NCBI GenBank assembly: GCA_019115845.1
Contig: DXCU01000059.1
Coordinates: forward strand, 1 to 64,000
Reading direction: 5' to 3'
Length of the DNA: 64,000 bases
DNA from: Candidatus Rubneribacter avistercoris
GTDB taxonomy: Bacteria > Actinomycetota > Coriobacteriia > Coriobacteriales > Eggerthellaceae
Of this stretch, positions 1 to 64,000 are shown in pieces. Below the pieces are notes generated by a model, which saw only the letters and a program-made list of their open reading frames with translations, did no database searches and was not told the DNA's origin. Made by a program: the position numbers and the translations under genes. The first letter of the stretch is position 1, and each line of letters begins with the position of its first letter.

Positions 1-235
1 CCGCCCATCCGCCCCGCCCGACGCTCCCGCCGCATCGGGGAGCCCCTGCCCGCGCCCACCACCCACTACCGCCGCTTCGCGGCGCAACAGTGCGCAAGCA
101 GCAACCGCACCGCCGCCTCCAAAACCGATTCTCGCGCGTGCATTCTGTGGCGCGCGCCCTGCCCTGCCGCGCGCGTGTGCGGCGACGTGGTAGCATACGG
201 GATCGGAAGACGGCACACGACACACACGAGGGGAT

Positions 236-811
236 ATGAACCGAACGGAAGCGCTGCGCATCCTGGGGCTTGACGGCGACGCCACGCCCGAGGACATCAA
301 GGCCGCGTACAAGGAAACCGCGCAGATCCTTCATCCCGACCGCTTCGCCGGCAACAAGAAGCTGCAGGACCGCGCCACCGAGCAGTTCAAAAACCTCCAA
401 GAAGCCTACGAGTACCTGACGAAGGGGCGCGGTGCGCGCCGGTCGGGGAGCGAATCCTCCGCGAACCGCGCCGCCTCGGCCCGCGCGCGCACTGCGTCAA
501 GCGACCTCGAGGCGCGCATCGCCGGCATCGCCGCCGCCCGCGTGCAGCTGGTGAAGCAGCGCGACGTGGCCTACGACGAGCGGCGCAACGGGGGCGCCCT
601 GGCTGGCATCGGCGCGCTGGTGGCGCTGTTCGCCGGCCGCCGCCCGTTCGGCATCCTCGGCATCGTGGCGGCCATCGCCGGCGCGGCGGCTGTGTGGGGT
701 ATCGTGCAGGTGGTGTCGTCGCAGCGCACCATCTCGACCATCGACGAGCATCTCGCTGACCTGGAGCGCGAGCGCAAAAAGCTACTGAAGCAACTGGAAG
801 AGGAAGAGTAA
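236..811 (+). CDS. J-domain membrane protein (DnaJ-like co-chaperone)
   Basis: The N-terminal ~70 residues form a J domain, with the HPD motif that stimulates DnaK at residues 33-35. A basic Ser/Arg/Ala-rich linker follows, then two closely spaced hydrophobic segments (about residues 120-165) and a charged coiled-coil tail rich in Glu and Lys. There is no G/F region, zinc finger or substrate-binding domain, so this is not DnaJ itself but a class III J protein that probably recruits DnaK to the membrane. The ATG follows a GAGGGGAT ribosome site. The stop codon is one base before the GTG of typA, so the two are probably co-transcribed. The J domain is certain; the client is unknown. Confidence 0.85.
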   Translation: MNRTEALRILGLDGDATPEDIKAAYKETAQILHPDRFAGNKKLQDRATEQFKNLQEAYEYLTKGRGARRSGSESSANRAASARARTASSDLEARIAGIAAARVQLVKQRDVAYDERRNGGALAGIGALVALFAGRRPFGILGIVAAIAGAAAVWGIVQVVSSQRTISTIDEHLADLERERKKLLKQLEEEE

Positions 812-812
812 C

Positions 813-2624
813 GTGAAGCAAGACAACATCCGCAACGTCGCCATCATCGCGCACGTCGATCACGGCAAGACCACCATCGTGGACCGCCTGCTGTACACGG
901 CGGGCGTGTTCCGCGAGAACCAGCAGGTGGAGGAGCGCGTGCTGGACAGCAACGACCAAGAGCGCGAGCGCGGCATCACCATCCTGTCCAAGAACATCTC
1001 CGTCACGTACAACGGCGTGAAGATCAACGTCATCGACACGCCCGGTCACGCAGACTTCGGCGGCGAGGTGGAGCGCGTGCTCAACATGGCCGACGGCGCG
1101 CTGCTCATCGTGGACGCGTTCGAAGGACCCATGCCCCAGACGCGCTTCGTGCTTAAACACGCGCTTGACCTGGGTCTTCGCATTGTAGTGGTGGTGAACA
1201 AGATAGATCGCCCCGGATCGCGCCCCGAAGAGGTGGTGGACGAGGTGTTCGACCTCATGGTGGAGCTGGAGGCGTCGGATGAGCAGCTGGACTTCCCCGT
1301 CATCTACGCCAGCGCCATGAACGGCTACGCGCGATTCGATCCCGCCGACGGCAACATGAACATGCTGCCGCTTTTGGACACCATCCTCAAAGAGGTGCCC
1401 GCGCCCGACTGCGAGCCGTCCGGTCCGGTGGCGCTGCAGATCTGCACGGTGGACCACTCCAGCTTCGTTGGGCGCATCGGCGTGGGGCGCCTGTTCTCCG
1501 GCACCATCCACAAAGGAGAGCCGGTGCTGGTCATCAAGAACGAAGGCACGCGCTACAACACCAACATCAAGCAGGTGTTCACGTTCGAGGAGCTGGGCAA
1601 GAAGGAGCAGCCTGACGTGCACGCCGGCGACATTGTGGCCGTGGTGGGCGTGGAGGACGCCGACATCGGCGACATGGTGACAAGTCGCGACAACCCGGTG
1701 CGCCTGGACCCCATTCAGGTGGAGGAGCCCACGATGGCCGTGGTGTTCGAGGCGTCCACCAGCCCGCTGGTGGGCCGCGAGGGCGAGATAGTGGGCGCGC
1801 GCCAGCTCAAGGAGCGTCTCATGCGCGAGAAGGAGAGCAACATCTCCATGCGCATCGAGGAATTGGAGGACAAGTCCGGCATCGAAGTGGCGGGGCGCGG
1901 CGTGCTGCATCTGTCGGTGCTCATGGAGACGATGCGCCGCGAGGGCTTCGAGTTCCAAGTGGGCCGCCCGCGCGTGCTCATCAAGAAGGACGAGGCCGGC
2001 CGCAAGCTGGAGCCCATCGAGGAGGCCACGGTGGACGTGCCGAGCGAGTACGCGGGCAAGGCCATCGAGGTGTTCGGCGGTGCGGGCGGCGAGATGTCCG
2101 ACATGTTCCAGCGCGGTGACCAGACTCACCTCGTGTTCAAAATCCCCTCGCGCGGCACCATGGGCCTGCGCACGCGCCTTCTGAACGCCACGCGCGGCGA
2201 GGCGACGATGTTTCACCACTTCAGCGAATACGGCCCGTTCCGCGGCGAGTTCGGCGGCCGCAAGAACGGCTCGATGATCAGCATGTCCACCGAGAAGTCC
2301 GTCGCCTACGCGTTGGATACGCTGCAGGAGCGCGGGCGCTTGTTCGTGGGTCCCGGCGAGGACTGCTACGAGGGCATGATCGTGGGAGAGAGCGCCAAAG
2401 AGGGCGACATGGTGGTGAACATCGCCAAATCCAAGCAGCTGGGCAACCAGCGCTCCTCCGGCGCGGACAAGGCCATCCAGCTGACGCCGCCCGTCACGTT
2501 CACGCTTGAGGAGGCGCTCGAGTACATCGAAGACGACGAGCTGGTGGAGATAACGCCCAAGAACATCCGCTTGCGCAAGCGCATCCTGTCGGCCACGGAG
2601 CGCAAGAAGGCGGCGAAGAAGTAG
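813..2624 (+). CDS. typA: Ribosome-associated translational GTPase TypA/BipA
   Basis: This is a full-length (603 aa) translation-factor GTPase. G1 AHVDHGKTT spans residues 13-21, the switch II motif DTPGH is at 75-79, and NKID at 129-132. The EF-Tu-like domain II and EF-G-like domains III and V follow, with the TypA-specific C-terminal domain and a Lys-rich end. TypA binds 70S ribosomes at the EF-G site and assists ribosome assembly under stress or cold. The start is a GTG, with GGAAGAGGAAG of the preceding gene acting as ribosome site. The gene is followed by an intrinsic terminator that contains a parS site. Confidence 0.97.
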
Positions 2625-2736
2625 CGGCACTGCGCGAACGGGGGAGCGGACGCTGCTTTTCCGGCATGCCCCGACTCGTCGCCGGGCGACTTGGGCGCAT
2701 GCGGGCAAGTCGGGAGCATGCGTTCGCGAACCTGCG

Positions 2737-2776
2737 CGCCTGGGATGTTTCACGTGAAACATCCCAGGCGTTTTTT
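2737..2776 (+). terminator. Intrinsic terminator of typA with a parS core
   Basis: A perfect 34-bp palindrome (2737-2770) is followed by TTTTTT (2771-2776), giving a 17-bp GC-capped stem plus U-tract 112 bases after the typA stop codon. The centre of the palindrome is the parS site, so one sequence is both a terminator and a ParB-binding site. Confidence 0.8.
2746..2761. promoter_or_regulatory. parS site 1 (ParB binding)
   Basis: The sequence TGTTTCACGTGAAACA is an exact match to the bacterial parS consensus TGTTNCACGTGAAACA. ParB/Spo0J loads onto DNA here for origin segregation. This is the leftmost of eight sites in the window. Confidence 0.92.
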
Positions 2777-3374
2777 CGCAGAAGGCTTTCGCGCGTTCGA
2801 TTTTGCGCGCGTGCAGCTGGCCGTCTGCCCGAACGTCCGCCGCCCGCCCGGCTAGCCACCGCCCGCCTGGCTGGACGTCGCCGATCTGGTTGCCCGAGCA
2901 CCTGTCAGTTCGCCGAGCACCTGTCAGTTCGCGCCCGCTCGCATGTGCCTTCGCCTATTGTCTTCCCATGCGGCGTTGCGACGTTCTGCCCGCCTGCCTG
3001 GTTGGCCGTGCGACCTCTCGCCCGCCTGAGCGTCTGCCGGGCATTTGGAGTTGCTCCAGCGGTTCTCCCGCTTCGCCCCGCTCATCCCCTGCCTCATGAC
3101 GCGAAGCCCACCTCCTGCACGGCCGCCCCCTCTTGCGAAACCGGTTTGCCGGCGACTTTCTCCCGTTTTGACCCCCGTCTACTCTCCTTTTCTTGTCCAT
3201 TTTGCGTTCTCCCTGTTCGCACGGGTATTGGACGTGGGGTCTGTGAATCGATGATGGGCATATTGTGCAACGCTTCGAGCCTTTCTGGCGCGTATGCGAA
3301 AATACGGCGCAGTAATCTTCATATGAGAAAGCAGCATGCGGTATTTGCTGTCCGCATGCTCGAGGAAGGGCTCT
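2777..3374. other. Gene-less stretch with a short tandem repeat
   Basis: About 600 bases lie between the typA terminator and the foldase gene without a convincing coding region. A perfect two-copy tandem repeat of 19 bp (2895-2913 and 2914-2932, unit CGAGCACCTGTCAGTTCGC) is present. The part from about 3230 is more AT-rich and probably holds the promoter of the next gene, but I could not assign -35/-10 boxes. Confidence 0.5.
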
Positions 3375-4661
3375 ATGAATAAGTTGCATATCATGAGAAC
3401 CGTATGCGCGGTGGGCGTTTCCGCTGCATGCGCATGGGGTCTTGCAGGCTGTTCCGGCACGGGGGCGGCATCCGGCGACTCGAACGGGTCAGACTCCGCA
3501 GCCGCCACGGTTGACGGCGTGGAGATCTCCGAAAGCGACGTGACCGCGTACGTGGAAAGCCTTCGGTCGTCCTACAGCCTGACGGACGAGGAATCCTGGG
3601 GAAAAAGCCTTGCCCAGCAGGGTCTTTCCGTGGCTGAATTCCGCGAGCAGGTCATTGACGCCTTCGTCACGCGCGAGATCATCCGCTCGCACGCGGCCGA
3701 CCGGGGCATCACGGTGGAAAGCTCCGAGGTGGACAGCTACATCCAGCAGACGAAGAGCAACTACGACGATGACGAGAAATGGCAGGCAGCCCTCCAGCAG
3801 GCCGGCATGACCGAGGACGACTATCGCAAGGAGATAGAGCTGCAGCTGATGGACAAGTACCTTCAGGAAAGCTTCGCCACGGACGAGGCTCTTAGCGAGT
3901 CCGACCAGCTGCAGTATGCGCAGATGTACGCGAGCGCCTACGACGGAGCCAAGCGCTCCTCCCATATACTGTTCTCCTCCGAGGATGAAGCAACCGCTCA
4001 GGACGTGCTCAACCGCATCAACGCCGGCGAGCTAGATTTCGCCGAAGCGGCTAAGGAGTACTCGCAGGACACGGGTTCTGCCGAAAACGGCGGCGATGTG
4101 GGCTGGGACAAGACTTCCTCGTTTGTGGAGGAGTACCAAACGGCCCTTGACTCGCTTGCGAAAGACCAGGTGAGCGGTTTGGTCACCAGCACCTACGGGC
4201 TGCATATCATCAAGTGCACCGACGTGTACAACGCGCCGAAGACAACAGGCGAGGACGGCGCCGAAACGGTGGAGATCACGAGCATCGACCAGATCCCGTC
4301 CGAATGGCTCGACAAGATCAACGAATCCCTGAAGTCCCAGAAGCAGACCGAAGCCTACCAGCAATGGCTAGAGGAGCAGCGTGAAGCCTCCAACGTCCAG
4401 ATCAACGAGATGCCCGATGGCCTGCCCTACTACGTTGACGTGACCAAGTACCAGACGGAGGAGGAAGGGTCCGGGACCGACGCCTCCGCTGACGACGCGG
4501 CTGCGGGGGCCGATGGCTCGACGGATGGAACGGCGGACGAAGCCGCTGCCGAGGGCGAAGGCGAAGGCGATCAGGGCGGCACCGGCGACGCGGAGGCTGC
4601 GGACGGCTCGGGCGCTGGCGCCGAGGGCGCTTCCTCGGAGCAGCCCGCCGAAGCGGCGTAA
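3375..4661 (+). CDS. Parvulin-type peptidyl-prolyl isomerase lipoprotein (PrsA/SurA-like)
   Basis: This is an extracytoplasmic foldase of 428 aa. It has a signal peptide ending in the lipobox LAGC, with the lipidated Cys at residue 26, then a helical SurA_N-like chaperone region (about 45-190). A parvulin domain follows at about 195-285, with the typical SHILF start and an STYGLHIIK end. The last ~75 residues are Asp/Glu/Gly/Ala-rich low complexity. It should be anchored on the outer face of the membrane and assist folding of secreted proteins, fitting a genome that exports very large surface proteins. The ATG at 3375 is preferred over 3336 because GAGGAAGGG precedes it and it gives a proper signal peptide. 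The promoter was not resolved. Confidence 0.9.
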   Translation: MNKLHIMRTVCAVGVSAACAWGLAGCSGTGAASGDSNGSDSAAATVDGVEISESDVTAYVESLRSSYSLTDEESWGKSLAQQGLSVAEFREQVIDAFVTREIIRSHAADRGITVESSEVDSYIQQTKSNYDDDEKWQAALQQAGMTEDDYRKEIELQLMDKYLQESFATDEALSESDQLQYAQMYASAYDGAKRSSHILFSSEDEATAQDVLNRINAGELDFAEAAKEYSQDTGSAENGGDVGWDKTSSFVEEYQTALDSLAKDQVSGLVTSTYGLHIIKCTDVYNAPKTTGEDGAETVEITSIDQIPSEWLDKINESLKSQKQTEAYQQWLEEQREASNVQINEMPDGLPYYVDVTKYQTEEEGSGTDASADDAAAGADGSTDGTADEAAAEGEGEGDQGGTGDAEAADGSGAGAEGASSEQPAEAA

Positions 4662-4830
4662 CCTGATCGCAGGGCGGTTCGCACTCCGCACCCCGCATCC
4701 TGCGCTTGCGCTTGCGCGTTAGGCGCGGATTGCGCGGCGGTTCGCGTCTTGCACCGCCTCTGCGCGCCTCGCGTCCTGCGTCCCCGCGCCCCGCGTATCG
4801 AGCGAGGGTTGCGGCGAACCCTCTGCACCA

Positions 4831-4862
4831 GGGAGCCGGCATGCGCCGGCTCCCCTTCTTTT
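4831..4862 (+). terminator. Intrinsic terminator after the foldase gene
   Basis: A stem GGGAGCCGGC/GCCGGCTCCC with an ATGC loop is followed by CTTCTTTT. It lies 170 bases after the stop codon. Confidence 0.8.
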
Positions 4863-4891
4863 GCCCAGGCGCCGAGTGCGGGCGCTTGCGG

Positions 4892-4907
4892 CGTTTCACG
4901 TGAAACA
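4892..4907. promoter_or_regulatory. parS site 2 (one mismatch)
   Basis: CGTTTCACGTGAAACA differs from parS only at the first base. The 14-bp core GTTTCACGTGAAAC is intact. It lies 44 bases upstream of the ABC ATPase start codon. Confidence 0.85.
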
Positions 4908-4950
4908 TCAAAGACACCGAATTCGTTTGAAGATGCGAAAGGGACGAACC

Positions 4951-5898
4951 ATGGAAGCAGCCAACGAACACCATGACGCCAAGGACGGCGGCCGCGCCTG
5001 TGCGTGCGCCGAGGCCCCGCTCGTTGAGATAGAGGACGCCGCAGTCGTTCGCGCGGGGAAAACGATCCTCAGCGTGCCGTCGTTCAGGCTTGGCCTGGGC
5101 GAGAACGTCGCGCTGCTCGGCCCGAACGGATCGGGGAAATCGACGTTCGTCAAACTGATAACGCGCGAGATCGTTCCGTTGCATCGCGATCGCCCGCCTG
5201 TGCGGTTCAAAGGGCAGCCGCGCGTGGTTGTGTCCGAGGTGAAAAAAAGCCTGGGCATTGTGTCGTCGAGCATGCAGGATCAGATTTCCGTGCATCTGCC
5301 GGCCATCGACGTGGTGGAAGGGGGTTTGTTCGGATCCCTGGGCATGCCTGCGCACGCGCACGGCACCGACGAAACGCGTGCGTGGGCCCTTGCCTCTTTG
5401 AGGCAGCTGGGCGTTGAGGACCTTGCGGAAAGGGACATCATGACGCTTTCCACCGGCCAAGCGCGCCGGATACTCATAGCGCGCGCCTTGGTGCACGATC
5501 CCGAGACACTTGTGTTCGACGAGCCGTGCACCGGGCTTGACCCCGAGGGCATGTACTACGTTCGGAAGAGCATGCGCGTCCTTGCCCGTGCAGGCAAGGG
5601 AATCGTGCTGGTCACGCACTACCCGGAGGACGTCATTCCCGAGATTGGGCGGATCGTCCTCATCAAGCGGGGCCAATTGTTCGCCGACGGCGCGAAAAGG
5701 GATATGCTGACCGACGAGGTCATGTCGCGCTTGTTCGACGTCCCTCTTCACGTGGAGCGACGCGGCCCTTCCTGCGGGAGGTTGGACGAAGCGTCTTCTT
5801 CCGTCGCTCGTGCGGCCGAGTCCTCGGCGCCCTCAGCTACCTTGGCTGCCTGCGAAGGTCGTGAAGAGGAATATTTCTCGCTTGTGAGCGCCTATTAG
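4951..5898 (+). CDS. Stand-alone ABC-type ATPase (ModF-like)
   Basis: A single ABC nucleotide-binding domain (315 aa) with Walker A GPNGSGKS at about residues 57-64, the signature LSTGQARR (LSGGQ variant) at about 166-173, Walker B LVFDEP at about 188, and the H-loop VTHYPEDV. Residues 1-25 are polar and carry a CACA stretch. The last ~50 residues are a Ser/Ala-rich extension beyond the domain. No permease or binding-protein gene is adjacent, so it either serves a transporter encoded elsewhere or is a non-transport ABC protein of the ModF/YlmA type. ATG 4951 follows AAAGGGA; the in-frame ATG at 4933 is a weaker alternative. The substrate cannot be read from the sequence. Confidence 0.85.
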   Translation: MEAANEHHDAKDGGRACACAEAPLVEIEDAAVVRAGKTILSVPSFRLGLGENVALLGPNGSGKSTFVKLITREIVPLHRDRPPVRFKGQPRVVVSEVKKSLGIVSSSMQDQISVHLPAIDVVEGGLFGSLGMPAHAHGTDETRAWALASLRQLGVEDLAERDIMTLSTGQARRILIARALVHDPETLVFDEPCTGLDPEGMYYVRKSMRVLARAGKGIVLVTHYPEDVIPEIGRIVLIKRGQLFADGAKRDMLTDEVMSRLFDVPLHVERRGPSCGRLDEASSSVARAAESSAPSATLAACEGREEEYFSLVSAY

Positions 5899-5910
5899 CT
5901 GTTGTATACT
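5882..5910 (+). promoter_or_regulatory. Promoter of the tRNA-Ser genes
   Basis: TTGTGA (5882-5887), a 17-bp spacer and TATACT (5905-5910) form a good sigma-70-type promoter. It overlaps the end of the ABC ATPase gene and lies ~47 bases before the first tRNA-Ser. Confidence 0.7.
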
Positions 5911-5956
5911 ACGTATTCGCTGCGCGCCGCATTCGGCGGCGGGCAAGGGAAGCCGC

Positions 5957-6048
5957 GGAGAGATGTCCGAGCTGGCCGAAGGAGCACGATTGGAAATCGT
6001 GTATACGCCACAAGCGTATCTGGGGTTCGAATCCCCATCTCTCCGCCA
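5957..6048 (+). tRNA. tRNA-Ser (anticodon GGA)
   Basis: A class II tRNA with acceptor stem GGAGAGA/TCTCTCC, anticodon loop TTGGAAA giving GGA (reads UCC/UCU), a long variable arm, GGTTCGAATCC in the T arm, discriminator G and an encoded CCA end. Confidence 0.95.
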
Positions 6049-6085
6049 TTAAAAGCCGATGCGACCACCGTCGGCGCGCAATGGA

Positions 6086-6101
6086 TGTTTCACGTGAAAC
6101 A
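6086..6101. promoter_or_regulatory. parS site 3
   Basis: Exact TGTTTCACGTGAAACA inside a 22-bp perfect palindrome (6083-6104). It sits in the 89-bp spacer between the two tRNA-Ser genes. Confidence 0.92.
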
Positions 6102-6137
6102 TCCGAGCTGCGAAGAGGCGTTCCCTGTACCCTATGC

Positions 6138-6230
6138 GGAGGGGTGGCAGAGTGGTTGAATGCGGCGGTCTCGAAAACCGTTTCACCGGCAACCCCGGTG
6201 ACGAGGGTTCGAATCCCTCCTCCTCCGCCA
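6138..6230 (+). tRNA. tRNA-Ser (anticodon CGA)
   Basis: A second class II tRNA, with anticodon loop CTCGAAA between stems GCGGT/ACCGT, anticodon CGA (reads UCG). The acceptor GGAGGGG pairs with CTCCTCC, including one G-U pair, and CCA is encoded. Probably co-transcribed with the tRNA-Ser upstream. Confidence 0.95.
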
Positions 6231-6243
6231 TTCGAGAGTTACG

Positions 6244-6291
6244 CGAACCCCCGCTCGGGTCGTCTCCTGGGCGGGGGTTCGTTGCGTTTTT
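6244..6291 (+). terminator. Intrinsic terminator after tRNA-Ser(CGA)
   Basis: The arms CGAACCCCCGC (6244-6254) and GCGGGGGTTCG (6271-6281) are followed by TTGCGTTTTT. Confidence 0.75.
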
Positions 6292-6437
6292 GGCTTTTCC
6301 GTCGCCGTTGTCGAGCCTTGCTTGCTGTTCAGCATGCTCCATTGTCCGGCGCACGCAGGGCTTTCTTGTGGGTTTGGCTCGCCTCTGCGTTCAGGGGCTG
6401 TGGGCAACTGGCTGACATGCCGGGCGTTTTGCGCCCC

Positions 6438-6561
6438 GGTTGTCCCCGCTCGCCGCGCTGCCGGCCCCCCGAACGCTGATCGGGCAACCGCCCGGCGTTT
6501 CAGCTGTCTTGCCCGCTGGCTGTCCCCGCTCGTTGCGCTACCGGCCCCGGGCGCTGATCGG
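6438..6561. repeat. Imperfect direct repeat (~45 bp, two copies)
   Basis: Copies at 6438-6483 and 6518-6561 share GTCCCCGCTCG, GCGCT, CCGGCCCC and CGCTGATCGG blocks. They lie in an otherwise empty 6292-6761 interval upstream of the MarR-like gene. No coding sequence is supported here. Confidence 0.6.
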
Positions 6562-6621
6562 ATGATCGTTCCGCCCGTCCGCTTGCTTCGTCCCTCCGAC
6601 TGCTCCGCGCGCTAATGATAC

Positions 6622-6635
6622 TTATTCATGAATAA
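6622..6635. promoter_or_regulatory. Candidate operator: 14-bp palindrome
   Basis: TTATTCATGAATAA is a perfect inverted repeat in an AT-rich patch (6611-6720) that stands out from its GC-rich surroundings. It lies 127 bases before the MarR-like gene. MarR proteins commonly bind such palindromes near their own promoter. This assignment is inference. Confidence 0.4.
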
Positions 6636-6761
6636 TGCAAGCAATGCATTTCAACTGCGAAAAACATTAATCAAGATAATGCTGTGGATAATCGGGCAAG
6701 AGGCAGTGTGCAGCGGTATAGTGGCGACGAGCACATGATCGATCGAGACGAAGGACTGCCC

Positions 6762-7235
6762 ATGAACGAAGCAACCGCATCCCTGAACCAACTGAAGAAG
6801 GCCAGCAAGCTCGTCCGCCTTGCGTTCCACAAGAACGGGCCGAAAAGCTACAAGCGCGGGCAGGGCGCGCTGCTCAACGCGCTGATGGAAAACGACGGAA
6901 CCACGCAGCGCAAGCTGGTCGACATCCTGGGCATGAGTCGAAGCGAGCTCAAGGACGTGGTGAAGAAAGCCGAGCGAAACGGGTACGTGACTATCGAGGA
7001 CGTCGAAGGCAAGCGCACGTACGCGGTGAAGCTGACCGATGAGGGCCGCGCCGTGGCCCAGAAGCGCGTGGAGGCCAACGACCGCACCGCTGACGACATC
7101 CTCTCCTGTCTGTCCGAGGAGGAGATCGCCCAGATGAACGCCATCACCGAGAAGCTGATTCTGTCGATGAAGGACAAGGGCGTCAACGGAAAGAAGAAGG
7201 GCCGCAAGGCGCATCGTCGTTGCTGCTGCCATTAA
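6762..7235 (+). CDS. MarR-family winged-helix regulator
   Basis: A 157-aa protein with the MarR order of helices: a long N-terminal helix, the winged helix-turn-helix (about 40-105; RKLVDILGMSRSELKDVVKK as recognition region, DVEGKRTYAVKLTDEGR as wing) and a C-terminal dimerisation helix. The tail is Lys/Arg-rich and ends RRCCCH, which could bind metal or respond to thiol oxidation. ATG 6762 follows GAAGGA at good distance; ATGs at 6684 and 6735 are in frame but have poorer ribosome sites. No obvious target gene is adjacent, so the ligand and regulon are unknown. Confidence 0.8.
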   Translation: MNEATASLNQLKKASKLVRLAFHKNGPKSYKRGQGALLNALMENDGTTQRKLVDILGMSRSELKDVVKKAERNGYVTIEDVEGKRTYAVKLTDEGRAVAQKRVEANDRTADDILSCLSEEEIAQMNAITEKLILSMKDKGVNGKKKGRKAHRRCCCH

Positions 7236-7320
7236 CGAGCCAGGCGGTCTGCGCACAGAGGGCGATGGGCGGCTGCCGATGTCGTCTGGCGAAGAGTTGA
7301 AAGCCGGCTGGTCGGCGGTC

Positions 7321-7446
7321 CGGCGAGGTTGACGGGGCCGGCGAGTTTGATGGGGCCTGCAAGGTTGACGGAGCCGGTGAAATTGACGAGGACGGCGATG
7401 TTGACGAGGCCTACGAGGTTGATAGGGCCGGCGAGGTTGGTGGGAT
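7321..7446. repeat. 18-bp degenerate tandem array (seven units)
   Basis: Seven consecutive 18-bp units resembling CGGCGAGGTTGACGGGGC begin at 7321. On the minus strand the period preserves a reading frame that gives a six-residue N-L-A-G-P-V-like repeat, but no start site or homologous protein supports translation. It lies in the 580-base gap between the MarR-like gene and the next gene. Confidence 0.7.
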
Positions 7447-7484
7447 CAACGGGATTGGCGTCGGCTGTCGCGCTTTGCCTCAGG

Positions 7485-7524
7485 GGCCCGGAATGTTTCA
7501 CGTGAAACATTCCGGGCCTTGGTT
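7485..7524 (+). promoter_or_regulatory. parS site 4 in a 34-bp palindrome
   Basis: Exact TGTTTCACGTGAAACA (7494-7509) is the centre of a perfect 34-bp palindrome (7485-7518, GGCCCGGAA outer arms) followed by TTGGTTTT. The hairpin could also work as a weak terminator, as at 2737-2776. Confidence 0.9.
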
Positions 7525-7817
7525 TTCCGAAGACGAAAGGCTGTCGAAGGCGGTTGTCGCCTGCAGCAGCGCTATCGATTCGCAACGTTCGGCCCGCCGC
7601 CTGTTGTCGTTGGGAGAAAATGCCCATCCTCAAGAGAACCTGGGCACGCCGCCTCTTTCCCCGCGCATCCGTCGGCGCCAATTTTGAAGATACGCCGTGT
7701 ATGCCTGGAATGCCGCCTTCTGCGGCAGATGCAAGCTCTACACTGGTAAAGGAAAGGCGGTTCGAAACCCCCGGGGGAAGCCGCCGCAGGATGGAAGCGT
7801 TGTCGAAAGGACGGATC

Positions 7818-8333
7818 ATGGCTGATCGCGTAGTGGAGAGCTCGGATGTGCAGGTACCCGAGATCCCCGAGATACTCGAGAAAGTCCTGCTGTTCTCTTT
7901 GGAGGAAGCCAAAGAGAAGATGCTTCAGGGAGAAGATGTGGTTCCTTTCACGGCGCTGGTGGTCAAGGAGAACCTCTTTCTGGAGAACCATCCCGGTGAA
8001 TCGGCCGAAGAATGCTTCAACTACGCTCGCCACACGGTGGAGCACGCTCGCGGCGCAGCTGCGTACGCCCTGTGCTACGACGGGTACATCGAGGTGGATG
8101 ACGGAACGAAGGACGCGCTCATAGCGGAGGGCGGCGTTCCCGGCGAGGACGAGGGGTATGCCGTCGGGTATTTGTACGAAACCGGCGAGGATGGCGCCCC
8201 TGTTTTCGAAAAGGAGCCTGCATACGTGGGCGCGGCGCCGAATTTCATGATAGCCCTGCAAGATCCCGAATCCTATGCCGATGACGACATAGAGGAGAGG
8301 TACCTCGAAGAAGCTGAGGACGGCAACGAGTAG
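7818..8333 (+). CDS. Acidic protein of unknown function
   Basis: I do not recognise this 171-aa protein. It is strongly acidic (many Glu/Asp, especially the last 20 residues), has no signal peptide or membrane segment, and is predicted cytoplasmic. The first half is helical (EILEKVLLFSLEEAKEKMLQ); the middle contains ARHTVEHARGAAAYALCYDGYIEVDDG followed by a strand-rich stretch. The 7818 ATG is chosen because CGAAAGGA precedes it and because the extension upstream reads through GC-biased non-coding sequence. It is a single-gene unit closed by the terminator at 8364-8392. Codon use looks normal for the window, so I take it as real. Confidence 0.7.
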   Translation: MADRVVESSDVQVPEIPEILEKVLLFSLEEAKEKMLQGEDVVPFTALVVKENLFLENHPGESAEECFNYARHTVEHARGAAAYALCYDGYIEVDDGTKDALIAEGGVPGEDEGYAVGYLYETGEDGAPVFEKEPAYVGAAPNFMIALQDPESYADDDIEERYLEEAEDGNE

Positions 8334-8343
8334 ACAGCAGGAA

Positions 8344-8359
8344 TGTTTCACGTGAAACA
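8344..8359. promoter_or_regulatory. parS site 5
   Basis: Exact TGTTTCACGTGAAACA, 10 bases after the stop codon of the upstream gene and directly before its terminator. Confidence 0.92.
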
Positions 8360-8363
8360 TCGC

Positions 8364-8392
8364 GCGCCGCAGGAGACTGCGGCGCTTTTTTT
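8364..8392 (+). terminator. Intrinsic terminator
   Basis: The stem GCGCCGCAG/CTGCGGCGC with a GAGA loop is followed by seven T residues, immediately after parS site 5. Confidence 0.9.
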
Positions 8393-8452
8393 GCGCTGCC
8401 GGGCACTAGCGTCCTACGCAGCGCGTCTGGGGGCAGGCGGGCGCCGGCGCGC

Positions 8453-8681
8453 CGCGAAGCGCGTCCGGAAAGGGGCCGGCGTAACGCGAAGTGCGTTCGG
8501 GAGGAGGTCGGCCTCCCGCCAAGCGCGTCCAGGAAGGGGTCGGTGTCCCGCGAAGTGTGTCCGAGAGTGCGCCGATGCCCTGCGGAGCACGTTCGGGAGG
8601 AGGTCGGCGTGCGGCGAAGTGCGGCCCAGGACGGGGGGTCGGCCTCCCGCGAAGCACGTTCGAGGGATGGGATGGGCGCGC
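8453..8681. repeat. 32-bp degenerate tandem array
   Basis: About seven units beginning CGCGAAGYGCGTTCGGGAGG follow one another: 8453, 8485, 8517, 8549, 8581, 8613 (35 bp) and 8648. The 32-bp period is not a multiple of three, so the array is non-coding. A possible decayed unit precedes it at about 8414. Confidence 0.75.
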
Positions 8682-8717
8682 CGTGCTTTTCGCGGCCAAG
8701 GCGTGTTGCGGCCGCGT

Positions 8718-9001
8718 GGATTCGTCCGGGTTCGCATTGGAGTTGTGCTAGATTCGTTTGAGTTCGCGTTGAGGCATGTCGGATTCGTCCGGGTTCGCAT
8801 TGGGGCCGCGCTGGGTTCGCTTGGATTCGCGCCGAACTCGCTTGGGTGTACGTTTAGACTGCGTTGAACTCGCTTGGAGCCGTGCGGAGGCGCGTTTGAT
8901 CTGCACTGGGTTCGCGTTGGGGCCGCGCTGGATTCGCGTTGGATTCGCGTTGGAAAGGCATCGGGACCGCATGAGGGTCCCATTGCAATCGCGTTGGAAA
9001 G
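8718..9001. repeat. Degenerate ~11-12-bp repeat array
   Basis: The stretch is built from variants of GGATTCGCGTT, with two perfect neighbours at 8930-8951. It also contains a perfect 23-bp direct repeat (8718-8740 and 8781-8803). No gene is supported in 8393-9178, so this and the 32-bp array fill almost the whole gap before the rpsF operon. Confidence 0.7.
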
Positions 9002-9178
9002 AAAAATCTCTGCGCTGGATTCGTGCCATATGCGCGCTAGGTGCCTTTGGTGCCATGGCCTTATCGCACTGATAGGAAGAGCGGTCGACGTCAACGTGCG
9101 GGCGAGAAGCGCCAAGTGTGGCGAAACGGTGGGAAAAAGCGGCTGGCGAAAGTAAAGGTGTTTCCAACCTTCCTCTTT

Positions 9179-9187
9179 TGCTAGAAT
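9179..9187 (+). promoter_or_regulatory. Extended -10 promoter of the rpsF operon
   Basis: TGC directly before TAGAAT is an extended -10 element, the same TTGCTAnnAT style seen before other genes here. The start point would be near 9194. No good -35 is visible. Confidence 0.5.
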
Positions 9188-9203
9188 AGCAAAGCTTATT
9201 CCT

Positions 9204-9234
9204 GCCCCGGTTCTTGCCTTCACCAGCCCGGGGC
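9204..9234 (+). promoter_or_regulatory. Candidate ribosomal-protein leader hairpin
   Basis: GCCCCGG (9204-9210) pairs with CCGGGGC (9228-9234) around a 17-base loop in the short leader before rpsF. Leaders of rpsF operons are often bound by the S6:S18 dimer for autoregulation, and the position fits. The match to that RNA motif has not been tested. Confidence 0.35.
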
Positions 9235-9259
9235 CGTACAGTCCAAAGGAGGTGAGCTG

Positions 9260-9553
9260 ATGAAGGCTTACGAACTGCTGTTTTTTGTCGCTCCGACTCT
9301 CGACGAGGAATCCCGTGCCGCTGTTATGAAGCGCATCGAGACCACGGTCACCGACGCCAAGGGCACTATCGACAACGTTGATGAGTGGGGCAAGCGCAAA
9401 CTCGCTTACGAGATCAATGGTCTGACCGATGGTGATTACACTCTCATCGACTTCCATGCCGATCCCGCTGACGTCGCCGAGCTTGATCGCATCCTGCGCA
9501 TCACCGATGCCGTTGTGCGTCACATGATTGTGAAGCGCACCGACCGCGATTAA
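9260..9553 (+). CDS. rpsF: 30S ribosomal protein S6
   Basis: A 97-aa protein of normal length with the S6 beta-alpha-beta fold: MKAYELLFFVAPTLDEE at the start and WGKRKLAYEINGLTDGDYTLIDF in the middle, ending RHMIVKRTD. S6 binds the central domain of 16S rRNA with S18, which is encoded two genes downstream. A strong AAAGGAGGTGA ribosome site fixes the start. First gene of the rpsF-ssb-rpsR-rplI operon. Confidence 0.98.
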   Translation: MKAYELLFFVAPTLDEESRAAVMKRIETTVTDAKGTIDNVDEWGKRKLAYEINGLTDGDYTLIDFHADPADVAELDRILRITDAVVRHMIVKRTDRD

Positions 9554-9612
9554 GACACGACGTGGGGGTGTTCGGATGCGTCCGACGCCCGACAGAGAAG
9601 AGGTAGGGACAC

Positions 9613-10098
9613 ATGAGCATCAACCGAGTGATCATCAGCGGGAACCTGACGCGCGCGCCCGAGCTGCGCTCCACCGCGAGCGGCATGCCGGTGCTCGGCT
9701 TCGGCGTGGCGGTCAACGACCGCCGCAAGAACCCGCAGACGGGCGAGTGGGAGGACTACCCGAACTTCATCGACTGCACGATGTTCGGCTCTCGCGCCGA
9801 GGCGCTCTCGCGCTACCTCGGCAAGGGCACGAAGGTGTCCATAGAGGGCAAGCTCCGCTGGAGCCAGTGGGAGCGCGACGGGCAGAAGCGCAGCAAGATC
9901 GAGGTCATCGTGGACGAGCTGGAGTTCATGTCCAGCCGCAACAGCGACTCGTCGTACGGCGGGGGCATGGGCGGCGGCTATTCGGCTCCCAGCTCCCCTG
10001 GAGCTTCCGGCGGCTATGCCGCGCCGGCTGCTCCTCCTATGGCCGCTCCGGTTGTCGACGCCTCTTCTTCGGTCTACGACGAAGACATCCCGTTTTAA
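9613..10098 (+). CDS. ssb: Single-stranded DNA-binding protein
   Basis: A 161-aa SSB. The OB-fold occupies about residues 1-108 (INRVIISGNLTRAPELR, then YPNFIDCTMFGSRAEALSRYL and GKLRWSQWERDGQKRSK). A Gly/Ser/Pro-rich linker and the acidic tip DEDIPF follow; the tip recruits replication and repair proteins. As a tetramer it protects single-stranded DNA during replication, repair and recombination. Its place between rpsF and rpsR is the conserved arrangement. The start follows GAGGTAGGGA. Confidence 0.98.
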   Translation: MSINRVIISGNLTRAPELRSTASGMPVLGFGVAVNDRRKNPQTGEWEDYPNFIDCTMFGSRAEALSRYLGKGTKVSIEGKLRWSQWERDGQKRSKIEVIVDELEFMSSRNSDSSYGGGMGGGYSAPSSPGASGGYAAPAAPPMAAPVVDASSSVYDEDIPF

Positions 10099-10119
10099 GC
10101 GAAACGAAAGAGGTTTTAC

Positions 10120-10380
10120 ATGTCCGATTACGCGAAGCAGCCGCGTCGCAAGTTCTGCCAGTTCTGCAAGGAGGACTCGCAGTACATCGACTACAAAGAC
10201 ACCCAGATGCTGCGTAAGTACGTTACCGACCGCGGAAAGATCAAGCCGCGCCGCGTGACGGGTGCCTGCACCCAGCACCAGCGCGACATTGCGAACGCCG
10301 TGAAGCGCGCCCGCAAGATGGCTTTGATGCCTTACACGGTTCCCGCCATCAGCGGCCGCGGCGACCGTCGCAGCCGCTAG
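10120..10380 (+). CDS. rpsR: 30S ribosomal protein S18 (zinc-type)
   Basis: An 86-aa S18 of normal size. Residues C13, C16, C50 and H53 form a potential zinc site, so this is the C+ paralogue type; bacteria with two S18 genes use a C- form when zinc is scarce. It pairs with S6 on 16S rRNA. The ribosome site is GAAAGAGG. Third gene of the operon. Confidence 0.97.
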
Positions 10381-10395
10381 GTGCAAGGAGGAACC

Positions 10396-10989
10396 ATGAA
10401 AGTCATCCTGCTCCAAGAATTGAAGAACAAAGGCGGCGAAGGCGACGTTGTTGACGTTGCCGACGGTTTCGCCAACAACTACCTGCTGCCGAACAAGATG
10501 GCCATCCTGGCCACGAAGGGCAACCTCAAGCAGCTCGAGCAGCGCAGGCACAACATTGCCAAGCGCGAGGAAACCCGCGTTGCCAACGCCGAGCAGTTGA
10601 AGGCCGCGCTGGACAACGCCGCCGTCAAGGTGAACGCCAGGGTTGGCGAGGAGGGCCAGCTGTTCGGCTCAGTGACCGCGCAGATGATCGCCGACGCCAT
10701 CAAGGAGGCTTTGGACGTCGAGGTGGACAAGCGCCGCATCGAGCTGGGCCATGCCATCAAGACGGCCGGTGAGCACGAGGTTGCCATCTCCATCTACCGC
10801 GAGATCAAGGCGACGGTGAAGCTGGTCGTTGGCGACCAGGCCGCCGAGGCCGCTGCCGAAGCCGAGGCTGCCGCTGAAGCCGAAGCTGCCGCAGCTGACG
10901 AAGCCGAGGCTGCTGTTGAGGCCGCCGAAGAATCCGCCGTGGACGCCGAAGCTGAGGCCGAGGCCGCTGCCGAGGAGACGGCCGAATAG
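10396..10989 (+). CDS. rplI: 50S ribosomal protein L9 with long Ala/Glu tail
   Basis: The first ~148 residues are a normal L9: an N-terminal rRNA-binding domain (MKVILLQELKNKGGEGDVVDVADGFANNYLLP), the long connecting helix, and a C-terminal domain (GEEGQLFGSVTAQMIADAIK). About 45 extra residues follow, almost only Ala and Glu, probably a helical acidic extension reaching away from the ribosome. The ATG at 10396 after AAGGAGG is the start; the upstream in-frame codon at 10381 lacks one. Last gene of the operon, closed by the terminator at 11050. Confidence 0.97.
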   Translation: MKVILLQELKNKGGEGDVVDVADGFANNYLLPNKMAILATKGNLKQLEQRRHNIAKREETRVANAEQLKAALDNAAVKVNARVGEEGQLFGSVTAQMIADAIKEALDVEVDKRRIELGHAIKTAGEHEVAISIYREIKATVKLVVGDQAAEAAAEAEAAAEAEAAAADEAEAAVEAAEESAVDAEAEAEAAAEETAE

Positions 10990-11049
10990 GCTCAACCCTT
11001 TGTTGGCGCGAAAGCCGCTTTGCCCGCTTCGGCGGGACCGAGCGATGCG

Positions 11050-11082
11050 AACCCCCTCCCGCCGGGAGGGGGTTTGTTGTTT
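11050..11082 (+). terminator. Intrinsic terminator of the rpsF operon
   Basis: AACCCCCTCCC and GGGAGGGGGTT form the stem around GCC, followed by TGTTGTTT. Confidence 0.85.
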
Positions 11083-11168
11083 CCGGCGATAACGGTTGAA
11101 AGGCGCGTTTGTCCTTGCCGCTTGCGGTATCATGGGAGCCTCTGTAGAGGTTGAGAGGAAGAGTGCTC

Positions 11169-12581
11169 ATGCCCGGTCCCAACGCTCCGTACAATCCCGA
11201 TTTCGCGCCGGAGGAGCCTGTCGCCGACAGACGGCGGCTCGAACCGCAGAACATCGAGGCGGAGAAATCCGTCCTGGCCGCGTGCATCCTCACGCAGGAG
11301 GCCATAGAGGAGGTGGCCGCCAAGCTGGTCCCCCAGAACTTCTACCGCGCCTCCCACCAGCGCATCTTCGAGTCCATGCTGGACCTCTACGGCCGCCACA
11401 TCCCCATCGACCACATCTCGCTGGCCGACAACCTCAAGGCCGCCGGCCAGCTGGAGGCCGTCGGCGGCCGCGCCGAGATACTGGAGCTGGCCGACAACAC
11501 CTTCGCGCTCACCAACTGGCCCAACCACGTGGAGATAGTCAGACGCACCTCCATCCTGCGCGACCTCATCCGCGCCTCCGACTCCATCAAGTCGCTGGCC
11601 TACGACGCCCCCGACGACTTGGACTCGGTGGTGGAGGACGCGGAGAAGACGCTGTTCAGCGTGACCGAGAAGCGCGTGGCGTCGTCGTTTCGGAAGATGA
11701 GCGCGCTTGTGATGGACGCCTACGAGGAGATCCAGCAGATAGCCGCGCAGGAGAACAAGATAGTGGGCGTGGCGTCGGGCTTCCGGGACGTGGACGAGCT
11801 GTTCCACGGCTTCCGCGGCGGCGACCTGGTCATCCTGGCCGCGCGCCCCGGCGTGGGCAAGACCTCCTTCGCCCTCAACCTGGCCACCAACGCGGCCAAG
11901 CTGGGCGCCACCGTGGCGTTTTTGTCGCTGGAGATGAGCGCCTCCCAGCTGGTGCAGCGCATCCTGTGCTCCGAGGCGCGCGTGAGCCTGTCCGCCGTGC
12001 GCTCCGGCAAGGTGCAGGACGCCGACTGGGCCGCCATCGTGGAGGCGTCCAGCAACCTGTCGAACCTCAACATCTACATCGACGACACGCCGGCGCTGTC
12101 CATCCTGGAGCTGCGCGCCAAGGCGCGCCGCGAGTTGCGCGACGCCGAGAAGGGGCTCATCGTGGTCGACTACCTGCAGCTCATGCAGCCGCCCAAGGCC
12201 CGCGCCGACGGCAACCGGGCCGTGGAGGTGGGCGAGATCTCGCGAGGCCTTAAGGTGCTCGCCAAGGAGATGGACATGCCGGTGATCGCGCTCTCGCAGC
12301 TCTCGCGCGCCGTGGAGATGCGCGGCAAGAAGCGCCCGATGCTCTCCGACCTGCGCGAGTCCGGCTCCATCGAGCAGGACGCCGACATCGTGGCCTTCAT
12401 CGACCGCAGCATGGACGAGGCCGAGGCCGAGAGCGAGGACCGCCCCGACCTGGGCACCGCCCAGCTCATAGTGGCCAAGCACCGCAACGGCCCCACGCGA
12501 GACATCCCGCTGGCCTTCAACGCCGAGTACACGCGCTTCATGGACTTCATCGACGAGTCCCGCGTGCCCGGCTACCTGTAG
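11169..12581 (+). CDS. dnaB: Replicative DNA helicase DnaB
   Basis: A 470-aa hexameric helicase that unwinds DNA at the replication fork. The N-terminal DnaB domain starts at PQNIEAEKSVLAACIL (about 29-130). The RecA-like C-terminal domain holds Walker A ARPGVGKT at about 225-232, Walker B IVVDYLQLM, and the DLRESGSIEQDADIVAFI block. The ATG at 11169 follows GAGAGGAAGAG; a TTG at 11151 is in frame but overlaps that site. Position after rplI is the conserved arrangement near oriC. No intein is present; the sequence runs straight through the usual insertion sites. Confidence 0.98.
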   Translation: MPGPNAPYNPDFAPEEPVADRRRLEPQNIEAEKSVLAACILTQEAIEEVAAKLVPQNFYRASHQRIFESMLDLYGRHIPIDHISLADNLKAAGQLEAVGGRAEILELADNTFALTNWPNHVEIVRRTSILRDLIRASDSIKSLAYDAPDDLDSVVEDAEKTLFSVTEKRVASSFRKMSALVMDAYEEIQQIAAQENKIVGVASGFRDVDELFHGFRGGDLVILAARPGVGKTSFALNLATNAAKLGATVAFLSLEMSASQLVQRILCSEARVSLSAVRSGKVQDADWAAIVEASSNLSNLNIYIDDTPALSILELRAKARRELRDAEKGLIVVDYLQLMQPPKARADGNRAVEVGEISRGLKVLAKEMDMPVIALSQLSRAVEMRGKKRPMLSDLRESGSIEQDADIVAFIDRSMDEAEAESEDRPDLGTAQLIVAKHRNGPTRDIPLAFNAEYTRFMDFIDESRVPGYL

Positions 12582-12654
12582 CCTCGGCTGGACCCCGGCT
12601 TCGCCCGGCTCTTCCCAACCGCCTTCTCATCCCTTCTTTGTGCCCAGGTTCTCT

Positions 12655-12909
12655 CTGTTGAACCATCGTTGGCATGGGCCTGCCGCCCGCAAGTTGGTCA
12701 CAAACCGCGCCCTGTGGCACTCCGGACGGCCGATCCGGCGCACCGGCGAGCCGCGCGATTCCGGCGACCTGGGGATTCTCCGGGCGCGAGGGGCGCGGAG
12801 GGCGGGAAGACGGCCCCGCGCGTGCCACAGGGCGCGGTTTGTGACCAACTTGCGGGAGACCCCTCGCCGAACCGCCTCCGGCAGGTTCGTGCCAACGCTG
12901 GTTTAGCAG
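12655..12909. repeat. Nested inverted-repeat element (locus 1)
   Basis: A perfect 35-bp inverted repeat (12686-12720 and 12822-12856) encloses 101 bp. Outside it, a second pair of imperfect arms (12655-12674 and 12890-12909) carries the 20-bp motif TGYCAAYSNTGGTTTAACAG seen again at 48.4-48.8 kb. No coding region is supported; the element fills the gap after dnaB. Confidence 0.85.
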
Positions 12910-13208
12910 GAGCCCAGGTTTCCCCAGTCGCCTTTTGCGTTCCTTTACCTGGCTTTATCCGGTGCCCTTTTGCCTCCCGCACCCCCCTCTTGCACCCCTG
13001 CGCCTTTGAACCGAAAACAGCCTGATCAAGTGCCATAGAATCCCCTATCCCCCGTCGCAAAAGCGGCGAAGGGGGACGTAGGGGGCGGCTTTATATGCTC
13101 TCTCCAAAGTACCATAGGGACCTCACGGACTCAGACGCCGCTGCAAAGGCTTTGCTGCAAGGGCTTGTGCGGACGGCGAGGCCACGGTATTGAGGAGAGA
13201 AGGCGAGT
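12910..13208. other. Upstream region of the giant surface-protein gene
   Basis: A GC-rich then more mixed non-coding stretch. A short imperfect hairpin (CCCCCGTCGC, AAAA, GCGGCGAAGGGGG, about 13049-13076) lies in the probable leader. I could not match it to a known riboswitch. No promoter boxes were assigned. Confidence 0.35.
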
Positions 13209-16200
13209 ATGGACAGAACGACGGAGACTTTGGAGAAAGCGACGAGGGCAAGAAGGAAGGCGGGTTCCACCGCCGCCCGCATCTTGCTCTCGTTGGCGTT
13301 GGCGATGGGGATGGTCCCCGCGCAGGCGTTTGCGAACCCTGCAGATGGCGCGCCTTCGGATGGCGCGTCGGACGCTTTGGTTGAAGGGGCGTCTTTGGGC
13401 GACGTGCTGGCGTCGGGTTCGCTCCCCGTTCCCGTTGAAGCGGATTTGTCCGCTGCGGGTTTGGACCCGCAGCGCGAGGACGCCTCCGCTCCGAATGGCC
13501 ACGCTGCGGCCGAATTCGCCGGCGGCGCGCTTGTCTCCGAAGCCGACTTGGAGAAGCTGGTGCCCGGGGCCGACGAGGCGTTGGGATCCCCCGAAGTCTC
13601 CGGAGACGCGGGCGCGGTCGAATCGAATCCGGCTGAGGAGGCGGCTTTGGAAGACGGACTCGCGCCCGAAGCTTCAAACAACCTTGCCGACGGCGAGCAA
13701 CCCGCTGCCGGCGCCGATGCGGCCAACGACGCGGAGGCTTCCGTGCAGGAAGTCCCGTCCGCTTCCGAAACCGCCCCCGCCGACGGCCTTCCGGCCGCCG
13801 ACACCGCCGCCGATTCTTCCAATACCGCTGACGCCGCCGGCGCCCCCGCCGACCCTGCCTCGGCTGACGCTCCCGGCGCCCCCGCCGACCCCGCCGATCC
13901 CCTCTCCTCCTTCCTTGATCTCGTCGGCCCCGAGGAGGCTCAGGCAACCGAGCTCTTCACTCCTCTTGTGTCCGCCACCGCCGAAACCGCCGAGACCGAG
14001 CGCGCCCTCATGTCGGCCGCGCTTGCCGATCCTTCGTCCTACCAAGGCGCCTGGCTGTATGACGCCGCTTCGGGCGAGAAGGTGCTCGGCGCTGACGGCA
14101 AGCCCGTGCGCGTGGTTGCCGCCGACTCCCGCGCCGAAGGCGAGGTGCGCTATGTGGCCGCCGGCTCATCCGAGGTTCGCCTGCTGGGCGCGGATCGGGT
14201 GATCGTGGTGGAGTACGGCAAGGTGGCCGAAATCGGAGCGGAAGACGATGGAGGCGACGAAGCGCAAGAGCCTGCCGACACCGCCGATGCCGACACCGAG
14301 GGCGGCGAGCCCGTCGACAGCCCGGCCGAGGGCGGCCCGCAGACGTTCGCCCTTGACTCCAACGCGGCCGTGGGGCAGGTGACGGGCGTCAAGTGGGAGG
14401 TTGACGGCGTCATCCAGCAAGACCCCGCCACCATCACCTTCAAGGGCGGCGACATCAACCAAGAGAGCGCCGCCATAAGCGGCAAACCCAATTTCAGCTT
14501 CCTGGCCGCCTACGTGGTGCTCAACGGCATCCGTCACGAGATTGACTACCTGGGCACCGCCCAGATCGGCTCCGGGCAGAAAACCGTGTACGCGCTCAAA
14601 GACGGCACCGGGTCCACGGACTCAACCACCATCGTAACCTACGCGAACGCAGGCGACCAGTTCGTGTTCACCTACGAGAACACGCTCGATAGCCGCAAGG
14701 TGTCGCTGAACACCAAAAATTACGACAACAGGGTGGATTCCGCCCTGAGGACCGTTCAGTTCATCGACGTGCCCTCGGAGGTCAAACCCGGCCAGTACTT
14801 CACGTTCCAGGTGTTCTTTCCCAACGACAAGGTGAACCTTCACTGGGAAGCTGCCTCGAATAAGTACTATGCGAATTTGAAAGCGGCGCCCAAAACCATC
14901 TTGAAAACCACGATAGAGGGCGGCGTGCTGCGCACCTACGGAGCGACCGCTGCGGAGAACATCCCGTCAGGGGCGGTGGTCACGCTCAATCCTTGGCTTT
15001 CATACGCGGCCGAAGACCTCAGCTCCATAGACTCCTACGTGCACCATACGATCACCATGACCGGCGTGAACGAGCAAAGTCCCATGGTGCTCAGCAACGG
15101 CTACCAAGATAAATGGGGATTCTTGTTCGACACTGACAAGCCGCTCAAGGGGGTGTTCGAGGCGAAGAACAGCTCCGGGAACAGCCTGGTCGGAAGCGCC
15201 AACAACAATTCGGTGTGGCGGACCGCCACCACGGTCAACGGAGGGTTAGCTGGCGCACTGGGCAAAGAAGGGGTCCGATCGATCAGCGGTTCCGCCACAT
15301 CTTCCATCGACTCAAGCAACAAGACGGAGTTCACCCTCCAGGTGCGTGCAAGCGGCTTTTGCCAGACCACATCCTCAAGCTGGCATTATGTTATGGGCAG
15401 CATAAAGGTGAACGGGGAAAACGTCTCGTACATCAACAGCGACCGGCTGAACAACGGAAGCACCGCGTCTGCGACCACGACTTTCCGCTCGGGCGACATG
15501 ACCGGCTTGAAAGTGACGGTGACCACGAACCGGCAACACGGCAGCGCTGGATTGGGAGCCGATAACAATTACAACAATAACAACCCCTTCACCTATTACG
15601 ACATCAAGTTCGAAAACGTCTACACCGACCTCGACATCGACATCAACATGGTCCAAGGGGGCTCGTGGTGGCAGAACAACGCCAATCCCGCCGGCGCGTT
15701 CACCGTGTCGTCCCACGAGGGCATGGACGTGCAGGTGTTCAAGGGCCAGCAAGGCCAGTACGGCCAAGAGAACCTGTGGGAGAATGTCGACAGCAGGAAC
15801 GTGTGGAGGTTGTCGGACTTCCTGAAAACCCCCACGACGGTCATCCGCTACAAACCGGCGGAAGGGTATGTGTTCTCTAACGCCGAGTACGCCACGTATG
15901 GGAAGAACCTGGGTCCGGACGGCTTGAACGTGGTCAAGATAGAGGGCATCGACGAGGGCAACGGCCAGAAGAACGGCACCCGGGGTTTCAGCACCATTCA
16001 GGGAACGACATCGCAAGGCTGGGTGATAGCCCAGATGGCCGCCAACATGGGTGCGGGCCTGAAGGGCGGCCAGGTGAACGTGCTCAACATCGACGTCGCG
16101 AAGATGGTCAAGCCCGCTGAGTACAAGGTGACGTACGAAGGGCAGTACACGGACTCCAGCGGCACGAACTGGTGGGGCTACTGGCGCTCGGGAGATCCGG

Positions 16201-19200
16201 AGGGTTACCTTCCCAAGAGTCCCGAGGACAACGACACCTACGGCATCGGGTCGATTGCAAACCCCGTCATACCGGTGAGCACCCTGCTGCCCAACCCGAC
16301 CAAGCGCCTGGTGGAGGCCGGCAAGGCTCCCGTGTACTTCCAGGGCTGGGAGGTTAAAAACGTCGTCTCCGCCGAGGCGGGCAGCGGCCTGACCTACGGC
16401 ACGCCGCCGGGCGGCAGCTCGCCGACCTACTACGTGCTGCCGGGCGGGAGCATCGATTTGTCGAGGGTCACGTTCGACAACAAGGTTTCCGACGTGATCA
16501 AGGGCAAGGTCATCCTCGATGCCCTGTACACGGAAACGGCGGGCACGGGATCGACCGTCCAGAAGAAGGTCAACGTGTACCGCCACTCCGAGGGCAAGAC
16601 GGGCTTCGGAAACGACGCGTACGCGGTGGTCGAGGAGTGGGTGACGACGGCGGTGGGAGCCACGGTTGACCTCACCTTCGTCAACCAGACGATCGCCGAG
16701 GGCGACGACACCTTCGTCATGAACATGGACAGTGGCAAGACGGGCATCGTTGCCGGTCAGAACCCCATCAAGGACGGAAACGACCCCATTGCCAACATCT
16801 ACTACGAGAAGGTGGCCGCGATTGCCTACGACAAGGGCAGCGCGTCGGGCGTGACGGGCAACGCACCCGCCGATCAGGGCAGGTGGGCCTACGATACGGT
16901 GACGCTGGATAGCGGCAACGGCCTCTCCCGCGCCGGCTACACGCTGGCGGGTTGGTCAACCACGCAAAACCTGCCCGCGGGGGACTTCAACCCCACCAAC
17001 AACCCCACGCGCGACTACGCTTTGGGGCAGACCGGCGTGCAGGTTCCCTGGGACGGCATGACGCTCTATCCGGTGTGGAAGTCCAGCGTGAAGGGCGCCA
17101 AGTTCAACTTCGGCACCAACTGGTACTACCAGGGCAACCCGAACCAGCAGGTGGACCAGCTCAACGGCGGCGCGAAGTACCGCTACGACATCACGAACGC
17201 GAGCGCGACGACGCTGGCCGCAGCGCTTGGCATGACGGATCTGCCGCGTCAAGCGAACGAAGACGAGCTGCCCGGCTCCTTCACCAACACCAATATCGAC
17301 GAGCTGATGAACAAGCATCTCTTCGACGTGAAGCTGGGTTCCGGTGCAAACGATGCCGGCACGAACGAGAACAATTACTTCGAAGGCTGGTACACCGGCG
17401 TCGGCGGCACGGGCACGCGGGTCACCAAGGACACGGACCTCAGCACGCTTACTCCCAACGGCAACGGCTACATCCAGCTGTACGCCAAATGGGGCAGCCG
17501 CACCTTTGCTGCGGGCGCGGTGTCCGGTGTGGAGGACAAGTCGCTGAGCACGGGGTACCAGGGCGGCAGCGCCGACGGCAACCTTTCCGGGGACGCTCTG
17601 GCCAACAGCGGCCAGTGGAACATCAGCATCCCCATCACGCGCTTTGGCGCGGGCAGCACCGACGCTGCCAGCGCCTCGGCGGTCAGCTGGCCGCGCATCA
17701 CGTCGTATAGCCTGAATCCCAGCAACGACAACTTCGCCCTGTACGCGCCGAACGGCGACGAATTGCTGAAGGACGGCAAGGCGCTTGCGTGGCAGCACAC
17801 CTCCGGCGCGAACGGCGAGATGAAGTTCAGCGCCGTGCTCAAAGACGGCCTGACGCCGGGCGAGTACAGCACTGCGATCCAAGTCAAGATTGACCTCGGT
17901 CCCACCGCAGGCGGATGGCACCGCTTCCAGACGGTGAGCATTCCCTTGAAGGCCACGGTCACGGGCGACCTTGACATCAAAACCCCGACCATCGACTACG
18001 AGACGGAGGAGATCACGTTCACCGGTGCCGACGTTGCGGGCGCCACGGTCACGGGCGACAACTTCAACCACACGGTGAAAAACGACGGCGACAAGGCGTC
18101 GCTTGCGAGCGCGCTTGACGCGTGGCTCGCCGGCGACCAGTCCACGGAGCTGACCCTGGAGAAAACCCAGGAGTTCTACCGCCCGCACACCAGCACGATC
18201 TCCGTTCCCCATCGCCCGCAGGCGCCGGAGGCGACGGTGGCCTCGACGGTGGGTTCGGACCAGGCCACGCTTTCCATCAACAGCCCCCGCGACGGTTTCA
18301 GCTACCAGTACATCAAGTGCGACAGCAACGGAACCGAGGCCGCCGGCGCCCAATGGACCGACATGGGCACCGCCAGCGCGGGCGGCGCCGTGCAGGCGAG
18401 CGTCGACGCGGGCGCGTACTACAAGGTGCGCATCAAGGGCAGCAACGCCAACAGCAACTTCGCCTCTGAGCCGTCGGCCGTCTACAAGGCCACGCACGAG
18501 GTGATGGTCACCCTCAGTCATGCGAACGACCACGGCAAAGACATGAGCAGCCTGGTGAAGGCCGGCATCGAGGCCGACGGCACCTTGGGCGGCTGGGACG
18601 CGTGGACCGGCGAAAAGGTCCACGAGGTTGGCTCCTACCTCCAAACCGGCTCCATTTGGAGCAAGGCCACCGCGCTCGTTCCCGGCTACAAGCTCAAGTC
18701 CATCTCGTATGCCGGCACGGAGCACACGAGCGGGAACATCCAGATCACCGCAGCCGGCCCCGTGACGTTCAACTGGGTGAAGATCAGCCAGACGGTGACG
18801 TTCGACTACAAGGGCGCCCAGGTTGAGAACCAGGGCAACAGCAGCCTGCTTGGCGAGAAGGCCGCGTTCAGCCACCCCGACGGCTGGGCGCAAGACGACG
18901 GCAGCACGGTGCGCGACGACCGTCACCCCGATCCTAAGAAAAACGGCGCCAACCTTGACGCCTTCGACTTCTACCGGGACGGCCAGGCGTTTGCGGGCTG
19001 GTGGACGAAGGACGGAACCGACACCGGCGACTGGGGCGAGCAGTACACCAAGGACACCAAGGTGTACGATCTGGTCAAGCTGGCTCCGGAAACCGATCTC
19101 ACGGTGTACGCCAAGTGGGTGGACGTCGATTACTCCATCACCGGCAGCAGGGTTGAGAACGGAGACACGGACACCTCGCTTGCGGTGGGCTACAAAGACG

Positions 19201-22200
19201 ACGGCATCTACGATATGGAGGTGAACCTGACCGGCACGCAGAGCGGCGGCGAGGGCGGCATTGCGCCCGACCTGCGGGTGCTCGGCGTCTCGGCGGAGGC
19301 TGTGGGCGCGAACAGCGACGCGTTCAAGGTGACCGTCACCAGCGGGGACAGCGGCGACTTCGACACCGCGCTGGGCCACGGCGTTGGGCTGCAGGTTGCG
19401 CCGGCGGACGGCCAGGGCGCGCTTGCTGTGGGCGAATACCAGATCAAGCTGAAAGTAAGCTACGACGGCGGCAGCCAGTACGGCCTTGACCTGGGCACCA
19501 ACGTGAAGGACGGAAGCGAGAACGCCGGCAACCCGGCCTACTACGTGACGGTGACGCTCAAGGTTGAGAAGCTGCCCGTTTCCGATCTGGACGTGAAGTT
19601 CGGCCCCATCGACTACGAGAACGAGCGCATCCAGATTGTGGGCACCCATGTTCCCGCCACGGTGGACATGGCCAAAGAGCACCTTGAGATCGCCGGCGCC
19701 GATGCGGCTACGGCCAACGTCAACTGGGACGACTGCTGGGTGGTCGAGGACGGCAAGCTGTATTTGAACCTTTCTCGGGCACTCGATAGCGATCAGGGCA
19801 ACTGGGCCGGCGACGGCAGCGCCCTAGAGCTGACGCTGAACCACAAAGTCTGCGACACCCACGAGGCGGGCACGCTGGACACTGCCGCGTTCAACGGCCG
19901 CGGCAACGCTCCGGGGCTTGTGGCCGACTCGTACTACGAGGAGGGCGGCCAGCAGCGCGTCCCGGCGTTTGGCGAGGGCGCGTCCGGCACCGTGCGCATC
20001 GACACCGCCGGCATGGACCCTGCGGAGACGGTCCTTCTGCAGCACAGCATGGTGGAGGGCGGCGTTTCCGCGTGGCACAGCCTGAACGGGGCGACGTCGT
20101 TTGCCCATGCCGCCGATGCGGACAACCCGTACGGCGTGCGCGTCAGGTGGAAGGCCGACAGCGCGGCGGACGCGCACGACGGCTGGTTTGCCAGCCGCGT
20201 CAACAACGTGTGGATCGACCAGTGGTACAAGGTGGAGTACAAGCTGCTCTACACCGACCTCGAGGGCGCGCAGCAAGACGGCAACGCCGTTGCCGGCAAG
20301 CTGAACGCCGACGGCACGGTGACCGCGCGCAGCACCTTCTACGGCGAGGTGAACGGCACCACCGCCAATGTGGCCGAGCGCGAGAAGTTCTACGTGCGGG
20401 CGGGCGCCAAGGAGACGCTGCCCGTGTTCGGCAAGGGCGACGGCACGTGGGAGACCCCTGGTTTCGACATCGTGAAGATAGAGCAGGGCGTCCTTTCCCC
20501 GGGCACCTCCGCCACGCCCGGGGTCATCGAGGACCAGAAGGACCAGGTGTACGGCGCAACCCAGTCCAACGACATAACGGGCGACACGCTGATCACCTAC
20601 ACCCTTGAGCCCAAGACGCTCACGGTGCGCTGGAACATCTCCAACGCCAGCACCCAAGACCCCTACCCCAACGACCTGCCCAGCACGCAGAAGGTGAGCT
20701 GGCTGGAAACGGTGCGCACCAGCATGCTGGCAAGCTCCGGCACCGACAAGTGGGATCCCGACAACGCCACCTGGGTGAGCAAGTACTTCGACAGCACCAC
20801 CCTTGGCGACGACGGCAAGCCCATCGATCCTGTCAGCGTCAACTGGCCGGGCTACATGCGCGACCCGTGGCAGCTGTGGGCCAACGACGCGAACGTGGAC
20901 AGCTTCCATCCCTTCCAGGTGGGCCAGACGCTGTCGCACGTGTGGAACGTCAGCCCGGCCGAGTACGGTCAGAACGCCCAGGGAACGGCGGCCACCTCGT
21001 GGCGCGACGTGGAGGGCCTGACCTTCGGCGTGCAGTACCGCACCTCCACCGGCCAGTACGGCGTGGTGTTCAACGTGCCCAACGACATCGACGGCGTGAC
21101 GCTGGTGAACGGCAACTCGGCCGACAGCCGCCTGTCCAAGGTGACCGCCGAGGGCAAGGTGGATTCGCAGGTGAAGATAGACGGCACCGACGTTTCCCTC
21201 AACGCCCCCGGCGTCCTCAAGGACGGCAACGGCGAGGCCATCGTGTTCTCGGGCTTTTTGTTCGACGAGCCGGGCAAGAGCGGCGCGCAGCCTGCGCTTG
21301 GCAACTACCATAACGAGAAGTGGCAGTTCGACACCGCCGGCGGCGGCGCGGGCCAGAAATCGATCTGGGACCATGCCAAGACCGTTGAGGAGAACGTTCA
21401 CAACGCCTACGTTGACACGTGGAACGTCAAGACCGAGAACGGAGACAAGGTGGGCCCCATGGACGGCACCGCGCGCCCGGTTCCCTACGGCCCGGACAGC
21501 GACAGCAGCTACAGCGACAGCGCGGAGCTGCCGGATTACGCCAAGTTCTCGCTGGCGGCGCGTTTCGAGGACGCTCGCCTGGCCGACGCGCCTTTGTCCG
21601 CGGCGTTCGAAGAGGGTCAGATCGGCGGCATCAGCCTGCCGCTGACGGCGCGCGATTTCTTCGACCCGGCGGACGGGGGACGCAACAGCGCGGGCGACAA
21701 ACCCTCGTTCAGCGATTTCAGCGCAACGGTTGCGAACACCTCCACCGGCATCGACTCCTCGGTGGCCAACGACTGGCTTTCCGCAGGCGCGCTGTCGGGC
21801 CAGATAACCGACGACGGCGCAAAGGTGGACCTGCCGCTTACGGTGAAGAGCGATTTGAAGCCCGGGCGCTACACGGCCGAGGTGACGGTGACCTACCGCT
21901 ACACCGATTCGTTCGGCAGGCAGCATGACGGGCTGACCAAGACCTACACGGTGACGGTGGACGTGACCTCCGACGGCCAGACGGCCGAGGAGGGCGACTA
22001 CACCGCCACGGTGCATGACTACGCCACCATGCGCGCCAACGCGGCCACCGAACTGGGCGACGCCGCCTCCCTGGCGCAGAAGATGGGCCTTTCCGTCATG
22101 GTGGAAAACGCCGACGGCACGGTGAGCGCGGTTTCCCAGGGCACGGGCAACGGCCAGTACACCTTCACGGCAACCCCCAGCTCCATCGGCCAAGACGACG

Positions 22201-25200
22201 AAAGCCCCATAGAGGTGAGCTACGTTGTGACCGTGAAGGACGGCACCGGCGCGACGCATACCCTCAACGTGCGCGCGAACGTGCACCTGTACGATACGGG
22301 CGTGGAGCAAAACGGCGTGAAGGTGTTCGCCAACAACGCCCAAACGACGCTGCCCGAAAAGGACAAGGAGGCGCTCGGCTCCAACTACACCGCTTGGGCG
22401 CTCGCCTTGGTCGGCGGCGCCGCGTACGACGTGAACAACAACTACCAGCCGCTCACGGTGACGATTGGCGCTGACGATGGCCTGAGGGAGGCCAATCCGG
22501 ATACGGTGGGCACCCAGGTGCAAACCCACGTGAAGGTGACCGGCGCCGACGTGTCGGCAAAGCCCAACGTGACCATCAACAAGGCAACGATTGCGGCGCC
22601 GAGCGCCCCCGTGCAGGATGCGAGCGCCTACGCTGTCGATGCGGTGACGTGGGAGGCGGCGACGCACGGCAACGACTTCAGCGTTGCGCAGATCGACCAA
22701 CCGGCGGGCAACGCGTGGAAGGTGGACTACGCGCCGCAGATGGAGTACGCGGTTGACGGAAACGAGGGCGCGCCGGTGTCCGGCCTGACCCAAAACGGCC
22801 TTTCGCCCAACACCTCGCATCAGGTGAAGGCGCGCTTCGCCGCCAGCAAGGTGTACGACGTGGACGCAGCCGGCTGGAGCGCCGAGGCAACCATGTGGAC
22901 GAAGCCTAGCGCCCCTGCCGAGGGCGCGGCGAACGGCCAGCCGACGTACACCTACGATTACGCCGCCGAAACCGTGACGGCTCCCCAGACGTATGCCGAA
23001 AACGGCAACGACGTGACGCTTGAACTGGATCTTTCCAACCCGACCGCAGCGGGTGGCACCATCACGGCCAGCGTGGCCGATCTGGCGGGCACGAAGGAGG
23101 GCGCGTACAAGGGCGCAACCCAGCCCGGCGTCCAAAGCGGCACCTTCACGGCAACCGCCACGGGCAAGGCGAGCACGCTGGAAAGCGACCAGGCTGTCAT
23201 CAGCACGGTTCCCCAGCGCGCGGCCAAGCCCGACCTGGTCTATGCGCCTCCCATCCTGCAGGCCGACAAGGGCACGTTCACCGGCTGGGACGCCGCGTAC
23301 GTCAAGAACGCGGCCAACCCGACCGAGGGCACGGAGTACGAGACTTTCTACCAGGTGTCCAAGGTGGACGACGCCGACGCCGGCGCGCGCACGTGGGAGC
23401 CGGTCAAGCTTGCCTACCAGGGCGGCGAGTGGACGTACCAGGTTGACCCCGGCTCCACGTACGTGTTCCAGGTGACCCACAGCGACGGCGCGTGGTTCAA
23501 GAGCGCCGAATCCGACCAGTACCGGGTTGTGGCGGGCGCCTACATTGTGGCGAACGACTTCTCCATAGCCAAGACGGCCATCGAGAAGTACTACGACGAG
23601 GCGAACGGCTCCTACACGCTGAAAGCCGACGACGCCTCGCGCAACGAGTTCGAGACGAACCTGAAGAACTGGGCGGCCGCAGGCGTCATGCCCAGCGGCT
23701 CGGGCATGACGGTGAAGGTGGACTTCGACACCGCGTTTGGCGCGGTGCCGGTTGAGGGCGCATACGAGGTGACGTTCTACCTGCAAGATACCGCGGGCCA
23801 GAAGGTTACCGGCTCGGAAAAGAAGGTGACCATGGCCGTGACCTCGTCGGGCGATCCCTCGGTGAACCCGCAGGCCAAGCTGTTCGCCTCCAACTTCGCA
23901 GTGGGCAAGGACGAGATAGGGGACTCCTGGACCGGCATGGCCGAGATGAACCAGCTGGCCTGGGACCGCTCGAACGCGCACGGGACCAAGAAGAACGGGG
24001 CCGAGGAGCTGGCGCTGGCCGACGTCGAGGTGACCATCGCCCCGGCGGGCGGCTCCGCGCAGGCCGTCACCGACCCGGCGGCCATCGAGCGCGGCTCCTA
24101 CCGGGTGACGTTCAGGTACCAGCCCCTGACCGCCGACGGCCAAAACGACGGCACGGCGGTGACGGCCACCGTCACCATGACGGTGTACGACCACATGGGC
24201 GCCTCGGACGGCTTCCTGGTGGCTTCGAACGACTTCACCGCCGGCGCGGACGAGCTGGTGTGGGACGATACACCCGGCGCGTCCAACAGCGGCTTCCTCT
24301 CCGACGCGGAGGCCGTCAAGCGCGCGAGCGCGACGCTGTACGCGGCCGACAACGCTGCCGTGGCGCTGCCCTCCGACGGGCTTGCCGTTGACCTGACGGC
24401 TCTGCGCAACGCCTTGGGCCGCACGACGGTGACGGACGGCGCGGTGTTCACCGCCAAGAACGACACCGCCGCCCAGAAGGCGAGCGCGGCGTCGGATGTG
24501 CTGGTCACCGACGACAGCGCCGTCAGCACGGACTACAGCCTGAACGGCAACGACTTCTTCATCTCGCTGGAGGAGCTGCAGGGCAAGAAGCTGCTGCCCA
24601 CCGGCAGCGGGACGCCGACCGCGCAGTACAACACGCAGCTCATCTACAACCGCGGTCAGGTGATGCCCGTCAACCTGGGCACCGGCGGCACGCTGCCGTT
24701 CAACCAGCTGTACTACACCGTGGTCACGCCTGCGGGCGAGTCGCTGACGAACAAGGACAGCGGCACGCTCAACGGCCACACCGGCTGGACAACGGGCGAT
24801 TACCAGGTGACGATAGCCGTCCAGGCCCAGGAGAGCACGAGCATCCAGGTCACGATGCACGTGTACGACAACGGCCAGACCGTGATCGACCCCGACGGCA
24901 ACGGATATTTCGCCATCTACAGCAACAACGTGCATGTGAAGGAGGGCGCCGATCTGGCGGAGCTGGTCAAGCCGGATAGCGACTACGAGAACCTGCGCAA
25001 CGCGGCCCAGGTGGCGGCCTACTTCCAGGAGTTCAACGGCACGCATCGCCCCTACGGCGGCAGCGACGTGGCAACCGGCACGGGCGACCAGCTGGCCCAA
25101 TTGGCCGCGAAGAAGGCGGGGGAGAGCGCGCCGGTGACGTTTTTGGCTCCCAAGACCGCAGCCGAAGCCGAGCGCGCGCAGAGCACCAGCACGGTGTTCG

Positions 25201-28200
25201 TGCACGGCGACGGCACCTCCGACCCCGACGGCAACGGCATTTGGGCCAATCCGTTCGCGTTCGGCCTGAATGAGCTGACAGGCGAGGGGGCCTTCGCCTC
25301 CACGCCGGATGCCCTGACCGACGCGCTCAAGGCCGAGATGTACGACCGCGCCAACGTGACCGGCGTCCTGGACCAGGTGGGCCTGCCCGCCGCGTTCGAC
25401 GGCGCCAAGGTGAGCGTTGCGGTGGTGGGCGCCCAGGCCGGCGACGCATGGGCCGCCAAGACCTACCAGGTGACTTTCAGCCTGGTGGCGGACGGCACGA
25501 AATCCGCGACGGTTTCCCTGACGGTGTACCCCTACGGCGCCAAGGGCGACCGCTACGCCGTGTTCTCCTCGCCGTTCAAGGTGAGCGAGGACGATCTGCC
25601 GAGCCTGACCGACGAGCAGCTGGCCACGTTGGGCAAGGTGACCGTGTACGACGCAGACAACCTGTCGGCTCCCATCGCCAGCGGCGCCGCCGCGCTCGAC
25701 AAGGTTGCGGTGGACAAGACCGGCCTCAAAAACGGCGATGCCTGGAAGACGGCGGGCGACGACGCATGGGTGAACTACACGGCAAACGACGACGCCGCGG
25801 CAACGGCCACCTCGCAGGTGACCATCTGGGGCGGCGGCGCGGTTGACCCCGGTGCGGGCAACCAGATCCTCGCGCAGGACTTCGTCACCTCCAAAGAGGA
25901 GCTGGCGGGGGCCGGCGACGCGGCGGCGCTCAAGCAGCTGCTGTTCGATCTGGCCAACGTGACGGGTGTGAAGGACGGCCAGGCCATCACGGTGGCTAAC
26001 ATAAGCAAGATCACCGTGAACGGCGACGACGAGGAGGCTTCGGCCGACAACATCGTTGACGGCGCCGAGGTGACGTTCCATCTGGACGGCACCGCCCTCA
26101 AGGCCACGGTGACCGCCACCGTGCACGACAAGGGCGGCTCGCACGAGGGCGCCGACGGCACGCGCTACGGCATCTTCGCCCGCGACTTCGACTTCTCCGA
26201 GGCCGATAAGAACGCCGGGCTGCTGGACGCCGCCGACAACTACGGCATGCTGCAGCGCTTCGCCGGCGTGACGGCTACCGTGACGGACGCGGACGGCCGC
26301 TACACCGTGCTCGACGGCGCGGACGCGGGCAACGTGGGCGTGAACGCGGGCGACGTGGCGGCGCTGGGCGCGCTGGCAACTGCGGGAGCAAGCCATGCGG
26401 TGACGTTCACCAACGCGAAAGACACGGAGAACCCCCAGGTTACGGCCGCTCCTCTGGGCACCTACCGCGACGGCGGCCAGACCGATCCGGGAACGGGCAC
26501 GCTCTACGCCGACGACTTCACCATGGAGCGCGGCGACCTGAGCGGCTCAACCGACCTGGCAGGCACGTTCTGGACCAACGCCAACGCTGGCGGCTTCAAG
26601 GCCGACGGCACCGCGCTGGGCGTGAACGACGTGGCCGTGCAGGTGCAGAAGGCCGACGGCACGTGGGTTACGGCTGCGGACTACGACGAGGGTTGGAGCA
26701 AGAACGCCTACGAGGTGAGGTTCTCCTACACCGAGAACGGCAAGACGGTGGAGGCCCAGGTGACCTTGACGGTGGCCGACGACTCCGCCACCCAGGGCGG
26801 CGTGAGCATCTCCGCCAACGACTTCAACGTGGCGGCGGCCGACCTGCCTGCGGCCGCCGACGGCGCCGAGGCGCTGCTCAAGTGGCTCTACGAGCAGGCG
26901 CAGGCGCGGGCCATGGTGAACGGCGCGCCCGTGAGCGCCGACGACCTGGCAAACGGCGGCGTGAGCGCCACCATCGACGGCAAGGAGCCGACCGCGGCCT
27001 GGCCTACGGGCAAGGGTAGCTACCAGGTGGCGTTCACCGTGACCAAGGACGCCGATACCGCCACGGCTGTCGTCACCATGACGGTGTTCGACAACGGCGG
27101 CGAGGTGGTTGGCCCCGACGGCACCTCCTACAAGCTGTATTCCAACGACTTCACGGTGAGCGCCGAGGAGCGCACGGACTCGTGGCCCGACGACGCCGAG
27201 CTGATCAAGCGCGGCCAGGTGGTGGCGGTGCCCGCAGGCTCCACGGCGGCCGATCCGAACGCGCCTGTCGCCGTGACCGACCGCGGCGGGCTTGCGACGG
27301 CCGAGCCGGGCGCGACCGTCCAGGTGAAGTACGGCCTGGCGAACCAGCAGTCGGGCGAGGGCTGCGCGTCTGAGGTGTACATCACGCCGGGCGGCGGCAC
27401 GGATCCGGACGATCCGGATGCCAAGGCGTCCATCTTCGCCGGCGACATCTACACGTCCGTCGACGAGCTGGCCGCGAACGCCAGCGATGTGGCCGCGCTC
27501 CTGTACCGGCTGGCCGGCGTGTTCGGCACGGACGCGGACGGCAACGCCCTGCCCGGCGCCTACGACGTCGGCAAGGTGCAGGTGACCGTGGGCGAGGGCG
27601 CCGAGGCTCCCACCGTGAGCAACGTGGTGGACGGCGTCAGGGTGACGTTCACGGTCGTGGGCACCAAGGCGCAGGCCACGGTGACGGCGCACGTGTCCGA
27701 CAACGGCGGCTCGGTGGTTGACCCCTCGACGGGCGTTTCCTACGGCATGTTCTCGGACGACTTCGACTTCAGCGCCGACGACAAGGACGCGCTAGCGCAG
27801 AAGGGCGCCGGCAACTACGCCGACCTGCGCGCCCGCGCGAACGCGGTTGCCACCAAGACCGACGAGCACGGCCTGACCTATCCGCTGGACGGGTCGAGCG
27901 ACGCCGTTGTGCGCGTCGAAGGGGCCGACGGCCTGGCCGCCGCCGCGACCGATGGGCAGACGGTGGACGTGACGTTCACCAACCTGCTGGGCACAGGTGC
28001 GAACGGTGCGACGGCCGCCAGCGTGTCCACGGGCACCTATTTCGACGGCGGCACGGAGGTCGTGGGCAAGGGCAGCCTGTTCGCCAACGACTTCGACATG
28101 GAACGCGGCGAGCTGACCGGCACGGCCGACCAGATCAAGAACCTGTTCTGGGACGCCTCCGGCGCCAAGGGCGCGGATGCGGACGGCAACGCGCTGACGG

Positions 28201-31088
28201 TTGGCGACGTGACCGTGAGCGTGCGGACGGGCACCGCCGAGGACGGATCGCCCATTTGGACCGACCTGGCAGACTACCAGGGCGGATGGAACGCGTCCAG
28301 CTACGAGGTGCGCTTCCATTACGCCGAGGGCGTTGAGGCCGTGGTGACCATGGGCGTGTGGGACGACGTGGACGAGCCTGCGGACAAGGACGTGTCGGTG
28401 AAGGCGTCCGGCTTCGCCACCACCGTGGACGACCTGGCCAAGGTGGCCTCCGCCGATGCCGCCGAGTGGGTGTTCTCCCAGGCGGGCGCCCGGGCAACGG
28501 TGGACGGCACGGTTTACGACGCCTACGACGCTGCGGTCATCAAGGTGACGAACAAGGGCAGCGACAGCCTGGCGCTGCCGAGCGAGAAGGGAGCGTACGA
28601 GCTGTCCATCACGGCCACGTCCCAGAAGGACCCCGCGGCCACTGCCACGGCTGCCGTGACCATGACGGTGTTCGACAACACCAGCGGAGGTGGCGACGAA
28701 GGCGACGTGGAGGGCGCGGACTACGCGGTGTTCTCCAACGACTTCGAGGTGAGCGCCCAGGAGATAGAGGCCGGGCTGTCGAACGAGCGCATCATCCAGC
28801 TGGCCGGAGCGACGGCTTACAAGAAGGACGATCCGCACGCCCCGCAGGGCACCGTGACGGTGGAGGACCGCACGCAGCTTGTGGCGGCCAACGCCGGCAC
28901 GACGGTGCGGGTGGTCTTCGGCGTGGCCGAGGACGGCCAGGCGCGCTGCGCGTCCAACGTGTTCATCACCGAGGGCGGCGGCACCGACCCGGTGGATCCG
29001 GACAATCCGGATTCGGGCAAGGCCCGCATTGCGGCGCACACCGTTTACACGTCCAAGGCGGAGCTTCAGGCGAACGCCGGCAAGGTGGCCGAGCTGCTCT
29101 ACAACCTGGCCGGCGTGAACGGCACGGGCGCGGACGGCGCGGCGCTGGGAACCTACGACGCGGCCAAGGTGGACGTGAAGGTGGCCGTGGACGGCGTTCT
29201 TGAGGCGCCCGCTGCGGACAACGTGGCGGACGGCTCCAAGGTCACGTTCACGGTCGTGGGCACCAAGGCGCAGGCCACGGTGACGGCGCACGTGTCCGAC
29301 AACGGCGGCGAGGTGACGGACCCGACCGATCCGGGCAAGCGCTACGGCATGTACTCCAACGACTACGTGTTCAACACGGCCGACCGCGATGGAGCCTTGT
29401 TCGAGGAAGGCGGCAACGGTTACGCGGCGCTCATCGAGCGTGCCGGGGCCTTCGCCACCGTGCGCGGCGGCAACGGCTACATGACGGTGCTGGGCGCCGA
29501 CCAGGTGCAGCCCGACGCCGACCAGGCAGAGGCCATGAAGCAGGTGCCGCTTGGCTCCGCAGGCGACGTGACGTTCGCCAACAAGCAGCACGCGGCGGCG
29601 ACGTCTGCCTCCACAGGGACGCACCTGGACATGAGCTTGCAGGCGTCCGACTTCGTGGAGAAGCGCGCCGACCTGCAGGCTGCCCAGGACGCCGAGGCGC
29701 TGCGCCAGAGGCTGTGGGCGGGCGCCCAGGCTTCGGGCACCGACTTCCAGGGGACTTCTCTGGATGTCTCCGACGTGGCTGTTCACGTGAAGCAGGACGG
29801 CGCGTGGGCGGTCGTGGACGATTCGTTTGCCGAGAGCTGGGATCTGCCCAGCTACGAGGTGAGGTTCGTCTACACCAAGGACGGCGTCGGCAGCGTCTCT
29901 GCCGAGGTGACCTTGTCGGTGTTCGACAACGCCGGCGAGGCCACCGGGCCCGACGGCACCGTTTACACGGTCTACTCCAACAACTACACGGTGAGCGCCG
30001 AGGAGCGCGACGCGGGAGCGCTCACCGACGAGGAGCTGATCCGTCGCGGCCAGGTGGTCGTGGCGCCCCAGGGTTCGACCGTGGCCGATCCGGACATCGT
30101 CGTGGAGGTGACGGATCGTTCGGCCCTTGACGCGGCGGTTCCGGGAGATGAGTTCGACGTGGTCTACGGCATTGTCGGCGGGACGGGCGCCGGCTGCACG
30201 TCGCGGGTGTACATGACTCCCGGCGGCGGCTCGGACCCGGGCACGGATGCGAGCATCTTCGCCCAGGACTTCCACACCTCGGCAGACGAGCTGGCCGCTG
30301 CCGAGGCGGCGGGAACGCTCGAACAGCTGCTGTTCGATCTGGCGCACGTCTCCGGACAGGTTGGCGGGGTTCCCATCACCGCTGACGACCTGGCGGGCGT
30401 CACCGTGGGCGGCCAGGCCGCCACGGCGGCCAACGTGACGGACGGCGCGCAGGTGACGTTCGTCTTGGCAAGCCGCTCCCGGGCGGCGGACCTGTCCGCA
30501 ACCGTGACGGCGCACGTGTCCGACCACGGCGGCTCGACGGTCGATCCGGACACGGGCCTGCGCTACGGCGTGTACTCGCGCGACTTCGAACTGGGGCCGG
30601 CCGAGCGCGAGGCTCTGGCCGATCCGACCGGCAACTACGCGGCGTTGCGCGAGCGGGCCCAGGTGACGGCCGTGAGGGCGGACGAACGCGGCATGTTCCA
30701 CGTGCTGGACGCCTCCGACCCTGCAGTCGTGGCGGTGTCGGGAGCCGAGGGGCTGCTCGACTTGGCGGAGGACGGCCAGCAGGCGGCTTTGACCTTTGCC
30801 AACGTGGCCGACGGCAATGCCGCCGGGGCCGTCAGCCTCTCGACGGGCACGCTGCGCGCTGGCGCTCCGGTCGCCCCCGAAGAGCCGGCCGCCCCGCAGA
30901 CTCCGGCCGAGGCACCTGCGGGCGCGCCGTTGGCCGTGGAGCCGGCGCCCACCCCGCTGCCGCTGCCCCGCCTGGGCGACGGCACGGCGGTTCTGGCCCT
31001 GCTGGCTGCCGCTGCCTTGGCCACCGCGCTGGCCGCCCGCGCCCGGTCCCGGGCGCGCCGCTCCGGCCACGCCCGGCCGAGGCGCTAG
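13209..31088 (+). CDS. Giant modular cell-surface protein (5,959 aa)
   Basis: A single uninterrupted reading frame of 17.9 kb. A signal peptide ends about residue 43 (VPAQAFA). An acidic Ala/Asp/Glu-rich region follows (to ~390), then long beta-rich segments that include InlB-type B-repeats near residues 1240, 1390 and 1925 (GYTLAGWST, GWYTGVGGTG, LTVYAKWV). From about 3444 to 5888 there are ~23 related modules of 90-115 residues. Each begins with a variant of xxANDFxxxxxxL and most end like VTMTVFDNGG. The last part is a five-module super-repeat (starts near 4217, 4739, 5271 and 5680). The C-terminus has LPRLGDG, a hydrophobic segment and an Arg-rich tail, like a sortase signal but not canonical LPxTG. 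Probable adhesin or wall fibre; the ligand is unknown. ATG follows GGAGAGAAGGCGAG. Confidence 0.85.
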   Translation: MDRTTETLEKATRARRKAGSTAARILLSLALAMGMVPAQAFANPADGAPSDGASDALVEGASLGDVLASGSLPVPVEADLSAAGLDPQREDASAPNGHAAAEFAGGALVSEADLEKLVPGADEALGSPEVSGDAGAVESNPAEEAALEDGLAPEASNNLADGEQPAAGADAANDAEASVQEVPSASETAPADGLPAADTAADSSNTADAAGAPADPASADAPGAPADPADPLSSFLDLVGPEEAQATELFTPLVSATAETAETERALMSAALADPSSYQGAWLYDAASGEKVLGADGKPVRVVAADSRAEGEVRYVAAGSSEVRLLGADRVIVVEYGKVAEIGAEDDGGDEAQEPADTADADTEGGEPVDSPAEGGPQTFALDSNAAVGQVTGVKWEVDGVIQQDPATITFKGGDINQESAAISGKPNFSFLAAYVVLNGIRHEIDYLGTAQIGSGQKTVYALKDGTGSTDSTTIVTYANAGDQFVFTYENTLDSRKVSLNTKNYDNRVDSALRTVQFIDVPSEVKPGQYFTFQVFFPNDKVNLHWEAASNKYYANLKAAPKTILKTTIEGGVLRTYGATAAENIPSGAVVTLNPWLSYAAEDLSSIDSYVHHTITMTGVNEQSPMVLSNGYQDKWGFLFDTDKPLKGVFEAKNSSGNSLVGSANNNSVWRTATTVNGGLAGALGKEGVRSISGSATSSIDSSNKTEFTLQVRASGFCQTTSSSWHYVMGSIKVNGENVSYINSDRLNNGSTASATTTFRSGDMTGLKVTVTTNRQHGSAGLGADNNYNNNNPFTYYDIKFENVYTDLDIDINMVQGGSWWQNNANPAGAFTVSSHEGMDVQVFKGQQGQYGQENLWENVDSRNVWRLSDFLKTPTTVIRYKPAEGYVFSNAEYATYGKNLGPDGLNVVKIEGIDEGNGQKNGTRGFSTIQGTTSQGWVIAQMAANMGAGLKGGQVNVLNIDVAKMVKPAEYKVTYEGQYTDSSGTNWWGYWRSGDPEGYLPKSPEDNDTYGIGSIANPVIPVSTLLPNPTKRLVEAGKAPVYFQGWEVKNVVSAEAGSGLTYGTPPGGSSPTYYVLPGGSIDLSRVTFDNKVSDVIKGKVILDALYTETAGTGSTVQKKVNVYRHSEGKTGFGNDAYAVVEEWVTTAVGATVDLTFVNQTIAEGDDTFVMNMDSGKTGIVAGQNPIKDGNDPIANIYYEKVAAIAYDKGSASGVTGNAPADQGRWAYDTVTLDSGNGLSRAGYTLAGWSTTQNLPAGDFNPTNNPTRDYALGQTGVQVPWDGMTLYPVWKSSVKGAKFNFGTNWYYQGNPNQQVDQLNGGAKYRYDITNASATTLAAALGMTDLPRQANEDELPGSFTNTNIDELMNKHLFDVKLGSGANDAGTNENNYFEGWYTGVGGTGTRVTKDTDLSTLTPNGNGYIQLYAKWGSRTFAAGAVSGVEDKSLSTGYQGGSADGNLSGDALANSGQWNISIPITRFGAGSTDAASASAVSWPRITSYSLNPSNDNFALYAPNGDELLKDGKALAWQHTSGANGEMKFSAVLKDGLTPGEYSTAIQVKIDLGPTAGGWHRFQTVSIPLKATVTGDLDIKTPTIDYETEEITFTGADVAGATVTGDNFNHTVKNDGDKASLASALDAWLAGDQSTELTLEKTQEFYRPHTSTISVPHRPQAPEATVASTVGSDQATLSINSPRDGFSYQYIKCDSNGTEAAGAQWTDMGTASAGGAVQASVDAGAYYKVRIKGSNANSNFASEPSAVYKATHEVMVTLSHANDHGKDMSSLVKAGIEADGTLGGWDAWTGEKVHEVGSYLQTGSIWSKATALVPGYKLKSISYAGTEHTSGNIQITAAGPVTFNWVKISQTVTFDYKGAQVENQGNSSLLGEKAAFSHPDGWAQDDGSTVRDDRHPDPKKNGANLDAFDFYRDGQAFAGWWTKDGTDTGDWGEQYTKDTKVYDLVKLAPETDLTVYAKWVDVDYSITGSRVENGDTDTSLAVGYKDDGIYDMEVNLTGTQSGGEGGIAPDLRVLGVSAEAVGANSDAFKVTVTSGDSGDFDTALGHGVGLQVAPADGQGALAVGEYQIKLKVSYDGGSQYGLDLGTNVKDGSENAGNPAYYVTVTLKVEKLPVSDLDVKFGPIDYENERIQIVGTHVPATVDMAKEHLEIAGADAATANVNWDDCWVVEDGKLYLNLSRALDSDQGNWAGDGSALELTLNHKVCDTHEAGTLDTAAFNGRGNAPGLVADSYYEEGGQQRVPAFGEGASGTVRIDTAGMDPAETVLLQHSMVEGGVSAWHSLNGATSFAHAADADNPYGVRVRWKADSAADAHDGWFASRVNNVWIDQWYKVEYKLLYTDLEGAQQDGNAVAGKLNADGTVTARSTFYGEVNGTTANVAEREKFYVRAGAKETLPVFGKGDGTWETPGFDIVKIEQGVLSPGTSATPGVIEDQKDQVYGATQSNDITGDTLITYTLEPKTLTVRWNISNASTQDPYPNDLPSTQKVSWLETVRTSMLASSGTDKWDPDNATWVSKYFDSTTLGDDGKPIDPVSVNWPGYMRDPWQLWANDANVDSFHPFQVGQTLSHVWNVSPAEYGQNAQGTAATSWRDVEGLTFGVQYRTSTGQYGVVFNVPNDIDGVTLVNGNSADSRLSKVTAEGKVDSQVKIDGTDVSLNAPGVLKDGNGEAIVFSGFLFDEPGKSGAQPALGNYHNEKWQFDTAGGGAGQKSIWDHAKTVEENVHNAYVDTWNVKTENGDKVGPMDGTARPVPYGPDSDSSYSDSAELPDYAKFSLAARFEDARLADAPLSAAFEEGQIGGISLPLTARDFFDPADGGRNSAGDKPSFSDFSATVANTSTGIDSSVANDWLSAGALSGQITDDGAKVDLPLTVKSDLKPGRYTAEVTVTYRYTDSFGRQHDGLTKTYTVTVDVTSDGQTAEEGDYTATVHDYATMRANAATELGDAASLAQKMGLSVMVENADGTVSAVSQGTGNGQYTFTATPSSIGQDDESPIEVSYVVTVKDGTGATHTLNVRANVHLYDTGVEQNGVKVFANNAQTTLPEKDKEALGSNYTAWALALVGGAAYDVNNNYQPLTVTIGADDGLREANPDTVGTQVQTHVKVTGADVSAKPNVTINKATIAAPSAPVQDASAYAVDAVTWEAATHGNDFSVAQIDQPAGNAWKVDYAPQMEYAVDGNEGAPVSGLTQNGLSPNTSHQVKARFAASKVYDVDAAGWSAEATMWTKPSAPAEGAANGQPTYTYDYAAETVTAPQTYAENGNDVTLELDLSNPTAAGGTITASVADLAGTKEGAYKGATQPGVQSGTFTATATGKASTLESDQAVISTVPQRAAKPDLVYAPPILQADKGTFTGWDAAYVKNAANPTEGTEYETFYQVSKVDDADAGARTWEPVKLAYQGGEWTYQVDPGSTYVFQVTHSDGAWFKSAESDQYRVVAGAYIVANDFSIAKTAIEKYYDEANGSYTLKADDASRNEFETNLKNWAAAGVMPSGSGMTVKVDFDTAFGAVPVEGAYEVTFYLQDTAGQKVTGSEKKVTMAVTSSGDPSVNPQAKLFASNFAVGKDEIGDSWTGMAEMNQLAWDRSNAHGTKKNGAEELALADVEVTIAPAGGSAQAVTDPAAIERGSYRVTFRYQPLTADGQNDGTAVTATVTMTVYDHMGASDGFLVASNDFTAGADELVWDDTPGASNSGFLSDAEAVKRASATLYAADNAAVALPSDGLAVDLTALRNALGRTTVTDGAVFTAKNDTAAQKASAASDVLVTDDSAVSTDYSLNGNDFFISLEELQGKKLLPTGSGTPTAQYNTQLIYNRGQVMPVNLGTGGTLPFNQLYYTVVTPAGESLTNKDSGTLNGHTGWTTGDYQVTIAVQAQESTSIQVTMHVYDNGQTVIDPDGNGYFAIYSNNVHVKEGADLAELVKPDSDYENLRNAAQVAAYFQEFNGTHRPYGGSDVATGTGDQLAQLAAKKAGESAPVTFLAPKTAAEAERAQSTSTVFVHGDGTSDPDGNGIWANPFAFGLNELTGEGAFASTPDALTDALKAEMYDRANVTGVLDQVGLPAAFDGAKVSVAVVGAQAGDAWAAKTYQVTFSLVADGTKSATVSLTVYPYGAKGDRYAVFSSPFKVSEDDLPSLTDEQLATLGKVTVYDADNLSAPIASGAAALDKVAVDKTGLKNGDAWKTAGDDAWVNYTANDDAAATATSQVTIWGGGAVDPGAGNQILAQDFVTSKEELAGAGDAAALKQLLFDLANVTGVKDGQAITVANISKITVNGDDEEASADNIVDGAEVTFHLDGTALKATVTATVHDKGGSHEGADGTRYGIFARDFDFSEADKNAGLLDAADNYGMLQRFAGVTATVTDADGRYTVLDGADAGNVGVNAGDVAALGALATAGASHAVTFTNAKDTENPQVTAAPLGTYRDGGQTDPGTGTLYADDFTMERGDLSGSTDLAGTFWTNANAGGFKADGTALGVNDVAVQVQKADGTWVTAADYDEGWSKNAYEVRFSYTENGKTVEAQVTLTVADDSATQGGVSISANDFNVAAADLPAAADGAEALLKWLYEQAQARAMVNGAPVSADDLANGGVSATIDGKEPTAAWPTGKGSYQVAFTVTKDADTATAVVTMTVFDNGGEVVGPDGTSYKLYSNDFTVSAEERTDSWPDDAELIKRGQVVAVPAGSTAADPNAPVAVTDRGGLATAEPGATVQVKYGLANQQSGEGCASEVYITPGGGTDPDDPDAKASIFAGDIYTSVDELAANASDVAALLYRLAGVFGTDADGNALPGAYDVGKVQVTVGEGAEAPTVSNVVDGVRVTFTVVGTKAQATVTAHVSDNGGSVVDPSTGVSYGMFSDDFDFSADDKDALAQKGAGNYADLRARANAVATKTDEHGLTYPLDGSSDAVVRVEGADGLAAAATDGQTVDVTFTNLLGTGANGATAASVSTGTYFDGGTEVVGKGSLFANDFDMERGELTGTADQIKNLFWDASGAKGADADGNALTVGDVTVSVRTGTAEDGSPIWTDLADYQGGWNASSYEVRFHYAEGVEAVVTMGVWDDVDEPADKDVSVKASGFATTVDDLAKVASADAAEWVFSQAGARATVDGTVYDAYDAAVIKVTNKGSDSLALPSEKGAYELSITATSQKDPAATATAAVTMTVFDNTSGGGDEGDVEGADYAVFSNDFEVSAQEIEAGLSNERIIQLAGATAYKKDDPHAPQGTVTVEDRTQLVAANAGTTVRVVFGVAEDGQARCASNVFITEGGGTDPVDPDNPDSGKARIAAHTVYTSKAELQANAGKVAELLYNLAGVNGTGADGAALGTYDAAKVDVKVAVDGVLEAPAADNVADGSKVTFTVVGTKAQATVTAHVSDNGGEVTDPTDPGKRYGMYSNDYVFNTADRDGALFEEGGNGYAALIERAGAFATVRGGNGYMTVLGADQVQPDADQAEAMKQVPLGSAGDVTFANKQHAAATSASTGTHLDMSLQASDFVEKRADLQAAQDAEALRQRLWAGAQASGTDFQGTSLDVSDVAVHVKQDGAWAVVDDSFAESWDLPSYEVRFVYTKDGVGSVSAEVTLSVFDNAGEATGPDGTVYTVYSNNYTVSAEERDAGALTDEELIRRGQVVVAPQGSTVADPDIVVEVTDRSALDAAVPGDEFDVVYGIVGGTGAGCTSRVYMTPGGGSDPGTDASIFAQDFHTSADELAAAEAAGTLEQLLFDLAHVSGQVGGVPITADDLAGVTVGGQAATAANVTDGAQVTFVLASRSRAADLSATVTAHVSDHGGSTVDPDTGLRYGVYSRDFELGPAEREALADPTGNYAALRERAQVTAVRADERGMFHVLDASDPAVVAVSGAEGLLDLAEDGQQAALTFANVADGNAAGAVSLSTGTLRAGAPVAPEEPAAPQTPAEAPAGAPLAVEPAPTPLPLPRLGDGTAVLALLAAAALATALAARARSRARRSGHARPRR
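25855..30880 (+). repeat. Five-module super-repeat inside the giant gene
   Basis: Modules A-B-C-D-E are repeated in order. Full sets start near 25861 and 27427 (1,566 bp apart), a third near 29023 lacks module D, and a fourth near 30249 stops after A-B. Module openings identify the types, for example A: IFAQDFHTSADEL, B: YGVYSRDFELGPAE, C: LFANDFDMERGEL, E: YSNDFTVSAEER. A 66-bp block is identical in two copies (27645-27710 and 29244-29309), showing recent duplication or gene conversion. Confidence 0.85.
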
Positions 31089-31141
31089 GAGGCGAAGGGG
31101 CGCCCGGCCGTTGCAAGCCGCCCCCTCCCCCCCCGCTCTTC

Positions 31142-31181
31142 GCACGGCCCCCGCATCGCGCGGGGGCCGTGCGCGTTTCTT
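31142..31181 (+). terminator. Intrinsic terminator of the giant gene
   Basis: GCACGGCCCCCGC (31142-31154) pairs with GCGGGGGCCGTGC (31160-31172), followed by GCGTTTCTT. It lies 53 bases after the stop codon. Confidence 0.8.
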
Positions 31182-31227
31182 CGTGGATTTCGTCGAAGAT
31201 TCTTCCGCAGGCGGCGTCTTGCGATCC

Positions 31228-31260
31228 TTGGCACGGCCCCATTCGCGCTACACTGCACCT
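31228..31260 (+). promoter_or_regulatory. Candidate promoter giving a leaderless mRNA
   Basis: TTGGCA (31228-31233) and TACACT (31249-31254) are 15 bp apart. The -10 ends six bases before the ATG at 31261, and no Shine-Dalgarno is present, so transcription probably starts at the start codon itself. Confidence 0.45.
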
Positions 31261-32547
31261 ATGCCTGAACACGTGACATTCATCCACGCCGCCGACCTGC
31301 ACCTGGGCGCGCCCTTCCGGGGCCTGCGCGCGCTTTCGGACGCCTGGGCGGCGCGCCTGCTCTCCGCGCTGGCGGAGGCGTACGACCGCGTCATCGACGC
31401 GGCCATCGCGCGCGATGCGGACTTCGTGGTGATGGCGGGGGACGTGTTCGACACCGCGCGCCCCTCCTACGGCGACTACCGGCGTTTCTTCGAGGGCCTG
31501 CGCCGCTTGGAGGAGGCCGGCATCGCCGTTTACCTGGTGACGGGCAATCACGACCCGTACACCTCGTGGCAGCACGATTTCTTCTCGCTTCCCGCAAACG
31601 CCGTCATGCTGCCGGGCGACAGGCCCGGCTTCGCGCTGCACGAGCGCGACGGCGAGCCGCTGTGCCTGATAGGAGGCCGGGGCTACTACAACCAAACCTG
31701 GCCCGCCGACGAGTGCATAGCCGAAGGGGTCACGCGCGAGGCGGCCGTGGCCGCGCTTTCCGCCGAGCATCCGCGCGCCGCGCAGGCGCCGTTTTCCGTG
31801 GGCGTGCTGCACACCGGGCTGCATCTGGACGACTTGAAGGCCCCGGTGGAGCCTGCGAAGCTTCTGTCCGCGGGCATGGACTACTGGGCGCTGGGGCACG
31901 TGCACGTGCGCTACGCGTACCCCTCCTTCGACGATCCGAAGCTCGTGTTCTCCGGCTGCATCCAAGGCCGCGACATCAAGGAGACAGGCGAGCGGGGCGT
32001 CTACTGCGTCACGCTTGAGAAGGGCCGTCCCAACAGGATAGAGCCCGTGCCCACGGCCAGCGTGGTGTGGCAGCGTTTGGACGTGGACGTTGAGGACTGC
32101 CCGAACCTGCCGGCCGTCACCGACAAGATCATGCGCGAGCTGTTCCGCGAAAACGGCAAGGCCCACTGCGAGGAGATGGTCTCGCGCATCACGCTGCGGG
32201 GCGCCACGCCGCTGCATGCGGTTCTGGAGCGTCCCGACGTGCTGGCCGATTTGCGCAAGCACCTGAACGACTCGTATCCGCTGTTTTTCTGCGATGCGCT
32301 GGTGGACGGGACCACAGATGCGCGCGACAAGGAGGCCCTGCGCAGGGAAGGGCTGTTCCCGGCTGTGTTTTTGCAGGCGGCCGCCGCGCAGCGAAGCGAC
32401 CCCGACCAGGCGGTGGCGTTTCTGCAGGACGAGTTTCTGGCGAAGAACATCCAGCTGCCCGGGTCATGCGTCCGGTCGGTGGCCCAGCTGGCCGCGGAGG
32501 CGGAGGATCTGGTCCTTGACCTGCTCGCCCAAGGGGACGAACGATGA
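31261..32547 (+). CDS. SbcD/YhaO-type metallophosphoesterase (DNA repair nuclease)
   Basis: A 428-aa Mre11-family protein. Metal ligands are in HAADLHLG (residues 9-16), GDVFD (about 60), GNHD (about 98), and GHVH in the middle of the protein. The C-terminal ~170 residues are the capping/ATPase-binding part. Mre11/SbcD enzymes cut DNA ends and hairpins together with an SbcC/Rad50-like ATPase, which is encoded next with a 4-base overlap. The pair resembles Bacillus YhaO-YhaN more than SbcDC because the partner is short and contains membrane segments. The start codon has no ribosome site; see the leaderless promoter. Confidence 0.85.
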   Translation: MPEHVTFIHAADLHLGAPFRGLRALSDAWAARLLSALAEAYDRVIDAAIARDADFVVMAGDVFDTARPSYGDYRRFFEGLRRLEEAGIAVYLVTGNHDPYTSWQHDFFSLPANAVMLPGDRPGFALHERDGEPLCLIGGRGYYNQTWPADECIAEGVTREAAVAALSAEHPRAAQAPFSVGVLHTGLHLDDLKAPVEPAKLLSAGMDYWALGHVHVRYAYPSFDDPKLVFSGCIQGRDIKETGERGVYCVTLEKGRPNRIEPVPTASVVWQRLDVDVEDCPNLPAVTDKIMRELFRENGKAHCEEMVSRITLRGATPLHAVLERPDVLADLRKHLNDSYPLFFCDALVDGTTDARDKEALRREGLFPAVFLQAAAAQRSDPDQAVAFLQDEFLAKNIQLPGSCVRSVAQLAAEAEDLVLDLLAQGDER

Positions 32548-34715
32548 CGCGGCCGTATTTGGAGCATATCAAGATAACGGCGTTCGGGGCGTTTTCAAAC
32601 AAGGCCGTCGGTCCGTTCGCTTCGGGCCTCAACGTGGTGATTGGACGCAACGAGGCGGGCAAGACCACGGTGGCTTCGTTTGTGGGCGGCGTGCTGTTCG
32701 GGTGGGAAGAGGCCCGGGGCGTGCGCAACACCTACAAGCCGGAGAACGCCGAGCGGTCGGGCTCGCTGTTCTTCTCGCTGCCGGACGGCGAGGCGGAGCT
32801 GTCGCGCACGCGCAACGCCGATGGCCTGCAGGGGGACGCCTCTTTGGTGGCCGACCTGGACCGCGAGACGTTCAAGACCATGTTCTCCCTCACCAGCGAC
32901 GAGCTGCGCACTCTGCGCAACACCACCGACGTGACGGCGAAGCTGCTCACGGCCGGGTCGGGCACCGGCGCCTCGCCCGCCCATGCGCGCGCCTTGGTGC
33001 AGGAGCGCCTGGCCGAGTACACCTCGCGCGCGTCGGGCGTCGGGCACTCCCTGACGAACCTGGCCGCGCGCCGCGACCGCCTGCTCGCCGAGCTTTCCGC
33101 GGCCTCCGACCGCGCCGAGCGCCTCAAGCGCGAGGACAAGGAGTTTCGCGATCTGGCGCCCCAGCGCGACGAGCTGCTGGCGCGCCTGGACGCTCTCAAC
33201 TCGGAAATAGAGGCCCTGACCGCCCACCGGGCGAACGCGGAGAAGCTGGACGCCGAGCTGGAGGCGCTGGAGGAGAGGATAGCCGAGCTGCGCGACGAGG
33301 AGGAGGACCTGCGCGCCCAGCGCCGCCTCCGCGAGGACGCGGCGCTTTCCCAGCTAATCCGCCTGGAGGCTTCGGAGGAGCGCGCCTTGCGCGACCGCTT
33401 GGAGGCGCTGGCCGTGGACGAGGCGAAGTGCGATCACGCGGTCGATCTGGCCCAGGACAACTTCTCCTCGTCGAAAGCGGCTTACGAGGCCCTGCTCGAA
33501 ACGGCGGACGACCCCTCGACGCAGGGCGTGCTGCGCCGCCAGAGAAGCGTGCAGGTGGCGCTTTCCGTCGCTCTGCCGCTCATCTTCCTGTTCTCGGGCG
33601 TGCCCCTGTTCATGCATGGGCGCGAGATCAACAGCCTGTCGTTCACGGTGGGCGGTGTCGGGCTGGTGGTCATCGCCGTCATCGTGGCCTTGGCGGCGCT
33701 CGTCATGCTGTTTCGGCCCGACAAGAAGGCCGACGAGGAAGAGGCCCGCCTGCGCGATGCCCAGTGGGTGATGCTGCAGGACAAGAAGAAGCTTGAGGCA
33801 TGCCGGGAGAGCCGGGAGGCGTTTCGCGCGCGGATGCGCGACGAGCTTGACGCGTCGGGGCTGCGGGAGGCGCAGGGGTCGCTCCGCCGCGCCCGAACCT
33901 TGTTGGACGAGGCGAAGGACGCCCGCGCCGAGGCAGGGCTGTACCGTCAGCGCCGTCAGGCCCTCGTTTCAAGGCGCAGCTCCCTGGAGGAGAGCCTTGC
34001 GTTGGCGAAGCGCCAGCGCAGGCGCCTGTTCGACCAGGCCGGCGTGTCTGCGGAGCGGACCGTGGAAGCGCTGGACGCCATCCTTTCGCAAAAGTCCAAG
34101 CAGCGCGCGGCGCTTATGGAGACGAGCGAGCGCTTGAACCGCCGCTACGGCGAGCTTAAGCAGCTGCTGTCCCGCGCCGAGGAGGAACGGGAGTTCGACG
34201 AGATCAAGCTGGAATGCGAGCAGGTGCGCACGCGCATGGAGGAGAGCGCCTGCGACTACGCCCGCCTGCTTCTGGCGCGCCGCATGCTGGAGGCCGCCAT
34301 CGCCGCTTGGGAGAGCAAGAGCCAGCCCGAGGTGTACCGCCAGGCCAGCCGCCTGTTGGCGCTCATGACCGATGGTCGCTGGACGAAGGTGTCCTTGGCG
34401 GTGGACGGTCGCCTGCAAGTGACGGACGCGGTCAAAACCGTGCGAGATCCCGTGCACCTGTCGCTGGGCACCTGCCAGCAGCTGTATCTGGCGCTGCGCA
34501 TCGCCCTGCTCATATGCGCGGACAACGTGGGCCGCGCCATCCCCATCCTAGCCGACGACATCCTGGTGAACTTCGATGCGCAGCGCCGCGCCGGAGCGGC
34601 CGAGGCCCTGGCCGAGCTGGCCCGGCATCGCCAGGTGATCCTGTTCACCTGCCATGAGGAGGTTGTCGAGGCCCTGCGCGCCGCCGACCCAACGCTCAAC
34701 GAGGTGGAGCTGTAA
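32544..34715 (+). CDS. SbcC/YhaN-type coiled-coil ATPase with membrane segments
   Basis: A 723-aa Rad50/SbcC-like protein. The N-terminal half-ATPase has Walker A GRNEAGKTT (34-42). Long coiled coils flank the middle, where about residues 335-392 contain two hydrophobic segments (SVALPLIFLFSGVPLF and GLVVIAVIVALAALVMLF) in place of a zinc hook. The C-terminal half has the signature LSLGTCQQLYLALRIAL and Walker B IPILADDILVNFD. It should work with the nuclease encoded upstream (4-base overlap, ATGA) on DNA ends, possibly at the membrane. The DNA-repair role is known for the family; the membrane tether is read from the sequence. Confidence 0.85.
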   Translation: MTRPYLEHIKITAFGAFSNKAVGPFASGLNVVIGRNEAGKTTVASFVGGVLFGWEEARGVRNTYKPENAERSGSLFFSLPDGEAELSRTRNADGLQGDASLVADLDRETFKTMFSLTSDELRTLRNTTDVTAKLLTAGSGTGASPAHARALVQERLAEYTSRASGVGHSLTNLAARRDRLLAELSAASDRAERLKREDKEFRDLAPQRDELLARLDALNSEIEALTAHRANAEKLDAELEALEERIAELRDEEEDLRAQRRLREDAALSQLIRLEASEERALRDRLEALAVDEAKCDHAVDLAQDNFSSSKAAYEALLETADDPSTQGVLRRQRSVQVALSVALPLIFLFSGVPLFMHGREINSLSFTVGGVGLVVIAVIVALAALVMLFRPDKKADEEEARLRDAQWVMLQDKKKLEACRESREAFRARMRDELDASGLREAQGSLRRARTLLDEAKDARAEAGLYRQRRQALVSRRSSLEESLALAKRQRRRLFDQAGVSAERTVEALDAILSQKSKQRAALMETSERLNRRYGELKQLLSRAEEEREFDEIKLECEQVRTRMEESACDYARLLLARRMLEAAIAAWESKSQPEVYRQASRLLALMTDGRWTKVSLAVDGRLQVTDAVKTVRDPVHLSLGTCQQLYLALRIALLICADNVGRAIPILADDILVNFDAQRRAGAAEALAELARHRQVILFTCHEEVVEALRAADPTLNEVEL

Positions 34716-34763
34716 GGGGGGTTGGGCCTGTCGGTCGCGTGCGGATGCCGGCTGTGCCCGGGA

Positions 34764-34779
34764 TGTTTCACGTGAAACA
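34764..34779. promoter_or_regulatory. parS site 6
   Basis: Exact TGTTTCACGTGAAACA within a 24-bp perfect palindrome (34760-34783), between the YhaN-like gene and the LuxR-type regulator. A run of ten G follows directly. Confidence 0.92.
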
Positions 34780-34784
34780 TCCCC

Positions 34785-34794
34785 GGGGGGGGGG
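34785..34794. repeat. Homopolymer run of ten G
   Basis: Ten consecutive G after CCCC, ~100 bases upstream of the LuxR-type gene. Runs of this length are prone to slippage. No other G10 or C10 run was noticed in the window. Confidence 0.85.
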
Positions 34795-34895
34795 TACCGG
34801 GCGGCAACCGATCCCTTTGATTGCCGGGTGATATCGTGTATCCTTCTCGCTGGGGTTCACGTGCGTGTTTGCTTCATAAGGGGGCGAGATCGAGC

Positions 34896-36329
34896 ATGCG
34901 AGGCAGGCTGTTGGGCGTTCCGGCTCCAGGCAGATTGTCCAAGAACGAGGTGCGGGCGCTTTGCATCGTCGGGTTCGTCTCCCACATGATTTTGCAGCCA
35001 TTCCTTTTCTGGCAGTTCTCTTTGATTGAATTGGTCGGTTTCTCCTACGGAAGCGTGGATTTGAGATCGGTCACGACAATAGCCAACAACATAGCCTTCC
35101 CCCTTGCGATCATCGCGCTCGGCGTGTCGTACAGGTTTTGGGGTTCTCGTCCTGCTCTTTCCGCAAAGAGTCTTGTGATCATCATGCTGGTCTGCTTTCT
35201 TCTGGGCATGGGGTTGGCGGTGTTCGCCCCGTTTATGACGTTCGCTTCGGACTCCGTGATTGTCGCCACGTTCGGGACGTTCATAGGGGTGGGGTGCGCG
35301 GTGGGGATATTTCTCTGGCAGCAGGTGCTGTTTTGCCAAGGAACGAGCGGCGCGATCATGATCCAGGTGAGCGGCACGGCCATTGCCGGCGTTCTGTATT
35401 TTGCGGTTCGATGGCTTCCCAACCCTCTTGTGCTGCTCTCAAGCGCCTTCGTGTTCCTTCCGGTGTCGGCCGGGCTTCTTCTGTACCTGAGGCCGCTGTA
35501 CGAAGACCGTCCCACACCGCGGTTTTTGAAGAAAAGCGTCAAGCGGCTCTCGGCATTCCTCAAACGCAACGCCGGCGCCCTTCTGAGTATCGTCTTCATG
35601 GGATACGCCTGGGGCTTGTTCTACGAGTTCGCCGCAATCGTGTCGGGAGGGCCTTTTCTCAGCGATCTTTTCTCGTTTGGAAGGATTGTCACGGGGGCTT
35701 TGCTGGGAGCGTACGCGCTTCGGTTTCGTTCGTATCCGAGCATGGGCCTGTTCGTGAAGGTCGCGCTGCCCGTGTGCATCACCGCCGTGGTGCTGATGCC
35801 CCTCATCGATCAAGCCCATTTCTTCTTCTTGGCGGGGGTGTTCTACGTGGTGTTCGGCTTGTCGTCGGTCGTGCTCATGTTGTCGTGCAACGACGCCGCT
35901 CGCTCGTATTCCATGCACCCAGCGCTGGTGTACTGCAGTGTGCTCGGGCTGTTCTACCTCATGCAGGTTCTGGGGTATCTGACGGGCCCTGTCGTATGGC
36001 CCGACGCTTCCGACATCTTGGGAACGACGGAACGCCTTGTGATCGCGCTCGTCATAGTATACGGGCTTTCCGTGCTCGGCCTGCTGTTCGCGTTTTCCAT
36101 GAGCAAGAGGAAAGAGCAGGTTGTGAAGCAAGAAGACGCGCCTTTCAAAAAGTACGCTTTCACCGATCGCGAGGTGGAGGTTGTTCGCTTGCTCCTGAAG
36201 GGCAGGGATGTCGCCCACATAGGGAAGATGCTCGTGCTGTCCGAGAACACCGTGAGGTTCCACATGAAGAACATCTACGCGAAAGCGGGCGTCCACAGCA
36301 AGCAGGAGCTGCTGGACCTCTTTGACTGA
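34896..36329 (+). CDS. Membrane-bound LuxR-type transcription regulator
   Basis: A 477-aa protein. About 10-12 hydrophobic segments fill residues 20-405, and a C-terminal LuxR/GerE helix-turn-helix (last ~65 residues: FTDREVEVVRLLLKGRDVAHIGKM, then SENTVRFHMKNIYAKAGV) binds DNA. This MFS-like membrane sensor plus LuxR domain is characteristic of Eggerthellaceae, where such regulators sit beside the reductase they control. Here the neighbour is the exported flavoprotein at 36514. ATG 34896 follows AAGGGGGCGAG; the frame extends upstream to 34821 without a good ribosome site. The signal sensed is unknown. Confidence 0.85.
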   Translation: MRGRLLGVPAPGRLSKNEVRALCIVGFVSHMILQPFLFWQFSLIELVGFSYGSVDLRSVTTIANNIAFPLAIIALGVSYRFWGSRPALSAKSLVIIMLVCFLLGMGLAVFAPFMTFASDSVIVATFGTFIGVGCAVGIFLWQQVLFCQGTSGAIMIQVSGTAIAGVLYFAVRWLPNPLVLLSSAFVFLPVSAGLLLYLRPLYEDRPTPRFLKKSVKRLSAFLKRNAGALLSIVFMGYAWGLFYEFAAIVSGGPFLSDLFSFGRIVTGALLGAYALRFRSYPSMGLFVKVALPVCITAVVLMPLIDQAHFFFLAGVFYVVFGLSSVVLMLSCNDAARSYSMHPALVYCSVLGLFYLMQVLGYLTGPVVWPDASDILGTTERLVIALVIVYGLSVLGLLFAFSMSKRKEQVVKQEDAPFKKYAFTDREVEVVRLLLKGRDVAHIGKMLVLSENTVRFHMKNIYAKAGVHSKQELLDLFD

Positions 36330-36513
36330 GGCGCGCCCTCCGTCGGGCAAAGAGGTTGCAAGGCAAAGGTGTCCCCCCTTGTTCATCAGGCGATTCGCCT
36401 CCCCACATAAAATAGGTAGGATGAAAATCCATCCTGTCCGTGTGTTCTTTGGTACGGCGTTGGCCCGTATGGTCTCCTTGGCTGTTGTTTCCGTCATGTG
36501 AGGAGATGATCAA

Positions 36514-38172
36514 ATGGAATTCGCACGGAGGGACTTTTTGAAAGGCGCGGCTGCGGCGGGCGCATTGGCGGGGTTCGGTGCCATAGGGGTGCTGGGAGGA
36601 TGCTCTGCTGCCGGGAACGGCTCTGACGCCCAAGCGAAGGACGAGACTGCTGCGGTGGCCTCCGGGTCCGACAACGAAGAAGCCCGCGCCTTGTCGCTGG
36701 TCGAGTGCGAATCTGATGTTGCGGGGAAGGTCAAAGAGCGTCTGGAATGCGACATCGCGGTGCTCGGAGGAGGCGGCAGCGGCTTGAGCGCCGCAGTGCG
36801 CGCGGCCGAGCTTGGCGCGCGTGTCATCGTCTTGGAGAAAGGGTCTTCGCTGGGAGGAAGCACCATAGGGACAGAGGGCATGTTCGGATGGGGCAGCAAG
36901 CTCCAGCAGCAAGAGGGCGTTGAGCTTTCCTCGGTTGCGGAGCTGGTTGAAGAGGAGAACGTGTTCACGAACTACCGGTGCGACGCGGTTTTGTGGAACA
37001 AATTCATCACCTCGTCGGGGAAGTCGGCCGATTGGCTTATGGACGAGGGGTACGTTTTCGACGGGGTCGACATCTACAAGCAGTCGGTGAGCTCGTTCAA
37101 GTGCTTCCATTGGTGGGCCGATCAATCGGGCCAGACCCTCATCGATTTCCTTGCCGCCCGCGCAGAAGAGCTGGGCGTCGACGTTCGCCTTGAAACCCCC
37201 GGCGTGTGCCTGAAGACGGACAACGGGGCTGTCGCAGGGGTGTATGCTCACGATGCGAAAAGCGACGCCTACCTTGAGGTGTCCGCGAAGGCCGTCATTG
37301 CGGGGTGCGGGGGCTACGCGGTGAACACCGCGCTCATCGAGCAATTGACGGATTGGGACATGACGTACGCAAACGCCACGGCGACGGGAACGGGAGATGC
37401 CGTCATCATGGCCGAGGACGTTGGCGCGGGAACGTACATGACGTCCATTCTTCCCGCCATCCATGTGTACGGATACGTCACCGCCGATCCCATTGTGGTG
37501 GGCTGCTGCAATCAGCCGCTTCTGTTCCTGAATCAGGACGGGAACCGCTGCATGGACGAGAGCCTGTTCATCCATGCCCACAAAGCGCTGTTCGTCAACG
37601 CCATCCTCAGTCAAAAGAAGTGCTTCTGCGTGTTCGACCAAGCCATGGTCGACCGGTTCGAAAGCGGCGAGGGCATATTCAGCGCATGGAGAACGTTCGC
37701 GGTGGGGTCGAACATCGAGAACTTCCAAGGCCAGGTAAACGAATGCATAGAGAAGGGCATGGGCAACGCCTTCGTCGCGGACACGATTGAAGAGCTGGCC
37801 GCCGCTATGGAGGTTGACGCCGAGGCGATGCGCGCGAGCGTTGACAGGTACAACGACCTTTGCGAACGAGGAGTGGACGAGGATTATCTCAAAGACCCCG
37901 CTTACCTCATGCCCGTTGAGCAAGGGCCGTTTTACGCGATTCGGCTTGACCCGAGCGTCACCAACACGATAGGCGGCCTTGACGTGGACTACCACAACCA
38001 GGTCCTCGACGTGGAGGGAAGCCCCATTCCGGGACTGTACTGCGTAGGGGTGGACGGCAACAAGCTGTACAAGGAGACTTACAACTACGCGATGTCCGGA
38101 GGGTTGGTGAGCTTCGCCATCTATTCCGGTCTGACGGCGGGAGAGCATGCGTTCAGCACCTACGTGTCCTGA
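36514..38172 (+). CDS. Tat-exported FAD-dependent reductase (fumarate reductase-like)
   Basis: A 552-aa flavoprotein. The Tat motif RRDFLKG is at residues 5-11, the hydrophobic h-region ends in LGGC with Cys30 as a likely lipidation site, and FAD binding starts at about 78-90 (DIAVLGGGGSGLSAA). The FAD_binding_2/fumarate reductase fold follows, ending GGLDVDYHNQVLDVEGSPIPGLYCVG and the YNYAMSGGLVSFAIYSG block. No CxxCH haem motif is present, so electrons must come from a separate cytochrome or quinol partner not in this window. Related enzymes reduce fumarate, urocanate, or plant and drug molecules; the substrate cannot be assigned. It lies 184 bases after the LuxR-type gene on the same strand. 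RBS: GAGGAGA. Confidence 0.88.
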   Translation: MEFARRDFLKGAAAAGALAGFGAIGVLGGCSAAGNGSDAQAKDETAAVASGSDNEEARALSLVECESDVAGKVKERLECDIAVLGGGGSGLSAAVRAAELGARVIVLEKGSSLGGSTIGTEGMFGWGSKLQQQEGVELSSVAELVEEENVFTNYRCDAVLWNKFITSSGKSADWLMDEGYVFDGVDIYKQSVSSFKCFHWWADQSGQTLIDFLAARAEELGVDVRLETPGVCLKTDNGAVAGVYAHDAKSDAYLEVSAKAVIAGCGGYAVNTALIEQLTDWDMTYANATATGTGDAVIMAEDVGAGTYMTSILPAIHVYGYVTADPIVVGCCNQPLLFLNQDGNRCMDESLFIHAHKALFVNAILSQKKCFCVFDQAMVDRFESGEGIFSAWRTFAVGSNIENFQGQVNECIEKGMGNAFVADTIEELAAAMEVDAEAMRASVDRYNDLCERGVDEDYLKDPAYLMPVEQGPFYAIRLDPSVTNTIGGLDVDYHNQVLDVEGSPIPGLYCVGVDGNKLYKETYNYAMSGGLVSFAIYSGLTAGEHAFSTYVS

Positions 38173-38199
38173 GGCGTTTCGGCTCCCTCGTATTTTCCA

Positions 38200-38246
38200 G
38201 CGGCTGCGGGCGGCACGGCGCCGTTCGCAGCCGCCTCTCGTCTTTC
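38200..38246 (+). terminator. Candidate terminator after the flavoprotein gene
   Basis: GCGGCTGCG (38200-38208) pairs with CGCAGCCGC (38226-38234), followed by CTCTCGTCTTT. Confidence 0.6.
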
Positions 38247-38270
38247 GCCCTCCATATGGCGGTCGATTGA

Positions 38271-39698
<1,428 letters not shown>

Positions 39699-39749
39699 AA
39701 AGCCCCGCCGTTTCGCCGAACGGCCAGCGGGACCAACGCACGACGAACG

Positions 39750-39775
39750 CGCGCCGTCTCACGTGAGACGGCGCG
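39750..39775. promoter_or_regulatory. 26-bp perfect palindrome, parS-like core
   Basis: A perfect palindrome whose centre TCTCACGTGAGA shares the CACGTG core with parS but has four mismatches in the 16-bp site. It lies between purA and purD and may be a diverged ParB site, a PurR-type operator, or a hairpin. Confidence 0.45.
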
Positions 39776-39802
39776 AGGCAAGTGGGTTTGAAAGGACCTG
39801 GA

Positions 39803-41095
39803 ATGAACATCTTGGTATTGGGCGGCGGCGGCCGCGAGCACGCCATAGCATGGGCGCTGGCGAAATCGCCCCGGTGCGACGAGCTTTTCGTCGCACCGGG
39901 CAACGCGGGCACGGACCGGCTGGCGAAGAACGTGCCCGGGCTGAACCCGGAGGACGGGCAGACCGTGCTCGGGTTCGTGCGCGACCACGCCGTGGGGCTG
40001 GTGGTCGTGGGTCCCGAGGCGCCGCTGGTGGCGGGCGTGGCGGACGTGCTGCGCGAGGCCGGCGTCCCCGTGTTCGGCCCCGACGCGCAGGGTGCCCAGC
40101 TGGAGGGCAGCAAGACGTTCAGCAAGCAGTTCATGGAGCGCAACGGCATTCCCACGGCGCGCTACCGCAGCTTCTCCGAGCTAGAGCCGGCCCTTGCCTA
40201 CGTGCGCGAGCTGGGCGCTCCCGTTGTGGTGAAGGCCGACGGCCTGGCTGCGGGCAAGGGCGTGGTGGTGGCCGACGAGCTAGAGGACGCCGAGGTCGCC
40301 GTGCGGTCTTGCTTCGAGGGCGCGTTCGGCGCGTCGGGTTCCACGGTGGTCATCGAGGAGTGCCTGACGGGTCCCGAGTGCTCGCTGCTCGCCTTCGTGA
40401 GCGACGGCAAGGCCCGTTGCATGGCCACGGCCCAGGACCACAAGCGCGCTTTCGACGGCGACCGCGGGCCGAACACGGGCGGCATGGGGGCGTACTCCCC
40501 GGTGCCCATCGTGACGTCCGACGAGCTGGCCGCCATGCATGCCATCATGGAGCGCGCCGCTAAGGCCACGGCTCGCGAGTTCGAGCACGATTATCGCGGC
40601 GTTTTGTACGGCGGGTTCATGCTGACGCCCGCCGGCCCCCAGATCATCGAGTTCAACGCGCGCTTCGGCGATCCCGAGACGCAGGTGGTGCTGCCGCGTT
40701 TGGAAAGCGATCTGGCCGAGGTGATGCTGGCCGTGGCGCAGGGGCGTCCTGCGGATGTTGACCTGCGCTGGTCGGAGCAGTGGGCCGTGTGCGTGGTGCT
40801 GGCAAGCGAGGGGTACCCGGGGTCCTACGAGAAGGGCAAGGTCATCCTGGGCGTTGACGAGGCCGAGGCCGTAGAGGGCGTGACGGTGTTCCATGCCGGC
40901 ACGGCGCTCAACCGCGACGGCGAGCTGGTGACCGCCGGCGGGCGCGTGCTCAACGTGGTGGCGCTGGGGGATTCGTTCGAAGAGGCCCGCGAGAAGGCGT
41001 ACGAGGCGTGCGACCTCATCAACTTCGAGGGCAAGCAGCATCGTTTGGACATTGGCAAGCGCGCTATCGCCGGTCGGGAAGAGCAGGGTGCCTGA
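39803..41095 (+). CDS. purD: Phosphoribosylamine-glycine ligase
   Basis: A 430-aa ATP-grasp enzyme (GAR synthetase), the second step of de novo purine synthesis. It starts MNILVLGGGGREHAIAWAL; the ATP-grasp region has GAPVVVKADGLAAGKGVVVA, ECLTGPECSLLAFV and RGPNTGGMGAYSP; the metal/ATP site is IIEFNARFGDPETQVVLPRL. Length is normal. ATG 39803 follows GAAAGGA. The stop overlaps the start of the next gene (TGATG), so the radical-SAM protein is translationally coupled. Confidence 0.97.
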   Translation: MNILVLGGGGREHAIAWALAKSPRCDELFVAPGNAGTDRLAKNVPGLNPEDGQTVLGFVRDHAVGLVVVGPEAPLVAGVADVLREAGVPVFGPDAQGAQLEGSKTFSKQFMERNGIPTARYRSFSELEPALAYVRELGAPVVVKADGLAAGKGVVVADELEDAEVAVRSCFEGAFGASGSTVVIEECLTGPECSLLAFVSDGKARCMATAQDHKRAFDGDRGPNTGGMGAYSPVPIVTSDELAAMHAIMERAAKATAREFEHDYRGVLYGGFMLTPAGPQIIEFNARFGDPETQVVLPRLESDLAEVMLAVAQGRPADVDLRWSEQWAVCVVLASEGYPGSYEKGKVILGVDEAEAVEGVTVFHAGTALNRDGELVTAGGRVLNVVALGDSFEEAREKAYEACDLINFEGKQHRLDIGKRAIAGREEQGA

Positions 41096-42420
41096 TGCTT
41101 TCCGAACGCCTGCTCACAACCGTCGTCCGCCAGTGCACGAACCGCTATCTGAAGCTTCGGCCCACCGAGGAGGCGCGCGTCCCCGCGCCCGTGCCGGGGC
41201 AGCGCTACATGCTGTACATGCACGTGCCGTTCTGCGAGCGGCTGTGCCCGTACTGCAGCTTCAACCGTTTCCCGTTCTCGGAGGAGCGCGCGCGGCCCTA
41301 CTTCGAAAACATGCGCCGCGAGATGATGATGCTCAAAGAGCTGGGCTACGACTTCGAGAGCCTGTACGTGGGCGGCGGCACGCCCACCATCATGCTCGGC
41401 GAGCTGTGCGACACCATTGATCTGGCGCGCGAGACGTTCTCCATCAGGGAGGTGTCGAGCGAGACGAATCCGAACCACCTGACGCGTCCGTATTTGGAGA
41501 AGCTGAAAGGGCGTGTGCAGCGCCTTTCCGTGGGCGTGCAGAGTTTCGACGACGGGCTGCTCAAGCAGATGGACCGCTATGACAAGTACGGCTGCGGGCA
41601 GGAGATCCTAGAGCGCATCCAGGAGGCCAGCCCGTATTTCGTCTCCATGAACGCGGACATGATCTTCAACTTCCCCGCGCAAACCGAGGACATCCTCATC
41701 AGCGACATCGAGCGCGTGGTGGAAAGCGGCGCCAGCCAAACCACGTTCTACCCGCTCATGGCATCGCCGAGCGTGGCGCGCTCGTTGGCGCGCACCGTGG
41801 GCAAGGTGGATTACGCGCGCGAGCAGCGTTTCTACCAGATCATCGACGAGCTTCTGGCCGGCGGCGACGCTCCGCTGTTCGAGCACGGCTCGGCGTGGAC
41901 GTTCAACCGTCGCGGCAGCGGGGCGGACGGCGAGGACGCGATGATCGACGAGTACGTGGTGGACTACGAGGAGTACCCGGCCATCGGGTCGGGCGGCATC
42001 ACGTATTTGGGCGAGAGCCTGTACGTGAACACGTTCTCGGTGAAGGACTACAACGCGGCCATCGAGTCCGACCGCATGTCGCTCATGGGCAAGACGACGT
42101 TCAGCAAGCGCGACCGCATGCGCTACCGCTTCATGATGCAGCTGTTCGGGCTGCGGCTTGACAAGCGCGCGTGGGAGCGCGACTTCGGCTGCACGGTGGA
42201 GGCCGGGCTGCCCGTGGAGATGGCGTTCATGAAGGCGGCGGGCGCGTTCGACCGCGACACGCATGACGAGCTGACGCTCACGCCGCGCGGCCGCTATCTT
42301 ATGGTGGTGATGATGCGCCAGTTCTTCATCGGCGTGAACAACCTGCGCGATCAGGCGCGCGCCGCCCTCACCGGCGAGGAGCGCGAGCTGATCTTCGGCG
42401 ACGGCTGCGCAAGAGAGTAG
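41095..42420 (+). CDS. Radical-SAM protein of the HemN-like family
   Basis: A 441-aa protein. CERLCPYC supplies the CxxxCxxC 4Fe-4S site (Cys47, 51 and 54), and GGGTPT follows as SAM-binding motif. The C-terminal region is related to HemN/HutW. HemN oxidises coproporphyrinogen; relatives (ChuW/HutW) open haem, and HemW inserts haem. The N-terminal substrate-contact residues of true HemN are not evident, so the activity is open. One-base overlap with purD (TGATG) suggests co-expression, though the pathways are unrelated as far as known. Confidence 0.82.
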   Translation: MLSERLLTTVVRQCTNRYLKLRPTEEARVPAPVPGQRYMLYMHVPFCERLCPYCSFNRFPFSEERARPYFENMRREMMMLKELGYDFESLYVGGGTPTIMLGELCDTIDLARETFSIREVSSETNPNHLTRPYLEKLKGRVQRLSVGVQSFDDGLLKQMDRYDKYGCGQEILERIQEASPYFVSMNADMIFNFPAQTEDILISDIERVVESGASQTTFYPLMASPSVARSLARTVGKVDYAREQRFYQIIDELLAGGDAPLFEHGSAWTFNRRGSGADGEDAMIDEYVVDYEEYPAIGSGGITYLGESLYVNTFSVKDYNAAIESDRMSLMGKTTFSKRDRMRYRFMMQLFGLRLDKRAWERDFGCTVEAGLPVEMAFMKAAGAFDRDTHDELTLTPRGRYLMVVMMRQFFIGVNNLRDQARAALTGEERELIFGDGCARE

Positions 42421-42623
42421 CGATTGCGCCGCGCCGCGTCCGATCCGCGCCCGCTGCGCTTTCCGCTTCGCGCCCCCTTGCCCCCATCGAATTCGGCGGA
42501 CGATGGGCCGTCCCTCCCTTTACCTTCGTGCGGAACCTCAGGTAAGATCGTAAAGATTATTTAATAGAGTGTCGGTAACATTTAAGGGCCGACCGGAAAA
42601 CGATCGACAAGGACGGAACGCGC

Positions 42624-48212
<5,589 letters not shown>

Positions 48213-48386
48213 CGGCGCGGCCGCGCGTTCCGCGCCGAGGCAAGCGGGCCCGCCGCGCCGGGGACGTCGCGCAGGCCGGGGGCATCGCGCGCTGACGTCG
48301 CGCGTGCCCGGCCCTGCGGCATGCTGACGTCGCGTGCCCGACCCTGCGGCACGCGGCCCCCCGCCGAGCCGCCTCTGGCGGGTCCG

Positions 48387-48600
48387 TGTCAATCTTGGTT
48401 TAACAGGGAGCGAGGCATCCGCTGGCGAGAAATCACCGAAATCGGAAAAGCTCGGCAGCGGAAATCCTTCTTTTTCCAGTAAAACACCAGGTCGGCAATT
48501 CGGCAACGGGACTAGAGGGGGCATATGGGCCGTCGGATCTTCCGACTTCGGTGATTTCTCGCCAGCGGGAAGGGTTTCCGCTGTTAAACCACCGTTGACG
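48387..48600. repeat. Inverted-repeat element (locus 2a)
   Basis: Long imperfect arms (48387-48440 and 48547-48600) contain the 20-bp motif at both ends (48387-48406 and, inverted, 48581-48600) and a perfect 21-bp arm pair (48420-48440/48547-48567). The 106-bp centre is less GC-rich. The interval 48213-48917 has no supported gene. Confidence 0.85.
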
Positions 48601-48708
48601 CGAACCGGCGTTTGCCGGATCTCGGGCCGGGCCTTCCCCGGTCGGGCGCCGGGCAAGGCCCTTTCCGCCTGACGGGTGGGGTTTTGCCCGGCGGACCGGC
48701 CTGGCCTA

Positions 48709-48765
48709 TGTCAATCCTGGTTTACCAGAGAGGAAGGGTTTCCCGCTGTTAAACCAGGATTGACA
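48709..48765. repeat. Short palindromic element (locus 2b)
   Basis: TGTCAATCCTGGTTTA (48709-48724) and its exact reverse complement (48750-48765) form a hairpin with a 25-base loop. Each arm is a copy of the 20-bp motif also found at loci 1 and 2a. Confidence 0.85.
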
Positions 48766-48917
48766 CGGACCCGTTTTGACCAATCCTCGGGCCGGGCTTC
48801 TCCTGATCAGGTGCTTCGGAAGGCCCTTCCCGCCCGATGGGCAGCCGACGGTCGGGGCTTTCCGAAGCTCCTCCCAGGGAAAACGGCTCTGACCATATTG
48901 CTGCGGAAAAGGGAAGC

Positions 48918-49205
48918 GTGAAGGATCACGCAGGAGGGATGGCAAGCGTTGTGCTGACTGGCCGCGGAACGATCCTCGAGGCCGACCCGTACGCCCTGCA
49001 AGCGCTTGCCTTGATGCGCGATTCAGGGGAGGAGGGCGAGCAAGAAGCGCTTTTCGACTCCTCGGGTCATGCTGGGTCCCTTCCCGTGGAACTTGACGAG
49101 TACCGTCCCGGGGATGAAGCGGAGGCCACCTACTTCAAGGTGAAGCGGGCTTCCGGTGGTCTTGCGGGCGAGTCTCTGACGGTTGTGTGCTCGGTTTCCG
49201 AGTAG
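48918..49205 (+). CDS. Small protein of unknown function
   Basis: A 95-aa frame with coding-like composition and no recognised domain. It is acidic, probably strand-rich (ASVVLTGRGTILEADPY; EATYFKVKRASGG; ESLTVVCSVSE), and has no signal or membrane segment. I chose GTG 48918, preceded by AAAAGGGA. The ATG at 48939 is alternative but its AGGAGGG touches the start codon. It lies alone between palindromic repeats and tRNA-Phe. The call is tentative. Confidence 0.45.
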   Translation: MKDHAGGMASVVLTGRGTILEADPYALQALALMRDSGEEGEQEALFDSSGHAGSLPVELDEYRPGDEAEATYFKVKRASGGLAGESLTVVCSVSE

Positions 49206-49305
49206 CTCTCCCCGCAGCGCCCTTTCGCAGGCATTTTGCAGCGTCTTTGTTCGCCGGCTTGCCCATCCTCATGCCGCTTCTCAAAAGGTCTGGCAAAACT
49301 TGTGT

Positions 49306-49334
49306 TTGACCGTTACGGGAGCGATTGCTATAAT
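49306..49334 (+). promoter_or_regulatory. Promoter of tRNA-Phe
   Basis: TTGACC (49306-49311), a 17-bp spacer and TATAAT (49329-49334) with an upstream TGC. A near-consensus promoter 31 bases before the tRNA. Confidence 0.85.
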
Positions 49335-49365
49335 ACCGTTTCGCGTCCGCAAGGGCGTAGGATAT

Positions 49366-49441
49366 GGTCGGGTAGCTCAGTTGGTAGAGCAGGGGACTGA
49401 AAATCCCCGTGCCGGCGGTTCAAGTCCGTCTCCGACCACCA
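49366..49441 (+). tRNA. tRNA-Phe (anticodon GAA)
   Basis: Cloverleaf of 76 nt with acceptor GGTCGGG/TCCGACC, anticodon loop CTGAAAA giving GAA, GGTTCAAGTCC T arm and encoded CCA. Only 66 bases before purE, so read-through transcription is possible. Confidence 0.96.
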
Positions 49442-49507
49442 TGAGAACCCAAGGCCCGCAGATCGCGGGCCTTTTTGCGATTTGGGAGCACATAGGAAGG
49501 AGCGCGA

Positions 49508-49978
49508 ATGTCCAGCGAAGAGAAAAGCCCGGTCGTCGGCATCATCATGGGGTCGGAAAGCGACATGCCCGCCATGGAGCCGTGCATGAAGCAGCTCGAC
49601 GAGTTCGGCGTGCCGTACGAGGTGAAGGTGGCCAGCGCGCATCGCAAGCCCGCCGAGGTGCACGAGTGGGCAAGCTCTGCGCACGAGCGCGGCATCCGCG
49701 TGATCGTGGCGGCGGCGGGCAAGGCGGCTCATCTGGGCGGCGTGGTGGCGGCCTACACGCCCAACCCCGTGATCTGCGTGCCCATGAAGACGAGCGACTT
49801 GGGCGGCCTCGACTCGCTGCTGTCCATGGTGCAGATGCCCTCCGGCGTGCCGGTGGCCTGCGTGGCCATCAACGGCGCGAAGAACGCCGCCATCCTGGCC
49901 GTGCAGATCCTCGGCACCGGCTGCGACGAGGAGCGTCAGAAGATCGTCGATTTCAAGCGCGCCATGGCCGAGGCGTAA
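49508..49978 (+). CDS. purE: N5-carboxyaminoimidazole ribonucleotide mutase
   Basis: A 156-aa class I PurE: GIIMGSESDMP at the start, VASAHRKPAE with the catalytic His, AAAGKAAHLGGVVA and PVICVPMKTSDLGGLDSLLSMVQMP. It rearranges N5-CAIR to CAIR in purine synthesis; a purK partner is not in the window. RBS AGGAAGGAG. Confidence 0.97.
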   Translation: MSSEEKSPVVGIIMGSESDMPAMEPCMKQLDEFGVPYEVKVASAHRKPAEVHEWASSAHERGIRVIVAAAGKAAHLGGVVAAYTPNPVICVPMKTSDLGGLDSLLSMVQMPSGVPVACVAINGAKNAAILAVQILGTGCDEERQKIVDFKRAMAEA

Positions 49979-50004
49979 AGCCGGCGCCGCAAGGGACGTG
50001 GATC

Positions 50005-50050
50005 GAAGAGGGGCGGACGCCGCGTTCGAGGCGCCCGCCCCTCTTCTTCT
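50005..50050. terminator. Bidirectional terminator
   Basis: GAAGAGGGGCGGACGCC pairs with GGCGCCCGCCCCTCTTCTTC. It separates the convergent purE and zinc-ribbon genes. On both strands the outer part of the stem reads as pyrimidine/T-rich. Confidence 0.65.
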
Positions 50051-50072
50051 CGTTGCGGTGTCGATTGCCGCG

Positions 50073-50372
50073 TTAGTCGCCGAATTCGAAGAGGTCGCTG
50101 AGGAAATCGCCCCGCTTCTTCTTTTTGTAGGGCTTGCGGTAGTCGCGGTCCTCGTAGCGCCTGTCCGAGCGGCGATAGTCATCATCGTAGCGGTGTTCTT
50201 CGCGGTAGGGCGCCGCTGCGGGCATCGGTGCCGCCGAGGCGTTCGAGCGCTCGATGATCTTGTCCAGCTCGCCACGGTCAAGCCATACGCCGCGGCATTG
50301 CGGGCAGTAATCGATCTCGATTCCTTGACGCTCGCTCATGACCAGGTCAACGTTGCAGACAGGGCATTTCAT
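50073..50372 (-). CDS. Zinc-ribbon (zf-TFIIB type) protein
   Basis: A 99-aa protein with CPVC at residues 3-6 and CPQCRGVWLDRGEL at about 23-36, a TFIIB-type zinc ribbon followed by a Tyr/Arg/Asp-rich linker and a basic KKKKRGDFL segment. The family occurs widely in bacteria; the function is unknown. Start ATG 50372 after GAGAGAGCAGG. The frame continues upstream to 50441 but the conserved N-terminal MKCPVC supports this start. Confidence 0.85.
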   Translation of the reverse strand: MKCPVCNVDLVMSERQGIEIDYCPQCRGVWLDRGELDKIIERSNASAAPMPAAAPYREEHRYDDDYRRSDRRYEDRDYRKPYKKKKRGDFLSDLFEFGD

Positions 50373-50484
50373 GGTATACCTGCTCTCTCTCGGGTACACG
50401 GAAAATGGTATCGAAGGCGCACGTCGCGGGTGACGTCGCAAGAAAACCGTTACCTCGATTTGACATTCGAGCCCTTCTCAGATG

Positions 50485-50845
50485 GCCGGCGCCCGGTGTG
50501 GGCGCGTTTTGCGGCGGAGGGCTTCCCTTCGCAAGGCGCCTGATGCGGGCGCGTCCGCGGTGGGCGGCTTTCTTTCGCGGATCCCTTCGCGAGGGCGGCG
50601 ACCTCTTTGCAGGACCCCAGTGCAGATGCGTCCGCGGCGGGCGGATCCCCTTCGCAGGGTTCCCGGCACGGGCGCGTTCGCGGCGACGGACAGCTCCTTT
50701 TCGCAGGACTCTCAGTGCAGATGTGCTCACGGCGGGCGGTGCCCTTTCGCAGATGCGCTTGCGACGGGCGGCGGACTCCCTTCGCGGGGCGCGTCCGCGA
50801 AGGGCAGAGGCTCCCTTTCGTAGATGCGTCCTGGCGGGCTTGGGC
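50485..50845. repeat. Degenerate ~40-50-bp repeat array upstream of iorA
   Basis: About eight irregular units share GATGCGTCCGCGGCGGGCGG and CCCTTCGCAGG blocks. All six frames are open by GC bias but no real gene is supported. The array ends just before the iorA promoter and parS site 7. Confidence 0.65.
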
Positions 50846-50851
50846 GCATTT

Positions 50852-50859
50852 GCTATCAT
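50852..50859 (+). promoter_or_regulatory. Extended -10 promoter of iorAB
   Basis: TGC before TATCAT (50854-50859) is an extended -10; the start point would be near 50866, immediately before parS site 7. Confidence 0.45.
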
Positions 50860-50870
50860 GGCGGAAGGGG

Positions 50871-50886
50871 TGTTTCACGTGAAACA
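50871..50886. promoter_or_regulatory. parS site 7
   Basis: Exact TGTTTCACGTGAAACA in a 22-bp palindrome (50868-50889), 36 bases before the iorA start codon, in its predicted leader. Confidence 0.92.
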
Positions 50887-50922
50887 CCCGCTTGTGCGAC
50901 CAGAGCGGGGGCGGCGGAGATC

Positions 50923-52944
50923 ATGGCAAAGAAACTGCTGATGGGAAATGAGGCGTTCGCCCATGCGGCGCTTGAGGCGGGCGTGCGCGTGGTGGCGGGG
51001 TATCCCGGCACGCCTTCGTCGGAGCTTATCGAAACGGTGGCCCGGTTGCATGCGGCAGGTTCCGCGCGCGGCGTGCACGTGGAATGGTCCACCAACGAGA
51101 AGGCCGCGCTCGAGCTTTTGGCCGGCGCGTCGTATGCGGGCGCGCGCTGCCTGTTCACCTGCAAGCAGGTGGGCCTCAACGTGGCCAGCGATGCGCTCAT
51201 GAGCCTGAACTACGTGGGTGTGAAAGGCGGCCTCGTGCTGTTCGTGGCCGACGATCCCGGCCCCATCTCGTCGCAGACCGAGCAGGACACGCGCCGGTTC
51301 GCCTCCTTCGCGAAGCTGCCCGTGCTTGATCCCTCCACGCCTGACGAGGGCTTCGCCATGATGCGCGCCGCGTTCGACCTCTCGGAGCGCTATCGCACGC
51401 CCGTCATCGTGCGGCCCACCACGCGCATCAACCACGCCTCGACGTTTTTCGAGGTGGCGGACGTCACCGAGGCTCGCCCGGTGCCGGAAGAGGGCTTCGA
51501 GCGTCATCCCAAGTGGGTCATCTTCCCGCGCCGCGCCTTCGAGGCGCATGGCGAGATCAACGAGCGGCTGCCGCAGATCGCGCACGATTTCGCGCATGAT
51601 TCGGCGTTGGCGGCGTTCAACCCGGTGTCGGAAGGGGACGCGCCCGGCGCGGCGGGCGGTGCCCCGCGCTTTGGCATCATGGCGGGCGGCGTGTCGGCGG
51701 CGTATGCGCGCGAAGCGCTGCGCATGCTGGAAGAGCGAGCCGCCGCAGCGGGCGTTGAGCTGCCCGCGTACCGCTTCATGCAGGTGGGGACGCCCTACCC
51801 GTTCCCGACGGAGGCCGTGGCTGCGTTTGCGGAAGGGCTTGGCGAGGTGCTGGTGCTGGAGGAGCTTGACTGCTTCCTGGAAGACGAGCTGCTTGCGTTT
51901 TGCGGTGCGACGCACGGCTCGTTCGCCGTACGCGGCAAGCTGACCGGCGATGCCCGTGATCGCGGCGAGAACGACGTGGACGATATCGTCGCTCGCATCG
52001 CGGCGTTCTTCGGGCTGGACGAGCTTGCCTTTGCGTGCGCGCCCGCCGCAACCTACGACGCCCCTGCCGACGATCCGCTTCCCGTGCGCCCGCCGGTGCT
52101 GTGCGCAGGTTGTCCGCACAGGGGCAGCTTCTACGCCGTCAAGCGCGCGCTGGGCACGACGCCCGCCGTGTTCTGCGGCGACATCGGCTGTTACACGCTG
52201 GGCAACGCCAAGCCGCTCGATGCGGTGGACACGTGTTTGTGCATGGGCGCGGGCATCACCATGGCGCAGGGATTCGCCGTGGCCGAACCGCACAAGAAGG
52301 CGCTCGCGTTCGTGGGCGATTCGACGTTTTTCGCAAGCGGCCTGCCCGGCGTCGTGAACGCCGTGTACAACGGCCACGACATCACGGTATGCGTGCTCGA
52401 CAACGCCACCACCGCCATGACCGGCTCGCAGCCGCATCCCGGCACCGGCGTCACGCTCATGGGGCCGCGTCGCGCGCCGGTGTCCATCGAGCGCGTGCTG
52501 GAAGCTGTTGGCGTGGAGGTTATCGTGCATGCGGATCCGCTTGATCTGGAGGGTTCCATTGCCGCTGCGTGCACGGCCATCGACCACGAGGGGCCGTCGG
52601 CCGTGCTGTTCGAAAGCCCCTGCATCCAGCTGGCGAAGCCGGGTGCGCCGGCAGCCGTGGACGCGCAGACGTGCACCGGCTGCAAGAAGTGCATCACCGA
52701 GATAGGCTGCCCCGCCATCGGCTTTAACGCCGACGCGCGCGGGCCGCGCAGCAAGGAGCGCGGCCAGGCGTTCGTGGACGCAAGCCTGTGCACCGGCTGC
52801 GGCTTGTGCGTGCAGGTGTGCCCCTTCGACGCGCTCTCCGCTCCGTCGGATGTTGCGGATTCTCTTGCTCGTGTGAGCGAACCTGCGGGGCGCAACGATG
52901 TTTCACGTGAAACATCGTCGGCGGAAGGAGGGTCCCATGCGTAA
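50923..52944 (+). CDS. iorA: Indolepyruvate:ferredoxin oxidoreductase, alpha subunit
   Basis: A 673-aa TPP-dependent subunit. The N-terminal pyrimidine-binding half starts MAKKLLMGNEAFAHAALEAG with GYPGTPSSE. The PP domain has CAGCPHRGSFY, GDIGCYTLG and GDSTFFASG. Two C-terminal 4Fe-4S motifs are CTGCKKCITEIGCP and CTGCGLCVQVCPF. With IorB it oxidatively decarboxylates aryl-2-oxoacids (from Trp, Phe, Tyr) to aryl-acetyl-CoA, reducing ferredoxin. ATG 50923 is at the conserved N-terminus; the ribosome site is weak (CGGAG). The last 8 bases overlap iorB. The 3' end contains parS site 8 in frame, encoding NDVSRETS after the last cluster. Confidence 0.95.
   Translation: MAKKLLMGNEAFAHAALEAGVRVVAGYPGTPSSELIETVARLHAAGSARGVHVEWSTNEKAALELLAGASYAGARCLFTCKQVGLNVASDALMSLNYVGVKGGLVLFVADDPGPISSQTEQDTRRFASFAKLPVLDPSTPDEGFAMMRAAFDLSERYRTPVIVRPTTRINHASTFFEVADVTEARPVPEEGFERHPKWVIFPRRAFEAHGEINERLPQIAHDFAHDSALAAFNPVSEGDAPGAAGGAPRFGIMAGGVSAAYAREALRMLEERAAAAGVELPAYRFMQVGTPYPFPTEAVAAFAEGLGEVLVLEELDCFLEDELLAFCGATHGSFAVRGKLTGDARDRGENDVDDIVARIAAFFGLDELAFACAPAATYDAPADDPLPVRPPVLCAGCPHRGSFYAVKRALGTTPAVFCGDIGCYTLGNAKPLDAVDTCLCMGAGITMAQGFAVAEPHKKALAFVGDSTFFASGLPGVVNAVYNGHDITVCVLDNATTAMTGSQPHPGTGVTLMGPRRAPVSIERVLEAVGVEVIVHADPLDLEGSIAAACTAIDHEGPSAVLFESPCIQLAKPGAPAAVDAQTCTGCKKCITEIGCPAIGFNADARGPRSKERGQAFVDASLCTGCGLCVQVCPFDALSAPSDVADSLARVSEPAGRNDVSRETSSAEGGSHA
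52899..52914. promoter_or_regulatory. parS site 8 (inside iorA)
   Basis: Exact TGTTTCACGTGAAACA in a 24-bp palindrome (52895-52918), within the iorA reading frame and 22 bases upstream of the iorB start. Confidence 0.92.
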
Positions 52945-53530
52945 CGTGCTGCTGGCGGGTGTGGGCGGGCAGGGCACCGTCCTTGCGGCGAAGGTGCTGG
53001 CCCAGGCCGCGCAGGAGAAGGGCTGGCAGGTGCGCACCGCCGAGACCATCGGTATGGCGCAGCGCGGAGGCAACGTGGTGTCGCATGTGCGCATGGGCGA
53101 TGCGGGCGAAGAGGTGCATGCGCCGCTTGTGGCGCGGGGCGCGGCCGACCTCGTGATAGCGTTCGAGCCGGCCGAAGCCGCGCGCGTGCTGCCCTACCTT
53201 GCGCCCGACGGCGTGCTCGTCACCGCCACGACGCCCGTCCAGCCGGTGACCGTCGCGCTCTCGGGGCGCCCCTACCGCGCGGACGCCATCGTCGCGCGCC
53301 TGGAGGCGCAGATCGCGGGCACCCCGGCGCGTTTGGTGGCCGTGGACGATGCCGCGCTCGTGGCGCGCGTGGGCAGTCGCAAGGCGCTCAACACGCTGCT
53401 GCTGGCCCGCGCGCTGTCCGTCGGCCGCATCCCGCTTGACCTTGACGACCTGCGCCGCGCCATCGAAGCCTGCGTGAAGCCCGCCTACGTCCCCCTCAAC
53501 CTGGCCGCCATCGACGCCGCAACCGCATGA
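52937..53530 (+). CDS. iorB: Indolepyruvate:ferredoxin oxidoreductase, beta subunit
   Basis: A 197-aa gamma-type subunit of the 2-oxoacid oxidoreductases: MRNVLLAGVGGQGTVLAAKVLAQAA, AETIGMAQRGGNVVSHVRMGD, and DLVIAFEPAEAARVLPYL. It completes IorA by binding CoA and closing the active site. ATG 52937 follows GGAAGGAGGG and overlaps iorA by 8 bases, so translation is coupled. Confidence 0.95.
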   Translation: MRNVLLAGVGGQGTVLAAKVLAQAAQEKGWQVRTAETIGMAQRGGNVVSHVRMGDAGEEVHAPLVARGAADLVIAFEPAEAARVLPYLAPDGVLVTATTPVQPVTVALSGRPYRADAIVARLEAQIAGTPARLVAVDDAALVARVGSRKALNTLLLARALSVGRIPLDLDDLRRAIEACVKPAYVPLNLAAIDAATA

Positions 53531-53627
53531 GGGAACCCGCCTTGGGAAGTGACGGGCCGCTTGCCGAAGAGAGCGGCGTGTGGGAGGCGGACACGGCCAA
53601 GGAGCCGGTGGCGTTCTCGTCTGTCAT

Positions 53628-53664
53628 GCCGGACGGGTCCGTGCTTGGGCCCGTCCGGCGTTTC
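53628..53664. terminator. Terminator between iorB and fic
   Basis: GCCGGACGGG (53628-53637) pairs with CCCGTCCGGC (53650-53659), followed by GTTTC. It separates two convergent genes. Confidence 0.6.
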
Positions 53665-53672
53665 ATGCGGTC

Positions 53673-54398
53673 TTACGGCATCTCGGAAAGCAAGCGGCAG
53701 ACGCCTCGCTCGCGCATCTTTTCCTCGAAGCGCTCCTGGCATTTTATTAGCACATCGATGAAGTATTCGGCATCTCCTTGCGTTTGGGCTACTTCCAGCC
53801 AGGCTTTGTAGGAGTCGCCGTATTCTTGGTCGATCACAATCAGGTCGATATCGTTCTCGATGCATTGTTTGAGCATAAGGAAGCGCCCGATGCGTCCGTT
53901 CCCGTCTTGAAAAGGGTGGATGTGTTCGAACCTGATGTGGAATGCGGCAATGGACTCCAGGTTGTGCGGACGCGATTCCCAATCGGAAAGAAGGCTTTCC
54001 ATCGCGTCGTTCACATCGCTTGGCAAAGCCACCTGGACGCCGGAGTTGCGTATCCTGTTCGGGATGACCTTGTATCGACCGGAGAATCCGTCTGCCGCAG
54101 CCTGCGTCTTGTCCATCAGGATGGCGTTGAGCTTGCACAGGAAGTCCTTGTCGATTGGGTCTCCCAGCGAGTCGATGACGAATCCGAAAGCATCGATGGA
54201 GTTTTTCGTCTCCAGCACGTCATCGATGGTGTGACTGCCGGTCACGAGGCCGCTTTCCACGAGCTTTTCAAGCTCTGCTTCGCTGAACGTCGAACCTTCC
54301 AACTTGTTGGAATGGAAAAGGAATTCGGGCATGATGTCATTGTAGGCAGAGTTCGGTGCTTTTTTCAGCAGCTTCATATGTTCGATGCTAATTCTCAT
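53673..54398 (-). CDS. Fic-domain protein (predicted AMP/nucleotidyl transferase)
   Basis: A 241-aa Fic protein. The active-site motif HPFQDGNGRIGR has the catalytic His and the anion-binding loop. Near the N-terminus, SNKLEG matches the (S/T)xxxE(G/N) inhibitory motif, so this is a class II, self-inhibited Fic enzyme. Such proteins transfer AMP or other nucleotides onto hydroxyl groups of target proteins. No antitoxin gene is adjacent. It is on the minus strand between iorAB and paaK. The start ATG at 54398 follows GAGGAG. Confidence 0.88.
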   Translation of the reverse strand: MRISIEHMKLLKKAPNSAYNDIMPEFLFHSNKLEGSTFSEAELEKLVESGLVTGSHTIDDVLETKNSIDAFGFVIDSLGDPIDKDFLCKLNAILMDKTQAAADGFSGRYKVIPNRIRNSGVQVALPSDVNDAMESLLSDWESRPHNLESIAAFHIRFEHIHPFQDGNGRIGRFLMLKQCIENDIDLIVIDQEYGDSYKAWLEVAQTQGDAEYFIDVLIKCQERFEEKMRERGVCRLLSEMP

Positions 54399-54573
54399 GT
54401 TGTCTCCTCGGCGGTTCGACTTCCTGCGGACGGAGGATGCGGCTTTCGATTATACCGTGCTTGCAAGAGTCGTTTTCGGCCTGATGCTGAAAAGGAGGGG
54501 CGCGCTTGCTTGCGCCGACGAACTGGACGGGCGGACCCGTCGGGGGAAGGCGGCGGACATTCTTTGCTTTTAT

Positions 54574-54582
54574 TGCTATTGT
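54574..54582 (+). promoter_or_regulatory. Extended -10 promoter
   Basis: TTGC directly before TATTGT (54577-54582) is an extended -10, 66 bases before the gene at 54648. Confidence 0.35.
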
Positions 54583-54647
54583 AGGTGCAGGATTGTGGGC
54601 GCAGGTTGGCGAAGGCACTTGGCTCTGGCATCTGAACGGGAGGGACC

Positions 54648-54956
54648 ATGCGCATAACGTACGACTCCGCATTGCGCGATTATATGGCGCGTAAGAATTT
54701 GCCGCACATCGTTGTGGATGCGTGCTTCGCCAAGACGTGCGGGGGCGCCATTGCCGAGCTGGACGTCCAGCTTGCCGACGAGGCCCGAGCCGCCAAGCTG
54801 CGTCCGCGAGCGCGCGCCGTGCACGCAGGGGAGATGGGTGACGTCCTGGTCATGGCGCGCGAGCTTGAGGTGGATGAGCAGGTTGTCTTCCGTCTCAAGC
54901 GTTTTCTTGGGCTAGCGGAAGTGGTCGCCGAAGGCATTCGCGCGTACCGCTTCTGA
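54648..54956 (+). CDS. Small cysteine-containing protein of unknown function
   Basis: A 102-aa protein, not recognised with certainty. The start MRITYDSALRDYMARKNLPHIVV resembles IscA/CC-Se-motif small proteins, and two cysteines follow in ACFAKTCGGA (C26 and C31), possibly a metal or redox site. The second half is helical and basic. No signal peptide. RBS GGGAGG. It lies 249 bases from the divergent fic gene; a shared function is not shown. Confidence 0.6.
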   Translation: MRITYDSALRDYMARKNLPHIVVDACFAKTCGGAIAELDVQLADEARAAKLRPRARAVHAGEMGDVLVMARELEVDEQVVFRLKRFLGLAEVVAEGIRAYRF

Positions 54957-55024
54957 TACCGCTGTCAGAAGGCTTCGCACGAGGCGCTTTTGGGCCGTTG
55001 GCGTTGGAAACCCGGCACTCGCCC

Positions 55025-55053
55025 TTTGCATTCCCGGCCCCTTCACCTACAAT
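55025..55053 (+). promoter_or_regulatory. Candidate paaK promoter
   Basis: TTTGCA (55025-55030), a 17-bp spacer and TACAAT (55048-55053). Confidence 0.5.
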
Positions 55054-55128
55054 AGGGCGCATGACGAACCTGTTTCACATCTCCGCTTTGCAAGCCGTGC
55101 CGTTCGGCTCGGCCGGTCGATGGCTTTA

Positions 55129-55159
55129 GCTTCAAGACCCGCGCCTGCGGGCTTGAAGC
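55129..55159 (+). promoter_or_regulatory. Hairpin in the paaK leader
   Basis: GCTTCAAGACCCGC (55129-55142) pairs with GCGGGCTTGAAGC (55147-55159) with one bulge. There is no U-tract, so it is not a standard terminator. It sits ~50 bases before the start codon in a ~145-base leader. Confidence 0.5.
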
Positions 55160-55207
55160 ATGCCCATATCCCGCACCTGTTGCCATCGACTTGGAAAGAG
55201 GCTCCTC

Positions 55208-56449
55208 ATGCAGCTCACCCCTGAACAGTTCAACCTGATCAAGCAGCAGTTCACCACGCTCAAAGACCGCTCGCCCTTCTATGCGGAGAAGTTCGCGGAC
55301 ATCGATCTTGCCGACGTCCAAACGCAAGAAGACTTCGAGAAGCTGCCGTTTTCCGAGAAGGACGACCTGCGCCGCGCCTACCCGTTGGGCCTGCAGGCCG
55401 TGCCCGACGAGGAAGTGGTGCGCATCCACAGCTCCAGCGGCACCACGGGCACGCCGGTCATCATCCCCTACACCCAGCAGGACGTGGTCGACTGGGCCAT
55501 CCAGTTCGCGCGCTGCTACGAGACGGCGGGCATCACGCGCTCCGACCGCATCCAGATCACGCCCGGCTACGGCCTGTGGACCGCCGGCATAGGCTTTCAG
55601 CTGGGCGCCGAGCGCCTGGGCGCCATGGCCATTCCCATGGGTCCCGGCAACACCGAAAAGCAGCTGAAGATGATGCAGGACCTGCGCTCCACCGTGCTGT
55701 GCGCCACCAGCTCCTATGCGCTGCTTTTGGCCGAGGAGATAGCTAAGCGCGGCATCCGCGACCAGCTGCGTTTGCGCAAAGGCGTCATCGGCAGCGAGCG
55801 CTGGGGCGACAAGATGCGCGCTCGCATAGCCGGCGAGCTGGGCGTGGAGATCTTCGACATCTACGGCCTCACCGAGGTGTACGGCCCGGGCATCGGCATC
55901 TCGTGCAGCGAGCACCACGGCATGCACGTGTGGTCCGACTACGTCTACGTTGAGGTGGTGGACCCCAAGACCGGCGATCCGCTGCCCGACGGCGAGGTGG
56001 GCGAGCTTGTGCTCACCACGCTGCGCAAGCAGGGCGCGCCGCTCATCCGCTACCGCACGCACGACCTCACGCGCATCATCCCCGGCGACTGCGCCTGCGC
56101 GCACGGCGGCAGGCATCCGCGCATCGACACGCTGACGGGCCGTACCGACGACATGTTCAAGGTGAAGGGCTGCAACCTCTTCCCCGCCCAGGTGGAGGAG
56201 GTTATCGCCGCCACCGACGGCACGTCGAGCGAGTACCAGGTGATGATAGAGAACATCAGCGGCAAGGACGTGCTCACCGTGCTGTTCGAGACGCCGCTGG
56301 AAGGCGAGGCGAAGGCCCGCGCCGAAGAGGAGCTGGCTCTCATCTTCAAGGCGAAGTGCGGCTGCACCCCCGACGCCAAAGGCGTTCCCATGGGCGAGCT
56401 GCCGCGCAGCGAGAAGAAAACCAAGCGCATCTTCGACAGCCGCTACTAG
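55208..56449 (+). CDS. paaK: Phenylacetate-CoA ligase family enzyme
   Basis: A 413-aa acyl-adenylate-forming enzyme. The AMP-binding motif IHSSSGTTGTPVIIPYT is at about 75-92. YGLTEVYGPG and TGRTDDMFKVKGCNLFPAQVEE in the C-terminal domain are typical of PaaK. It interconverts aryl acetates and their CoA esters. With IorAB nearby the likely role is to conserve energy from the aryl-acetyl-CoA made by oxidative decarboxylation. ATG 55208 follows GGAAAGAGG. Confidence 0.92.
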   Translation: MQLTPEQFNLIKQQFTTLKDRSPFYAEKFADIDLADVQTQEDFEKLPFSEKDDLRRAYPLGLQAVPDEEVVRIHSSSGTTGTPVIIPYTQQDVVDWAIQFARCYETAGITRSDRIQITPGYGLWTAGIGFQLGAERLGAMAIPMGPGNTEKQLKMMQDLRSTVLCATSSYALLLAEEIAKRGIRDQLRLRKGVIGSERWGDKMRARIAGELGVEIFDIYGLTEVYGPGIGISCSEHHGMHVWSDYVYVEVVDPKTGDPLPDGEVGELVLTTLRKQGAPLIRYRTHDLTRIIPGDCACAHGGRHPRIDTLTGRTDDMFKVKGCNLFPAQVEEVIAATDGTSSEYQVMIENISGKDVLTVLFETPLEGEAKARAEEELALIFKAKCGCTPDAKGVPMGELPRSEKKTKRIFDSRY

Positions 56450-56963
56450 GAAGGCGCCGCAAGCGCGAACGGGGAGCGCGGCCGGCAGGCCCGGGCGCGC
56501 TCCCGCGCGGGACCATGCGCGGCCGCGCGCGCATTTTCTGGACGCCGAGGCTGCTTTACTGTGGTAGAGTATGCACATGCATTCCGCGAAAAGGCATACC
56601 GTCGTCGATGATCGCTGGCGTTTCCAACTGGCTCTCGCCGCTGCGTGCCGCGCCCTTGCGCCACGCTCTGCGGAATGCCTCGCGCCTGCGCTTTCCGCAT
56701 CGAGCGGCAGCTACCGCGCCGTTTCCTATTATTCCTATCGATACCTGTAGCACATGGGTTTGTCCCGTGGTGCCGCCTCGCGCTGCATGCGCCGACGGCT
56801 GTGGCGGGCAAGGCCATGTGCGCCTCCAGCGGCGGAGCGCCTCATACGAAGCGCTCCGCCGTGCGTCACGTCGCAGTGCGCCGCAGCGCCGCCGTGTCGT
56901 CGTGCCGTGTTGTAGCAGCAAGACGCGTGTTTCGCGTGAAACGCCAAGGGGAACGGAACTTTC
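56450..56963. other. Gene-less stretch between paaK and the symporter
   Basis: 514 bases without a supported gene. A GC-rich hairpin without a T-tract (GGGAGCGCG at 56472-56480 with CGCGCTCCC at 56496-56504) follows paaK. A degenerate parS-like palindrome lies near the end (56928-56943). The promoter of the symporter was not identified. Confidence 0.4.
56928..56943. promoter_or_regulatory. Degenerate parS-like site
   Basis: TGTTTCGCGTGAAACG differs from parS at two positions (A to G at positions 7 and 16). It is just upstream of the symporter start codon (56964). It may be a weak ParB site. Confidence 0.4.
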
Positions 56964-58514
56964 ATGATAGAGAAACTTTGCATGGTGCTCATATTCGTCG
57001 GCGTGGCGGTGGGCGTGGGCGTCTACTGCCGCCGAACCGCCACGAGCGTTGACGGGTTCGTGCTGGGAGGCCGCAACGTGGGGCCGTGGATGTCGGCGTT
57101 CGCGTTCGGCACCAGCTACTTTTCCGCAGTCATCTTCGTGGGCTACGCCGGGCAGTTCGGGTGGAAGTACGGCATCGCCGCCACGTGGATAGGCATCGGC
57201 AACGCCATCCTCGGCAGCCTTTTGGCCTGGTGGGTGCTCGGCCCGCGCACGCGCGAGATGACGCATCGCCTGGGCGCGTCCACCATGCCCGAGTTCTTCG
57301 GCGAGCGTTTTCGGTCGAAGGGTTTGCGCATTGCGGCCGCGGCCATCATCTTCGTGTTCCTCATCCCGTACACGGCCAGCGTCTACAACGGCCTGTCGCG
57401 GCTGTTCGGCATGGCGTTCGGGCTGCCGTACGAGGCGTGCGTCATCGGCATGGCCGTTGTCACGTGCATCTACGTGGTGGTGGGCGGCTACATGGCCACG
57501 GTCATGAACGACTTCATCCAGGGCATCGTCATGCTGCTGGGCATTGTGGCGGTCATCGTGGCGGTGCTGTCCGGAAACGGCGGCTTCACGGAGGCTATCA
57601 CGCAGCTTTCGCTCATCCCGTCCGAGGAGTCGGCCATGGCCGGCCCGTTCGTCAGCTTCTTCGGGCCCAATCTGCCCGACCTTTTGGGCGTCATCGTGCT
57701 GACCAGCCTGGGCACATGGGGCTTGCCGCAGATGGTGCAGAAGTTCTACGCCATCAAAAGCGGCCCGGCCATCAAGCAGGGCGCCATCATCTCCACGGTG
57801 TTCGCCATGGTGGTGGCGGGCGGCAGCTACTTTCTGGGCGGATTCGGCCGCTTGTACGGCGACCAGGTGGAGATGACGGCCGCGGGCGCGCCGGTGTACG
57901 ACTCCATCATCCCCACCATGCTCTCCACCTTGCCCGACCTGCTTATCGGCATTGTCATTGTGCTGGTGCTGAGCGCGTCTATGTCCACGTTGTCGTCGCT
58001 GGTGCTCACGTCGTCTTCCACGCTCACGCTCGACCTCATCAAGGGCAACGTGGTGAAGAGCATGAGCGAGCGCACCCAGCTTGGCACCATGCGCGTGCTG
58101 GTGGTGGTGTTCATTGCGGTGTCGGCGGCCATTGCGCTTGTGCAGTACACCTCGTCCATCACGTTCATCGCGCAGCTCATGAGCATCTCGTGGGGCGCGC
58201 TGGCCGGCGCGTTTCTGGGGCCGTTTTTCTGGGGGCTGTACTCCAAGCGCATCTCGAAGGCGGCGGTGTGGGCCAGCTTCATCGTGGGCGTGGGGCTGAC
58301 CACGGGCAACATGATCATGGGTTTCGTGGGCGCGCCGCTTATCGCCAGCCCCATCAACTGCGGCGCTGTCGCCATGGTGCTGTCGCTGGTCATTGTGCCG
58401 GTGGTCAGCCTGGTCACGAAGAGCGTGCCGTTCGAGGTGGAGCCGCCCAGCGCGCAGGGCGCCATCGACCGCGAGTTCGAGCACGAGTTGGAGGAGGAAG
58501 AGGAGTTGCGCTAG
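56964..58514 (+). CDS. Sodium:solute symporter (SSS family)
   Basis: A 516-aa membrane protein with ~13 hydrophobic segments and the SSS features FVLGGRNVGPWMSAFAFGTSYFSAV at the N-terminus, ASTMPEFFGERFRSKGLR, and YMATVMNDFIQGIVM in the core. Sodium-driven uptake is expected; PutP, PanF and acetate permeases belong here. The substrate cannot be told from sequence, although aryl-acetate or acetate fits the neighbouring paaK. Start follows a weak ACGGAAC. Confidence 0.85.
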   Translation: MIEKLCMVLIFVGVAVGVGVYCRRTATSVDGFVLGGRNVGPWMSAFAFGTSYFSAVIFVGYAGQFGWKYGIAATWIGIGNAILGSLLAWWVLGPRTREMTHRLGASTMPEFFGERFRSKGLRIAAAAIIFVFLIPYTASVYNGLSRLFGMAFGLPYEACVIGMAVVTCIYVVVGGYMATVMNDFIQGIVMLLGIVAVIVAVLSGNGGFTEAITQLSLIPSEESAMAGPFVSFFGPNLPDLLGVIVLTSLGTWGLPQMVQKFYAIKSGPAIKQGAIISTVFAMVVAGGSYFLGGFGRLYGDQVEMTAAGAPVYDSIIPTMLSTLPDLLIGIVIVLVLSASMSTLSSLVLTSSSTLTLDLIKGNVVKSMSERTQLGTMRVLVVVFIAVSAAIALVQYTSSITFIAQLMSISWGALAGAFLGPFFWGLYSKRISKAAVWASFIVGVGLTTGNMIMGFVGAPLIASPINCGAVAMVLSLVIVPVVSLVTKSVPFEVEPPSAQGAIDREFEHELEEEEELR

Positions 58515-58886
58515 CTTTCGGCACGCGCAGCGCGAGCTGCGAGCCGTGCCCCGCGAGCCGCGATGAGGCACCGCGCAACGCCTCATCGCGCGGGCGGGGC
58601 GCGACGCGAAACGAGGCGGGACGTTTCGCGGCGTCGCGATGCGCGGGTTGGGCGACGCGCGACGCAGGGCGGCATGGGCAAGGCGTGCCCCGCGAGGCGC
58701 CTGCCGCACGGCTCGCGCTTCCTTACGCACGCGCAACGGCAGCGGGGGCGGAGCGAGGGGCCGCCCCCTTTCCGCCCCGCGCTTTGCCAGATCACGCGAT
58801 GGAAACGGATGACGCATCGTCCTCTGCAACCGCGAAAGAGAGGCTATACTGTAAGAAAAACGACATCGATCGGTTGAGGTCCCCGC
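58515..58886. other. Gene-less GC-rich stretch
   Basis: 372 bases, rich in GCG/CGC blocks, with no supported gene. A TATACT -10 box (58845-58850) is 36 bases before the YdcF-like gene; no good -35. Confidence 0.4.
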
Positions 58887-59888
58887 ATGTTCGCGTATCT
58901 CGTGCTCATCTATTTTCCCGCGCTGGTGTTCGGGGCGTTGTTCCTGCGCAACTATCGCAAGGAGCCGCGCCAGTTCCGCAACGCCCTTTACTTCCTCTTG
59001 CTGTGCCTGTTCGTGTTCTGGGGGCTGTCCATCCAGCTTGATCTGCCAGGGCTGATCGTGCTCGGCCTGCTCTCCGTGCCCTTCGGCACCGTGGCTTTGG
59101 TCGTGTTCCTTCTGGCCAACACCGTGGTGGTGGTGCGGAGGGAGGGGGTTTCCCTGCCGCATCTTCTGCCTGCGCTCCTGGCCTTGCTCATCGTTGCGGT
59201 GTGCATGGCCGCGCCGGTCTTGTTGCTGACGCCCGCGCCCATGCCCGTGCTGGCGCTGCTTTTGCTGGTGCTCATGGAAGGCTCGTACGTGGCGTTCACG
59301 TTCTTCGCGCTGCTGCTGTACTCATGGTTGTACCGGAGGCTGCCGAAACGCGCGGGCTACGACTACATCGTGGTGCACGGCGCGGGCCTGTCGGGCGCGA
59401 AGCCCACGCCGCTTCTGGCGGGTCGCCTGGACAAGGGCGTGCAGCTGTGGGAGGCGGGCAAGCGTCGCGCCGTCATCATTGTCTCGGGCGGCCAGGGTCC
59501 GGACGAGGAAGTGTCGGAAGCGGAGGCCATGCGCGCGTACCTGACAGACGAGCGCGGCGTGCCCGCCGACGCCATCATCATGGAGGACCGCTCCACCACC
59601 ACGATGGAAAACCTCCTCAACAGCAAGGCCATCATGGACGCGCGCTCGGGCGCCGGGTCTTACCGGGCCGCCGTGGTCACGAGCGATTACCACGTGTTCC
59701 GCACGGCGGAGTACGCCCACAAGATAGGGCTGACGGCCGACGGGGTTGGAAGCCCCACGGCCCGGTACTTCTGGCCGACGGCGTTCATCCGCGAATTCGC
59801 CGCCGTGAGCAAAGAGCACGCCTGGCCGTTCGCGGTCGTGTTCGCGTTGTGGCTTCTGCCCGTGGGATGCTCATTGCTGGCTCGTTGA
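58887..59888 (+). CDS. YdcF/ElyC-family membrane protein (DUF218)
   Basis: A 333-aa protein. The first ~150 residues hold about five membrane segments. The DUF218 domain follows (VVHGAGL, VSGGQGPDEEVSEAEAM, EDRSTTTMENLLNS, VVTSDYHVFRT). A final hydrophobic segment closes the protein. ElyC and SanA of this family affect peptidoglycan precursor handling and envelope integrity; the biochemical activity is unclear. Start after GAGGT. Confidence 0.88.
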   Translation: MFAYLVLIYFPALVFGALFLRNYRKEPRQFRNALYFLLLCLFVFWGLSIQLDLPGLIVLGLLSVPFGTVALVVFLLANTVVVVRREGVSLPHLLPALLALLIVAVCMAAPVLLLTPAPMPVLALLLLVLMEGSYVAFTFFALLLYSWLYRRLPKRAGYDYIVVHGAGLSGAKPTPLLAGRLDKGVQLWEAGKRRAVIIVSGGQGPDEEVSEAEAMRAYLTDERGVPADAIIMEDRSTTTMENLLNSKAIMDARSGAGSYRAAVVTSDYHVFRTAEYAHKIGLTADGVGSPTARYFWPTAFIREFAAVSKEHAWPFAVVFALWLLPVGCSLLAR

Positions 59889-60178
59889 CGCTCTTTTCTT
59901 TTTACTTCCCCTCCCCGAATTCTGCGTATGCCTGTATACTAAAACAATACGCGTCAGGCGGTTGCCGCGTCGGTGTCCAACCGCCCGAAGCGCGGGGTGG
60001 TCAATCGACAGGGGGCTTAGGATGTTGGCGAGAACAAGATTAGCGCGCGCACCCACGGAACGCTCAAGCCAACGGGTTCGTGCGCCCGCGCTCCTTGCAT
60101 TTGTGTGGAGATTAGGCGTGAAGTAGGGCAATCGTAACCGATCTGATTCAATTTGACCGACAAACCAATCATTGATCT
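59889..60178. other. Non-coding stretch before the Rrf2 gene
   Basis: Contains several hairpin-forming segments (for example around 60040-60090) but no clear known RNA family. The last 100 bases are the most AT-rich and hold promoter elements. Confidence 0.35.
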
Positions 60179-60187
60179 TGCTATAAT
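60179..60187 (+). promoter_or_regulatory. Extended -10 promoter of the Rrf2 gene
   Basis: TGC directly before TATAAT (60182-60187). A second -35/-10 pair TTGCTA-17-TATATT (60202-60207) overlaps it. Confidence 0.6.
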
Positions 60188-60289
60188 CGCTCTCCGTTAG
60201 GTATATTCGAAACGTGTTTGGACCAAGGACGAACCGTTCATCGTGGACCTTGAAACGAGTCCGATGCGGCGTCGAGTAAGGAGACAACA

Positions 60290-60763
60290 ATGCATCTTAA
60301 AGCATCGACCGATTACGGAATGCGCGCCGTCCTGTATCTGGCGGCGCAGGGAACCACTTGCTCTTCGAAGGACATCGCCGAAGACATGGACATTCCCCGC
60401 GACTACCTGATCCAGCTTGCGCAGCTGCTGCGCAACGCGGGCATCATCGAGGCGCGCCCCGGCAAGCACGGAGGCTACCTTTTGGCCAAGAAGCCGGAGA
60501 AGATCAGCGTGCTCGACATCCTGAGCGCGCTGGAGGAGGACAAGCGCTCCTCGAAGCGCTCCAAGCGTTCGTCGCGCAAGGGCAGCGAAATGGTGAAAGG
60601 CGTTCGCCGCACCTATGATCTGGTGGAGGAGAGCATGAACGCGTTTCTGGACAGCTTGACCGTGGAGGCGCTTCTGGCGTGCGCTCTTGAGAAGGGCGAC
60701 AGCAACAAGATCCTCTCCGAGCGCTTCAAGGACGAGAGCCGCCGACTGGCCGCGATCGGCTAA
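60290..60763 (+). CDS. Rrf2-family transcription regulator
   Basis: A 157-aa winged-helix regulator with MHLKASTDYGMRAVLYLAA at the start, CSSKDIAEDMDIPRDYLIQL as recognition region and RPGKHGGYLLAKKPEKISVLDI as wing. The three-cysteine Fe-S motif of IscR is absent: the usual cluster region is a Lys/Arg/Ser-rich stretch. So it probably does not sense Fe-S or NO by a cluster. Its targets are unknown; the convergent magnesium genes are 22 bases away. Confidence 0.88.
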   Translation: MHLKASTDYGMRAVLYLAAQGTTCSSKDIAEDMDIPRDYLIQLAQLLRNAGIIEARPGKHGGYLLAKKPEKISVLDILSALEEDKRSSKRSKRSSRKGSEMVKGVRRTYDLVEESMNAFLDSLTVEALLACALEKGDSNKILSERFKDESRRLAAIG

Positions 60764-60785
60764 AGCGCGCAACGAGCAACGAGGG

Positions 60786-62099
60786 TCAGCCGATCCCCAG
60801 CACCTGCATGACCAACAAGACGACGGTGAGCACGGTCACGATGCTCACCGTCGTCCATATGAGCGCGCGTGACACGATGCGGGAGCGGTAGGCCCCCATC
60901 ACGCGCTTGTCCGCCGCGATGATGGCCATGAACACCAGCAGGACGGGCAGCACCAGGCCGTTGACGAACTGCGCCGTCAGCATCACGTTCATCAGGTCGA
61001 TGTTCGGCACGAGCACGATCACGGCCGACAGCGCTATGATGAACGTGAAGATGCTCTTGAACAGCGGCGCCTCCTTCCATTTGAAGGACACGCCGGCCTC
61101 CCATCCAAACGCCTCGCAAATGACGAACGCCGTGGTCAGCGGCAGCACGCATGCCGCCAGAAACGATGCGGCCACCAGCCCGACGGCGAACAGCGCCTCG
61201 GCGTAGTGCCCGGCGAAGGGCGCCAAGGCCCGCGCGGCATCGGCCGCCGACTCTATCTCGATGCCCTGGGGGTGCAGCACCGCGCCCGTGGTGACGATGA
61301 TGAACCACGCCACCAAGCACGCGGCGATGGTGCCCGCCACCACATCCACCTTCTGCGAGAACAGGTCCTTCACAGACAGGCCCTTCTCCACCACGTTGCT
61401 TTGGTTGAAGAACATCATCCACGGGGCGATGGTGGTGCCTATCATGGCGATGACCAGCGAGATGAAGCTCATGTCGCCCTCTACGTGGGGCACTGCGGTG
61501 CTTTGCAGCGCCTCGCCCCAGTTTGGCTGCGCCATGAACGCCGCCACAATATAGGTGACGAACACCAGCGACAGCACAAGAAACACCTTCTCCACCCGCT
61601 TGTAGCTGCCCCCCACGATGAGCAGCCACACGGCTGCGGCGGCAACGGGCACGGCCACGTACTTGGACACGCCGAACATCTCCATGCCGCTGGCGATGCC
61701 GGCGAACTCCGAGAACGTGGTGCATACGTTGCCGATGAGCAGCGCCAGCATGGCGAGCGCCGTCAGGCGGATGCCGAAGCGCTCCCGGATGAGGGCGGCG
61801 AACCCCTTGCCGGTGACGGCTCCCATGCGCGCCGCGGTCATCTCCACGACAATGAGCAGCACGCACATAATGGGGATGACCCACAGCGTTCCGAAGCCGA
61901 ACTTGGCGCCCACGGTGGAGTAGGTGGAGATGCCGCCGGCGTCGTTGCCGGCCATGGCCGTGACGATGCCCGGGCCCAGCGCGGCCAGGGCCAACAGCAG
62001 CTTGCTGCGCGTCTTCCTGCCTTCGCTTGGGGCTTCGGCCGCCTCGGCGAGCTGCGCGGCCTGCGGCGCTTCGGTGCGACGGATGTCCTTTCCGGCCAT
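60786..62099 (-). CDS. NRAMP-related (NRMT-like) divalent-cation transporter
   Basis: A 437-aa membrane protein with ~11 hydrophobic segments and the NRAMP/SLC11 fold. The unwound part of TM1, normally DPGN, reads NDAGG (Asp53). The TM6 metal site, normally containing Met in MPH, reads TIAPWMMFFNQ. These changes are typical of NRAMP-related magnesium transporters, a group described structurally from Eggerthella lenta (EleNRMT). Uptake of Mg2+ or Mn2+ is the expected role. It lies 3 bases after the CBS-domain gene, in one operon. Confidence 0.82.
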   Translation of the reverse strand: MAGKDIRRTEAPQAAQLAEAAEAPSEGRKTRSKLLLALAALGPGIVTAMAGNDAGGISTYSTVGAKFGFGTLWVIPIMCVLLIVVEMTAARMGAVTGKGFAALIRERFGIRLTALAMLALLIGNVCTTFSEFAGIASGMEMFGVSKYVAVPVAAAAVWLLIVGGSYKRVEKVFLVLSLVFVTYIVAAFMAQPNWGEALQSTAVPHVEGDMSFISLVIAMIGTTIAPWMMFFNQSNVVEKGLSVKDLFSQKVDVVAGTIAACLVAWFIIVTTGAVLHPQGIEIESAADAARALAPFAGHYAEALFAVGLVAASFLAACVLPLTTAFVICEAFGWEAGVSFKWKEAPLFKSIFTFIIALSAVIVLVPNIDLMNVMLTAQFVNGLVLPVLLVFMAIIAADKRVMGAYRSRIVSRALIWTTVSIVTVLTVVLLVMQVLGIG

Positions 62100-62102
62100 G
62101 GC

Positions 62103-63455
62103 CTAGCCCCAATCGTAGCCGACAGCTTGGAGCAGCACGAGCGTGTAGAGCGCCAAAAACAGCACGCCGCCCGCCACGCCGCCCGCCACTTTGAGCGCGG
62201 TGAGCTTCGTCTTGTCGCCGCTCACGTCCTCTTCGATGGCGTCCCACGCGTCGTCGACCGTGACGATGCCCAGCAGCGCCCCGTGCTCGTCCACCACGGG
62301 CATGGCGGGCAGGTCGTACTTGAAGATGTCGGCGGCCACGTCCTCCTCCGTCTCGTCCGGCGCAACGGAGATGACGTCGTCGAACATGACGTCGCTCACG
62401 GGCTTCGCGTCGTCGGTGAGCACGAGGGTGCGCAGGCTGAGCACGCCTACGAACTGGTCGTACTCGCCCAGCACGTACACGTAGTGCACGGTGGGGTGAT
62501 CCTCGGGCAGCTCGCGCAGCACCTCGATGGTCTCTCCCACGGTGTCGTCGGCGTGCACGGCCACGAACTGCGTGGTCATCATGCCGCCGGCCGTGCCGTC
62601 TTTGTAGCCCAGAAGGCGGCGGATCTCGGTGGCGTCCTCCACGCCCATGAGGCGCAGCAGCGTTTCGGCTTTCTCGTAGGACAGGTCGCGCACGATGTCG
62701 GCCGCGTCGTCGGGGTCCATGTCGCCCAACAGGCCGGCGGCGCGCGCGTCGTCCAAGTCTTCGATGAAGTCCGCCTGGTATTCGTCTTCCATCTCCGAGA
62801 TGGCCTCGGTGGCGCGCGCGTCGTCCAGGTGCTGGAACACGTTGGCGCGCTGCTGGGGGTCCAGCTGCTCCAGAATGTCCGCCACGTCGGCGGGGTGCAG
62901 CTCGTCCAGGCGCTTGTGGGTGACGGACAGCTGCACCTCGGACAGGTCGCGGTCGAGCAGGTCCATGTAGTTCCAGGCGATGATCTGCTCGTCTATCTTC
63001 TTGCCGAACGCTCGCGCCACGGCCACCACCGCGCGTTCCAGCCACGAGGCCAGGCCGCGCAGGATGCCGCGCACGCCCACCTCGGCGCCCAGAAGGCGCA
63101 GTTGAGATCCCGATACGGACAGCTTGAGGTCGTTCACGCGCACGACTTTCATGCCCTGCGTGTCCACGATCTGGCGGTTCAGCAGATCGCGCGCCAGCAG
63201 CACCTCGTCGGGCTGCAGGTAGCTGAAGCGGATGTCGTGGGCCTGCACGGTGAGCGTGATGCCGTCCTCGTCGAATTCGCCCACGTACTTGCGCCACGAG
63301 ATCATGAACGGCACCTTGCCCGGTCCCTGGAACGCAAGGCTCGTGATGCGCGGGAATACCTCGCCGGTGGATATGGCCAGGTCGGATATTGTGCCGATTT
63401 TCTCGCCCGTGCAGTCGATCACGGGCTTTCCCATCATTTGAGAGAGGTAGAGCAT
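62103..63455 (-). CDS. PRC/MgtE_N/CBS-domain magnesium-sensor-like protein lacking the MgtE channel
   Basis: A 450-aa protein: PRC-barrel-like N-terminus (MMGKPVIDCTGEKIGTISDL), MgtE intracellular N domain (ELHPADVADILEQLDPQQRANVFQHL), then a CBS pair (MTTQFVAVHADDTVGETIEV; VSDVMFDDVISVAPDETEED; MPVVDEHGALLGIVTVDDAWD). Only one hydrophobic segment ends the protein, so the five-helix MgtE channel is missing. It probably senses Mg2+ and regulates the adjacent NRAMP-type transporter. The start ATG (63455) follows AAGGGA. Confidence 0.85.
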   Translation of the reverse strand: MLYLSQMMGKPVIDCTGEKIGTISDLAISTGEVFPRITSLAFQGPGKVPFMISWRKYVGEFDEDGITLTVQAHDIRFSYLQPDEVLLARDLLNRQIVDTQGMKVVRVNDLKLSVSGSQLRLLGAEVGVRGILRGLASWLERAVVAVARAFGKKIDEQIIAWNYMDLLDRDLSEVQLSVTHKRLDELHPADVADILEQLDPQQRANVFQHLDDARATEAISEMEDEYQADFIEDLDDARAAGLLGDMDPDDAADIVRDLSYEKAETLLRLMGVEDATEIRRLLGYKDGTAGGMMTTQFVAVHADDTVGETIEVLRELPEDHPTVHYVYVLGEYDQFVGVLSLRTLVLTDDAKPVSDVMFDDVISVAPDETEEDVAADIFKYDLPAMPVVDEHGALLGIVTVDDAWDAIEEDVSGDKTKLTALKVAGGVAGGVLFLALYTLVLLQAVGYDWG

Positions 63456-63732
63456 GGTGGTGTCCCTTACTGGTCGTGCCCGTGCCTTGCAGCGTGGTTG
63501 CGGCACCTGGCCATAGTAGCGCGTTGGGGCGCGCGCGGGATCTGCAGGTGCGTAAAATCTCTGTCAAGCGCGGGTGCTGCGGTCGTCCTTCGACCGCCAT
63601 CGCAAGGGAATCGAAGGAGGACTACATACTGTGAGGTTTCGGTTTTCGAACCTTCAACAACGTCCCTTTCCTTCAGCCAATAAAAAAACCGCACGTGCTG
63701 CTGCCAGTCGTTGCGGATTCGTCTGCTGTAAG

Positions 63733-63809
63733 TGGTGCGCCGTGAGGGATTCGAACCCCCGACGTACTGATTCGTAGTCAGTCCCTCTATCCAGCTGAGG
63801 TAACGGCGC
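63733..63809 (-). tRNA. tRNA-Arg (anticodon ACG)
   Basis: Minus-strand tRNA of 74 nt plus encoded CCA. Acceptor GCGCCGT/ACGGCGC, anticodon loop CTACGAA between ACTGA/TCAGT, anticodon ACG (reads CGU, and CGC/CGA after A-to-I editing), and T arm GGTTCGAATCC. Confidence 0.95.
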
Positions 63810-63829
63810 ACGTCGAAACAGCAGAGATC

Positions 63830-63858
63830 ATTATGCCGATAAGGCTAGACAGTGTCAA
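63830..63858 (-). promoter_or_regulatory. Promoter of tRNA-Arg
   Basis: On the minus strand, TTGACA (63858-63853), a 17-bp spacer and CATAAT (63835-63830), just upstream of the tRNA. Confidence 0.8.
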
Positions 63859-64000
63859 CGCCAATTTTGCGAATTCGCGAAAAAGTTTGCATGGCCACGT
63901 TCCAGGGGCGCTGGGGGCGCTGTCGCGGAGGCCGTGCGGCTCGCACGGTTCGCGCGAGCCGCACGGGTGCGAGGCGCCGGCCTGCGGAAGCAGTGGCCAT

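Follow-up and report, generated by a model that had tools for sequence, protein, structure and literature searches.

A predicted 5,959-residue surface protein of Candidatus Rubneribacter avistercoris and a repeat module shared with other giant proteins of Coriobacteriales

Giant surface proteins built from repeats are an already known kind of bacterial protein. Giant1-5 of Apilactobacillus kunkeei, a host-associated bacterium, are extracellular, have 3,000-8,000 amino acids and carry previously undescribed repeats (PMC12863079). Alpha-helical repeats occur in Giant1-3 and an N-terminal beta-solenoid in Giant1-4; all of these giants share an SH3b-like C-terminal domain and have no predicted transmembrane domain (PMC12863079). 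In periscope proteins, adjacent SHIRT domains are 82-100% identical, which allows length variation (PMC8201768). Large multidomain proteins usually hold neighbouring domains at less than 50% identity, and this has been proposed to limit misfolding (PMC8201768).

Here, we describe a giant protein encoded in a window of 64,000 nucleotides, the whole stretch of DNA that was analysed, from Candidatus Rubneribacter avistercoris (Eggerthellaceae). Gut Coriobacteriia have been widely studied for drug and hormone metabolism, and our literature search found no paper on giant surface proteins in Eggerthellaceae. Beyond the size of the protein, what is new here is the module that makes up much of it, which is unlisted and recurs in giant proteins of Coriobacteriales, and the insertion of the gene relative to the nearest relatives.

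The initial annotation had reported one uninterrupted 17.9-kb gene for 5,959 residues. This open frame of about 18 kb is single and intact (Table 1), and the same frame is present in the parent contig. The encoded protein has a computed mass of 620 kDa and a pI of 4.3; 793 of its residues are acidic and 390 are basic. GC content by codon position is 0.63/0.49/0.88, and the neighbouring genes are alike in this respect. The DNA has a GC content of 65% and contains long antisense ORFs, the one at 19824-26396 (2,190 aa) showing a codon-position GC that mirrors the sense pattern. Since the codon-position GC fits the sense strand and is mirrored in the antisense ORF, the frame was considered a gene, and a chance ORF of GC-rich DNA was rejected. 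The protein starts with a long segment, MDRTTETLEKATRARRKAGSTAARILLSLALAMGMVPAQAFA, that reads as a signal peptide. A sigma-70-like promoter was looked for upstream of the gene and was not found.

Table 1. Coordinates of the giant gene, of the parts of its product and of the inserted segment, as positions in the window
Feature	Position	Strand	Residues	Remarks
Segment inserted relative to the two nearest relatives	12582..31241	.		dnaB stop to TTCGCGCTACACTG box
Giant gene	13209..31088	+		5,959 codons plus stop; ORF list, codon-position GC
Predicted signal peptide	13209..13334	+	1-42	...VPAQAFA, cut, NP; read from sequence
N-terminal region without detectable relatives	14364..16805	+	~386-1199	candidate ligand-binding head
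InlB-type B-repeat, recognisable	16818..17084	+	1204-1292
Degenerate B-repeat copies (two)	near 17286-17513 and 18846-19127	+	~1360-1435 and ~1880-1973
Middle region	20163..23528	+	~2319-3440	31-37% identity with ~1,900-aa proteins of two congeners
Tandem Ig-sized modules m01-m23	23538..30854	+	3444-5882	23 modules
Higher-order repeat block 1	25551..27125	+		m07-m11, S-Q-R-M-N
Higher-order repeat block 2	27126..28718	+		m12-m16
Higher-order repeat block 3	28719..29960	+		m17-m20; m20 resembles an M/N mixture
Higher-order repeat block 4, truncated	29961..30854	+		m21-m23
LPRLGD motif, hydrophobic segment and basic tail	30963..31085	+		sorting-signal-like, Thr replaced by Leu
Intrinsic-terminator-like hairpin, strong	31141..31173	+		3' of the giant gene

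When the N-terminal region was searched against 138 genomes of the family, no match was obtained except for a short InlB-like stretch further on. InlB-type B-repeats had been annotated, and they are indeed present as one recognisable and two degenerate units; they are, however, few and weak, as the NCBIfam model TIGR02543 scores 17.8 bits, under its curated cut-off of 20.95. The order given for the protein, B-repeats and then modules, was oversimplified, since the separate middle region sits between them. The relatives of the middle region in two congeners, of 1,965 and ~1,909 aa, lack the modules, and the copy in congener G002 lies at another locus, where its neighbours are a TPP-enzyme (iorA-like) gene on one side and a paaK-like gene on the other. 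The giant thus looks like a surface-protein core that was joined to a module array in this lineage.

The module array makes up more than 40% of the giant. Its modules have 96-126 residues each, typically about 105, with borders set by hand from an opening motif like (Y/S)xxYxxNDFxVSxxEL. No off-diagonal pairs emerged when the whole protein was compared with itself by BLAST. A profile recovered all 23 modules in the frame with E values of about 1e-8 or better, every row being also part of the profile's own alignment. Pairwise identity between modules ranges from 10 to 66%; this range, together with the relatives that the same profile finds in other genera, places the array far from chance. There are two alternating subtypes, with an identity of 31% within and 21% between them, and the commoner one ends in YxVTF...ATVTxTVxDxGG. 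Comparison of the two subtype profiles with each other (E=3e-7) supports their homology. Judged by their sequences, the modules are one family with two subtypes.

In modules 6-19, similarity peaks at a spacing of five, where it is 41.7%; the other spacings give 22.6-30.9%. When the array was tested in full by permutation, the excess at lag 5 had a p of 0.0007, and the best lag among 2-10 had a p of 0.0038. The resulting five-module higher-order repeat has the module types S-Q-R-M-N. Module m20 aligns in part with the M types and in part with the N types, with a modest signal that would fit a deletion fusing an M and an N module. Adjacent modules are the least alike: their mean identity is 21.5%, as against 25.5% for all pairs (p=0.0011), and their maximum is 29.8%. 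We infer that duplication of mixed blocks lengthens the array while neighbours stay dissimilar, and we link this to misfolding avoidance.

The longest exact nucleotide repeat in the giant gene is 66 bp (at 27645 and 29244, in modules 13 and 18). Since no exact repeat is longer, collapse or expansion of the module number in a short-read assembly, a concern raised with the initial annotation, is unlikely. The dN/dS of module pairs was about 0.5-1.1, whereas that of yhaO and yhaN orthologues was 0.17-0.24; as this contrast sets paralogues against orthologues, at a GC3 near 0.9 and under strong codon bias, it can do no more than hint that the modules are weakly constrained or diversifying. Rows for dnaB and g38147 were left out of this comparison, since they contradict their own amino-acid identity and their codons were evidently misregistered.

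We searched for the identity of the module at the level of both sequence and fold. The C-terminal two thirds of the giant matched no family in Pfam and NCBIfam at E<=0.1, and no Pfam family reached its gathering score in any third of the protein. Fifty separate modules gave scattered single matches in Pfam and NCBIfam, none of them consistent; a match to Ntox10 (2.8e-4, in 1 of 50 modules) was taken as chance. AlphaFold2 predicted a confident alpha/beta fold for a single module (50 rows, pLDDT 92.2), and a module pair reached a pLDDT of 92.4 and a pTM of 0.87 with an alignment of 32 rows. The predicted order in an A-type module is strand-strand-helix-helix-strand-strand-strand-strand. When the fold of the pair was compared with the PDB, a chitinase, internalin K, the Sap S-layer protein and Rib domains came up as weak matches, the best at E=1e-3 and with low TM-scores. 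For a single module, nothing fell below E 0.19, and the query-normalised TM-score was at most 0.44 among the listed matches, which are a mixture of Ig-like, S-layer and beta-grasp proteins; a viral fold library yielded no match below E 0.2. By sequence profile, the best solved relative was 2kpn (E=0.005 for A4, 0.0009 for A6), and single modules of the related G223 array, described below, matched Big_3 at 1.5e-4 and Cadherin_5 at 3.5e-5. The C-terminal half of the module is thus linked weakly by profile to bacterial Ig-like domains (Big_3). The module may be a divergent relative of these domains into which helices are inserted, or it may form a family of its own that has their last strand pair in common. 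The annotated modules without a nameable domain were therefore borne out: profile searches in Pfam and NCBIfam provided neither a consistent match nor a family model, the confidently predicted fold has no close solved structure, and the only known domain in view is Big_3, as a possible distant relative.

A first contig scan with the last 1,959 residues of the giant found no relative. With the modules of the window as queries, the 138 genomes of the family gave weak matches in one other genus, and iterated profiles extended these to 82 modules, including proteins of 4,499 and 5,098 aa. A 50-module profile had matches in 30 out of 299 genomes of Coriobacteriales (23/108 genera), among them frames of 7,382, 6,121, 5,046, 4,945 and 4,698 aa; some of the short frames may end at contig edges. 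Across 396 phylum-wide genomes, only two weak partial matches were found besides the window's own genome, one of them within the order. The genome G223, from another family, has 15 uninterrupted modules with InlB-type repeats near the N-terminus and a TPKTSD-type C-terminal signal, and its modules match those of the window, profile to profile, at E=4.5e-12. In other giants, paired modules are separated by stretches of ~95 residues that look Ig-like on visual inspection, and a single frame can have up to 40 modules. Several of the giant frames of other genera have a signal-peptide-like start and a C-terminal hydrophobic anchor.

Taken as one claim, we lean towards the following. The module would constitute a domain family of its own, so far undescribed and separate from Big_3 and its kin, and a common building block of giant surface fibres in Coriobacteriales of the gut. 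The fibres would follow two designs, one in which a third, Ig-like domain stands between pairs of modules (up to 40 of them, in a frame of 7,382 residues) and one with uninterrupted runs (15-23 modules, in two different families). Both would have grown by duplication of multi-module blocks that keeps neighbours dissimilar.

Three further frames are worth recording. In G223 (contig C2, L149), residues 2704-3056 comprise near-identical two-module blocks, in which 2788-2876 and 2968-3056 are identical; block duplication therefore occurs also in the other family. Identical modules were seen at residues ~1800-2230 and ~2979-3405 of L036 (G155:C8), 1,179 residues apart, which points either to a large duplication within the protein that is recent or to an effect of the assembly. 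L048 (G089:C148) is a giant frame of 5,543 aa with many InlB-type repeats and a LAKTGD C-terminal signal.

On one side of the giant gene is dnaB and on the other a yhaO-like exonuclease gene; in congener G002 and Rubneribacter badeniensis, the two nearest relatives, these two genes are adjacent to each other. Among the named Eggerthellaceae loci with both genes, most have at most a few hundred bases between them, and none has the giant there. A box before the yhaO-like gene, TTCGCGCTACACTG, is common to both nearest relatives up to one base, and the approximate extent of the insertion was set on this ground.

Several other features were observed around the locus. Between dnaB and the giant gene lies an element of ~170 bp (12686-12856) with perfect inverted arms of 35 bp. 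At <=3 mismatches, the arm has 65 copies in the genome, of which 34 are forward and 31 reverse, against 0 in the control; they are commonly paired 132 bp apart and make up a dispersed MITE-like family. Genes for a luxR-type regulator and an FAD-binding TAT-signal protein (34821-38169) stand between the yhaN-like gene and g38147, which are directly consecutive in G002. In Adlercreutzia faecimuris (L083, 2-10516), dnaB is directly preceded on its upstream side by a frame of ~3,300-3,500 residues that is open on both strands.

The C-terminus of the giant runs from a proline-rich stretch through LPRLGD and a hydrophobic helix to a basic tail. The hydrophobic segment and basic tail found in LPXTG sortase substrates are present (TAVLALLAAAALATALAARARSRARRSGHARPRR), while the threonine of these substrates at motif position 4 (LPxTG or LAxTG) is absent from the giant. 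The anchor is uncertain because leucine replaces the threonine that sortase requires, despite four sortase genes in the genome and a regular LASTGD on another surface protein of the window; the giant may be membrane-held. This second large surface protein, encoded at 42624-48212, has 1,862 aa and combines an F5/8 type C domain with YDG domains, LASTGD being its sorting signal.

We interpret the giant, with a probability of about 0.6, as a secreted, envelope-anchored protein resembling fibrillar adhesins, with the module array as its cell-proximal stalk. The protein would be secreted by the general pathway and its C-terminus retained in the membrane or wall. Next to the C-terminus, the 23 acidic Ig-sized modules would form a long stalk, lifting the N-terminal ~3,400 residues (the unique region, the InlB-type repeats and the middle region) beyond the surface layer. 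The ligand, for instance mucus, a glycan or another cell, would be bound by part of this portion, the unique N-terminal region being the candidate. Tandem duplication of the five-module block would have made the stalk grow, its neighbours staying dissimilar in line with misfolding avoidance. This reading draws on the signal-peptide-like start, the C-terminal hydrophobic helix with its basic tail, the four sortases, the 23 contiguous modules with a confident predicted fold, and their profile similarity to Ig-like domains, which are frequent in surface stalks. Lag-5 similarity, dissimilar neighbours and homologous modules in giant frames of other genera also argue for it. Against it stand the lack of a known adhesive domain (none in Pfam or NCBIfam at E<=0.1), a sorting motif without threonine and an Ig-like similarity that stays below threshold. 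General secretion, C-terminal retention and an extended acidic stalk together are the best fit with the anatomy, with fibrillar adhesins (PMC8286594) and with the A. kunkeei giants (PMC12863079). The initial annotation of a secreted giant surface protein with about 23 related modules is supported, as far as sequence can tell. Its length of hundreds of nanometres is fair as an upper limit, for the whole chain fully extended; the module array by itself would come to ~100 nm, if each Ig-sized domain is taken to span ~4-4.5 nm.

A scaffold for biofilm or aggregation, whose modules bind each other or matrix polymers so that the array is active and not a spacer, is an unlikely though reasonable alternative. 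The high dN/dS of the modules relative to yhaO and yhaN would mean that their surfaces are free to change, different binding faces could be borne by the many module types, and other genera interleave the modules with a third domain of ~95 aa; however, known binding domains gave no match, and the dN/dS contrast carries the caveats given above. Less probable again is that the protein serves as an antigenic shield or decoy, in other words as a long variable coat with no specific ligand, whose fast evolution is driven by phages or by the immune system of the host. This would agree with the lineage-specific insertion, with the fast divergence of the modules and with the identical 66-bp tract, which suggests recent exchange between modules 13 and 18. 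We give little credence to a structural surface-layer component, in which modules assemble laterally into a lattice: the Foldseek matches to Sap and SbsC S-layer domains that would favour it are weak, the Pfam/NCBIfam search found no SLH-type anchor domain, and the gene is missing from the same locus in the nearest relatives. Finally, an inflated module number or a chance long ORF, to which the high GC content and the antisense ORFs might point, can practically be dismissed in view of the codon-position GC, the shortness of the exact repeats and the homologous modules in other genera.

The recurrence of this unlisted module in proteins of 4,000-7,400 residues would mean that these bacteria spend considerable coding capacity on long surface fibres, which are missed by present annotation. 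The module profile renders the whole class searchable, and the block-duplication pattern provides a natural test case for misfolding avoidance in very long repeat proteins.

Like InlB B-repeat proteins (TIGR02543), the giant has B-repeat-like units, but they score below the curated cut-off and are a small part of the protein. With Big_3/Bact_surface_Ig-like domains (PF07523, PF16403; solved as 2kpn), the modules share the C-terminal strand pair YxVTF...xVTVTV and a weak profile similarity; unlike them, they reach no Pfam cut-off and have an ANDF strand at the N-terminus as well as helices. As in periscope proteins (Sgo_0707 with SHIRT domains, Rib; PMC8201768), tandem folded domains would form a stalk. 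Adjacent repeats of periscope proteins are, however, about 80% or more identical, whereas the modules of the giant are diverse and the least alike where they adjoin, at the neighbour mean and maximum given above. Fibrillar adhesin-like proteins (PMC8286594) resemble the giant in being long and multi-domain, with tandem stalk domains toward the C-terminus, here 23 contiguous modules, and a presumed N-terminal head; the giant differs in its missing adhesive domain, its degenerate sorting motif and a stalk module that is in no searched library. With Giant1-5 of A. kunkeei (PMC12863079), it shares its size, a predicted extracellular location, a host-associated bacterium and undescribed repeats, but its repeats are Ig-sized alpha/beta modules and its C-terminus would be a hydrophobic anchor.
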